Shown piece after piece: positions 1-41,388 of a DNA stretch of 41,388 nt. A program made the translations under genes and the position numbers. A model generated the notes under the pieces. The model did not search any database and was not told where the DNA came from. It was given only the letters and a program-made list of their open reading frames with translations. How positions within the stretch are numbered: position 1 is the stretch's first letter; every line of letters begins with the position of its first letter. The DNA comes from Thermodesulfovibrionales bacterium (lineage in GTDB: Bacteria > Nitrospirota > Thermodesulfovibrionia > Thermodesulfovibrionales > Dissulfurispiraceae), in NCBI GenBank assembly GCA_020062545.1, contig JAGUWD010000016.1, forward strand, positions 1-41,388. Direction: 5' to 3'.

Positions 1-113
1 GTCAGGAGACAGCTATCAGCTTCGAGAGCCCTCAGCGCCTTATCAAGCAGATAGCTTGGCCCGACCCCGCCCGAATGAAAAACATTCCATTTTTAAACGG
101 AGGGAAAACAACG
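1..113. other. Leader region before the first gene
   Basis: This stretch is richer in G and C than the gene that follows. The reading frame of the first gene stays open back to the window edge and contains an in-frame ATG at 75. A purine-rich GGAGGG about 10 bases before the ATG at 114 marks that later codon as the real start. I see no convincing sigma-70 promoter, JUMPstart/ops element or terminator here. The end of an upstream gene could overlap this stretch but cannot be resolved. Confidence 0.4.
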
Positions 114-1046
114 ATGCATGTCTTAGTAACTGGCGGTGCAGGATATTTAGGTTCTATTCTCTGCGAGCATTTATTGAGGGATGGTTACAATGTAACCGTG
201 CTTGACAATCTTACTTATGGGCAAGGTTCACTTTTTCATCTTTGTGCGCATGAGAAATTTAATTTTGTGAGGGGAGATGTCCGGGATGAAAAAACAATTA
301 ATCAACTTATTAAGAATGTTGACGTCATAATTCCCTTAGCAGCCATTGTAGGCGCGCCGGCTTGTGACCGTGATCCGCGGATGGCTACTTCTGTGAATCT
401 GGATGCCATAAGGATGATAAACCGTCTAAGAAGCCATTCTCAATTGATTATTTACCCCACCACCAATAGTGGTTATGGCACAAAATCCGGTGATGTGTTC
501 TGCACAGAGGAAACGCCGCTTGAACCCATTACACTGTATGGCCAGACAAAATGCGAGGCAGAGTTGGAGCTACTCAATAGTCCCAACACGATTACGCTAA
601 GATTAGCTACTGTTTTTGGAGTATCACCGCGGCTGCGTATCGATCTTCTCGTGAATCATTTCGTATATGCGGCGGTAACCGATGGATATATTGTTATTTT
701 TGAAAAAGACTTCAAACGCAATTACGTTCACATTCGCGATGTGGCGGACTGTTTTTGCTACTGTATTAAGAATGCGGATAAAATGAAAGGCAGGCCTTAT
801 AACGTCGGACTTGATGCTGCGAATCTTTCCAAGGAGCAATTGGCGCTAAAAGTAAAAGAATACGTTCCCAACTTCTATATTCATTTTTCAGAAGTAGGCA
901 GTGATCCTGATAAACGGAATTATATTGTTTCAAATCAGCGTTTGCGGGAAGCTGGTTTTGAGGCAAAAAGATCCATTGATGACGGGATTAAGGAATTATT
1001 GAAGGGCTATTGCATGTTTGGCAGAAGCTCGTTTAAAAACGTCTAA
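114..1046 (+). CDS. NAD-dependent sugar epimerase/dehydratase (extended SDR)
   Basis: This is an extended short-chain dehydrogenase acting on a nucleotide-activated sugar in the cytoplasm. The protein opens directly with the NAD-binding glycine motif TGGAGYLG. It carries a YGQTK catalytic Tyr-Lys pair at mid-length and a Thr-rich TTNSGYG segment where the catalytic Ser/Thr lies. Its length of about 310 residues is normal for the family. I chose the ATG at 114 over the one at 75 because GGAGGG precedes it at proper spacing and family members start right at the glycine motif. It is followed 14 bp later by a heptose-type nucleotidyltransferase and then a sugar kinase, so it probably modifies a GDP-heptose. 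The exact reaction (C4 epimerisation, dehydration or reduction) cannot be read from sequence. Confidence 0.85.
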   Translation: MHVLVTGGAGYLGSILCEHLLRDGYNVTVLDNLTYGQGSLFHLCAHEKFNFVRGDVRDEKTINQLIKNVDVIIPLAAIVGAPACDRDPRMATSVNLDAIRMINRLRSHSQLIIYPTTNSGYGTKSGDVFCTEETPLEPITLYGQTKCEAELELLNSPNTITLRLATVFGVSPRLRIDLLVNHFVYAAVTDGYIVIFEKDFKRNYVHIRDVADCFCYCIKNADKMKGRPYNVGLDAANLSKEQLALKVKEYVPNFYIHFSEVGSDPDKRNYIVSNQRLREAGFEAKRSIDDGIKELLKGYCMFGRSSFKNV

Positions 1047-1060
1047 TTTGCCAATTCATA

Positions 1061-1771
1061 ATGACATTTCCTTTAAATATTAGTGTAGCAATCCTTGTGG
1101 GGGGCTTGGGAACACGATTGAAGCCTGTTGTTAATGATCGCCCCAAAGTTATGGCATTGATTAATGGACGGCCCTTTTTATCATACATCTTGGATCAAAT
1201 AAACAATGCACGTTTGACGGATGTTATCCTTTGCGTGGGGTACATGGGAAAATACTTAGAATCAGAAATGGGGCAGACATATAGAAATCTATCTTTGCGT
1301 TATTCATATGAATATGAACCCCTTGGTACCGGTGGTGCACTCCGCAATGCACACGATCTTATAAACTCAGACACCATTTTAATAATGAATGGCGATTCCT
1401 ATTGCCAGTATAATTTAGGGGAATATTGGTCCTTCCATGAACAAAATAACGCCTTCGCCTCTATTCTCTCGACTTTTGTCAGTGATACCAGTAGATATGG
1501 CCGTATTAGAATAAATGATCATAATCATGTCTTGGCATTTGAAGAAAAAGGATCATTTACAGGCCCTGGATGGATCAATGCGGGGATCTATTTAATAGAT
1601 AGAGAGACCATCTCTGGAATTCCAGGCAAGCGTTTCGTGTCTTTAGAAAAAGAAATTTTTCCGTCCCTAATTGGAAAAGAACTCTATGGATTTATGAATG
1701 ATGGTCTCTTCTTAGATATTGGTACTCCTGACGACTTTGCCAAGGCAGGCGCTTTCTTTAAACAAATATGA
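1061..1771 (+). CDS. hddC: Sugar-1-phosphate nucleotidyltransferase, HddC-like
   Basis: This predicted nucleotidyltransferase activates a sugar 1-phosphate with NTP, most likely D-glycero-alpha-D-manno-heptose 1-phosphate with GTP. The N-terminal signature GGLGTRL (residues 14-20) followed by RPKVM is the NTP-binding loop. PLGTGGAL near residue 90 contacts the base and sugar, and NGDSY near 110 holds the metal-binding Asp. At 236 residues it has the short single-domain form typical of HddC and lacks a left-handed helix domain. The kinase directly downstream is HddA-like, which supports a heptose substrate, but other GDP- or UDP-hexoses are possible. The ribosome site is weak. The ATG at 1061 is the first in frame after the preceding gene's stop. 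Confidence 0.8.
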   Translation: MTFPLNISVAILVGGLGTRLKPVVNDRPKVMALINGRPFLSYILDQINNARLTDVILCVGYMGKYLESEMGQTYRNLSLRYSYEYEPLGTGGALRNAHDLINSDTILIMNGDSYCQYNLGEYWSFHEQNNAFASILSTFVSDTSRYGRIRINDHNHVLAFEEKGSFTGPGWINAGIYLIDRETISGIPGKRFVSLEKEIFPSLIGKELYGFMNDGLFLDIGTPDDFAKAGAFFKQI

Positions 1772-1790
1772 TTAAGGAGATACCCCCTTT

Positions 1791-2861
1791 ATGATTATTA
1801 CCAGAACTCCATATCGTATATCGTTTTTCGGCGGCGGGTCAGATTATCCCGGCTGGTATCTGAAAAACGGCGGGCAGGTCCTTGCGACCACAATAGATAA
1901 ATTCTGCTATCTAACCTGCCGTTATCTTCCGCCGTTTTTTGAACATAGAATCAGAATCGTCTATTCAAGAATAGAGAGTTGTTTTTCGATTGATGAAATT
2001 CAGCATCCTGCCGTCCGGGAGGGGTTACGTTTTCTAAATATTGATAGAAGCGTCGAAATTCACCACGATGGTGATCTTCCCGCACGTAGTGGTATTGGTT
2101 CAAGTTCTTCATTCGTAGTTGGCCTGCTGCATGCCTTATATGCTCTCAAAGGCCAGATGATCGATAAACACCGACTGGCAAAAGAAAGTATTTACCTTGA
2201 GCAGCAAATACTTAAGGAAACAGTGGGTTCGCAGGATCAGGTCCTGGCAGCCTATGGCGGCCTAAATCATATCCATTTTTTACCTAATGGCGACATCTCT
2301 GTAACACCCATAACCGTGCAAAGAACGAGGGTTGAGGAACTTAATTCACACCTGATGCTTTTCTATACCGGGATCAAACGCACGGCGGCACAAGTAGCTG
2401 AAAGTTATGTAAACGATATAGAATCACGTGAAAAACAGATGAATGCATTACAAAGGCTTGTTGGGGAAGCGATTACAATTCTAAATGGCAACAATAACAT
2501 CATTGGTTTTGGAGAACTGCTTCATGAAGCATGGCAGATCAAGCGTGGGCTGAGTGAGCAAGTGTCAAACGAGCATGTGGATGGCCTATATAACCAAGCA
2601 CGCAAAATGGGCGCAATAGGTGGTAAACTTCTTGGAGCTGGCGGCGGAGGATTTATATTACTTTTTGTGCCGCCGGAAGCACAGAAAAAGGTCATAAAGG
2701 AATTCAGTAAGCTAATTTATGTTCCATTTCAGTTTGAATATGCTGGAAGTCAAATCATTTTTTATGATCCTCGGGACAATCACTCTGACTTGGACAAAAA
2801 GCGAGGAAAGAACCTCATTAATCCTTTTCAGGAAATGACAGTTAATAGCATTAATCAATGA
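1791..2861 (+). CDS. hddA: GHMP-family sugar kinase, heptose 7-phosphate 1-kinase-like
   Basis: A GHMP-superfamily kinase, likely phosphorylating the anomeric position of a heptose 7-phosphate or similar sugar phosphate. The N-terminus ITRTPYRISFFGGGSD is the diagnostic opening of HddA and related kinases. The ATP-binding loop GIGSSSS sits at residues 101-107, and the C-terminal GAGGGGF motif is near residue 285. Length is 356 residues, normal for the family. AAGGAG lies upstream of the ATG at the usual distance. It ends in an ATGA overlap with the E1 alpha gene, so the two are translationally coupled. A second HddA-like kinase lies at 28828; the two are clearly diverged and not a recent duplication. 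Confidence 0.85.
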   Translation: MIITRTPYRISFFGGGSDYPGWYLKNGGQVLATTIDKFCYLTCRYLPPFFEHRIRIVYSRIESCFSIDEIQHPAVREGLRFLNIDRSVEIHHDGDLPARSGIGSSSSFVVGLLHALYALKGQMIDKHRLAKESIYLEQQILKETVGSQDQVLAAYGGLNHIHFLPNGDISVTPITVQRTRVEELNSHLMLFYTGIKRTAAQVAESYVNDIESREKQMNALQRLVGEAITILNGNNNIIGFGELLHEAWQIKRGLSEQVSNEHVDGLYNQARKMGAIGGKLLGAGGGGFILLFVPPEAQKKVIKEFSKLIYVPFQFEYAGSQIIFYDPRDNHSDLDKKRGKNLINPFQEMTVNSINQ

Positions 2862-3844
2862 CAATGAATCTAAAAAAGTATCCACATAAGCTACTTGTAA
2901 AGTTGTATTTCGATATGCTCAGAATAAATAAGGTACAACTGCACATCGAATCCCTTTACCATTTGGATGAAATGAAAACCCCGATTCATTTGAGTATTGG
3001 GCAGGAGGCTATAGCCGTTGGTGTTTGTGCGAACCTGCGCCAAAACGATTACATATCAAGCAGCCATCGGGGTCATGGCCACTATCTGGCGAAGGGTGGA
3101 GATTTAAAAAGATTAATTGCCGAACTATATTGCCGCGAAACTGGTTGTTCAAAAGGCAGGGGTGGGTCTATGCACTTGGTCGATACCTCTGTGGGGCACA
3201 TGGGAAGTTCATCTATTGTTGGCGGCGGTATACCTATTGGTACGGGCTTGGGACTTGCTACCCAAATGAAGGCTGAAGATAGGGTTAGTGTTATCTTTTT
3301 TAGTGACGGAGCAGCAGATGAGGGTGCCCTTTATGAAAGCATTAATTTTGCAATCCTAAAAAAGCTACCTGTCATTTTCGTTTATGAAAATAATCAATTT
3401 GCAGTGTGTTCTCACGTGTCCGCACGTCAGGCTGGTGAAATAATTTTTCATAAGACACCACATGACGCAATGCCTTCACAAGCAGTGAACGGCAATTCTG
3501 TAATGGATGTTTATGAAGCAACAAAACAAGCTGTAATGCGCGCACGGCAAAAATCAGGTCCTTCTTTTATAGAATGCAAAACTTACCGTGTTCGGGGACA
3601 TGCTGGAGCTGGCTCAGATGAGAAACTCGGTTACCGGACGGCTGAGGAAATTCGGGAATGGGAAGCAAAGTGCCCCGTACGAGCCTTCTCGGAGATACTC
3701 CTTCGTGATGGGGTTTTGAACGAGACTGAGATTCAAATAATGGAAGAGACCATTGATTGTGAGATTGATGAGGCGTTCCGTTTTGCACAAAGAAGCCCAC
3801 TGCCGAAACCGGAAGATGTGACAAAATACCTTTTTTGCGATTAA
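2858..3844 (+). CDS. Thiamine-diphosphate dehydrogenase E1 component, alpha subunit
   Basis: This is the alpha subunit of a two-subunit thiamine-diphosphate enzyme of the pyruvate/acetoin dehydrogenase E1 type, which decarboxylates a 2-oxo acid. The ThDP-magnesium motif is visible as SDGA starting at residue 149 and ENNQ ending near residue 180, with the normal spacing of about 30 residues; the usual leading Gly is Ser. The family stretch SSHRGHGHYLAKG and GRGGSMH are present. Length of 328 residues is normal. It starts in an ATGA overlap with the kinase gene, and the beta subunit follows after 4 bp. No E2 acyltransferase or E3 lipoamide dehydrogenase is present in the window, so a role in central metabolism is unlikely. 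Similar pairs in natural-product clusters have been proposed to add two-carbon branches to sugars. Confidence 0.88.
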   Translation: MTMNLKKYPHKLLVKLYFDMLRINKVQLHIESLYHLDEMKTPIHLSIGQEAIAVGVCANLRQNDYISSSHRGHGHYLAKGGDLKRLIAELYCRETGCSKGRGGSMHLVDTSVGHMGSSSIVGGGIPIGTGLGLATQMKAEDRVSVIFFSDGAADEGALYESINFAILKKLPVIFVYENNQFAVCSHVSARQAGEIIFHKTPHDAMPSQAVNGNSVMDVYEATKQAVMRARQKSGPSFIECKTYRVRGHAGAGSDEKLGYRTAEEIREWEAKCPVRAFSEILLRDGVLNETEIQIMEETIDCEIDEAFRFAQRSPLPKPEDVTKYLFCD

Positions 3845-3848
3845 GAAG

Positions 3849-4895
3849 ATGCCTTGGACAAAGATTAAATCTGACGTGAATGAGCCTAATTACTATTTGG
3901 AATCGGACGAGAACATTCGACGTTTATCCTATTCGGAGGCTATACGTGAAGCTATGGATCAAGCCCTGGAATTGGATCAGCGAGTTTTCATAATGGGACA
4001 AGGTGTAGACGATCCAGGAGCCATGTTCGGCACGACATTAAATCTCCACAAGAAATACGGGAGCCAGCGAGTATTCGATACCCCATTAGCCGAGAATGCC
4101 CTCACAGGTATTGCCACTGGCGCTGCCATTGGCGGAATGCGCCCAGTATATTTCCACAACCGGCCTGATTTTCTTTTTTTAGCAATGGATCAACTGGTGA
4201 ACCATGCATCCAAGTGGTATTACATGTTCGGTGGTGCTGTAAATGTCCCGATTGTCTTGTGGGCATGCATAGGCAGGGGTTGGGGTTCTGCTGCGCAGCA
4301 TTCCCAGGCGCTTCAGGGTCTTTTCATGCACATTCCGGGGCTCAAGCTTATCATGCCAAGTACTTGTTATGATGCCAAAGGACTCATGCTTTCCGCCATT
4401 GCTGATAATAATCCGGTTTTGATCATCGAGCACCGCTTGAACTTTCGCCATAAGGGGTTTGTTCCTGAAACACCATACCGCGTACCCATTGGTAAAGGAA
4501 TCATCAGAAAGCAGGGGAAGGATATTACTTTTGTCGCTATCTCACATATGGTTACGGAAGCTTACAAAGCGGCGGAGGAATTATCAAAGGAAGGGATTGA
4601 GGCCGAAGTGATTGATCTAAGAACCCTCCGCCCGTTAGATGAAGAAATTATCCTTCGTTCTGTATCAAAAACGGGCCGATTGTTGATTGCTGATTGCGGT
4701 TGGAAAACTGGAGGAATAACGGCAGAAATATCTGCGCTTGTTGCGGAAAAGGGTTTTGAGTTTTTAAAGGCGCCTATTCGCCGTGTGGCATGTCAAGACG
4801 TGCCGACCCCCTCTGGGTATACTTTAGAGGAGGCATTCTACGTTGGTAGCAATGATATTTTAAATGCTGCCCGTGAGATTCTTCAAATACGCTGA
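3849..4895 (+). CDS. Thiamine-diphosphate dehydrogenase E1 component, beta subunit
   Basis: This is the partner beta subunit of the E1 pair, with an N-terminal transketolase-type pyrimidine-binding domain and a C-terminal transketolase domain. The cofactor-activating Glu is kept in PLAENALTG (Glu at residue 82). The C-terminal half has EVIDLRTLRPLDEE, a strong E1 beta signature. Length of 348 residues is slightly longer than the usual 325 because of an N-terminal extension of about 25 residues before LSYSEAIREA. It follows the alpha subunit by 4 bp, and its stop overlaps the start of the radical SAM gene by one base. The substrate is probably pyruvate or another short 2-oxo acid. The acceptor is inferred to be a keto-sugar nucleotide rather than lipoamide because no E2 is nearby. 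Confidence 0.88.
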   Translation: MPWTKIKSDVNEPNYYLESDENIRRLSYSEAIREAMDQALELDQRVFIMGQGVDDPGAMFGTTLNLHKKYGSQRVFDTPLAENALTGIATGAAIGGMRPVYFHNRPDFLFLAMDQLVNHASKWYYMFGGAVNVPIVLWACIGRGWGSAAQHSQALQGLFMHIPGLKLIMPSTCYDAKGLMLSAIADNNPVLIIEHRLNFRHKGFVPETPYRVPIGKGIIRKQGKDITFVAISHMVTEAYKAAEELSKEGIEAEVIDLRTLRPLDEEIILRSVSKTGRLLIADCGWKTGGITAEISALVAEKGFEFLKAPIRRVACQDVPTPSGYTLEEAFYVGSNDILNAAREILQIR

Positions 4896-6433
4896 TGAAT
4901 ATGACCACCCTAAATCGTCGCTTAGACATACTTTTTGTCGAACCAGATTCTTCAGCAAAAGCATATCAAGATCTAAGTAAGACATATTCGGCGATAGAAA
5001 CTCCAACATGGAGCCTATTACTGGCCCAGTCCTGTCGTCGCAAAGGCTTTGGCGTTGCTATCTTGGATTGTAATGCGGAACACTTGACCGATGAGCAAGC
5101 CATACAAAGAATCCGAGATGTGAATCCCCGCCTGGTATGTTTTGTATTATATGGTCAGAATCCTAATTCCGGTACGACAAGCATGATTGGCGGTACTCGC
5201 CTGTGTGCCGAACTTAAGCAAGCCTATCCGGAGTATCTAACTTGTTTCGTGGGATCGCATGTCAGTGCATTACCAAGAGAAGTTTTATCTCATCCTTTTA
5301 TAGACATGGTCCTTCTTAACGAAGGAGTCTATGCATTGCACGATCTATTACGCTCTGACTTGAACGACGATCTGGATAAGATTAACGGTATAGGTTATAA
5401 AAGGGATGGCCATATTGTCCTTAACCCACCTCAGCAAGTTGTGCCACAACAAAGTATGGACAACGACTTACCTGGATATGCTTGGGATTTGCTGCCGTAT
5501 GATAAGAAGCCTTTGGATCTTTACAGAGCCCATTTCTGGCATACCAACTATAATCACGAACAACGAACTCCCTTTGCCGCCTTATACACATCACTTGGCT
5601 GCCCCTTTAAGTGCGATTTCTGCATGATCAATATCCTCAATAGAGTGGATAATTCTGATGAAGTAACTTCAGCAAATTCGTCTCATATTCGTTATTGGAC
5701 ACCCGAACTTATATTACGTGAATTTGATAAACTTGTCGAAATGGGTGTGCAGACAATAAGAATATCGGATGAAATGTTTTTTCTAAACAAAAGGCACTTT
5801 GAACCTCTAATCAAAGGGTTAATTGAGCGAGATTATGATTTAAGATTATGGGCTTATACTCGCGTGGATACAATAAAGCCAGAATATTTAGATATATTTA
5901 GACAAGCGGGTATCAAATGGTTGGCAATAGGTTTTGAGGCAGGTAACCAGCTTGTAAGACAAGAAGTTTCAAAAGGTAAGTTTAACGAACTTGATATTAG
6001 AGAAATAGTTAAATCAATTAATGATCATGGAATTAATGTTGCTGCAAATTACATTTTTGGCTTTCCAGGCGACAATTTTGCGACCATGCAACAAACTCTT
6101 GATTTAGCATGCGAACTAAATACACCATTTGCTAATTTTTATCCATGTATGGCATTGCCCGGTAGTCCATTGTATCTGAAAGCTTTACAAAATGGCTGGA
6201 AATTGCCCGATTCGTATGAAGGATATGCTTTTTTTTCAGACGAATGTCTGCCATTACCGACAAAATATCTTAGCGCTGCTGATGTTCTGAAGTTTCGAGA
6301 TGAAGCATGGCATAAGTACTATACGCGCACGGAATATTTAGATCTTATTGAACGAAAATTCGGTAAAGAGCAACGAAAAAATATTGAAGAATTAACGAAA
6401 ATTAAAATTAAACGAAAAATACTTGGGGACTGA
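4895..6433 (+). CDS. B12-binding-type radical SAM enzyme
   Basis: A radical S-adenosylmethionine enzyme with an N-terminal cobalamin-binding-like Rossmann domain (about residues 1-190) and a radical SAM barrel. The [4Fe-4S] cluster motif is CPFKCDFC, with cysteines at residues 236, 240 and 243. The loop after it includes KLVEMGVQTIRISDEMFF, and IGFEAGNQ is a further barrel strand. The C-terminal tail of about 40 residues is Lys-rich. No clear DxHxxG cobalamin-ligand motif is present, so the B12 may be bound base-off without a His ligand, or the domain may be vestigial. It overlaps the E1 beta stop by one base. Possible roles are C-methylation or another radical change of a sugar nucleotide; the sequence alone does not say which. 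Confidence 0.85.
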   Translation: MNMTTLNRRLDILFVEPDSSAKAYQDLSKTYSAIETPTWSLLLAQSCRRKGFGVAILDCNAEHLTDEQAIQRIRDVNPRLVCFVLYGQNPNSGTTSMIGGTRLCAELKQAYPEYLTCFVGSHVSALPREVLSHPFIDMVLLNEGVYALHDLLRSDLNDDLDKINGIGYKRDGHIVLNPPQQVVPQQSMDNDLPGYAWDLLPYDKKPLDLYRAHFWHTNYNHEQRTPFAALYTSLGCPFKCDFCMINILNRVDNSDEVTSANSSHIRYWTPELILREFDKLVEMGVQTIRISDEMFFLNKRHFEPLIKGLIERDYDLRLWAYTRVDTIKPEYLDIFRQAGIKWLAIGFEAGNQLVRQEVSKGKFNELDIREIVKSINDHGINVAANYIFGFPGDNFATMQQTLDLACELNTPFANFYPCMALPGSPLYLKALQNGWKLPDSYEGYAFFSDECLPLPTKYLSAADVLKFRDEAWHKYYTRTEYLDLIERKFGKEQRKNIEELTKIKIKRKILGD

Positions 6434-6525
6434 GCCAATACAACCAGATCCTGAAAATTTCATAATAGTAATTTCATAATCGATATCATCGTATAACTTC
6501 TATGACAGTCAACCGCGGAAATGCA

Positions 6526-7446
6526 ATGAATATAGATAGTTCTATATATGTTGTTGGTGAAAACACGCTGATTGGTGTAGCCATTCATCGGGCTTTGGAA
6601 AGAGCGGGCTACTGTAAAACTTTCAGTGAAAAAGGAGAAGATCTGAAAAATGTGTCACAGATTGATAGACTTTTCCGTGAAAGAAAACCCGAGTTCGTAT
6701 TCCTTGCGGCAGGGAAAACCGGCGGTATCGCTGCAAACATAAAGTATCCTGCAGATCTCATGCTGGATAATCTTTTAATTGCATGTAATATTATCGAATG
6801 TGCTCGCCGTTATAATGTTAAAAAATTGCTCTATCTTGCCAGTTCATGCAGTTACCCGCGGGATTGTGCTCAGCCTATGAAGGAGGAAGCTCTTCTCACA
6901 GGCCTTCTTGAACCGACCAATGTGGCCTATGCGGTAGCCAAGATTGCCGGCATCAAGCTATGCCAGGCTTACAAGTCCCAATATGGTTCCAATTTCATTG
7001 TAGGGATTCCAGCCAATGCCTTTGGACCAGGCGATGATTTCAGCGAGGAAGATTCCCATGTGGTGGCTGCCCTGATCCGTAAAATGCATGAGGCAAAAGT
7101 AAATGATAGAAAACAGGTGGAAGTTTGGGGAACTGGGAATCCCCAGCGGGAATTCATCTTCGTTGACGATCTGGCCGATGCATGCCTCTTTATTATGGAC
7201 AACTATGACACACCGGAACCCATTAATCTGGGGAGTGGCATGGCCTTTTCCATCCGGGACCTGGCAGAAGCAATCCGCGAGGTCGTAGGGTTTAATGGAT
7301 CGATCGTATATGACACGAGCAAACCGGACGGCATGCCCATAAAAAGTCTCGACAACAGTAAAATAAGAGACTTGGGGTGGTCTCCTTACTTTTCCTTGAG
7401 AGAGGGGCTGGCGATTACATATAACTGGTATCGAAAGGAATATTGA
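6526..7446 (+). CDS. GDP-L-fucose synthase-like epimerase/reductase
   Basis: A short-chain dehydrogenase of the GDP-fucose synthase (Fcl/WcaG) and ColC type, which epimerises and reduces GDP-4-keto-6-deoxy sugars using NADPH. Visible signatures are the SSCSYPRD stretch with catalytic Ser, the YAVAK Tyr-Lys pair (Tyr 135 from the chosen start), and the late GTGNPQREFIFVDDLA motif that is diagnostic for this branch. The nucleotide-binding loop is a divergent GENTLIG instead of the usual GHRGMVG. An earlier in-frame ATG exists at 6502, but only the one at 6526 has a GGAA ribosome site before it. No GDP-mannose 4,6-dehydratase is in the window, so its substrate must come from elsewhere. The neighbouring 3-dehydratase makes a ColC-like role plausible. 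Confidence 0.82.
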   Translation: MNIDSSIYVVGENTLIGVAIHRALERAGYCKTFSEKGEDLKNVSQIDRLFRERKPEFVFLAAGKTGGIAANIKYPADLMLDNLLIACNIIECARRYNVKKLLYLASSCSYPRDCAQPMKEEALLTGLLEPTNVAYAVAKIAGIKLCQAYKSQYGSNFIVGIPANAFGPGDDFSEEDSHVVAALIRKMHEAKVNDRKQVEVWGTGNPQREFIFVDDLADACLFIMDNYDTPEPINLGSGMAFSIRDLAEAIREVVGFNGSIVYDTSKPDGMPIKSLDNSKIRDLGWSPYFSLREGLAITYNWYRKEY

Positions 7447-7486
7447 TTATGACGAAAAAGAAAAGAGCTATTTGGAGCTATTGCAA

Positions 7487-8668
7487 ATGATAACCGAACA
7501 GAACCTGAACTTGCCTTTGATTAAAAACAATATTACCCGCACCGACCTGGATGCGGTCATTGCCTACTTATCACAAGACGATCCGGCGTTGACCCACTCG
7601 AAGCAGACGCTTGCCTTTGAGCGTGAATGGTCCGAGTGGCTTGGCGTCAAATACAGCGTTTTTGTTAATTCTGGCGCTTCAGCCAACCTCCTGACCATGA
7701 CCGCGCTAAAAGAGATGTTCGGGACAGGAGAGGTTGTTGTTCCACCCCTAACTTGGGTGTCCGACATTGCCGCAGTTCTCCAAAACGGATTTACACCTGT
7801 TTTTGTAGATATTAACCGACGCACGTTAGGAATGGATACGGCGCAGGTATTGGCCAGGCTCAACCCCAACACCCGCGCTGTATTTATTACGCATATCCTT
7901 GGCTACAATGCCCTCACACAGCAACTATTGGATGAACTGAAGCGCCGTAACATCCCCTTGATTGAGGATGTGTGCGAGTCGCACGGTGCGACCTTCAATG
8001 GGCGCAAACTTGGCACATACGGACTTATCTCCAATTTTTCATTCTATTATGCCCACCACATGAGCACCATCGAAGGCGGAGTGATATGCACCAACGATCG
8101 TGCTGTCTATGAAACTGTTCGCATGTTTCGCTCACACGGTATGGTGCGCGAAGCGACGTTAGACGAAATCAGGCGCTCATACATAACAAATCATCCTGAT
8201 CTGAATCCAGACTTTATCTTTGCCTTCCCCGCTTACAATGTACGACCTACTGAGATTGGCGCGGTGATTGGCCGTTCACAGCTCAAGAGGCTGGATGAGA
8301 ACAACAAGATACGCAGGCGAAATCTCGATTTGTTTCTCTCGCGTCTTGACCCGACCCAATACCAGACCGATTTTGCAGTCGAAGGCAGTTGTAATTATGC
8401 CTTTACTCTGGTGCTCAACAAGCCTGATACGGCACTGCGCGACCGGGTCGAGCAGTCGTTACGACAACACTGTGTCGAATTCCGCCGCGGGCTATCCGGC
8501 GGCGGCAACCAATTGCGCCAACCGTACTTGCGTAAAATCATGGGCAATGAATTTGAGCACTATCCGAATGTGAATCATGTTCATTTTTTCGGTTGGTATA
8601 TTGGAAATTATCCAGGGCTAGAAGAGGAAAAAATTGAGGCGTTGTGCCAACTACTGAATAATCTGTGA
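7487..8668 (+). CDS. PLP-dependent sugar 3-dehydratase, ColD-like (DegT fold)
   Basis: A DegT/DnrJ/EryC1/StrS-fold enzyme. The usual PLP-binding lysine in the K-N-x-x-x-x-EGG motif is replaced by His: the segment reads AHHMSTIEGG, with His at residues 190-191. This substitution defines the 3-dehydratases ColD (GDP-4-keto-6-deoxymannose 3-dehydratase) and E1 of the CDP-3,6-dideoxyhexose pathway. Those enzymes use PMP/PLP to remove the C3 hydroxyl instead of forming an amino sugar. The iron-sulfur cysteine pattern of E1 is absent, which favours the ColD branch. Length of 393 residues fits. The start is set by ATG 7487 with GGAG ten bases before it; an upstream TTG at 7472 is less likely. Its base composition is richer in GC than that of the flanking genes. 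Confidence 0.85.
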   Translation: MITEQNLNLPLIKNNITRTDLDAVIAYLSQDDPALTHSKQTLAFEREWSEWLGVKYSVFVNSGASANLLTMTALKEMFGTGEVVVPPLTWVSDIAAVLQNGFTPVFVDINRRTLGMDTAQVLARLNPNTRAVFITHILGYNALTQQLLDELKRRNIPLIEDVCESHGATFNGRKLGTYGLISNFSFYYAHHMSTIEGGVICTNDRAVYETVRMFRSHGMVREATLDEIRRSYITNHPDLNPDFIFAFPAYNVRPTEIGAVIGRSQLKRLDENNKIRRRNLDLFLSRLDPTQYQTDFAVEGSCNYAFTLVLNKPDTALRDRVEQSLRQHCVEFRRGLSGGGNQLRQPYLRKIMGNEFEHYPNVNHVHFFGWYIGNYPGLEEEKIEALCQLLNNL

Positions 8669-8753
8669 GGGCTCTGGGTGATACAAGCGATGAACATGTT
8701 AGCATATTGTCCAGTTTAATAGGGGCAACTCCATCAAGATAATTAAAAAATAT
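8669..8753. other. Short spacer before a weakly initiated gene
   Basis: This 85-bp spacer contains no open frame of note and no clear terminator. It holds an AGGGG stretch near 8721 that could serve as a ribosome site for a non-ATG start slightly upstream of 8754. Confidence 0.3.
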
Positions 8754-9374
8754 TTGAAGAACACTTTTGTCTATGATGTCGTTGTTTATTTACGACAACT
8801 CACCGAATTGCTTTTGTGGAGATTGAAGGGGACAGGAATTACGCCCCATATAGTCAAGCAAAAGGTCGTGTTGTTTTACGCTGCCAGGTTCTCGATTTCT
8901 ACCCTAATTGAGACTGGAACTTATCTGGGCTTCATGGTCAATGCGGTTAAGAGAGAGTTCAGACAGATTTACTCGGTTGAATTGGATGAAAAGCTGTATC
9001 AACGTGCAAAGAACAAGTTCAGGCGGTTTGATCACATCGTATTGTTTCAGGGGGATAGCGCTGTCATAATACCAAGGATTCTGAGTCAAATCCAGCATGC
9101 GTGTTTGTTTTGGCTGGATGCACATTATTCTGGTGGTATTACAGCAAAGGAAGCGTTTGAAACGCCAATACTGCAAGAACTACGCCATATTCTATCGCAT
9201 CCGCTCGCACCGCAGCACGTGATTCTAATCGACGATGCGCGCAACTTTGCCGGGGCTAATGACTACCCGACTTTGCAGGAAGTGGAACAGTTGGTTTCAA
9301 CGATGTGCTCTACTTCCGTGATGTCCGTCAGTAACGACATAATCCGAATACATCGGGCGGAGGTAAAGGTCTAG
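8754..9374 (+). CDS. Class I SAM-dependent methyltransferase-like protein
   Basis: A small protein of about 206 residues with a Rossmann-like methyltransferase core. The segment TLIETGTYLGFMVNAV resembles motif I (cofactor loop), IYSVELDEKLYQRAK resembles motif II with the acidic residue that contacts the SAM ribose, and CLFWLDAHYSGG and VILIDDARNF match later strands. Proteins of this type occur in glycan clusters, where they are usually annotated as hypothetical or as methyltransferases; the acceptor is unknown. The frame opens with TTG at 8754 and no ATG is available; the upstream in-frame stop is at 8700, so the true start lies in between or is this TTG. It sits between the 3-dehydratase and the flippase. 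Confidence 0.65.
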   Translation: MKNTFVYDVVVYLRQLTELLLWRLKGTGITPHIVKQKVVLFYAARFSISTLIETGTYLGFMVNAVKREFRQIYSVELDEKLYQRAKNKFRRFDHIVLFQGDSAVIIPRILSQIQHACLFWLDAHYSGGITAKEAFETPILQELRHILSHPLAPQHVILIDDARNFAGANDYPTLQEVEQLVSTMCSTSVMSVSNDIIRIHRAEVKV

Positions 9375-9661
9375 TGGCAACCATGAAAGTACTTCTTCTT
9401 TCAATCTTCGACAGATAATGCTATACTCATCTCCATAGAAGGTTTTTTTTAGGTGTTTTTAATGATTTGATTGTTGGATTTCCCTGTTTTTTTAAATATT
9501 CTCTGCAGAGATGATCTCAGGGATCTTTGAGAATGTTAGTAAACCTTGCTCTTCTGGTTTCTTGATATTTTTCTGTAAAACCAAAATAAGATTACAAAAT
9601 CACAGATCATAACATTGGGACAGTAGTTATTTTTTCTAATTTTAAACATAAAATCCAATTA
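9375..9661. other. 287-bp AT-rich spacer
   Basis: No gene is supported here. The stretch is AT-rich with several T runs and a ten-base palindrome CTCTGCAGAG at 9501-9510 next to a GAGATGATCTC near-palindrome. TATACT around 9421 could be a -10 element, but no matching -35 at good spacing is convincing. It is the largest gap in the first 27 kb and so the most likely place for an internal promoter. Confidence 0.35.
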
Positions 9662-10993
9662 TTGGCAAAGAAGGCTGAAGTTGATCGAGCTGTATTTTTT
9701 GCAATCCTGGCCAGAGGTTGGGGATTTGTTGTTGGTCCTATCTCCGCACTACTTATCGCGACAAGATTTACACCCGAAATACAGGGATATTATTATTCAT
9801 TCGCATCTCTTCTTGCACTTCAGACCTTTGCGGAATTAAGTCTAAGCGTGGTTATTGTACAGTTTGCCAGTCACGAATGGTCCAACCTTGAGTTGAACAA
9901 AAAGGGCTTTATTGTTGGAAAAACAGATTCTTTTTCACGATTGGTCAGCTTGGCGCATATTGCCACAAAATGGTACATAACGGCCAGTATTTTGCTTGTA
10001 CTGCTGTTGGGAATTGGCGGTTACATTTTTTTTTCACATTCCCCCAATGTAACTGTTGACTGGAAAATGCCTTGGCTTATCTTGTGTGTCATTACAGGAT
10101 TGCACCTATGTGTGTTGCCATTTTTATCGCTCCTCGAAGGCTGCAATCAGGTATCTAAGACATATTATTTCAGGCTTATTTTCGCGATCGGAGCAAGTCT
10201 ATCAGCATGGATAGCGATTTTATCAGGGGCTGGACTTTGGACCGCTCCCATATCGAGTTTGGTCAGTTTGATATGTATCGGCACACTTATCCTTAAAAAT
10301 TACTGTCCATTTTTCAAATCTCTATTTTTCTCACATCCTGTGGGGCCCCGAATGAAATGGTCCTCAGATATTTTCCCTCTGCAATGGCGAGTTGCATTGA
10401 GTCGAATTGGCGGTTATTTTCAGGGTTCATTATTTACGCCGATATTATTCCATTATCATGGTCCGGTTATAGCGGGTCAAATGGGAATGGCTTGGGGTTT
10501 AGTTGCTGCTCTTGAGAATTTTATTTCGGCATGGCTCGCACCTAAGATACCGCTTTTCGGTATATTCGTTGCGCGCCGTGACTATTCATCGCTCAATAGA
10601 CTCTTCTGGCGGTTGATGACGATCACACTTGGCCTTGCATGCCTAACCGCAATGATGATCTGGGGTTTAGTTTACATTCTTTACGAGTACGGATTTTCAA
10701 TTGCAACACGGGTTCTACCACCTCTGCCTTTGGCTCTTTTTCTATTGGCCACAGTTATAGCAGCAATTGCATTTCCTATGTCTCTGTACATGAGGGCTCA
10801 CAAGCAAGAACCTCTACTTTTTTTATCTGTTTTAGCCGGGGCATTGTCTTGTCTTTCAACCGTGATTTTGGGGAAATATTTTTCAGCAATGGGAGTTGGA
10901 GCGGGCTACCTCGGAGTAAACATTGTTATAGTTCCCATGATGGTTCTAGTATGGTATCGCTTTCGTGCCGCATGGAGTCCGAATCATAAATAG
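9662..10993 (+). CDS. wzx: Wzx-like polysaccharide flippase (MOP superfamily)
   Basis: A polytopic inner-membrane protein of about 443 residues with roughly twelve hydrophobic segments spread along the whole chain, as expected for a lipid-linked oligosaccharide flippase. The N-terminal part with a charged patch followed by ARGWGFVVGPISALLIATRF matches the first helix pattern of the family, where an Arg-containing helix begins the transporter. It would move the undecaprenyl-linked repeat unit across the membrane for polymerisation. The frame opens at a TTG with no recognisable ribosome site; no ATG is found before the first transmembrane helix, and the in-frame upstream stop is at 9587. A polymerase-like membrane protein at 23428 completes the Wzx/Wzy pair. 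Confidence 0.78.
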   Translation: MAKKAEVDRAVFFAILARGWGFVVGPISALLIATRFTPEIQGYYYSFASLLALQTFAELSLSVVIVQFASHEWSNLELNKKGFIVGKTDSFSRLVSLAHIATKWYITASILLVLLLGIGGYIFFSHSPNVTVDWKMPWLILCVITGLHLCVLPFLSLLEGCNQVSKTYYFRLIFAIGASLSAWIAILSGAGLWTAPISSLVSLICIGTLILKNYCPFFKSLFFSHPVGPRMKWSSDIFPLQWRVALSRIGGYFQGSLFTPILFHYHGPVIAGQMGMAWGLVAALENFISAWLAPKIPLFGIFVARRDYSSLNRLFWRLMTITLGLACLTAMMIWGLVYILYEYGFSIATRVLPPLPLALFLLATVIAAIAFPMSLYMRAHKQEPLLFLSVLAGALSCLSTVILGKYFSAMGVGAGYLGVNIVIVPMMVLVWYRFRAAWSPNHK

Positions 10994-11066
10994 CTCAATT
11001 TTTTACAGTGGAGAAGCAATTTAGTAAAGAACTATATTAAACCCAAAACTTATAGCTAATCGAAAT

Positions 11067-12236
11067 ATGAAGACCATTTCCATTGTACAGGCAAGTGGCA
11101 GATCCGAAGGAATTTCTAAATGGGCTATTATGGATTTTTGTGGTAAACCTCTAATCGCATGGTCCATTCTTCAAGCCAAAGAAAACTCATCTGTAGATGA
11201 GGTGTATGTTACGTCCGACGACGATGAGATTCTTCTAACAGCAGAAAGATATGGGGCTGTGAGAATCAGGCAGCCGATTACGCTAGCAAGTCCTATATCA
11301 ATGAATAAGATATATGAGTCTAACATGCTCCATGCACTTGATGAAATTGAAAAATATTCAAACAAGAGAGTAGGCATTGTAATTTTTCTTCAGGCAAATA
11401 CACCTTTAAGGGCTCCTGAGGATATAACGGATGCCGTGAGAAAGCTCCATGCTGATAAAGCTGACATTCTTTTTTCTTCGGTTAAGTTGGAGAGCCTATT
11501 AACTTGGGAAAAAACCGACGAAGGTTTTATCAACCTCGGTTGCGACGTAGAACATAGAATAAGCCGAGCACATTATATTGAGAATAGTTCTATTTATGTG
11601 TTTAAGCCTGAAATTCTGCGCAATCACAATAAACTTGGTAACTTCATTACCACCTTTGAGATGGAGTTTTGGAAGACATTAAGAGCAGATGATTTAGCTG
11701 ACAGAGATCTATGTGAGTCGTACTTTGAAAAATACATCCTAAAAAAAACATATAGCTTATCTGCCGAAGATATAGATCTAATTGTATATGATTTTGACGG
11801 GGTTATGACAGATAATAAAGTATTCACCCTACAAGATGGCACAGAAGCTGTTATCGTCAATCGCTCAGATGGACTGGCAATCAATCTTATTAAGAAAAGC
11901 GGGTTACCACAGATTATCATATCGACTGAATCAAATCCAGTAGTTGAAGCAAGAGCAAAAAAGGTAGGACTACCCGCAATCTATAACACAAAAAATAAAC
12001 TTGAATCTTTGCAGGAGCACTGCAATCAGCACTCATATAGGATGTCGCGGGTTATCTATCTGGGAAATGACATCAATGACTTGGAAGCTATGAATGCTGT
12101 AGGAATTGCCGTCGCCCCTTTTAATGCGCATCCTGCTATTAAGAAAATATCCAAATTAGTTCTCAAACACTCAGGAGGCGATGGTGTCATCAGGGAGCTG
12201 GCGGATTTGATACTTCATCAGATTAAAATTCTTTAA
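11067..12236 (+). CDS. Divergent CMP-sugar synthetase fused to KdsC-like HAD phosphatase
   Basis: A two-domain protein. Residues 1 to about 230 follow the cytidylyltransferase fold of CMP-ulosonate synthetases, with FLQANTPLR matching the conserved LQPTSPLR. The nucleotide-binding loop is abnormal: it reads QASGRSEGISKW instead of ARGGSKGIPKKN, so the catalytic Arg and the Lys positions are changed. Residues from about 238 onward form a HAD phosphatase of the KdsC/NeuA-C type with DFDGVMTD at 242-249 and GNDINDLEAM at about 333-342. Such fusions are known for CMP-sialic acid and CMP-KDN synthetases, where the phosphatase domain serves the ulosonate 9-phosphate. It is followed 15 bp later by a NeuB-type synthase. 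The first domain may use another nucleotide or sugar, or may be inactive. Confidence 0.8.
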   Translation: MKTISIVQASGRSEGISKWAIMDFCGKPLIAWSILQAKENSSVDEVYVTSDDDEILLTAERYGAVRIRQPITLASPISMNKIYESNMLHALDEIEKYSNKRVGIVIFLQANTPLRAPEDITDAVRKLHADKADILFSSVKLESLLTWEKTDEGFINLGCDVEHRISRAHYIENSSIYVFKPEILRNHNKLGNFITTFEMEFWKTLRADDLADRDLCESYFEKYILKKTYSLSAEDIDLIVYDFDGVMTDNKVFTLQDGTEAVIVNRSDGLAINLIKKSGLPQIIISTESNPVVEARAKKVGLPAIYNTKNKLESLQEHCNQHSYRMSRVIYLGNDINDLEAMNAVGIAVAPFNAHPAIKKISKLVLKHSGGDGVIRELADLILHQIKIL

Positions 12237-12251
12237 TAGGGAGGGTTTTTC

Positions 12252-13100
12252 GTGAAAAACACAAATTCTACTTTCATTATTGCTGAAATCGGGATAAATC
12301 ATAATGGTGATTTAGATATTGCAAAAAAACTGATTGATGGAGCGGCATTTTCAGGGTCTGACGCGGTAAAGTTTCAAAAGCGAACGCTTGAGAAGGTTTA
12401 TTCAAAAGAAGAACTGGATAAGCCGAGAGAAAGTCCATGGGGTACCACTAATAGAGAGCAGAAACTCGGTCTTGAGTTCGGCAAAAAAGAATATGATGAA
12501 ATCGACAGGTATTGCAGAGAAAAAGGCATTTACTGGTTTGCATCGGCATGGGATATTGACAGCCAGATGTTTTTAAGACAGTACAGCCTTAAATACAATA
12601 AGATTGCCTCAGCTATGCTTACCTGCAGAGAATTGTTGGAAATGGTTGCAGAGGAAAAAAAATATACATTCATTTCCACGGGTATGAGCACAATGGAAGA
12701 AATAGAAAGGGCTGTTAATATATTTAGAAAGGCTAATTGTCCCTTTGAGCTTATGCATTGTAATTCCACCTACCCCACGAAGGACGAAGATGCTAATCTC
12801 AGGATAATTCAAACGTTACGTGAAAGGTTTAGCTGTAAAGTTGGATACAGTGGCCATGAAGTAGGACTAATAGTTTCCTGTGCTGCGGCTGCCTTAGGGG
12901 CAACCTCAATAGAACGGCACATAACCCTTGACCACGCTATGTATGGCTCTGACCAGGCAGCCTCTATTGAGATTATGGGGTTCTGGAGACTGGTAAAATA
13001 TATCAGGGCGATCGAATCGGCAATGGGAGACAGTATCAAGAGGATATCCGAGGAAGAAAAAAAGGCTAAGGCTAAAATTAGAAAATATGAATGGGACTGA
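12252..13100 (+). CDS. NeuB-family ulosonic acid synthase lacking the SAF domain
   Basis: This predicted synthase condenses phosphoenolpyruvate with an aldose or aldose phosphate to give a 3-deoxy-2-ulosonic acid. The TIM barrel is complete: AEIGINHNGD near the start, DAVKFQ, STGMST, GYSGHE and ERHITLD with His at 223. The metal site is unusual because the segment that normally reads PDHxxS is SDQAASIE, with Gln at 235. The protein stops at 282 residues, so the C-terminal antifreeze-like SAF domain of NeuB, LegI and PseI is missing. In known enzymes that domain supplies an Arg that contacts the C2 acetamido group, so the substrate here may lack it. The start is GTG with a strong GGGAGG site. 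Confidence 0.85.
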   Translation: MKNTNSTFIIAEIGINHNGDLDIAKKLIDGAAFSGSDAVKFQKRTLEKVYSKEELDKPRESPWGTTNREQKLGLEFGKKEYDEIDRYCREKGIYWFASAWDIDSQMFLRQYSLKYNKIASAMLTCRELLEMVAEEKKYTFISTGMSTMEEIERAVNIFRKANCPFELMHCNSTYPTKDEDANLRIIQTLRERFSCKVGYSGHEVGLIVSCAAAALGATSIERHITLDHAMYGSDQAASIEIMGFWRLVKYIRAIESAMGDSIKRISEEEKKAKAKIRKYEWD

Positions 13101-14142
13101 TTCACAAAGTATGGATAAAAGACGTGTAGCAATTGTTGGTTGCGGCACTGTTGCAGGGGATATTGATGATGATGCTAAAAAGCGACATATTTATGGCCAT
13201 GCAAAAGCAATCAGCATGGTTAAACAGTTTGAGCTCACGGCCTGCTGTGATAGAGATGAAAACCGTCTAAGAACATTTACTGGGAGATGGAAAGTTCCAG
13301 TGCAATATCTTGATTTGCAAGAAATGTTGCATAAGGAGCAAATTGATATCCTGGTTATAGCTACTCCAACAAAAACTCATTATGAAAATGTGCTCTTAGC
13401 CTTGTCAAGCGACGTAAAGGTAATATTTTGTGAAAAGCCGATTACTTTTGATCTATTACAAAGTATTGAACTTGTGAAGAAAGCAGAAGAATCGGGGAAA
13501 CTGCTAATTGTCAATTATGCGCGGAGATGGGATGAATTTTATGCTGAATGTAAGAGTCTATTGGAAAGTGGCGAATTAGGGAGAATCGAGACAATCGTTG
13601 CTTATACTGATACTGCTCTATATATGAATTCCAGCCATATGCTTGATATGCTTATCTATTTTGGAGGCGATGTCTTTTCCTGCGTGGGACACATTGACAG
13701 GATTAATAATATTAGAGTTGTTCATGGTGAAAAAGATTTTGGAGGTATTGCTCTTATCAAACATAAGAATGGTATTATCAGTTTTGTAAAAGCCACCGGT
13801 GAATCCCAAAAGAACCATTTTTTCGAACTCGATATCCAGTGCACTAAGGGCAGGCTTCGGATACTGGATGATGATATGAGATATGAAGTATATAAATTCA
13901 GAGAGAGTCCACAACACAAAGGGTTGGATGAACTTGCCATTGATTATACCAGAGCTAATGATAGCAAAAGTGAGAGAGTAGTTAACGCCTATCTCGATAT
14001 CTTAAATTGCATCGAAAACAGGAAGGAACCTAAATTCCCTGCTAAAGAAGCACTGAAATCATTGGAATTGGTTAACTTAATATACAAATCAGATTCCACA
14101 GGTAATTTACCGATATATTCATTACTGCGAGAAATATTATGA
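13087..14142 (+). CDS. Gfo/Idh/MocA-family sugar oxidoreductase
   Basis: An NAD(P)-dependent oxidoreductase of the glucose-fructose oxidoreductase family. The Rossmann motif VAIVGCGTVAGD is at the N-terminus, and VIFCEKPIT, the family's EKP motif with its catalytic Lys, lies near residue 116. The length of 351 residues is normal. It overlaps the synthase gene by 14 bp, and its last codons overlap the aminotransferase start as ATGA. An oxidoreductase directly coupled to an aminotransferase is the arrangement that creates an amino group on a sugar (oxidise a hydroxyl, then transaminate), as in the WlbA/WlbE-type pathways. An in-frame ATG at 13111 is an alternative start with no better ribosome site. 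Confidence 0.85.
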   Translation: MNGTDSQSMDKRRVAIVGCGTVAGDIDDDAKKRHIYGHAKAISMVKQFELTACCDRDENRLRTFTGRWKVPVQYLDLQEMLHKEQIDILVIATPTKTHYENVLLALSSDVKVIFCEKPITFDLLQSIELVKKAEESGKLLIVNYARRWDEFYAECKSLLESGELGRIETIVAYTDTALYMNSSHMLDMLIYFGGDVFSCVGHIDRINNIRVVHGEKDFGGIALIKHKNGIISFVKATGESQKNHFFELDIQCTKGRLRILDDDMRYEVYKFRESPQHKGLDELAIDYTRANDSKSERVVNAYLDILNCIENRKEPKFPAKEALKSLELVNLIYKSDSTGNLPIYSLLREIL

Positions 14143-15530
14143 AGAATAATAAATTAGCCATCGATGGCGGAAATCCAGTCAGGACCACCGAATTCAGGTC
14201 CATGCCATTTATAACAGAAGAAATGATTGAAAACGTTTCTTCATTAATGCGTGAAGGCAGGCTGACAAGATTTATTGGATCTCTGGTACCGGGCACAAAC
14301 GAAATTATGGGGCTTAAAAGTTTTCAAGTCGAAAAAATAGACGATTCTGTAACCTTCCTTGGCGGTCCCAGCGTGAGAAAGCTTGAGAGTAAATGGTCGA
14401 AGTGTCATGGCGTAGATTATTCCATAGCGGTAAATTCGGCAACATCAGGGCTAATAGCCGCAATTATGGCCATTGGTATAGGCCCCGGAGATGAAGTTAT
14501 ATGCGCTCCTTTTTCATTTACAGCCTCTGCAACTTCTATTGTTCTTGCCAATGCAATCCCTGTGTTTGCCGATATTGATCTGGATACGTTCTGTCTGTCT
14601 CCTGATGCTGCTGAAAAAGCGGTTACACAATCCACCAAAGCAATTATGCCCATTCATTGGAACAGTAATGCCGGTGAGTTGGATGCAATAATGTCAATCG
14701 CGAAGAGCAAAAAGCTTAAAGTGATTGAAGATGCTTCTCAATCACCTCTCATGTTATATGGTGACAAATATCTGGGTACTCATGGTGATGTAGGCGTTTT
14801 TTCCTTGAATGAACCTAAAAATATAATGACTGGTGAAGGAGGAATAGTCGTTACCCATGATAGTAGCATAGCTGTGAAATGCAGGCTTATCAGGAATCAT
14901 GGTGAAGCTATACCGGATCAGAACTCCACAGATGATTTAGTGACCAATGCCATTGGATATAATTTCAGACTGGTTGAGTTGCTGGCCGAGATAGGTGTTA
15001 TTCAGTTGGATCATCTTCCTCACTTGAATAAGGTAAGAAAGGAAAATTACACCTATTTAGTCGATCAACTTGTACATGAATTTGGTGAATTCATTATACC
15101 TCAAAGAATAACCCATTTGGAATCATATTCCCCCTATACGGCTGGATTTCGTTGGTTGAGCAAGAACTCGAAAATACATAGAAATATTGTGGCACATGTG
15201 CTTCGTTCAGAAGGGATACCGGTGGCATGTGGAGTTTCAAGGCTTATGTCGGATAACCCTTTATTTCAAAGACAACTGGCTTATGGAAACAATCATTGTC
15301 CTTTTGCATGTCATTTATATAAAGGAAGAGGGAAATATTCCATTCCTGAATTGCCTAACGCAAAAAGGTTGCAGAACAAAGAGTATTTAGGTTTTTTCCA
15401 GATCGGCTGGCCAAATACTATTAGCGATATGGATGATATTGTTAAAGGTTTTAAGAAAATTTTGGCTAATAAAAAATATTTGTCAAACATTGACTTATCA
15501 AAAACAGATACGTTTATTCCCGGGAGATAA
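14139..15530 (+). CDS. DegT/DnrJ/EryC1-family sugar aminotransferase
   Basis: A PLP-dependent aminotransferase of the DegT family. In contrast to the protein at 7487, the catalytic lysine is kept: EPKNIMTGEGG with Lys at residue 227. Other family segments are INDGG-like IDGGNPVR at the N-terminus, SATSGLIAAI for the phosphate-binding region and EDASQSP. At 463 residues it is longer than the usual 370-400 because of an insertion of about 40 residues between 38 and 85 before the LGGPSVRKLE segment, plus a C-terminal extension. Translational coupling with the preceding oxidoreductase suggests the two act in sequence on one substrate, probably an ulosonic acid or its precursor. Confidence 0.85.
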   Translation: MKNNKLAIDGGNPVRTTEFRSMPFITEEMIENVSSLMREGRLTRFIGSLVPGTNEIMGLKSFQVEKIDDSVTFLGGPSVRKLESKWSKCHGVDYSIAVNSATSGLIAAIMAIGIGPGDEVICAPFSFTASATSIVLANAIPVFADIDLDTFCLSPDAAEKAVTQSTKAIMPIHWNSNAGELDAIMSIAKSKKLKVIEDASQSPLMLYGDKYLGTHGDVGVFSLNEPKNIMTGEGGIVVTHDSSIAVKCRLIRNHGEAIPDQNSTDDLVTNAIGYNFRLVELLAEIGVIQLDHLPHLNKVRKENYTYLVDQLVHEFGEFIIPQRITHLESYSPYTAGFRWLSKNSKIHRNIVAHVLRSEGIPVACGVSRLMSDNPLFQRQLAYGNNHCPFACHLYKGRGKYSIPELPNAKRLQNKEYLGFFQIGWPNTISDMDDIVKGFKKILANKKYLSNIDLSKTDTFIPGR

Positions 15531-15533
15531 AAA

Positions 15534-16259
15534 ATGAATGAAAAAGTGCTGGCGGTGATTCCTGCCCGAGGAGGGTCAGTGCGGGTTCCAAAAAAGAACA
15601 TAAAAATCTTAAATGGTAAACCGTTAATCGCCTATGCTATTGAGGCAGCAAAAAATTCAAAGACGGTTAACCGTATAATTGTTTCCACTGACGATGCTGA
15701 TATTAAAGATACCGCAATTAAGTTTGGGGCCGAAGCTCCGTTTAGCAGACCGGCAAACATCTCAGAAGATGTGCCCACGGAAGATGTGATTATCCATGCC
15801 GTTGACTGGGTGAATGAAAAGGAAAGGTATTACCCGGATATTGTCGTCTGCCTGGAGCCGCCGAAACCATTCAGGAAAGCGGAGCATATTGATAGATGTG
15901 TTCAGAGTATCCTGGCTAATGGTACCATTGACTCCGCTATCACAGTGAACAATGTAAGAGGAAACCGGCCTGAGTGGATGGTACGTATCAATAAGAATAA
16001 TCTCATCAAGCCTTATAACAATTACTTTAAAAAACAGGGGGAGGCATTATTGAGATTCCCAGCCAGCCAGGAGTTTGAAAAGCTATATCAAGTCAATGGA
16101 ATAGTTTTGGCCTGCCGTGTGGAAACACTGCGAAAGTACAAAAGCTTAGTTGGCAAAAAGTGTGCTGCAGTTGAGGTTGATAATAAAGAAGTATTTGACC
16201 TAGATTATCCGGAAGATTTCGAGATATGCGAGATATTAATGAAGAAACGCTCTTTATAG
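15534..16259 (+). CDS. neuA: CMP-ulosonate cytidylyltransferase (NeuA/PtmB-like)
   Basis: This enzyme activates a 3-deoxy-ulosonic acid by transfer to CMP. The N-terminus AVIPARGGS is the canonical nucleotide loop with the catalytic Arg, followed by PKKNIK; the residue after the loop Ser is Val rather than Lys. The central motif that is LQPTSPLR in most members is LEPPKPFR here. DLDYPEDF near the C-terminus provides the metal-binding acidic pair. The 241-residue single-domain form lacks a phosphatase domain. It is the second cytidylyltransferase in the module and, unlike the fusion at 11067, retains the core nucleotide motif, so it is the better candidate for the actual CMP transfer. Confidence 0.83.
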   Translation: MNEKVLAVIPARGGSVRVPKKNIKILNGKPLIAYAIEAAKNSKTVNRIIVSTDDADIKDTAIKFGAEAPFSRPANISEDVPTEDVIIHAVDWVNEKERYYPDIVVCLEPPKPFRKAEHIDRCVQSILANGTIDSAITVNNVRGNRPEWMVRINKNNLIKPYNNYFKKQGEALLRFPASQEFEKLYQVNGIVLACRVETLRKYKSLVGKKCAAVEVDNKEVFDLDYPEDFEICEILMKKRSL

Positions 16260-16268
16260 GAGAGTAAT

Positions 16269-16973
16269 TTGCCCACTTACCTTGAAATTAATTACCCCCA
16301 AGATGAATATGGCCCGGACAAATACCCACAGAAGTTATGTAATTACTTGACCGAGCACTACTTCAGAAAAGAAGACGACTTGGCGAAGGTTCTACTTGAT
16401 ATTGGCTCGGGCAGGGGCAACCATCTTGTTGGTTTTGCTAGAAATGGTATGATTGCCAAAGGGATAGACAAAACGAAAGAGACCCTGGACATTCTATCCG
16501 GTTTTGATATTCGCGAATGTGACCTGGAAAAAGACCTGTTCCCATTCGAAGGCAACCACTTTGATTTTGTTTTTTCGAAATCTGTTTTAGAGCATGTATG
16601 CAATACAGACAACGCAATCAGAGAGACTTACCGTGTTCTCAAACCGGGAGGTATCACAGTTCAGTTAACGCCCGACTGGGCTACCGATTATAAAATTTTC
16701 TGGGATGACCCAACTCATGTCAGGCCTTTTACCCAAAAAGGGTTGAAACAGGCTTTCCTCCTGCATAACTTTATCGAAGTTAATTGTGAGAGATTTTATC
16801 AACTGCCCTTCTTGTGGAAATACCCGAGCCTCACTTTTATTACCCATATCATAGCTTTATTACCAGACTCACTTAAATGGAAAGACAATGCACAAAGAGT
16901 CCAGCGTATTCTTATTCGTCACGCTAAAGAGCGCATGCTTCTCTTGAGCGCCAGAAAGCCGTATCAAAAATGA
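16269..16973 (+). CDS. SAM-dependent methyltransferase (Methyltransf_11 type)
   Basis: A class I methyltransferase of 234 residues. Motif I is LLDIGSGRG at residues 42-50, the post-I acidic region is GIDKTKE, and FDFVFSKSVLEHV is the type 11 signature. YRVLKPGG follows as expected. It starts with TTG preceded by AGGAGA that overlaps the stop codon of the cytidylyltransferase. It ends in an ATGA overlap with the isomerase gene. It probably O- or N-methylates a sugar nucleotide or a glycan residue within the ulosonate module; the acceptor cannot be deduced. Confidence 0.83.
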   Translation: MPTYLEINYPQDEYGPDKYPQKLCNYLTEHYFRKEDDLAKVLLDIGSGRGNHLVGFARNGMIAKGIDKTKETLDILSGFDIRECDLEKDLFPFEGNHFDFVFSKSVLEHVCNTDNAIRETYRVLKPGGITVQLTPDWATDYKIFWDDPTHVRPFTQKGLKQAFLLHNFIEVNCERFYQLPFLWKYPSLTFITHIIALLPDSLKWKDNAQRVQRILIRHAKERMLLLSARKPYQK

Positions 16974-17794
16974 AAAATCCTATCGGAATCATGCAGGGGA
17001 GATTATCCCCCCCGGTTAATGAAAAAATTCAGGCTTTCCCATGGAGTAGATGGGAACAGGAATTCTTTCAGGCCAAGGAAATTGGTTTAGACCTGATCGA
17101 CTGGATCGTGGAAGCAGATAAACTATATGAAAATCCGTTATTATCTACAGAAGGGGCAAAGGCGATAAAGAGGGTGACATCAAGGACAGGAGTGTCTATT
17201 GGGGCTGTATGTGCTGATTATTTTATGGATTGTCCACTTATACGATGTTCCAAGTCGGACCTAAAAGAACGCATAAACGTGTTAGAATTATTAATTGACC
17301 GTTTAAGTCATTTTAAAATCAAATACTTAGAGATGCCTTTTGTAGACAACTCAGCTATCAAAGATAGCACAGAATTGAAGCAGATAATACAGATTATTAA
17401 GCCCAGATTGGATAAAGCTTACCAACTGGGAGTGACCCTCGCCTTTGAAACCTCACTGCCAGCAGAAATATTCAAAACTTTGCTGCTGGATCTTAATCAC
17501 CCAGCAGCAAGAGCTAATTATGATACAGGTAATAGTGCCTCTCTAGGCTATAAACCTGAGGAAGAATTGGAGGCTTATGGTGAGCTGGTAGTTACTGTCC
17601 ATATAAAAGACAGAGTATTAAAAGGTAGAACTGTACCTCTTGGTCAGGGGGATACCGATTTCATCACATGTTTTTCTATACTAAGAGCGAAAAACTATAC
17701 TGGCCCCTTTATTCTTCAGGTGGCAAGAGGTGGCGATGAAATCGAATTAGCCCAAAAGAATATGTTATTTGTGAAAAATTTCTTAGATAGGTGA
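16970..17794 (+). CDS. Sugar phosphate isomerase/epimerase-like TIM barrel
   Basis: A xylose-isomerase-like TIM-barrel protein of the AP endonuclease 2 superfamily, opening with GIMQGRLSPP, typical of this group in glycan clusters. Putative metal ligands are Glu160 in FETSLP, Asp185 in YDTGN and His211 in VHIKDR. The fourth ligand, normally a Glu late in the barrel, appears as Gln250 in GPFILQVARGG, so the metal site may be altered. Length of 274 residues is normal. It is translationally coupled to the methyltransferase before it and separated by 6 bp from the oxidoreductase after it. It likely isomerises or epimerises a precursor sugar for the ulosonate branch. Confidence 0.75.
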   Translation: MKNPIGIMQGRLSPPVNEKIQAFPWSRWEQEFFQAKEIGLDLIDWIVEADKLYENPLLSTEGAKAIKRVTSRTGVSIGAVCADYFMDCPLIRCSKSDLKERINVLELLIDRLSHFKIKYLEMPFVDNSAIKDSTELKQIIQIIKPRLDKAYQLGVTLAFETSLPAEIFKTLLLDLNHPAARANYDTGNSASLGYKPEEELEAYGELVVTVHIKDRVLKGRTVPLGQGDTDFITCFSILRAKNYTGPFILQVARGGDEIELAQKNMLFVKNFLDR

Positions 17795-17800
17795 AAGATC

Positions 17801-18850
17801 ATGTCAAACAACAAAAAAAAGATATTATTTATCGGCCTTGGCGGAATTGGGCAGAGACATCTGAGAAATGTCTCTGCCCAATTCGGTGACAATACATCTA
17901 TGCTTGCATACAGAGTGCGGAACTTAAGGCAAACTGTTACTGCAAATCTAACTATTGATGAAAATGCTGATTTTATAGAAAAGTATTCAGTTGAAGTATT
18001 TACGGATTTAGATCAGGCACTAACCCAATCACCAGATGTTGCCTTTATCTGTAACCCGTCAAGCCTTCATATCCCCTCTTGTCTCGCTGTGGCCAGAGTA
18101 GGCTGCGATTTTTTTGTTGAAAAGCCTCTATCCGATTCTCTGGACGGTATCGAAGAACTAATATATATCTGTCAATCAAAAGGGCTTATTGGTTTGGTAG
18201 GCTATCAGCTTCGCTTTCACCCTTGTTATAAATTATTAAAAGAACTTATTAGGCAGGGAACTATTGGGAACTTATTATCAATCCGTGCTGAAGTTGGAGA
18301 ATATTTGCCTGATTGGCATAAGTATGAAGATTATCGCCAGATGTATGCCTCCAAAAAAGATTTAGGTGGAGGAGTAGTATTATCGCAGATACATGAACTT
18401 GATTATCTATATGATTTATTTGGTATGCCACGTAAGATTTTTACCCTGGGAGGACATCTGAGCAATTTAGAGATCGATGCCGAGGATGTAGCCGATGTCT
18501 TGATGGAGATGACTTTCAATGGGAAACCCCTTCCTGTTTCGGTGCATATGGATTATATCCAGAAGCCACCTTCAAGGAATTGTAAAGTAATAGGTGAATC
18601 TGGGAAGATTACTATGGATCTGACCGGACTGAAAGTGATTGTTGAAAAACCCGGTAAAGAAAAGGAAATCCATGATTTTGGCGGTTTTGAACGCAATGAA
18701 CTTTTTGTAAGCGAGATAGACCATTTTTTCCGTTGTGTCGCTACACGGCAACAAACTGTCGTAACCATCAGAGATGGACTTAACAGTTTAAAAATAGCTT
18801 TGGCTGTGAAACAATCGATGGAAACTGGTCAGATAATAAGTATCGGGTAA
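17801..18850 (+). CDS. Gfo/Idh/MocA-family sugar oxidoreductase
   Basis: This is the second of three Gfo/Idh/MocA oxidoreductases in the locus, 349 residues long. ILFIGLGGIGQRHLRN is the NAD(P)-binding loop, and DFFVEKPLSD is the EKP motif. The C-terminal alpha/beta domain includes QIHELDYLYDLFG with the conserved His-Asp pair. The start ATG has a weak GAAAGATC site. Its 5' coding part carries a perfect 17-bp inverted repeat (see the separate entry), which is unusual inside a gene. It lies between a sugar isomerase and an SDR, so the three may act in sequence on an ulosonate precursor. Confidence 0.83.
   Translation: MSNNKKKILFIGLGGIGQRHLRNVSAQFGDNTSMLAYRVRNLRQTVTANLTIDENADFIEKYSVEVFTDLDQALTQSPDVAFICNPSSLHIPSCLAVARVGCDFFVEKPLSDSLDGIEELIYICQSKGLIGLVGYQLRFHPCYKLLKELIRQGTIGNLLSIRAEVGEYLPDWHKYEDYRQMYASKKDLGGGVVLSQIHELDYLYDLFGMPRKIFTLGGHLSNLEIDAEDVADVLMEMTFNGKPLPVSVHMDYIQKPPSRNCKVIGESGKITMDLTGLKVIVEKPGKEKEIHDFGGFERNELFVSEIDHFFRCVATRQQTVVTIRDGLNSLKIALAVKQSMETGQIISIG
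17844..17884. repeat. Perfect 17-bp inverted repeat (hairpin) inside a coding region
   Basis: Left arm GAATTGGGCAGAGACAT at 17844-17860 and right arm ATGTCTCTGCCCAATTC at 17868-17884 are exact reverse complements separated by the seven bases CTGAGAA. The hairpin covers codons 15-28 of the oxidoreductase gene, right after the nucleotide-binding loop. No T tract follows, so it is not a standard intrinsic terminator. Confidence 0.9.
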
Positions 18851-18858
18851 AAGCAATA

Positions 18859-19686
18859 ATGGGGTTAAAACAATTATTCGATCTTTCAGGGCGTGTCACA
18901 ATAATTACCGGAGGAGCCGGTCTGCTCGGTGTACAGCATGCTGAGGTTATTGCCGAGGCAGGAGGATTTCCTGTGCTTGCTGACATTAATAAAGAGGATG
19001 TTGAAAAAAAGGCAGAGATAATTTCAGAACAGTACTATGTAGACTCACTCGGGATTAGAACAGATATAACGAAAAAAAGTGAAGTTGAGGCATTATCAGG
19101 TGAGGTTCTGAAAAAATTTGGGCGGATTGACATCCTGATTAACAATGCCGCTAATAACCCAAAAGTAAAAGCAGGTGAAGATAGTTCATGGAACCGATTT
19201 GAGAACTTTCCTATTGAACTATGGAACCAGGACATCGCGGTTGGGTTAACCGGGGCTTTCCTATGCAGCAAGGTGATTGGTAGTGAAATGGCAAAAAGAG
19301 GTGGCGGGGTGATATTGAATATATCATCAGACCTGGGTGTGATAGCGCCTGACCAGAGAATATATTTCAAGGAGGGGCTTCCGGCAGAAAAGCAGTCGGT
19401 AAAGCCTGTTAGTTACTCGGTTGTCAAACATGGTCTTATCGGGCTTACTAAATATTTGGCTACATACTGGGCTGATAAGAATATCAGGGTGAATGCTGTC
19501 TCTCCAGGTGGTGTTTATACCGGGCAATCGCCGGAATTTGTAAAAAAACTCCGCAACCTTATACCTTTGGGGCGAATGGCGAATAAAGACGAATATAAAG
19601 CCGCTATACTTTTTCTTGTTTCAGATGCTTCTTCATATATGACAGGAGCCAATTTGATAATAGATGGCGGGAGAAGCTGCTGGTAG
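18859..19686 (+). CDS. Short-chain dehydrogenase/reductase, PtmA-like
   Basis: A classical SDR of 275 residues. TGGAGLLG is the cofactor-binding motif, NNAANNP is the structural motif, ISSD has the catalytic Ser and YSVVK has Tyr186 and Lys190. The shape, with an insertion between Ser and Tyr that includes DQRIYFKEG, resembles SDRs such as PtmA found in legionaminic acid and flagellar glycan loci. That resemblance is from memory of the family and is an inference. It closes the ulosonate module, and the next gene starts 25 bp later with a fresh strong ribosome site. Confidence 0.82.
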   Translation: MGLKQLFDLSGRVTIITGGAGLLGVQHAEVIAEAGGFPVLADINKEDVEKKAEIISEQYYVDSLGIRTDITKKSEVEALSGEVLKKFGRIDILINNAANNPKVKAGEDSSWNRFENFPIELWNQDIAVGLTGAFLCSKVIGSEMAKRGGGVILNISSDLGVIAPDQRIYFKEGLPAEKQSVKPVSYSVVKHGLIGLTKYLATYWADKNIRVNAVSPGGVYTGQSPEFVKKLRNLIPLGRMANKDEYKAAILFLVSDASSYMTGANLIIDGGRSCW

Positions 19687-19711
19687 GCATATATATTAAT
19701 TTGGAGGAAAG

Positions 19712-21103
19712 ATGAAAACTTTATTTGTTATGTATGATAATGAAGGCGCCCAGAATCCGATCCCTATGGGAACTTGTTACGTAGCAGGTTATCTAAAAAA
19801 AAACGGTTACGAAGACATCCATTACTGGAGTCAGGACATCTATCATTACCCTGAAGAACACCTGACAGAATATATTTCCGATAATAATTTTGATGTTGTC
19901 GGTTTGGGCTTTACTGCGGGATACTTTCAGTATAAGAAAATAGTAAGCATTTGCCAGGCAATAAATAAAGCGAAGAATAAACCTTTTCTTGTTCTGGGTG
20001 GGCATGGACCAACGCCGTTACCAGAGTTTTTCATAAAAGTTACAGGGGCAGATGCTGTGGTTATGGGTGAAGGTGAAACCCCTTTTTTAAATTTAATCAA
20101 GGCATTAGAGAATAAGACACCGCTTCATAATGTTAAGGGAATAGCTTTTGTCAAAAATGGAAATGATTGCATAGTAAATGAAAGAGAAACACCCATTAAG
20201 AATTTGGACACAATCCCACATCCTTACTACGAGCCGTTACCGATGGAATATTATTTAAATGCGAAGGTCTTCCAGATGAAGCCGACTGACCGAATGATAA
20301 ACATGATTACCAGTCGGGGGTGTAATTATAAATGTAATTTTTGCCAGAGATTAGAAAAGGGTATTCGTTTTCGTTCGGTTGGCAGTATTATAGATGAGTT
20401 AAAAAAATATGTCAGAGATTACCGGATTACTTATGTGGTCTTCTGGGATGAGCTTTTTATGTTCTCTGAAAAAAGAGTAGCTGAATTAACGGAAGGCATT
20501 TTAAGGGAAAATTTAAAGATTAATTATTGGTGTACAGGGAGACTGAATATCGTGAATCGAGAAATCCTTAAGATGCTAAAAAAATCAGGCTGTAGCTATA
20601 TCGATTACGGCATAGAACAATTTGACAATAATTCACTGCAAAAAATGAACAAAAAACAAACTGAAGAGGAAATAATAAGAGGTATTGAGCTGACACAAAA
20701 AGAAGGAATCCGCATAGGATTTAATATCATCTTTGGCAACCTCGGTGATACAATGGAATCGCTTAGGAAATCGATGGATTTGCTAAAAAAATATAATGAT
20801 TTTGGCCAGCTCAGAGTAATTCGACCTGTAACTCCTTATCCTGGCTCACCCTTGTACGATTTTGCAATTGTAAAAGGATTCCTAACGGGTCCAGAGGATT
20901 TTTACAATAAACATAAAAATGTTGAATCACTTACAGTTAATTTTACGGATATACCTGAAGAAGAGTTCTATAAATTAATGTTTGAGGCAAATGAAGAAGT
21001 AATAGAAGATTACTATAATCATTTTAAAGAAGAAGCTATTAAAAACTTTTATGATGTTTATTTCAAAGGTGGTTTAGATTTCAGAGGTGCAAGACATATC
21101 TAA
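19712..21103 (+). CDS. B12-binding-type radical SAM enzyme
   Basis: This is the second radical SAM protein, 463 residues. The N-terminal cobalamin-binding-like domain contains FLVLGGHGPTPLPEFF (the GGxHxTxxP region of B12 radical SAM proteins) and ADAVVMGEGE. The cluster motif is CNYKCNFC, with Cys at residues 204, 208 and 211. IDYGIEQFDN and GFNIIFGNLGDT are typical barrel strands. A strong GGAGG precedes the ATG. It differs from the protein at 4895 in most of its length, so the two are not recent copies. It may methylate or otherwise modify a sugar or lipid intermediate; context gives the glycan pathway but not the reaction. Confidence 0.84.
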   Translation: MKTLFVMYDNEGAQNPIPMGTCYVAGYLKKNGYEDIHYWSQDIYHYPEEHLTEYISDNNFDVVGLGFTAGYFQYKKIVSICQAINKAKNKPFLVLGGHGPTPLPEFFIKVTGADAVVMGEGETPFLNLIKALENKTPLHNVKGIAFVKNGNDCIVNERETPIKNLDTIPHPYYEPLPMEYYLNAKVFQMKPTDRMINMITSRGCNYKCNFCQRLEKGIRFRSVGSIIDELKKYVRDYRITYVVFWDELFMFSEKRVAELTEGILRENLKINYWCTGRLNIVNREILKMLKKSGCSYIDYGIEQFDNNSLQKMNKKQTEEEIIRGIELTQKEGIRIGFNIIFGNLGDTMESLRKSMDLLKKYNDFGQLRVIRPVTPYPGSPLYDFAIVKGFLTGPEDFYNKHKNVESLTVNFTDIPEEEFYKLMFEANEEVIEDYYNHFKEEAIKNFYDVYFKGGLDFRGARHI

Positions 21104-21106
21104 CAC

Positions 21107-22423
21107 ATGACCAATAAAAATAAAAAAATAATTTTTTTTTGCCCTGGGCCTGAATACCTTTTTTATAATACAGGCATTTATTGTCTCTGGGAATTGTCTC
21201 GATCTTACTCGGTTGTTTTGCTATTAGATTTTCCTTACAGAAATTTAAATACACTAAAGCGACTAAAGGAAGAAAGTATAATCGAAGATTTCATAGAAGT
21301 CTTCTTTAATCCAAAAACCCGCTTAAAATTATTCAGAATGATACAGAAACAACGGAATTATTACCGAATCAGCAAACTCCTGTTTGACAAATATCAGCCG
21401 TCTGCAATAATTCAGCATAATGATGTTTATCCGCTAAACATGTATTATTTCGAAGAGGCTTCTTCTCGAAATTGTGTTCGTATAAGGCTCAATGCCAGTA
21501 ATTCACCCGATGATCCTGATAACGAAGTCCAGAGGCTCCACGTAATGCACATAAACAATTTGCAATATAAATTTAAAATCCCTTACCTCCTGGCTTTTTT
21601 ATTTCATGCTGTCACCCATTTGCTCGTTTATCTCTTTGGCTATTATATAGTGCCATTTTTCATCAAAGGTAATATCTTTAAGCCAAGCATTAATCCCTTT
21701 CCAATCAATAAAAAGTGGTTCAATAAAGAAATATATTATTATGAACATAGTCTTGCTTATTCTGATAGAGAAAAAAAGGGGCTTATTGAGTATTGTGGAG
21801 AACCAGCAACAGCGTTCAGAAATCCTCTGTATGATGTAGGCGAGGATGTGTTTCCCCTCATTTACGGTCAGATAAAGGAAAAGAATGAAATTCTGATCCT
21901 ACTGACAGCCTCCGAAATTGCATATATCGCGAAGACTAAAGCAATGCCGCATGAAGATGTCATTCAATATTTTTTTATTAGATGGTCAAGGGCTATTGAT
22001 ATTTTACAGGTTAAATATCCCTATTACAAAATATCCATCAAGTTAAAACCTGGTCAATCGGAAGATATTCAATCCCAGTATTGTATCCTTGCGAAGCGTC
22101 TTATAGAGCATAACAGGAATATTTATATTATACCGAGTGAAGAAAATACCCAAAAATTGATGCTGGAAGCTAAAGTAATCGTGACGAGTTATTCATCTGT
22201 CCTTTGGTGGGCAAATCATCTGAAGTTATCAAAGATACTGATCAGTCTTGATGTCTTTGATATTCCTGAAGGCAATCTTTTTTCAAATACACCTGGCATA
22301 TACTATTTTAACACCTTGGAAGCGCTCAAAGATTTCGATTTTTCAAATATCAAGCCGAGAAAAAAGAACCTGATACCGAGCCTTACATTAACAGAATTTA
22401 TGCGGAGACACCTAGATGCATAA
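21107..22423 (+). CDS. Putative GT-B-like glycosyltransferase, family not recognised
   Basis: I do not recognise a named family. The protein has 438 residues, is rich in Tyr, Ile and Lys, and has one hydrophobic segment around residues 160-187 (LLAFLFHAVTHLLVYLFGYY). The C-terminal half shows YYKISIKLKPGQ, then KVIVTSYSSVLWWANHLKLSKILISLD. This is the pattern of a nucleotide-sugar-binding domain in CDP-glycerol, polysialic acid or capsule-type GT-B transferases, where TSYSS-like loops contact phosphate. The ulosonate module upstream would need such a transferase for a CMP-sugar, so this is a candidate. It begins 4 bp after the radical SAM gene. Its base composition is very AT-rich. Confidence 0.6.
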   Translation: MTNKNKKIIFFCPGPEYLFYNTGIYCLWELSRSYSVVLLLDFPYRNLNTLKRLKEESIIEDFIEVFFNPKTRLKLFRMIQKQRNYYRISKLLFDKYQPSAIIQHNDVYPLNMYYFEEASSRNCVRIRLNASNSPDDPDNEVQRLHVMHINNLQYKFKIPYLLAFLFHAVTHLLVYLFGYYIVPFFIKGNIFKPSINPFPINKKWFNKEIYYYEHSLAYSDREKKGLIEYCGEPATAFRNPLYDVGEDVFPLIYGQIKEKNEILILLTASEIAYIAKTKAMPHEDVIQYFFIRWSRAIDILQVKYPYYKISIKLKPGQSEDIQSQYCILAKRLIEHNRNIYIIPSEENTQKLMLEAKVIVTSYSSVLWWANHLKLSKILISLDVFDIPEGNLFSNTPGIYYFNTLEALKDFDFSNIKPRKKNLIPSLTLTEFMRRHLDA

Positions 22424-22451
22424 TTTTAGCAGATATTAGGTAGATTTTCAA

Positions 22452-23411
22452 ATGTATAGCGATCTGATTAGCATTGAGAAACCACAGATTTCTGTTTTAA
22501 CTCCTTCCCTAAACCATGGTAGATTCCTGGCGAGCACCATTGAATCAATTCTTAAACAGACCTATCGTAACTTCGAGCACATTGTTATCGATGGTGGCTC
22601 AACGGACAACAGTATCGAGATTCTCAAGCAATACTCGCATATTAGATGGATTTCTGAAAAGGATGATTCTATTGTTCAAGCATACAGAAAAGGTCTCAAG
22701 ATGGCGCGGGGAGAGTATATCTTTCAATGCTGCATATCTGACGGCTATCTTGATAAAAACTGGTTTAAAAAATGTGTTGAGATATTGGATTCAGATGAGG
22801 ATATTTCTCTTGTATGGGGGTTACCTCAAACCATGACGGAGGATGGCAACCTTTATAAAATTTCATATGCCTATTTTCTCGATGACCCACCCCCACAAAA
22901 AACGAACTTTTTAACTTTCTGGCTATCAACAGGCTTTTGGTACCCAGAAGGAAATTATTGTGTCCGCCGAGAAATATACGACATCTGTTATCCTAAAGAC
23001 GATCCCTCTGACCCTTTCCTTTATAATGATTGTATGGGATTTGTTTATAACTTTAATACATTAGGATATATTCCCTATTTTCTTCCCATCATTGCAAATT
23101 ATGGCAGAATACATCACGATAATAGAGGAAAACGGTTATACGACATAGAGATACCGTTGTTTAGAAAATATTTGAAGGACTTGAAGCTATATAGAAAACA
23201 ATTGCTTCAGGGCAAGATAAGACATTATTTCAGAAATGGCAGATCCGAAATCATAAAAGAAGTAAACTCTAAAGAAGAATTGTCGAGAATCAGGAAGCAA
23301 GTATGGAGATACCGCATTACTCAATCCCGCCTCATGCGCTATGATCTCTATACTGTTCAAAAAAAAATCCGCCAGAAAATACGTGAACGCTTTATAGAAC
23401 CCGCCAAATAA
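22452..23411 (+). CDS. Family 2 glycosyltransferase
   Basis: A GT-A fold transferase of 319 residues. The N-terminal signature ISVLTPSLNHGRFLASTIESIL, then DGGSTDNSIEIL, is diagnostic of GT2. The acidic metal motif that is often DDD or SDD appears as ISDGY near residue 98. No transmembrane segment is visible, so the enzyme would sit on the cytoplasmic face of the membrane. The C-terminal 70 residues are rich in Arg and Lys, which may aid membrane association. Donor and acceptor are unknown. The start follows the upstream stop by 28 bp. Confidence 0.85.
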   Translation: MYSDLISIEKPQISVLTPSLNHGRFLASTIESILKQTYRNFEHIVIDGGSTDNSIEILKQYSHIRWISEKDDSIVQAYRKGLKMARGEYIFQCCISDGYLDKNWFKKCVEILDSDEDISLVWGLPQTMTEDGNLYKISYAYFLDDPPPQKTNFLTFWLSTGFWYPEGNYCVRREIYDICYPKDDPSDPFLYNDCMGFVYNFNTLGYIPYFLPIIANYGRIHHDNRGKRLYDIEIPLFRKYLKDLKLYRKQLLQGKIRHYFRNGRSEIIKEVNSKEELSRIRKQVWRYRITQSRLMRYDLYTVQKKIRQKIRERFIEPAK

Positions 23412-23427
23412 GATTCGACTCAGAATA

Positions 23428-24696
23428 ATGATCATCAAACGCTATTACATTTTATATTTTCTTTTTTTGGCCATATTCATTCATTTCTCTCCATTTGATG
23501 AATATATGCGCAAAATCAAATTCATTGATACCACACTATCGAACTACTTTATCGCATTCTTTATTTTCTTTTTTGTATTACTGTTTAATAGAATTCCTAT
23601 CAACAAGAATGCTTCTATAATCACTTTCATTCTATTTTGCGTTTTTTTAATAAATTTCATTTTTGCTCCTTATAGAAACCCATCATGGTTTCTATATCAA
23701 GTTATATTTCTCCTGACATCATTATATACGGCCTCAATTTACTCATATATTAGATCAAGTGATTATGAAATTATTAGTAAAAATATTGAAAAAATATGTA
23801 ACGCCGGCCTTATTATTATATGTTTCATTTCGATTTACTTAATGGTGAATTATTTCGAAATACTGCAACTCTTTTTCAAGGCTAAAGGTGTGTTTAATGC
23901 TTACATTTGGCAACTATATGAGGATTTTTATTGGGATAAACATCAATCCGCTGCTACAATTATAATCATAATTTGCCATGTATTATTATCAAGAACGCAT
24001 AAACTTCGGAATTATTTTTTTATGATTCCTGTACTTCCCGTTATTATTGGGATGCGATCTTTAGTACTTGGATTTATCTTATCAATCCTATCTATTAAAC
24101 TAAAAAAGGCAAAACATCCTTTGCTCACATCTTTTGTTTTTCTCATGTTTATCTTCATTTTTACAACAGTATTTTGGAATGATATTTATGAAACATTTAT
24201 GAGTGAAAGACGCGCAACCGGATACGTCAATATATTTTATATAATATCTAATTACCCGTTTGGTGTTGGCCACGGTGTCTATCACGATTTTGTTAATTAT
24301 TATTCAACATTTGACTTTTCCGACATAACCGGCCAGGAAATAGTCTCTGACTCCCCCGAATCCGATATCGTCTATGCTTTTGGTTCATTTGGTCTTTTAT
24401 TTGGACTAATCTTTTATTTCACCTTGTCGATAGTTTTCTTCAAGCTTTGGAAGATGTATCCTTATCTCAAGCGTCCAGATAAGTTTTTTGCTTTAATTTA
24501 TATATATTTCTTTTTTGCAGGCATCGGTGAGGATTGGATGTTCGGTTTTGGTTACTGGATATTATTTGGTTTTGCTTTAGGTGTGGTAACGGCTAAAAGA
24601 AATAACCATTTACTGTTTCAGGCAATTCGAGTGAGGGAAAATATTAATTTGAAGCCTCAACAGAATGAAATAGCCGCCACTATTAATAGGCGCTAA
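23428..24696 (+). CDS. wzy: O-antigen polymerase/ligase-like membrane protein (Wzy-like)
   Basis: A hydrophobic protein of 422 residues with about ten predicted transmembrane segments and a larger polar loop between residues 255 and 310. That loop includes NYPFGVGHGVYHDF followed by SPESDIVYAFGSFG, the P-x-G-x-G pattern that marks the Wzy_C/O-antigen ligase superfamily. It would join repeat units in the periplasm. The gene is among the most AT-rich of the window, as is common for polymerases acquired by transfer. It sits between two glycosyltransferase genes. A ligase role cannot be ruled out, but a cluster-borne gene next to glycosyltransferases more often encodes the polymerase. Confidence 0.75.
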   Translation: MIIKRYYILYFLFLAIFIHFSPFDEYMRKIKFIDTTLSNYFIAFFIFFFVLLFNRIPINKNASIITFILFCVFLINFIFAPYRNPSWFLYQVIFLLTSLYTASIYSYIRSSDYEIISKNIEKICNAGLIIICFISIYLMVNYFEILQLFFKAKGVFNAYIWQLYEDFYWDKHQSAATIIIIICHVLLSRTHKLRNYFFMIPVLPVIIGMRSLVLGFILSILSIKLKKAKHPLLTSFVFLMFIFIFTTVFWNDIYETFMSERRATGYVNIFYIISNYPFGVGHGVYHDFVNYYSTFDFSDITGQEIVSDSPESDIVYAFGSFGLLFGLIFYFTLSIVFFKLWKMYPYLKRPDKFFALIYIYFFFAGIGEDWMFGFGYWILFGFALGVVTAKRNNHLLFQAIRVRENINLKPQQNEIAATINRR

Positions 24697-24763
24697 TAGC
24701 GCTAAGTGCAATCAGTTTTCAGGGATATGAATAAAGATATGACTAAGAAAGATAGATAAGAAA

Positions 24764-25684
24764 TTGATTACGATAGTAATGAAGGGCGGACTCGGCAATC
24801 AGTTATTTCAATATGCCCTTGGCAGACACCTATCAATCCTCAATAAGACAAAGCTAAGGATTGATATAAGTTTTTACTATTTTCAAACCGACAAGCTATT
24901 GGACCATAGGACTCCATGCCTGCAATACTTTAACTTAGCATTCGAGACTAAAAAGCATTCAAAGATACTGTATCCTATCAGCCTTTTGTTTTATAGATTA
25001 AAGTCTTTGCTGATAAGAAAGTATTGCCGAATAAGAGAACAAATATTTACTGATAAATTAGGGAAATACATAATAAGGGAAGATTTTAATTTCGATCCGA
25101 GGATTTTGCAGTTAAAAGATAATGTGAATTTAGATGGATACTGGCAAAATGAAAAGTATTTCATAGAGATACAGGATATTTTGAGGCAAGAAATTAGGCC
25201 TAAAGAAGAGCTGTTAAAAGATCATATAGAATTAATTAATAGAATTCAAAATTGCAATTCTGTTAGTCTTCATGTACGTCGATCAGACAAAACAAGAACA
25301 AAGATCCATATTACTTGTAAAAAATATTATTACGATACCGCAATAGAAAGAATCTGTACAAAAGTTTCGAAGCCCAACTTTTATGTTTTTTCTGACGATA
25401 TCGAATGGGTTAAGCAAAAGCTAAAGATACCGGAACCGGTGCATTTTGTTTCTGAAATAATAAAGAAAGATTACTTAGAGCTTTACCTGATGAGTTTGTG
25501 CAAATATCATATCATATCCAATAGCTCATTCAGTTGGTGGGGCGCTTGGTTATCAGCCAATCCGAATAAGGTAGTGATATCGCCGAAAGAATGGTATAAC
25601 AGCAAGTATATAAATGAGGATAAACTTGGGTTGAAAGATTTAATTCCTGTAGATTGGATCAGGATTAGCAATTGGGCTGAATAG
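24764..25684 (+). CDS. Family 11 fucosyltransferase-like protein
   Basis: A GT11 alpha-1,2-fucosyltransferase-like protein of 306 residues. KGGLGNQLFQYALGRHL at the N-terminus and the donor-binding motif HVRRSDK at residues 170-176 are classical. NSSFSWWGAWLS near the C-terminus completes the family set. It transfers a GDP-linked 6-deoxyhexose, classically L-fucose. A GDP-colitose or other GDP-deoxy sugar made with the help of the genes at 6526 and 7487 is a possible alternative donor. The TTG at 24764 gives the usual short N-terminus before KGGLGNQ; an ATG at 24779 would leave only one residue before it. Confidence 0.87.
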   Translation: MITIVMKGGLGNQLFQYALGRHLSILNKTKLRIDISFYYFQTDKLLDHRTPCLQYFNLAFETKKHSKILYPISLLFYRLKSLLIRKYCRIREQIFTDKLGKYIIREDFNFDPRILQLKDNVNLDGYWQNEKYFIEIQDILRQEIRPKEELLKDHIELINRIQNCNSVSLHVRRSDKTRTKIHITCKKYYYDTAIERICTKVSKPNFYVFSDDIEWVKQKLKIPEPVHFVSEIIKKDYLELYLMSLCKYHIISNSSFSWWGAWLSANPNKVVISPKEWYNSKYINEDKLGLKDLIPVDWIRISNWAE

Positions 25685-25751
25685 CAAGACCGTTGAATGA
25701 AACTTTTCAAATAGAAAGGCTTGCAATAGCAAACGGATGAAGGAAGAGATT

Positions 25752-26594
25752 ATGCGTTTTCTTATCAATATTTTAAAAAGCAAACAGCCGAGAATTTATT
25801 GGTTTCTTTATTGGTATCTTGTGCAATTGAACTTTTTAAAAAGGTTTTCATTTTGTCAAGAATTGTTGCTTCCTTCAATTATAAAAAAGGGTGACACTGT
25901 TATTGATGTTGGTGCAAACACAGGACAATTAACTTTGCCCATGGCTTATTTAGCAGGAGCAAGTGGGTCTGTTCATGCCTTTGAACCTTATTCAAAATCC
26001 TTTGATAAATTGTCAAATATTGTCAAGCATGAGAAATTATCTTCTGTAATAAAGCTAAACAACCTTGGATTAAGCAATGAAACGCGAGTTGCAACTCTAA
26101 CGATACCCATAGAAAAATGCACTGAAGCAACATTGATGCCGCATAAAGCCGATACTTGGATCGATTATGGGTCTGATCCGTCGCACTACATAACCGAAGA
26201 ATGTAAATTAATAACGCTGGACAGCTATATTAACGAGAATGCAATAAATGATATTTCTTTTATTAAGTGCGACGTCGAAGGCGCAGAACTCCATGTGCTT
26301 TTGGGCGCAGAAAATTTACTTAAAGGCTCAAGGCCGCCCATCATAATGATAGAAGTATATGAAAAATGGACGAAAAGCTTTGGATATTCACCTGCAGACC
26401 TTTTTTCTTTTTTGGAAAAAACCGCTGGATATGAATTCTACTGGTTGCATGAGAAAGGATTGAAAAAAGTAGAATCCTATTCTTCGTCTATACCAGGAAT
26501 GTATTGGCGATGGCTTGATTATTTGTGTATTGTTCCAGACGTTCATAACAGTAGATTAGATGTGGGGCGCTTTTTAAAAAGCGAGAAGCCTTGA
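25752..26594 (+). CDS. FkbM-family methyltransferase
   Basis: A class I methyltransferase with an FkbM domain, 280 residues from the chosen start. DTVIDVGANTGQLTL is motif I, HAFEPYSKSFDKL the acidic post-I region, and FIKCDVEGAELHVLLGAE is the FkbM signature. FkbM proteins O-methylate sugars in glycans and natural products. The ATG at 25752 has AGGAAG upstream; a longer start at 25737 is possible. It is positioned among glycosyltransferase genes, so the glycan or a nucleotide sugar is the likely acceptor. The N-terminal 40 residues are hydrophobic and aromatic and may contact the membrane. Confidence 0.87.
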   Translation: MRFLINILKSKQPRIYWFLYWYLVQLNFLKRFSFCQELLLPSIIKKGDTVIDVGANTGQLTLPMAYLAGASGSVHAFEPYSKSFDKLSNIVKHEKLSSVIKLNNLGLSNETRVATLTIPIEKCTEATLMPHKADTWIDYGSDPSHYITEECKLITLDSYINENAINDISFIKCDVEGAELHVLLGAENLLKGSRPPIIMIEVYEKWTKSFGYSPADLFSFLEKTAGYEFYWLHEKGLKKVESYSSSIPGMYWRWLDYLCIVPDVHNSRLDVGRFLKSEKP

Positions 26595-26651
26595 ATTATT
26601 GGAGACGCAAAATGACAAATCAAAATTGACAGAGGAAAAAGGTTCATCTCG

Positions 26652-27536
26652 TTGTATCAACTGAACTTTATAATGAATCTAAAATCCAATAGTATTTTGA
26701 AATCCCGTGTGTTAGACAAGAAAGGTTTTTGCCAAGTGGGTCCGGAAAAAGTAGATGTAAGCATTATATTACCAGTTCTAAACGGCGCTCATTGTATAAA
26801 ACAAGCCGTTGAAAGTATAACAAATCAAAGTTACAAGTTATGGGAACTACTAATAATTGATGATGGCTCAACGGATGAAACTCCTCTAATATTGGAGGAA
26901 GTAAAAAGAAAGGATGATCGAATACGAATAATTACGAATCCAGGGCATCAGGGAATTATTTATAGTTTGAATAATGGCTGGAAGCAATCAGAAGGTGATT
27001 TGGTTGCGAGAATGGATGCAGATGATATATGTGACCATAACAGGATTAAGGAACAAGTTGAATATATGAATTCTCATCCAGAAATAGCCGTACTTGGGAC
27101 AGCAGCCAGTATTGTTTATGGAAATAATGAAAATGGCGGAGTACTGATGATGCCCGAAACACACAAACAAATTGTTTCTCAAATATATAGAAAAAACCCA
27201 TTCATACATTCATCCGTGATGATGCGTAAGGACTTTTTAAGAAAAATGGGTGGTTATGTTTTAAGCACAGGTTTTAAGAATATTGAAGATTGGGATCTGT
27301 GGGTACGAGGTCACAAAATATTTAAATTTCATAATCTTCAAAAGGCTCTAATCAAATATCACGCTCGTAAAACTGTTACTATGCGAGAATTGTACAATAG
27401 GATTTTGGGGATAATGAGGGTATTGATTCGGGAAAAAAGGATCTTAAAAGACGGCTGGTTTGTTGTGGCCTGGATGGTCTCTGCTTTATTAGCCAAAGCA
27501 AACTTATATGTTCCAAGAAGTTTTAATACAAAATAA
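26652..27536 (+). CDS. Family 2 glycosyltransferase
   Basis: A GT2 transferase of about 294 residues. VDVSIILPVLNGAHCIKQ followed by DDGSTDETP and the metal motif MDADD are complete. IEDWDLWVRG matches the catalytic ED-W segment late in the GT-A domain. The C-terminal 40 residues include a weak hydrophobic stretch (VAWMVSALLA). The start is uncertain: TTG at 26652 follows a GAGGAAAAAGG purine run by about 10 bases, whereas ATG at 26673 has no ribosome site. It is the last gene before the inserted repeat element and belongs to the AT-rich block. Confidence 0.85.
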   Translation: MYQLNFIMNLKSNSILKSRVLDKKGFCQVGPEKVDVSIILPVLNGAHCIKQAVESITNQSYKLWELLIIDDGSTDETPLILEEVKRKDDRIRIITNPGHQGIIYSLNNGWKQSEGDLVARMDADDICDHNRIKEQVEYMNSHPEIAVLGTAASIVYGNNENGGVLMMPETHKQIVSQIYRKNPFIHSSVMMRKDFLRKMGGYVLSTGFKNIEDWDLWVRGHKIFKFHNLQKALIKYHARKTVTMRELYNRILGIMRVLIREKRILKDGWFVVAWMVSALLAKANLYVPRSFNTK

Positions 27537-27642
27537 CAGGGGTCTGAGTTTCACAACAGGTTCAGGAGCATCCCAGGTACTTATGGCTTTAATCCAAAAC
27601 AATTTCAATGTTCAGGGGCCTAATCAACTGTATAAGGCACTT

Positions 27643-27667
27643 AATGCTTGGGCACTTGACTCCTACG
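27643..27667 (+). repeat. Left terminal inverted repeat, 25 bp
   Basis: It begins AATGCTTGGGCACTT and ends CTCCTACG. It is the exact reverse complement of 27831-27855. Confidence 0.92.
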
Positions 27668-27830
27668 ATCGTATTTGAGCAAGGGGCACGGGTTTTTTGA
27701 ACCATAGATTATGGCCGGATGCGACGTTTTATGCAAGATTGGGTCGGTTTCGGGGCTCATGTTGCGTTGGAAACAGGCAATTATTCGGGCTCATGTTGCG
27801 CTTAAAATGCCTGGGGCAGGCGCGGTGAGC

Positions 27831-27855
27831 CGTAGGAGTCAAGTGCCCAAGCATT
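27831..27855 (-). repeat. Right terminal inverted repeat, 25 bp
   Basis: It begins CGTAGGAGTCAAGTG and ends AAGCATT. It pairs without mismatch with 27643-27667. Confidence 0.92.
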
Positions 27856-27895
27856 GGCACTTATTAACCGGAAACCGATTTTAAGGAGTAAAATT

Positions 27896-28831
27896 ATGAA
27901 GGTTCTTGTCACAGGTGGTGCAGGTTTTATCGGTTCGCATATTGTAGATGCACTAATTGGAGCTGGTCATGATGTCGTAGTGATAGATGATTTATTTACG
28001 GGTCATGAAAAAAATGTGAACCCTAAGGCTCGATTTTACAAGTTGGATATTAGGGATGCCGCTTTGTTTGATCTCTTTGCTGTCGAGAAATTTGATATTG
28101 TGAGCCATCAGGCGGCACGGGGCAACGTCCGGGCTTCCATGGCAGACCCCATGATATATGCTGATGTAAATGTGAGGGGAGGGATCAATTTGCTTGAATG
28201 TTGTCGAAAATTCGGAACAAAAAAAAGCATATACTCTTCTACCGGCGGATGTGTTTATGGTGAGTTGCAATATTTGCCCGCTGGAGAAAAACATCCCATT
28301 CAACCCCGCGACCCTTATGGTGCCAGCAAAGCCAGTTTCGAACTCTATCTGCCGGTTTATGCCATGAATTACGGTTTACACTATACGATATTACGATATC
28401 CCAACGTGTACGGTCCCCGGCAAGATCCTTTTGGTGAAGCTGGCGTTGTATCCATATTTATTGGGCAGATGCTCCAGGGCATACAAGCCATTATAAACGG
28501 TGATGGGGAACAACTGAGAGATTATGTTTATATCGCCGACGTGGTCCGCGCGAACATGTTAGCTTTAACAAAAGGAAATGGCGGTATATACAATCTCGGG
28601 TGGGGCACCGGGGTTTCTGTAAATCATATTTTTAGAAGTCTTAAGACGATGACAAACTATCTTCTTGACGAAGTCCATGGTCCTCCTAAGTTGGGCGAGG
28701 TTCGCAACTGCTACCTTGATGCCGGAAAGGTCAAACGTGAACTGGGGTGGAATCCACTGGTGACTTTTGATGAGGGTTTACGTCATACATTAGATTTCTT
28801 TCGGCCTATTTTTAAGAGGAATAAAATATGA
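27896..28831 (+). CDS. NAD-dependent sugar 4-epimerase/dehydratase (extended SDR)
   Basis: An extended SDR of 311 residues resembling UDP-glucose 4-epimerase. VLVTGGAGFIGSH is the NAD loop and YGASK gives the catalytic Tyr-Lys, preceded by SSTGGCVYG with the Ser/Thr. RYPNVYGPRQDP and the LGWNP C-terminal motif are typical. The ATG at 27896 has AAGGAG seven bases upstream. The frame extends back to a TTG at 27854, which lies in the end of the inserted repeat and is not a natural start. It ends in an ATGA overlap with the sugar kinase, so it opens the second heptose module. Confidence 0.87.
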   Translation: MKVLVTGGAGFIGSHIVDALIGAGHDVVVIDDLFTGHEKNVNPKARFYKLDIRDAALFDLFAVEKFDIVSHQAARGNVRASMADPMIYADVNVRGGINLLECCRKFGTKKSIYSSTGGCVYGELQYLPAGEKHPIQPRDPYGASKASFELYLPVYAMNYGLHYTILRYPNVYGPRQDPFGEAGVVSIFIGQMLQGIQAIINGDGEQLRDYVYIADVVRANMLALTKGNGGIYNLGWGTGVSVNHIFRSLKTMTNYLLDEVHGPPKLGEVRNCYLDAGKVKRELGWNPLVTFDEGLRHTLDFFRPIFKRNKI

Positions 28832-29832
28832 TTATAACACGAACTCCTTTCCGTTTTACCCTGGGTGGCGGAGGAACGGATTTGCCATCCTATTACTCAA
28901 AATATGGCGGTTTTATTTTTGCAGCTGCTATCAATAAGTATATGTTAATCAATCTTAATAGGCCGATTGTAGATGACTTAGTGAGGGTGAAGTATACTAA
29001 ATCCGAAATGGTAGAACACAGAGAGGAATTGAAGCACGATATAGCTAAAGAAGCCATGAGAATGATGGAGATAGAGAATGCTATTGAAATAATTTCCATG
29101 GCAGATGTGCCGGGAGGCACCGGCCTTGGTTCATCAAGCTGCTATGCTGTGGGTCTTTTGAATGGACTTCATGTGATGAAGCGTAAATATATTGGACTCC
29201 AGGAGTTGGCTGAAGAGGCTTGTGATCTGGAAATTAACCGCTTGGGAAAATCAATTGGTAAACAAGATCAGTATATGGCAGCCTTTGGAGGTCTTACGGT
29301 TCTCGATATTGATAAAGATGGAACAGTCCATGTGAGAAGTGCCGATATATCTGAAAACGTTATTGACGATTTAAATCGGAACTTGTTAATGTTTTATACA
29401 TATACATCAAGAAACGCTGATGCAATCCTTTCCGAACAAAGTATAGGCGCCAGGGAAGATAAAAAAAATATTGTCGATAATATGCATTATATTAAGGAGA
29501 TAGGCTATAAAATTTTGGAGGCTGTAAAAAGTGGCAATATTACCGATGTAGGATTACTGTTTGATCAGCATTGGGATTATAAGAAAAAAATATCTTCGCA
29601 GATGTCCAATAATCATTTTGATGAAATTTACAGAATAGCAAAAGAAAATGGCGCCCTTGGGGGTAAAATTACCGGGGCCGGTGGAGGTGGCTTTTTTGTT
29701 TTCTATGTGGAAAATAATTATGATAATTTTCGGCGAAAAATGAAAGAGGTAGGACTAAGAGAAATGCGTTATCGTTTTGATTTTGAAGGGTCGAAAGTAT
29801 TGGTTAACTTTATGAATTCTGTTCAGGAATAG
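28828..29832 (+). CDS. hddA: GHMP-family sugar kinase, heptose 7-phosphate 1-kinase-like
   Basis: This is the second HddA-type kinase, 334 residues. It opens with IITRTPFRFTLGGGGTD and carries the ATP loop GGTGLGSSS near residue 95, and GKITGAGGGGFF near residue 280. Compared with the kinase at 1791 it shares motifs but differs throughout, so both were probably acquired separately or diverged long ago. The GmhA-, GmhB- and nucleotidyltransferase-like genes 4-6 kb downstream would complete a GDP-heptose route starting from sedoheptulose 7-phosphate. It is translationally coupled to the epimerase gene. Confidence 0.86.
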   Translation: MIITRTPFRFTLGGGGTDLPSYYSKYGGFIFAAAINKYMLINLNRPIVDDLVRVKYTKSEMVEHREELKHDIAKEAMRMMEIENAIEIISMADVPGGTGLGSSSCYAVGLLNGLHVMKRKYIGLQELAEEACDLEINRLGKSIGKQDQYMAAFGGLTVLDIDKDGTVHVRSADISENVIDDLNRNLLMFYTYTSRNADAILSEQSIGAREDKKNIVDNMHYIKEIGYKILEAVKSGNITDVGLLFDQHWDYKKKISSQMSNNHFDEIYRIAKENGALGGKITGAGGGGFFVFYVENNYDNFRRKMKEVGLREMRYRFDFEGSKVLVNFMNSVQE

Positions 29833-29840
29833 GGGGTTAG

Positions 29841-31130
29841 ATGAAACAGGTTAAGATCGGTGTCGTTGGTTTATGGCATCTTGGTTGTATTCTTTGTTCT
29901 GCTTGGTCAAAATTGGGTAACCGTGTAATTGGTTTTGATTACGATTCCTCCTTGATTAATAATCTTCGGCAGGCGATACCACCCCTTTTTGAACCGGATT
30001 TAGCAGAATCTATAAGACGAAGTTTTGATGAGAAATCACTTTCATTTTCAGATGAGATTCAATCTCTTTCTGAATGTGATTTCATTTTTTTGTCTTATGA
30101 CACGCCGGTTCTTGATGATGATTCAAGCGATACAAGTATTTTGGAAAAGGCAGTGAAAGATATCGCTCAGGTGATGAAAAAACAATCGGTGATCATTGTC
30201 AGTTCGCAGTCGCCTGTGGGCTTTTGTTCTTTATTAAGGGGAAATCTCAAAGAAATTGACGACTCATTTGATTTGGCCTATTCGCCTGAGAATCTTAGAC
30301 TTGGTGAGGCTATGCAATGCTATTTAAATCCGGGGAGGATCATTCTCGGAACGGTAGACCAGGATACAGAAACCAAGTGTAAAAATTTATTTTCACAAAT
30401 TCCTGCTGAAATCCTGAGTATGAATCTTGAGAGCGCAGAGATGGTGAAGCATGGAATCAATTCATTTCTATCAATGAGTATTGTCTTTGCGAATCATCTT
30501 TCCGATATTTGTGAAGCAACGGGCGCCCGCATCGATGATGTGGTCAAAGGAATGAAAACAGATCCCCGAATCGGCCCAAAGGCCTATATGTCCCCTGGGA
30601 TCGGTTTCTCCGGTGGGACATTAGGCAGGGATTTGAAAGTGTTGGATCAAAAAAATGAGGATTTTAAGGGACAAGCGGTTCTATTCGGTCTGATTCACAC
30701 GCTTAATCAAGAAAGAAAAAATGTCATTGTTAATAAATTGGAAAGAATCGTGGGATCTCTAAGTGGTAAATCTATAGGGCTTCTCGGTTTAACTTATAAG
30801 CCGGCTACGAGTACCCTGCGCAGAAGCTTACCCTTGGAGATTGCCGAATTACTGATCTTAAAAAATGCAACTGTGAAAGTCTATGATCCGAAGGCGGACT
30901 TTGGTGAATTGGATAAAAAACCCAACTTCATTATTGAACCAAACATAGAGACATTGGCCAAGGAAGCAGATGGCCTTGTCCTTTTAACTGAATGGCGTGA
31001 GTTCAGTCAATATGATTGGGAAAGAATTCCTAAAACCATGCGCAACGCCGTTTTCTTTGATACGAAAAACTATCTAAATGAATCGATCATGTGTAGCGCG
31101 GGATTCAGTTATTATGCAATAGGGAGGTAA
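29841..31130 (+). CDS. Nucleotide-sugar dehydrogenase family, catalytic Cys replaced by Thr
   Basis: A UDP-glucose/GDP-mannose dehydrogenase-fold protein with its N-terminal NAD domain, central domain and C-terminal UDP-binding-type domain all present across 429 residues. IGVVGLWHLGC is a modified glycine loop, and YSPENLRLGEA is the conserved central segment. AEMVKHGIN keeps the catalytic Lys (203) and Asn (207). The catalytic cysteine motif GFGGSCFPKD reads GFSGGTLGRD, so the nucleophilic Cys is Thr260. Without it the usual two-step oxidation to a uronic acid should not proceed by a thioester. The protein may stop at the aldehyde, act on a different carbon, or have another function. It lies among heptose genes. 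Confidence 0.82.
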   Translation: MKQVKIGVVGLWHLGCILCSAWSKLGNRVIGFDYDSSLINNLRQAIPPLFEPDLAESIRRSFDEKSLSFSDEIQSLSECDFIFLSYDTPVLDDDSSDTSILEKAVKDIAQVMKKQSVIIVSSQSPVGFCSLLRGNLKEIDDSFDLAYSPENLRLGEAMQCYLNPGRIILGTVDQDTETKCKNLFSQIPAEILSMNLESAEMVKHGINSFLSMSIVFANHLSDICEATGARIDDVVKGMKTDPRIGPKAYMSPGIGFSGGTLGRDLKVLDQKNEDFKGQAVLFGLIHTLNQERKNVIVNKLERIVGSLSGKSIGLLGLTYKPATSTLRRSLPLEIAELLILKNATVKVYDPKADFGELDKKPNFIIEPNIETLAKEADGLVLLTEWREFSQYDWERIPKTMRNAVFFDTKNYLNESIMCSAGFSYYAIGR

Positions 31131-31134
31131 AGTA

Positions 31135-31992
31135 ATGGGAGTATTAGATTTAAAAAATATCGTTATTACAGGCGGGAGCCTTGGTATCGGTTTAGAAATT
31201 GCGAAAAAAGCAGTAACTGCAAGTGCGCGGGTTATCATTGCTGCAAGGAACGAGGGTGATTTAAAAAAAGCTTTAGAGGATGTGAGAAGGATTTCCGATA
31301 ATGGTCATCAAATATATAAAATTGATGTTGGTCAATACGATGAGGTGCGGACTTTTGCTAGCTGGTGCGCTGAGCGGTTTGGAACTATCGAGGGCTTGGT
31401 CAATTGTGCTGGAGTTTATGGGCCGATTGGAAAGTTACCTCAGATCGACATCAAGAAGTTTGATGAAGCCATTCGCATTAATTTATTAGGCACAGTTTAT
31501 ATGTGTCATGCCTTTATCCCCATTATGAAGGCTGCTACGCGAAAGAAAATTATCAATTATTCGGGTGGTGGTGCAGCAACGCCCTTCCCCCACTATATGG
31601 CCTATGCAACAAGTAAAATAGCTATAGTCCGTTTTACAGAAAATCTTGCCTTAGAGATGAGTGATGATGGTTTCGACGTGAATTGTGTGGCGCCGGGATT
31701 TGTTATTACCCGATTGCACCAGGATACCTTGTCTGCAGGGCCGGAATTAGCTCAGCAATCCTTTTATGAAAACACAAAAAAACAGATAGAAAGCGGTGGC
31801 GTGCCGGCAGAAAAGGCGGCAAATCTGACAGTCTATCTTTTATCGGAGGCTTCGGATGGGATAACCGGGAAGTTTATCTCAGCCCCTTGGGATGCATGGG
31901 AGGAAGAAGCATTTCGAGAAAGATTAAGGATCGATAAGGATTTTGCGACGCTAAGGCGTATAGATGACAAAACGTTTTTCAAGAAGAATTGA
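31135..31992 (+). CDS. Short-chain dehydrogenase/reductase
   Basis: A classical SDR of 285 residues. TGGSLGIGLEIA is the cofactor loop, NCAGVYG the structural motif, NYSGGGA the catalytic Ser, and YATSK the Tyr-Lys pair. VAPGFVITRLHQDT matches the substrate loop. The C-terminal 40 residues extend beyond the core and are rich in charged residues. GGGAGG precedes the start. It lies between the Cys-less dehydrogenase and an oxidoreductase, so it probably acts on a keto- or aldehyde-heptose intermediate. Confidence 0.85.
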   Translation: MGVLDLKNIVITGGSLGIGLEIAKKAVTASARVIIAARNEGDLKKALEDVRRISDNGHQIYKIDVGQYDEVRTFASWCAERFGTIEGLVNCAGVYGPIGKLPQIDIKKFDEAIRINLLGTVYMCHAFIPIMKAATRKKIINYSGGGAATPFPHYMAYATSKIAIVRFTENLALEMSDDGFDVNCVAPGFVITRLHQDTLSAGPELAQQSFYENTKKQIESGGVPAEKAANLTVYLLSEASDGITGKFISAPWDAWEEEAFRERLRIDKDFATLRRIDDKTFFKKN

Positions 31993-32006
31993 ATCAATAG
32001 GCATTC

Positions 32007-33038
32007 ATGGATAATAAGGTGATTAAAGTCGGGATTGTAGGCTGTGGCTTAATAGGCAAAAAAAGGGCCGCTGTCATTAAAAATGATCGGCATTCAAAAT
32101 TTATCTGTACCGCAGATGTTGCAGTGGGTACTGCTAAGGATTTGAATCCTCAAAGCTATTATGCTAATTGGGCGGATATGCTTGCGACGGAGGAGCTTGA
32201 TGCAGTTGTCGTAGCGACACCGAACAGATTTCTTAAGGAAATTGCGTTGGCGGCCATTCAAAAAGGGATTCATGTTCTTTGTGAGAAGCCCCTTGGCAGA
32301 AATGTCCTGGAATCTGCGGAGATGGTAGAAGCCGCAAAACAACATGGCGTTATCCTCAAAACAGGATTCAATCACCGGCATCATCCGGCAATATGGAAGG
32401 CACATGAACTTGTTGTAAGTGGGGGGATCGGACCCATTTATTTTATTCGCTGTATTTATGGTCACGGCGGTCGTCCCGGTTATGAAAAGGAATGGCGGGC
32501 CAGCAAGGATATTTGCGGCGGTGGAGAACTCTTGGATCAAGGGGTTCATGTCGTCGATCTTTTCCGGTGGTTTCTGGGTGATTTTGAGGAAGCCTTTGGT
32601 TATACGCCAACATATTTCTGGAAGATGGATGTTGAAGACAATGCCTTTGCTGTTTTCAAAACGGCGGCAGGGCAAATAGCTTCCATGCACACCTGTTGGA
32701 CACAATGGAAAAATCGCTTTACGTTCGAGATATTCGGCGAGGCAGGCTACTTAATCATCGAGGGATTGGGGGGAAGCTACGGTCCTGAAAAATTAACTGT
32801 TGGTAAACGTCCAAAGAAAGATCGGGAATACATCGGGGGCATTCCTGACGAAGAAGTTATAATTTTCGATGGTCCGGACATGTCGTGGGATTTGGAGTGG
32901 AAAGAATTTGTACAAGCCATTCAGGAATCACGAGAACCTTTGGGAAGTGGGCGAGACGGTCTGGAAGCCAATCGCTTGCTGGCAGCTGTTTATTGTTCTG
33001 CTAAAGAACACAGGCATGTGAAAATCAGCGAGGTTTGA
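32007..33038 (+). CDS. Gfo/Idh/MocA-family sugar oxidoreductase
   Basis: This is the third Gfo/Idh/MocA oxidoreductase, 343 residues. VGIVGCGLIGKKRA binds NAD(P), HVLCEKPLGRN is the EKP motif, and GGGELLDQGVHVVDLFRWFLG holds the conserved Asp-xxx-His of the active site. The C-terminal region GPDMSWDLEWKEFVQAIQE is typical of sugar-nucleotide members. It starts 14 bp after the SDR and is followed after 3 bp by a nucleotidyltransferase. In this setting it likely oxidises or reduces a ring carbon of a heptose derivative. Confidence 0.86.
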   Translation: MDNKVIKVGIVGCGLIGKKRAAVIKNDRHSKFICTADVAVGTAKDLNPQSYYANWADMLATEELDAVVVATPNRFLKEIALAAIQKGIHVLCEKPLGRNVLESAEMVEAAKQHGVILKTGFNHRHHPAIWKAHELVVSGGIGPIYFIRCIYGHGGRPGYEKEWRASKDICGGGELLDQGVHVVDLFRWFLGDFEEAFGYTPTYFWKMDVEDNAFAVFKTAAGQIASMHTCWTQWKNRFTFEIFGEAGYLIIEGLGGSYGPEKLTVGKRPKKDREYIGGIPDEEVIIFDGPDMSWDLEWKEFVQAIQESREPLGSGRDGLEANRLLAAVYCSAKEHRHVKISEV

Positions 33039-33041
33039 TTC

Positions 33042-33773
33042 TTGAAAGCGATGATCCTGGCTGCCGGAATGGGGACCCGGCTGAAACAACTAACGGATAA
33101 CAGGCCGAAATGCCTGATGCCTTTGGCGGGGCGTCCGTTGATTGAGTGGACATTAAGCTGGTTGAAAGAACATGGCGTTACAGAATGCGTGATCAATCTT
33201 CATTATCTTCCGGAACAGGTCAAGGCGTTTATATGTGACGGGTCGCAATTTGGTTTGAAGGTCCATTATTCATTCGAGCAGATATTGTTGGGGACGGCGG
33301 GCGCCGTTAAGAAGGTGGCGGATTTCTTTGATGAACCCTTTTATCTCATCTATGGTGATAATTTCAGCCAATGCAACTTACAGGAACTGAGAGATGTTTT
33401 TGAACTCCAGCGGACTATCGCAGTAATGGCCGTCCACTGGCGGGAAGATGTGTCGCAGAGTGGCATGATTGAAATTGCGGAGAATGGACATATCCAGAGG
33501 ATCATTGAAAAACCGAAAAGCGAAGAAGTGACCAGCCATTATGTTAATGCCGGATTTTTCTTCATGGATCCAAGGATATTTCAGTTTATTCCTCCGGATC
33601 AGTATTGTGATTTCAGCTATGAGGTTTTTCCCAAGGTTCTCCATGCAAGTCAAAAAATGTATGCGGTGAAGATGGATGAGCCGATCATCGGGATTGATAC
33701 CTTGGAGGCTTATGAAAGAGCGAATGTTCTTGCGGAGAAAATTTCCTTGGGGATGGCTGATAAAAGACGCTAA
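33042..33773 (+). CDS. Sugar-1-phosphate nucleotidyltransferase
   Basis: This nucleotidyltransferase of 243 residues resembles both HddC and mannose-1-phosphate guanylyltransferases. LAAGMGTRL is the NTP loop followed by RPKCLMPLAGRPLIEW. LLGTAGAV and YGDNF are the base and metal sites, and KPKSEE and NAGFFFMDP complete the fold. It starts with TTG three bases after the preceding stop, with GCGAGG upstream; no ATG precedes the NTP loop except one three codons in. Its stop abuts the ATG of the next gene. With the kinase at 28828 it forms the second activation pair of the locus. Confidence 0.84.
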   Translation: MKAMILAAGMGTRLKQLTDNRPKCLMPLAGRPLIEWTLSWLKEHGVTECVINLHYLPEQVKAFICDGSQFGLKVHYSFEQILLGTAGAVKKVADFFDEPFYLIYGDNFSQCNLQELRDVFELQRTIAVMAVHWREDVSQSGMIEIAENGHIQRIIEKPKSEEVTSHYVNAGFFFMDPRIFQFIPPDQYCDFSYEVFPKVLHASQKMYAVKMDEPIIGIDTLEAYERANVLAEKISLGMADKRR

Positions 33774-34703
33774 ATGAGAATTCTGATCACTGGGGTTGCC
33801 GGATTTATTGGGTCCAATCTTGCGGATCGGCTATTAATGGAAGGCCATGATGTTATCGGTATTGATAACCTTGTTTATGGTTTGCGCCTGAATGTTCCGG
33901 ATGGTGTGGTGTTTCATCTTCAAGATATACGGGATAAAGACATGTATTCCCTTTTCAATGGGGTCGATGTTGTCTTTCACTTTGCCGCGAAGAATTGCAT
34001 TGCCGACTGTCAATGCGATCCGGTGGGAACCGCCGATATCAACGTCAGAGGGACAGTTAATGTTTTTGAAGCGGCAAAGCGGGCAATGGTGAAAAAGATC
34101 GTCTATGCAGAGAGTTCCGCTTTGTATGAAGGATGTTGCAAGTATCCCACCTCTGAATGTAATGAAGCGCCGGAAAGTTTCTATGCCGTCAGCAAGATGT
34201 CTTCAAAGTACTTCGCTGATGCGTATCATCGCTATTTTGGGCTTATCTTTACAGCCTTGCGGTATTTTTGCGTCTATGGACCAGTACAGGATTACCGCCG
34301 AACCATTCCGCCGGTGATGAGCGCTTTCATTATTAAACTTCTGAAGGGTGAGCCTCCCATTATTTACGGCACGGGTGAAAAGCGGCGTGATTTTGTATAT
34401 GTGGATGATATCAACGATTTTCATGTCCAGTGTTTGACGGATGAACGAACGGATAATCAGGTTTTTAACCTTGGTTCGGGGGTAAATTATTCCGTCAATG
34501 AAATTTATTCGATGATCGCGGATTTGCTGGACATTCGTATCTCGCCAGTTCGAAAGCCTGATTTGCCCGGTGAGGCAGAAACGACTTTGGCAGATATTTC
34601 TGCGGCGCAGGGTTTGGGATGGATAGTTAAGACAGACCTTCGCACGGGCATGAAACATGCGATCTCCTATATTAAAAGTGAAATGGAGAAAGGAAACATA
34701 TGA
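33774..34703 (+). CDS. NAD-dependent sugar epimerase/dehydratase (extended SDR)
   Basis: An extended SDR of 309 residues, beginning directly with RILITGVAGFIGSNLADRL. YAVSK gives the catalytic Tyr-Lys and AESSALYEG the Ser. RYFCVYGPVQDYRRTIPPV and YGTGEKRRDFVYVDD are typical of nucleotide-sugar 4-epimerases. The start codon follows the upstream stop with no gap, and the end overlaps the SIS gene as ATGA. It probably epimerises the GDP-heptose made by its neighbours. C4 of the sugar is the common target of the family, but C3 or C5 chemistry is possible. Confidence 0.86.
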   Translation: MRILITGVAGFIGSNLADRLLMEGHDVIGIDNLVYGLRLNVPDGVVFHLQDIRDKDMYSLFNGVDVVFHFAAKNCIADCQCDPVGTADINVRGTVNVFEAAKRAMVKKIVYAESSALYEGCCKYPTSECNEAPESFYAVSKMSSKYFADAYHRYFGLIFTALRYFCVYGPVQDYRRTIPPVMSAFIIKLLKGEPPIIYGTGEKRRDFVYVDDINDFHVQCLTDERTDNQVFNLGSGVNYSVNEIYSMIADLLDIRISPVRKPDLPGEAETTLADISAAQGLGWIVKTDLRTGMKHAISYIKSEMEKGNI

Positions 34704-35299
34704 CATCCTACGTGGCTGACTACCTTAAGGAAGTTCACTCAGTAATTGATGGGTTGGATAGGAATAAGATCGAAAAAATGATTCGCCTCCTGATTAAGGT
34801 TCGCGAAGATGCAGGACGTCTTTTTATTCTTGGTGTCGGTGGCGGGGCGGGCAATGCCGCCCATGCAGTGAATGACTTCAGGAAAATCTGTGGGATTGAA
34901 AGCTATACCCCCACGGACAATGTCTCGGAATTAACGGCGCGTGTGAATGATGACGGCTGGGACACCTCGTTTGTGAATTGGTTGAAAGGGAGTCGATTGA
35001 GAAAAAACGATGGGGTCTTCGTATTTTCAGTAGGCGGGGGCAATTCAGAAAAGAACATCAGTATGAATCTGGTTAAGGCCCTCGAATATGCGAAAGAAGT
35101 TAATGCCAAGGTATTTGGCATCGTAGGACGGGATGGCGGTTACACGGCAAAAGTCGCCGATGCCTGTGTGATCATTCCCACGGTAAACCCGGAAACGGTG
35201 ACGCCTCATACGGAATCTTTCCAGGCTGTCGTCTGGCATCTTCTCGTTTCCCATCCGGACATGAAAATTTCTGAGATGAAATGGGAAAGCGTGAAGTGA
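34700..35299 (+). CDS. gmhA: SIS-domain sugar phosphate isomerase, GmhA-like
   Basis: A SIS-domain protein of 199 residues, the size of GmhA (sedoheptulose 7-phosphate isomerase). FILGVGGGAGNAAHAVNDF is the phosphate-binding loop with the GmhA-type Gly-Asn-Ala-His pattern, FVFSVGGGN is the second phosphate site, and PETVTPHTESFQAVVWHLL holds the catalytic Glu/His region of GmhA. It would convert sedoheptulose 7-phosphate into D-glycero-D-manno-heptose 7-phosphate. It overlaps its neighbours on both sides: ATGA with the epimerase and 19 bp with the phosphatase. Confidence 0.85.
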   Translation: MTSYVADYLKEVHSVIDGLDRNKIEKMIRLLIKVREDAGRLFILGVGGGAGNAAHAVNDFRKICGIESYTPTDNVSELTARVNDDGWDTSFVNWLKGSRLRKNDGVFVFSVGGGNSEKNISMNLVKALEYAKEVNAKVFGIVGRDGGYTAKVADACVIIPTVNPETVTPHTESFQAVVWHLLVSHPDMKISEMKWESVK

Positions 35300-35826
35300 A
35301 AGCGGTATTTCTTGATCGCGATGGTGTCTTAATTCATTCTCTCGTACGCAATGGGAAGCCCTATTCCCCTAATAGACTCAGTATGATGAAAATTATTAAG
35401 GGAGTACCTGAGGCCTGTCACCGCTTGAAAAAAGCAGGCTTTTTATTGATAGTTGTCACAAATCAGCCAGATGTTGCGCGGGGTAAGCAAAGTCTCGAAG
35501 TCGTGGAAGAGATGAATAATAGGCTTCTTAGTATACTTCCCATAGATGACATTCAGGCTTGCTACCATGATGACGTTGACAATTGCATCTGCCGTAAACC
35601 TAAGCCTGGACTTTTATTCAATGCAGCTATTAATTGGAGTATTGATATTAGAAAAAGTTACCTCGTAGGCGATCGATGGAGGGATATTGAAGCAGGACGA
35701 TCTGCGGGTTGTACAACGATTTTTATTGACTACGGTTATGATGAAAGTGTGCAAAGCAAGGCAGACATAACCTTAAAATCATTGGAGGAGGCATCTCAAT
35801 GGATAATCTCCAAAGAACAGACATAA
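35281..35826 (+). CDS. gmhB: HAD phosphatase, GmhB-like (heptose 1,7-bisphosphate 7-phosphatase)
   Basis: A HAD-superfamily phosphatase of 181 residues in the HisB-N/GmhB family. VFLDRDGVL gives the nucleophile Asp12 and the acid Asp14. TNQPDVARG is motif II. The zinc-binding region CYHDDVDNCICRKPKPG has the Cys, His, Cys, Cys pattern of GmhB. VGDRWRDIEAG supplies motif IV. It would remove the 7-phosphate from heptose 1,7-bisphosphate made by the HddA-like kinase. It begins inside the end of the GmhA-like gene and overlaps the transaldolase gene by 28 bp. Confidence 0.86.
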   Translation: MGKREVKAVFLDRDGVLIHSLVRNGKPYSPNRLSMMKIIKGVPEACHRLKKAGFLLIVVTNQPDVARGKQSLEVVEEMNNRLLSILPIDDIQACYHDDVDNCICRKPKPGLLFNAAINWSIDIRKSYLVGDRWRDIEAGRSAGCTTIFIDYGYDESVQSKADITLKSLEEASQWIISKEQT

Positions 35827-36566
35827 TAGCAACTATGGAAAGATATTCAAATAAACTGAAAGATCTGCGAGTGAAAATATATGCTGACGGAGCTAACCTC
35901 GCAGGAATGCTTGATGCATATCAGCACCCATATATAAAAGGTTTTACAACCAATCCCACCTTAATGCGAAAGGCAGGAATTACCAACTATCAAAGTTTCG
36001 CCGAAAACCTACTCAAAGCTATACCTGACAGACCCATATCTTTAGAGGTGTTATCTGATGAATTTTCTGAAATGGAACGGCAGGCACATTTGATTGCAGG
36101 TTGGGGAGAGAATGTCTACGTAAAAATCCCAGTAATGAATACGCGTAGGGAACCTTCATACGAATTAGTAAAACGCCTGAGTCATTCGGGGATAAAGGTT
36201 AACGTTACGGCTGTGATGACGTTGGTGCAAGTAAATGATATTTTAAAAAGAATAGTTGGCGGTTCACCCTGCTACATCTCCGTATTCGCTGGGCGGATTG
36301 CGGATACAGGACGGGATCCCCTTCCCATAATCGGGGAAATGTTAACAGCGCTTCGTCTATTACCAAATGCAGAATTAATTTGGGCAAGCCCCCGGGAGTT
36401 GCTTAACATTTTTCAGGCTGACAGTCTTGGATGTCACATTATAACGGTAACAAATGACATTCTTAAAAAAATGGAACTTATTGGAAAAGATTTGAATGAA
36501 TACTCTTTAGAGACAGTCAAAATGTTTTATCACGATGCAAAGCAAGCGAAATATAATCTCATTTGA
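35799..36566 (+). CDS. Transaldolase-like protein (MipB/TalC type)
   Basis: A class I aldolase-fold transaldolase of 255 residues. GFTTNPTLMRKAG is the N-terminal signature, and NVYVKIPV places the Schiff-base Lys at residue 109. NVTAVMTLVQ, SVFAGRIADTG and the C-terminal WASPRE follow in family order. GGAGGAGG precedes the ATG at ideal distance, so this start inside the phosphatase gene is well supported. A transaldolase beside GmhA- and GmhB-like genes suggests local supply or reshaping of sedoheptulose 7-phosphate, or a transfer reaction on another ketose phosphate. Housekeeping transaldolases are not usually placed in glycan loci. Confidence 0.87.
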   Translation: MDNLQRTDIIATMERYSNKLKDLRVKIYADGANLAGMLDAYQHPYIKGFTTNPTLMRKAGITNYQSFAENLLKAIPDRPISLEVLSDEFSEMERQAHLIAGWGENVYVKIPVMNTRREPSYELVKRLSHSGIKVNVTAVMTLVQVNDILKRIVGGSPCYISVFAGRIADTGRDPLPIIGEMLTALRLLPNAELIWASPRELLNIFQADSLGCHIITVTNDILKKMELIGKDLNEYSLETVKMFYHDAKQAKYNLI

Positions 36567-36588
36567 ATTGTGGAGAAAGAAAATAATT

Positions 36589-37701
36589 TTGCGGATAGCG
36601 ATTGTTAATTTAACTGCTGGAGGGATGAGTGGGGGGTACCGTAAATACCTGCAGAATATACTGCCATTAATGGCAAAAGATAAACGGGTTGATGGGTTAG
36701 AAGTATATATACCTGTTGGCCATGCCGATATTTTTTCTAATAATGCGTTCTCATTGCATAATATACCCGCAGACAATGTGTCTAACAATAAGACTTGGTT
36801 AAGAAATGAATTGGTCACGCACCAGTTCGATGTTGTCTTTATTCCATCCGCCATGTGGATCAACTGTGGTAAAACGCCGTTCGTCACCATGATTCAAAAT
36901 ATGGAGCCGCTTGTCGTCCCTTTTCAGGGAAATCCGCTGAAGGAGTGCATAAAGAATATCGGTCGTTACATGGCTAATCTATATGCGTGCAGGCGAGCAC
37001 ACAGGGTGATCGCTATTTCGAAATTTGTGAAAACGTATTTGACTGAGAAATGGAGGATCGCATCGGATCGCATCGATCTTGTCTATCATGGCATTGACCT
37101 CACTACTCAGGCAAGCGCGGATGATCATGGCGCCATCGCGTTACTAAAATCATTTCTATTTATTTTCACCGCTGGCTCAATACGGCCGGCCCGAGGATTA
37201 GAAGACATTATTCGGGCATTAGCGATTCTGAATACAGAACAGCCCGTTCAATTGGCCGTTGGTGGAAATGTGGATCCCGGAATGGAGCCCTATTTTAGTA
37301 AATTGAAGAAAATGGCTGAAAATTTAGGAATAACAGAACGTATTCATTGGCTCGGCAAAATGAATGATTCTGAAATGGCTTGGTGTTACTCTCATTGCGA
37401 TGCTTTCATTATGACCAGCCGTGTTGAAGCCTGCCCTAATATCGCCTTGGAGGCAATGAGCTACGGCTGCGTGAATATTGCCTCTGAAAACCCACCACTG
37501 CCGGAATTTTTTGGTAATTCAGCTTTTTACTATCCGCCAAAAGACGCCAAGACACTGGCTCAATTGATTCGGAAGGTTTTATCTTTGGATAAGCCCGAAA
37601 AAGATGCCCTATCCAATACTGGCAAAAGTATTGCCTCCAAGTTTTCATGGGAAGTGTGTGCTCAGAAAACCGTAAGTGAATTACAGAAAGCCTTAATTTG
37701 A
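36589..37701 (+). CDS. Family 4 glycosyltransferase
   Basis: A GT-B transferase of about 370 residues. The N-terminal part RIAIVNLTAGGMSGGYRKYL is the acceptor domain opening. The donor domain has FTAGSIRPARGLEDIIRAL and the diagnostic SRVEACPNIALEAMSYG with the Glu that contacts the nucleotide sugar. I chose TTG 36589 because GGAGAAAG lies about ten bases before it and family members begin at this point. An ATG at 36535 would overlap the transaldolase gene and add 18 unconserved residues. It is coupled by a one-base overlap to the next gene. Confidence 0.86.
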   Translation: MRIAIVNLTAGGMSGGYRKYLQNILPLMAKDKRVDGLEVYIPVGHADIFSNNAFSLHNIPADNVSNNKTWLRNELVTHQFDVVFIPSAMWINCGKTPFVTMIQNMEPLVVPFQGNPLKECIKNIGRYMANLYACRRAHRVIAISKFVKTYLTEKWRIASDRIDLVYHGIDLTTQASADDHGAIALLKSFLFIFTAGSIRPARGLEDIIRALAILNTEQPVQLAVGGNVDPGMEPYFSKLKKMAENLGITERIHWLGKMNDSEMAWCYSHCDAFIMTSRVEACPNIALEAMSYGCVNIASENPPLPEFFGNSAFYYPPKDAKTLAQLIRKVLSLDKPEKDALSNTGKSIASKFSWEVCAQKTVSELQKALI

Positions 37702-38681
37702 TGTTTGCTGTAATCGTTGATAAATTGGCCGCTCACAATGCAGGACTTTCTGATCAGTTCTCAAGTTCTTTCGTTGACATAGGATTGCTTGCCGCATTCA
37801 ATGAGGCAAGGTCTATATTCATAAAGCCTAACCTGACCTACCCTCATTTCAAGGCGGGGGTTACAACCCGGGGAGATTTCGTTGCGGCTCTCGTTGCCGC
37901 GTTGCGAAATATAAACACAACGACGAAAATATATATAGGCGAGGGCGAAGGAGGATATAACAGCTTCTCAATGACGGATGCCATGAAGGGTATGGGATTC
38001 TATGAAATTGCAGAAACCTATCCAAATGTTGAAATCGTAAATTTATCTCACCTGGAGACACGTACGGTAGAATTGCAAGCTAACGGGAAGCCATATTCAC
38101 TGAAACTTCCTGAATTATTTTTCAGCGACATCGATTTTTCCATCACCTGCCCCCTCCCAAAAGTTCACTGCATGACGGGAATCACCCTTTCGTTCAAGAA
38201 TCAATGGGGGTGCCTGCCGGATACGATGCGTCTGAAGAATCATTATGTGTTTGATGAAATTATCAGCCAAGTTTGCGATGTTCTAAGATTTCGTTATGCA
38301 TTCTTAGATGGGAGGTATGGTCTGGACAACAATGGTCCTATGATGGGTGACCCAGTAGAAATCAATTGGTTTGCAGCCTCAAATTCATTGGGGGCTTTTG
38401 ATCGGGTTGTGTCCGGCATGATGGGGTTTAATTGGCAACGGATTGGCCATTTGAAGATGGCAGAGAAATACGGGTTCATGCCAGGGAAAGATGAAATTCA
38501 AATCATCGGAGATCCTGTTACTTTGAAAAGGAGATTTACACTAAAAAGAAATTATTGGAATTACCCTGCACTTGCGGCTTTTCATTCCAAGCAACTAACG
38601 CACCTGTTTTATTTTTCCATGTGGGCGAAACTGCTCCATGACATCATGTATACATTTCGCAAGAGGCCCATTGCTCCATGA
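37701..38681 (+). CDS. DUF362-domain protein
   Basis: A DUF362 protein of about 326 residues without the C-terminal ferredoxin domain found in many members. Family segments are IFIKPNLTYPH near residue 37, IYIGEGEGGYNSF, DIDFSITCPLPKVHCMTGITLSFKNQWGC and DGRYGLDNNGPMMGDP. The function of DUF362 proteins is not established; some are iron-sulfur proteins and others occur in polysaccharide loci. No transmembrane segment is obvious, but the last 40 residues are aromatic. The start is ATG 37701, overlapping the upstream stop as TGATG. It ends in an ATGA overlap with wecB. Confidence 0.8.
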   Translation: MFAVIVDKLAAHNAGLSDQFSSSFVDIGLLAAFNEARSIFIKPNLTYPHFKAGVTTRGDFVAALVAALRNINTTTKIYIGEGEGGYNSFSMTDAMKGMGFYEIAETYPNVEIVNLSHLETRTVELQANGKPYSLKLPELFFSDIDFSITCPLPKVHCMTGITLSFKNQWGCLPDTMRLKNHYVFDEIISQVCDVLRFRYAFLDGRYGLDNNGPMMGDPVEINWFAASNSLGAFDRVVSGMMGFNWQRIGHLKMAEKYGFMPGKDEIQIIGDPVTLKRRFTLKRNYWNYPALAAFHSKQLTHLFYFSMWAKLLHDIMYTFRKRPIAP

Positions 38682-39811
38682 AGAAAGATATGAAAAAAAA
38701 GATATTAACCATCATCGGTACGCGTCCGGAAGCAATTAAACTTGCACCTGTCGTGCTGGAACTGAAACGCCGACAGGATTTGTTTAATTTTCCAGTATGT
38801 GTTACAGCCCAACACCGTGAGATGCTTGACCAGCCGCTGGCTCTTTTTGGCATTAAGCCAGATTATGACTTGGATATTATGTCACCCGGGCAAACGCTGG
38901 CGCAAGTGACGGCCCGTGCGATGGAAGGACTTGATAATGTTGTTTCCCAGGAAAAGCCCGATGTAATTTTAGTGCAGGGTGATACAACCACTGCATTCTG
39001 CGGTGCATTGACTGCGTATTATCATCAGATAAAGGTCGGTCATCTAGAAGCAGGATTGCGTACGGGCAATAAGTATGCACCATTCCCCGAAGAGATCAAC
39101 AGATGTATGGTAGGGCGTATTGCCGATTTACACTTTGCACCAACCGAAACGGCCAGGCAGGCATTACTGGACGAGGGCATAGCGAATCCAACCATATTCG
39201 TGACAGGCAACACAGTGATTGATGCACTCCTATGGGTGCGGGAACGAGTGCAAGCCGCACCTCCTGAATTACCAAAGGGATTGTTTGAAGCAATAAAAGA
39301 CCAGCAAGTCATCCTTGTTACGGGCCACAGACGAGAGAGTTTTGGAGACGGCTTTGACAATATTTGCCTTGCAATCCGGGCAATTGCGGATAGTTTTATG
39401 GATGTCGTATTTGTTTACCCTGTACATCTCAATCCAAACGTCGGTGAACCAGTCAATCGCATCTTGGGAGGGCATCCGCGCATTCATCTGATTGAGCCGT
39501 TGTCCTACGCGCCATTTGTGTGGTTGATGAATCATTCCATAATTGTGCTGACGGACTCAGGTGGGGTGCAGGAAGAAGCGCCATCTCTGGGCAAGCCTGT
39601 TTTGGTGATGCGCGAAACAACCGAGCGTCCGGAAGGTATCACCGCCGGCAACGCGCTTTTGGTTGGCATTCAGAGGGAACGAATTGTGGAAGGACTAACG
39701 CAATTGTTGCGTAATTCTGACCAACGTGCGGCAATGGCGGCAGTGAACAATCCCTATGGAGATGGTCAGGCGGCTCAGAGGATTGTGGATATTCTGGCAA
39801 AAGTAAGATAA
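38678..39811 (+). CDS. wecB: UDP-N-acetylglucosamine 2-epimerase (non-hydrolysing)
   Basis: This enzyme converts UDP-GlcNAc to UDP-ManNAc. IIGTRPEAIKLAPVV opens the protein; QGDTTTAFCGALTAYY, HLEAGLRTGN and PFPEEINR match the substrate cleft, GHRRESFGDGF matches the loop with the catalytic Arg/His, and TDSGGVQEEAPSLGKPVLVMRETTERPE is the diphosphate site. Length of 377 residues is normal for the non-hydrolysing form. An ATG four codons in gives an equally good N-terminus. The base composition is richer in GC than that of the middle of the window. No ManNAc dehydrogenase (WecC) with an intact Cys is present, so UDP-ManNAc is either used directly or modified by the epimerases downstream. Confidence 0.9.
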   Translation: MKKDMKKKILTIIGTRPEAIKLAPVVLELKRRQDLFNFPVCVTAQHREMLDQPLALFGIKPDYDLDIMSPGQTLAQVTARAMEGLDNVVSQEKPDVILVQGDTTTAFCGALTAYYHQIKVGHLEAGLRTGNKYAPFPEEINRCMVGRIADLHFAPTETARQALLDEGIANPTIFVTGNTVIDALLWVRERVQAAPPELPKGLFEAIKDQQVILVTGHRRESFGDGFDNICLAIRAIADSFMDVVFVYPVHLNPNVGEPVNRILGGHPRIHLIEPLSYAPFVWLMNHSIIVLTDSGGVQEEAPSLGKPVLVMRETTERPEGITAGNALLVGIQRERIVEGLTQLLRNSDQRAAMAAVNNPYGDGQAAQRIVDILAKVR

Positions 39812-39842
39812 ACGATTCAGAATCGACAAACGAGGAGAATGC

Positions 39843-40763
39843 ATGGCCAAAATTCTTATTACAGGCGGAAGAGGATTTATTGGTACCAATCTCACAAACG
39901 AACTTTGCTCACGCGGGCATGATATATGGACATGTGACATTTTACAGGGAGAATATCCGCAGCATCTCAAAGCAGACACGGGTGTGTATCAGCAGATGGA
40001 TTCGATTTTCAGACAACACAAGTTTGAGTACGTCTATCACTTGGCTGCAGAGTATGGGCGTTGGAATGGTGAGGATCATTATGAAAACCTCTGGCGGACA
40101 AATACCATAGGAACTAAGAATATGCTTAGGTTGCAGGAGCAACACAGATTTAAGATGATTTTTTTCTCCAGCGCGGAGGTTTATGGGGATTATGATGGTT
40201 TAATGTCGGAAGATGTAATGGAGCGTGTACCTATCAAGCAAATGAACGATTACGCTATTACAAAATGGGCCGGTGAGTTACAGTGTCTGAATCACGCCGC
40301 CATGTTCGGCGTTGAGGTTGTTCGGGTAAGACCGGTCGGTTGTTACGGGCCGCACGAATACTATAGCCGCTATCGCGGGGTCATCCCTATCTTTGTCTAT
40401 CACGCGCTCAAAGGCAAAGAGTTCACCGTTTATCGCGGACACAAACGTATCTTTGACTATGTGGAAGACACGTGTTGTACCTTTGCCAACATTACAGACC
40501 GGTTCGTTCCCGGAGAGGTATACAATGTCGGCGGCAGGGAGGAATGGGCCATCAGTATCGAAGAACTTGCCGATATTGTGTTGCGGGCGACGGGTGGAAG
40601 TCCACGTTTGGCGAGGTACAAAGGGGAGGAAGGGTTCACCACACGAATTAAGGTGGTGGATTTTTCCAAAGCGCGTCGTGATTTGAAGCACGATCCAAAA
40701 ATTGATATTCACGAGGGAGTCCGTCGATATGTCGAGTGGGCACGTAAAGTGTATAGTTACTGA
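39843..40763 (+). CDS. NAD-dependent sugar epimerase/dehydratase (extended SDR)
   Basis: An extended SDR of 306 residues, starting with KILITGGRGFIGTNL. SSAEVYGD and YAITK supply the catalytic Ser and Tyr-Lys. RPVGCYGPHEYYSRYRGVIP and YRGHKRIFDYVEDTC follow in the family order. GGAGAAT precedes the ATG at 39843. The gene is GC-richer than those in the centre of the window and continues the block begun by wecB. It shares only general features with the epimerases at 114, 27896 and 33774, so its substrate probably differs. Confidence 0.86.
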   Translation: MAKILITGGRGFIGTNLTNELCSRGHDIWTCDILQGEYPQHLKADTGVYQQMDSIFRQHKFEYVYHLAAEYGRWNGEDHYENLWRTNTIGTKNMLRLQEQHRFKMIFFSSAEVYGDYDGLMSEDVMERVPIKQMNDYAITKWAGELQCLNHAAMFGVEVVRVRPVGCYGPHEYYSRYRGVIPIFVYHALKGKEFTVYRGHKRIFDYVEDTCCTFANITDRFVPGEVYNVGGREEWAISIEELADIVLRATGGSPRLARYKGEEGFTTRIKVVDFSKARRDLKHDPKIDIHEGVRRYVEWARKVYSY

Positions 40764-40772
40764 ACAGGGGGA

Positions 40773-41388
40773 ATGAACCAAATGGATGACTATAAAAAGT
40801 TCTACGAAGGCAAGACAGTTCTCATTACCGGAGGTGCGGGCGCCATCGGTTCAAACCTCTCTCGAGCGATTGCCGATCTCCAAGCTCGGAACGTCATTGT
40901 GCTCGACGACATGTCAGCGGCTTACGAATGGAACATCCCATCGCTGGCCAATGTGCTTTTGGTTAAAGGGTCAGTAACCGATGAGGTTGCGCTCAAGCGC
41001 GTCTTTATGCTCAAACCGGACATCGTCTTTCATCTTGCTGCCTTCTTTGCCAACCAAAATTCAGTGGACTACCCGCAACAGGATTTAATGACGAATGGGT
41101 TAGGCACACTGTTGATTTTTCAGTATGCGCAAATGAGTGGCACGAAACGGGTTGTGTATGCTTCCTCAGGATGTTCGATTTATGGCTCCCAGGCGCCGCT
41201 ACCGTTGAAGGAAGATTTTATGTCCATGCATCTGACGACACCGTATCAAATTACCAAGATGCTGGGAGAGTTGTACGGTAACTTTTTCCATCATCACTAT
41301 GGATTGCCGATTGTCAAGACGCGCTTTTTCAATTCTTATGGGCCGGGCGAAGTGCCGGGGCAATACCGAAATGTCATCCCTAATTTCA
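40773..41388 (+). CDS. NAD-dependent sugar epimerase/dehydratase, cut by window end
   Basis: This frame is open from the ATG at 40773 to the last base of the window (205 complete codons) and continues beyond. The N-terminus KTVLITGGAGAIGSNL binds NAD, VFHLAAFFANQNSV follows, ASSGCSIYGS holds the Ser, and YQITKMLGELYG gives the Tyr-Lys. RFFNSYGPGEVPGQYRNVIPNF is the substrate loop typical of UDP-glucose 4-epimerase and GDP-mannose-type dehydratases. AGGGGGA lies just before the start. Two consecutive SDR genes after wecB suggest stepwise tailoring of a UDP-HexNAc. Confidence 0.84.
   Translation, partial: MNQMDDYKKFYEGKTVLITGGAGAIGSNLSRAIADLQARNVIVLDDMSAAYEWNIPSLANVLLVKGSVTDEVALKRVFMLKPDIVFHLAAFFANQNSVDYPQQDLMTNGLGTLLIFQYAQMSGTKRVVYASSGCSIYGSQAPLPLKEDFMSMHLTTPYQITKMLGELYGNFFHHHYGLPIVKTRFFNSYGPGEVPGQYRNVIPNF

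Follow-up and report, generated by a model that had tools for sequence, protein, structure and literature searches.

The closest described relatives of the protein studied here are the UDP-glucose dehydrogenases (UGDs), including human UGDH, S. pyogenes HasB, Sphingomonas UgdG (4a7p), a Porphyromonas enzyme (3gg2) and Burkholderia BceC (2y0e), with which it shares a full-length three-domain fold. Across 229 NDP-sugar dehydrogenases, 18 residues are invariant, including Gly9, Thr118, Gly257 and Cys260; the tyrosine at position 10, conserved in 98%, catalyses thioester hydrolysis, Thr118 binds the catalytic water and Asp264 is the general base (PMC4794789). The catalytic cysteine has been replaced in human UGDH: in the C276S mutant a covalent adduct piles up, whereas C276A, given UDP-glucose, stops short of the end product but can still oxidise aldehyde that is supplied to it (PMC3184952). 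Loss of the cysteine alone thus does not exclude acid formation, and the view of the initial annotation, that Ser or Ala mutants lose the second oxidation, is too simple. GDP-mannose 6-dehydrogenase and UDP-ManNAc dehydrogenase (AlgD, WecC, Cap5O) have the superfamily and the domains in common with our protein but retain the catalytic Cys and Thr118, which it and its clade lack (WecC aligned; PMC4794789).

In gene content, the nearest described system is the GDP-D-glycero-D-manno-heptose pathway (GmhA, HddA, GmhB, HddC), in which the same isomerase, kinase, phosphatase and nucleotidyltransferase families occur, grouped with sugar-modifying oxidoreductases. In Campylobacter jejuni, SDR-type enzymes that extend this pathway act on GDP-heptose. 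The locus described below adds to this set a dedicated TIGR02134 transaldolase, a Cys-less UGD-family dehydrogenase (UGDL), a classical SDR and a Gfo/Idh enzyme.

A UGD-fold protein with altered active-site residues

The window, that is, the whole stretch of 41,388 nucleotides that was analysed, encodes UGDL in an open reading frame with an ATG start and a stop-free interior (Table 1). All three UDPG_MGDP_dh domains (N, central and C) exceed their Pfam cut-offs, and TIGR03026 scores 293 bits against a cut-off of 190, whereas the WecC-type model is a far weaker match (113 bits, cut-off 459). The nearest solved structures are the UGDs 3gg2, 4a7p and 3vtf; the AF2 model (mean pLDDT 94.7) matches UGD structures over its full length with Z scores of 44–46 at about 28% identity, 4a7p being the top match (Z 46). 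By sequence and fold, UGDL is a member of the UGD/NDP-sugar dehydrogenase superfamily. The same genome also holds an ordinary UGD (G000:C33) that is 30% identical to UGDL, so UGDL is not a substitute for UGD. Its nearest relatives, among the best 80 of 407 found by a profile search of the genome collection, lie in a Thermodesulfobacteriota MAG (65% identity) and a Bacillota-labelled MAG (64%).

Table 1. Features of the UGDL locus, in window coordinates.
Feature	Position	Strand	Remarks
Extended SDR, NAD-dependent epimerase family	27854..28831	+	Pfam Epimerase; true start probably ~27896
GHMP kinase, HddA-like (heptose 7-phosphate kinase)	28828..29832	+	161 bits vs cut-off 600; 3k85
UGDL (Cys-less UGD-family dehydrogenase)	29841..31130	+	429 aa; ORF, Pfam, NCBIfam, AF2 model
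GLWHLG dinucleotide motif	29868..29885	+	His13 for Tyr10, Trp12 for invariant Gly9
Ser122-Gln123	30204..30209	+	Gln123 for invariant Thr118
Glu150-Asn-Leu-Arg-Leu154	30288..30302	+	Glu141 kept; Asn151 for Phe; Leu154 for Glu145
Lys203 to Asn207 segment	30447..30461	+	Lys 88/88, Asn 87/88 in clade
GFSGGTLGRD codons, residues 255-264	30603..30632	+	Thr260 for catalytic Cys, Asp264 kept
Classical short-chain dehydrogenase (SDR)	31135..31992	+	Tyr157/Lys161 kept
Gfo/Idh/MocA oxidoreductase	32007..33038	+	Glu93-Lys94-Pro95 and His181 kept
Sugar-1-phosphate nucleotidyltransferase	33042..33773	+	HddC model 104 bits vs cut-off 300
Second extended SDR, epimerase/dehydratase family	33774..34703	+	Pfam, NCBIfam
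SIS isomerase, distant GmhA relative	34700..35299	+	gmhA model 47 bits vs cut-off 209
HAD phosphatase, GmhB-like	35281..35826	+	GmhB model 116 bits vs cut-off 178
Transaldolase-type aldolase TIGR02134	35799..36566	+	324.1 bits vs cut-off 281.95; true start ~35856

The initial annotation had read the catalytic motif GFGGSCFPKD as GFSGGTLGRD, with Thr in place of Cys and with the catalytic Lys203 and Asn207 retained, and alignment bears this out. Residues 252–264 (PGIGFSGGTLGRD) align with PG.GFGGSCFPKD of ordinary UGDs, the Thr260 codon lies at 30618–30620, and Lys203 and Asn207 correspond to Lys204 and Asn208 of the S. pyogenes enzyme. A joint alignment set 88 nearer Cys-less relatives beside 66 Cys-type proteins. 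The latter were picked by similarity to UGDL and come mostly from one bacterial order and from genomes with the cassette. At position 260 the alignment has Thr in 88/88 and Cys in 66/66, but the groups were sorted by the motif itself (GGTxxRD versus the Cys motif), and the contrast at positions 258–264 therefore partly restates the sorting. Positions 123, 151 and 154, distant from the motif, split the two groups equally cleanly: Gln in 88/88 against Thr in 66/66 at 123, Asn in 88/88 against mostly Phe at 151, and Leu in 88/88 against mostly Glu at 154. Residue 13 is His throughout the clade (88/88) and mostly Tyr in ordinary UGDs, Trp12 is found in 87/88, and residue 259 is Gly in 88/88 where ordinary UGDs mostly have Ser. 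Gly257 of S. pyogenes UGD is Ser257 in UGDL and mostly Ala or Ser across the clade, and Pro262 has become Gly or Ala. The changes at Gly9, Tyr10, Thr118, Glu145 and Gly257, all of them conserved positions, had escaped the initial annotation.

The machinery of the first oxidation is kept. Lys203 and Asn207 are accompanied by Asp264 (88/88), and Glu150 (Glu141 of UGD) and Arg243 (Arg244) are likewise invariant (88/88 each), as are, nearly or wholly, the NAD contacts D33 (87/88), T88 (82/88) and R327 (88/88), the equivalents of Asp29, Thr83 and Arg327. The relatives were retrieved with the patterns [VLT]ESAEM[TV]K and GLWHLG, so the conservation of Glu200, Lys203, Trp12 and His13 is partly built in. 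The hallmarks of a four-electron 6-dehydrogenase, Cys260 together with Thr118 and Tyr10, are absent from UGDL and from all 88 relatives. As read from the alignment, this pattern fits the loss of the second half-reaction.

A widespread clade and its conserved cassette

Searching the genome collection with a profile built from four members gave 407 relatives, and since the best 80 of these were carried forward, the counts of 88/88 apply to nearer relatives. The same scan of viral contigs gave 19 loci with the alignment and no match with the single UGDL sequence. Every full-length relative from the scan fell in the GGT class (0 outside it). The 88 relatives compared come from more than 20 phyla, archaea included, and span 31–73% identity (median pairwise identity 39%, minimum 31%, in a 47-member sample). 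In trees computed without the motif columns, a single branch separates the Cys-less proteins from the rest (SH-aLRT 96, or 100 when long branches are left out). Judged from tree and alignment, the GGT-motif proteins are one conserved and widespread clade, as the initial annotation had proposed to look for, and the scattered motif that it would have taken as a sign of decay was not observed. Decay or sequencing artefact is ruled out by the 88/88 conservation across relatives. In its exact form the motif is rare in the window's phylum: a DNA pattern search of 295 genomes hit just the window and one further site that is probably a chance match. An otherwise ordinary UGD paralogue with GYGGSDLPKD, carrying Asp for the catalytic Cys (L206:9333-10664, G312:C17), represents a separate loss outside the clade; the Acetobacterium-labelled MAG that encodes it also holds a UGDL locus (L024).

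In the window, UGDL lies in a run of same-strand sugar genes whose ends overlap or nearly touch, in the order epimerase, HddA-like kinase, UGDL, SDR, Gfo/Idh, nucleotidyltransferase, epimerase, SIS, HAD and transaldolase, and the catalytic residues of the companions are intact. A common gene set was first suggested by plasmid matches in Rhizobium jaguaris and Lawsonia intracellularis. Among the complete arrangements elsewhere, one of the commonest runs epimerase, UGDL, SDR, Gfo/Idh, kinase, nucleotidyltransferase, SIS, HAD, transaldolase. Among 59 UGDL loci of at least 13 kb, companions sought only through similarity to window genes were the SDR (56), Gfo/Idh (52), kinase (51), SIS (42), nucleotidyltransferase (40), transaldolase (36) and HAD (35), with a mean of 5.3 of these 7 types within 10 kb; the first two figures agree with the SDR and Gfo/Idh enzymes that the initial annotation placed next to UGDL. 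Directly 3' of UGDL comes the SDR in 69/89 loci, and directly 5' of UGDL an epimerase-family gene in 53/89.

Loci of Cys-type UGDs look different: 36/39 had none of the seven companion types, two of the three exceptions are Cys-type UGDs inside cassette loci (L028, L029), and the third has one weak HAD match. Companion genes were likewise lacking around 21 additional UGD-family paralogues in genomes with the cassette (0/21). TIGR02134 exceeded its cut-off in 0/14 control genomes, and it did so elsewhere in the genome in 9 of 16 genomes picked because no full-length match was seen beside UGDL. From gene neighbourhoods, then, the UGDL clade is bound to a conserved cassette of apparent heptose type, in keeping with the suggested tie to heptose genes. 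No description of the clade or the cassette was found in the open-licence literature, which is weak evidence of novelty.

Other genes of the window also concern glycans. A DUF362 protein (37698–38681) stands directly after the glycosyltransferase that follows the cassette, and a close relative (510 bits) adjoins the cassette in L024 as well. A second sugar cluster (75–8668) comprises an epimerase, a nucleotidyltransferase, an HddA-like GHMP kinase, a B12-binding radical SAM protein, another epimerase, a DegT aminotransferase and E1-type and transketolase-type subunits of a TPP enzyme, and might produce a sugar that is branched-chain or C-C-modified. One glycan region contains two B12-binding radical SAM proteins (19712–21103 and 4895–6433).

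The sugar and the reaction

The isomerase, kinase, phosphatase and nucleotidyltransferase families are homologous to those of the heptose pathway, hence a heptose reading, and the nucleotide cannot be read from homology. PDB matches of the SIS protein are phosphoheptose isomerases only, and for the GHMP kinase the nearest proteins are heptose phosphate kinases (3k85, E 1.9e-39), but all four proteins score below the equivalog cut-offs for GmhA, HddA, GmhB and HddC (Table 1). We infer from this sub-cut-off similarity that the cassette sugar is of heptose type. A better GmhA lies on another contig of the same genome (G000:C34:95356-95814, 199 bits, near the cut-off), so the genome holds at least two different heptose-type isomerases. 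The SIS protein of the cassette would then be a specialised paralogue whose substrate may differ from the ordinary one, and the cassette sugar may not be ordinary D-glycero-D-manno-heptose.

We lean, by little more than an even chance, towards UGDL being a working NAD-dependent dehydrogenase of UGD fold that no longer runs the second half-reaction and oxidises the sugar produced by the neighbouring enzymes just once, by two electrons. In such a pathway the transaldolase would supply sedoheptulose 7-phosphate, the SIS protein would isomerise it to an aldoheptose 7-phosphate, the GHMP kinase would add a 1-phosphate, the HAD enzyme would remove the 7-phosphate and the nucleotidyltransferase would make the NDP-heptose. 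UGDL would oxidise this with Lys203, Asn207 and the water bound by Asp264, and the SDR, the Gfo/Idh enzyme and the epimerase would remodel the product, the first two reducing or oxidising neighbouring positions of the sugar. As to chemistry, we tentatively prefer, with well under even confidence, a reaction in which the secondary hydroxyl at C6 of the heptose, which would sit where C6 of glucose sits in UGD, is oxidised to a ketone. A C6 ketone has no hydrogen left and cannot be oxidised again; Cys260 (thiohemiacetal), Tyr10 (thioester hydrolysis) and Thr118 (water) would all be dispensable and would have lost their purpose together. The changes Ser259 to Gly and Pro262 to Gly or Ala may make room for C7. 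Against this explanation, Gly9 to Trp is an unusual change in a dinucleotide motif and NAD binding could be altered, the oxidation of aldehyde by C276A is a reminder that Cys loss does not strictly imply two-electron chemistry, and the heptose assignment comes from sub-cut-off similarity with a better GmhA elsewhere in the genome.

The same residue pattern would be expected if UGDL oxidised a primary alcohol (heptose C7 or hexose C6) to the aldehyde only, for the SDR, so often the next gene, or the Gfo/Idh enzyme to use. This possible but not preferred reading is rather unlikely in our estimate: a free aldehyde might be over-oxidised, as the human C276A enzyme oxidises added aldehyde (PMC3184952), and an aminotransferase, a usual user of oxidised sugars, is not seen inside contiguous, fully annotated cassettes. 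Of the initial annotation's enzymatic idea, then, the part concerning the second half-reaction agrees with the residues, and the aldehyde product and the GDP-heptose substrate are candidates only. C276A and the invariance of Asp264 (88/88), the base that activates water, could even be taken to allow full four-electron oxidation to a uronic acid without Cys, for instance of an aldehyde hydrate with His13 and Asp264, but the same mutant does not finish from UDP-glucose (PMC3184952) and Thr118 and Tyr10 are replaced too in 88/88, which leaves this course improbable. We also regard as a minor prospect a redox-neutral UGDL that cycles bound NAD in each turnover, as in C6/C5 epimerisation or in a redox pair of UGDL and SDR; Gly9 to Trp and Tyr10 to His alter the dinucleotide loop, and phage mini-forms (below) still show the signature although their C-terminal domain is gone entirely and their NAD domain in part, but the full-length proteins keep D33, T88 and R327. 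A decaying or non-catalytic paralogue, finally, is suggested by the lost nucleophile and by the isolated loss of GGSDLPKD type in L206, and is scarcely credible given the intact operon, the retention of Lys, Asn and Asp, and uniform changes in 88/88 relatives from more than 20 phyla at 31–73% identity.

Phage mini-forms and significance

Viral contigs (L109–L118 and L122) encode UGDL mini-forms of 216–275 aa (for example L110:9908-10651, L116:8667-9462 and L118:9956-10654), in which the signatures S[ST]Q.PVG, PEN and ESAEM[VT]KH are kept, the NAD domain is shortened and the C-terminal NDP-binding domain is missing. The mini-form of L118 stands beside epimerase, kinase, SIS, transaldolase and nucleotidyltransferase genes, and that of L110 beside an SDR, 3' of phage-type exonuclease and endonuclease genes. 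These predicted proteins suggest a central site able to work, or to be reused, without the usual nucleotide grip. Further matches in phage records stood at 27–32% identity. One record, L215 (ON073792, Aphanizomenon phage Yong-DA), has an exopolysaccharide region (Wzy, Wzc-like and export proteins) around its UGD gene and lacks the cassette, and may be a bacterial contig rather than a phage.

Databases label members of the clade 'nucleotide sugar dehydrogenase' (e.g. the Lawsonia copy), which implies a uronic acid as product. The preferred reading, a single secondary-alcohol oxidation by a UGD-fold enzyme, would instead place these proteins in an undescribed and wide nucleotide-sugar pathway, spread over bacteria, CPR bacteria, archaea and phages, that makes a heptose-derived sugar via a keto intermediate, a proposal that we put forward as conceivable rather than probable. 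The clade is in any case a natural test of the roles of Cys, Tyr10 and Thr118, all three being removed and the first oxidation site kept, and the cassette is complete enough for in vitro rebuilding with purified enzymes. If the preferred reading is true, the present annotation is misleading in hundreds of genomes, which would also have an uncharacterised surface sugar, and the UGD superfamily would gain a new reaction and surface sugars a new class.
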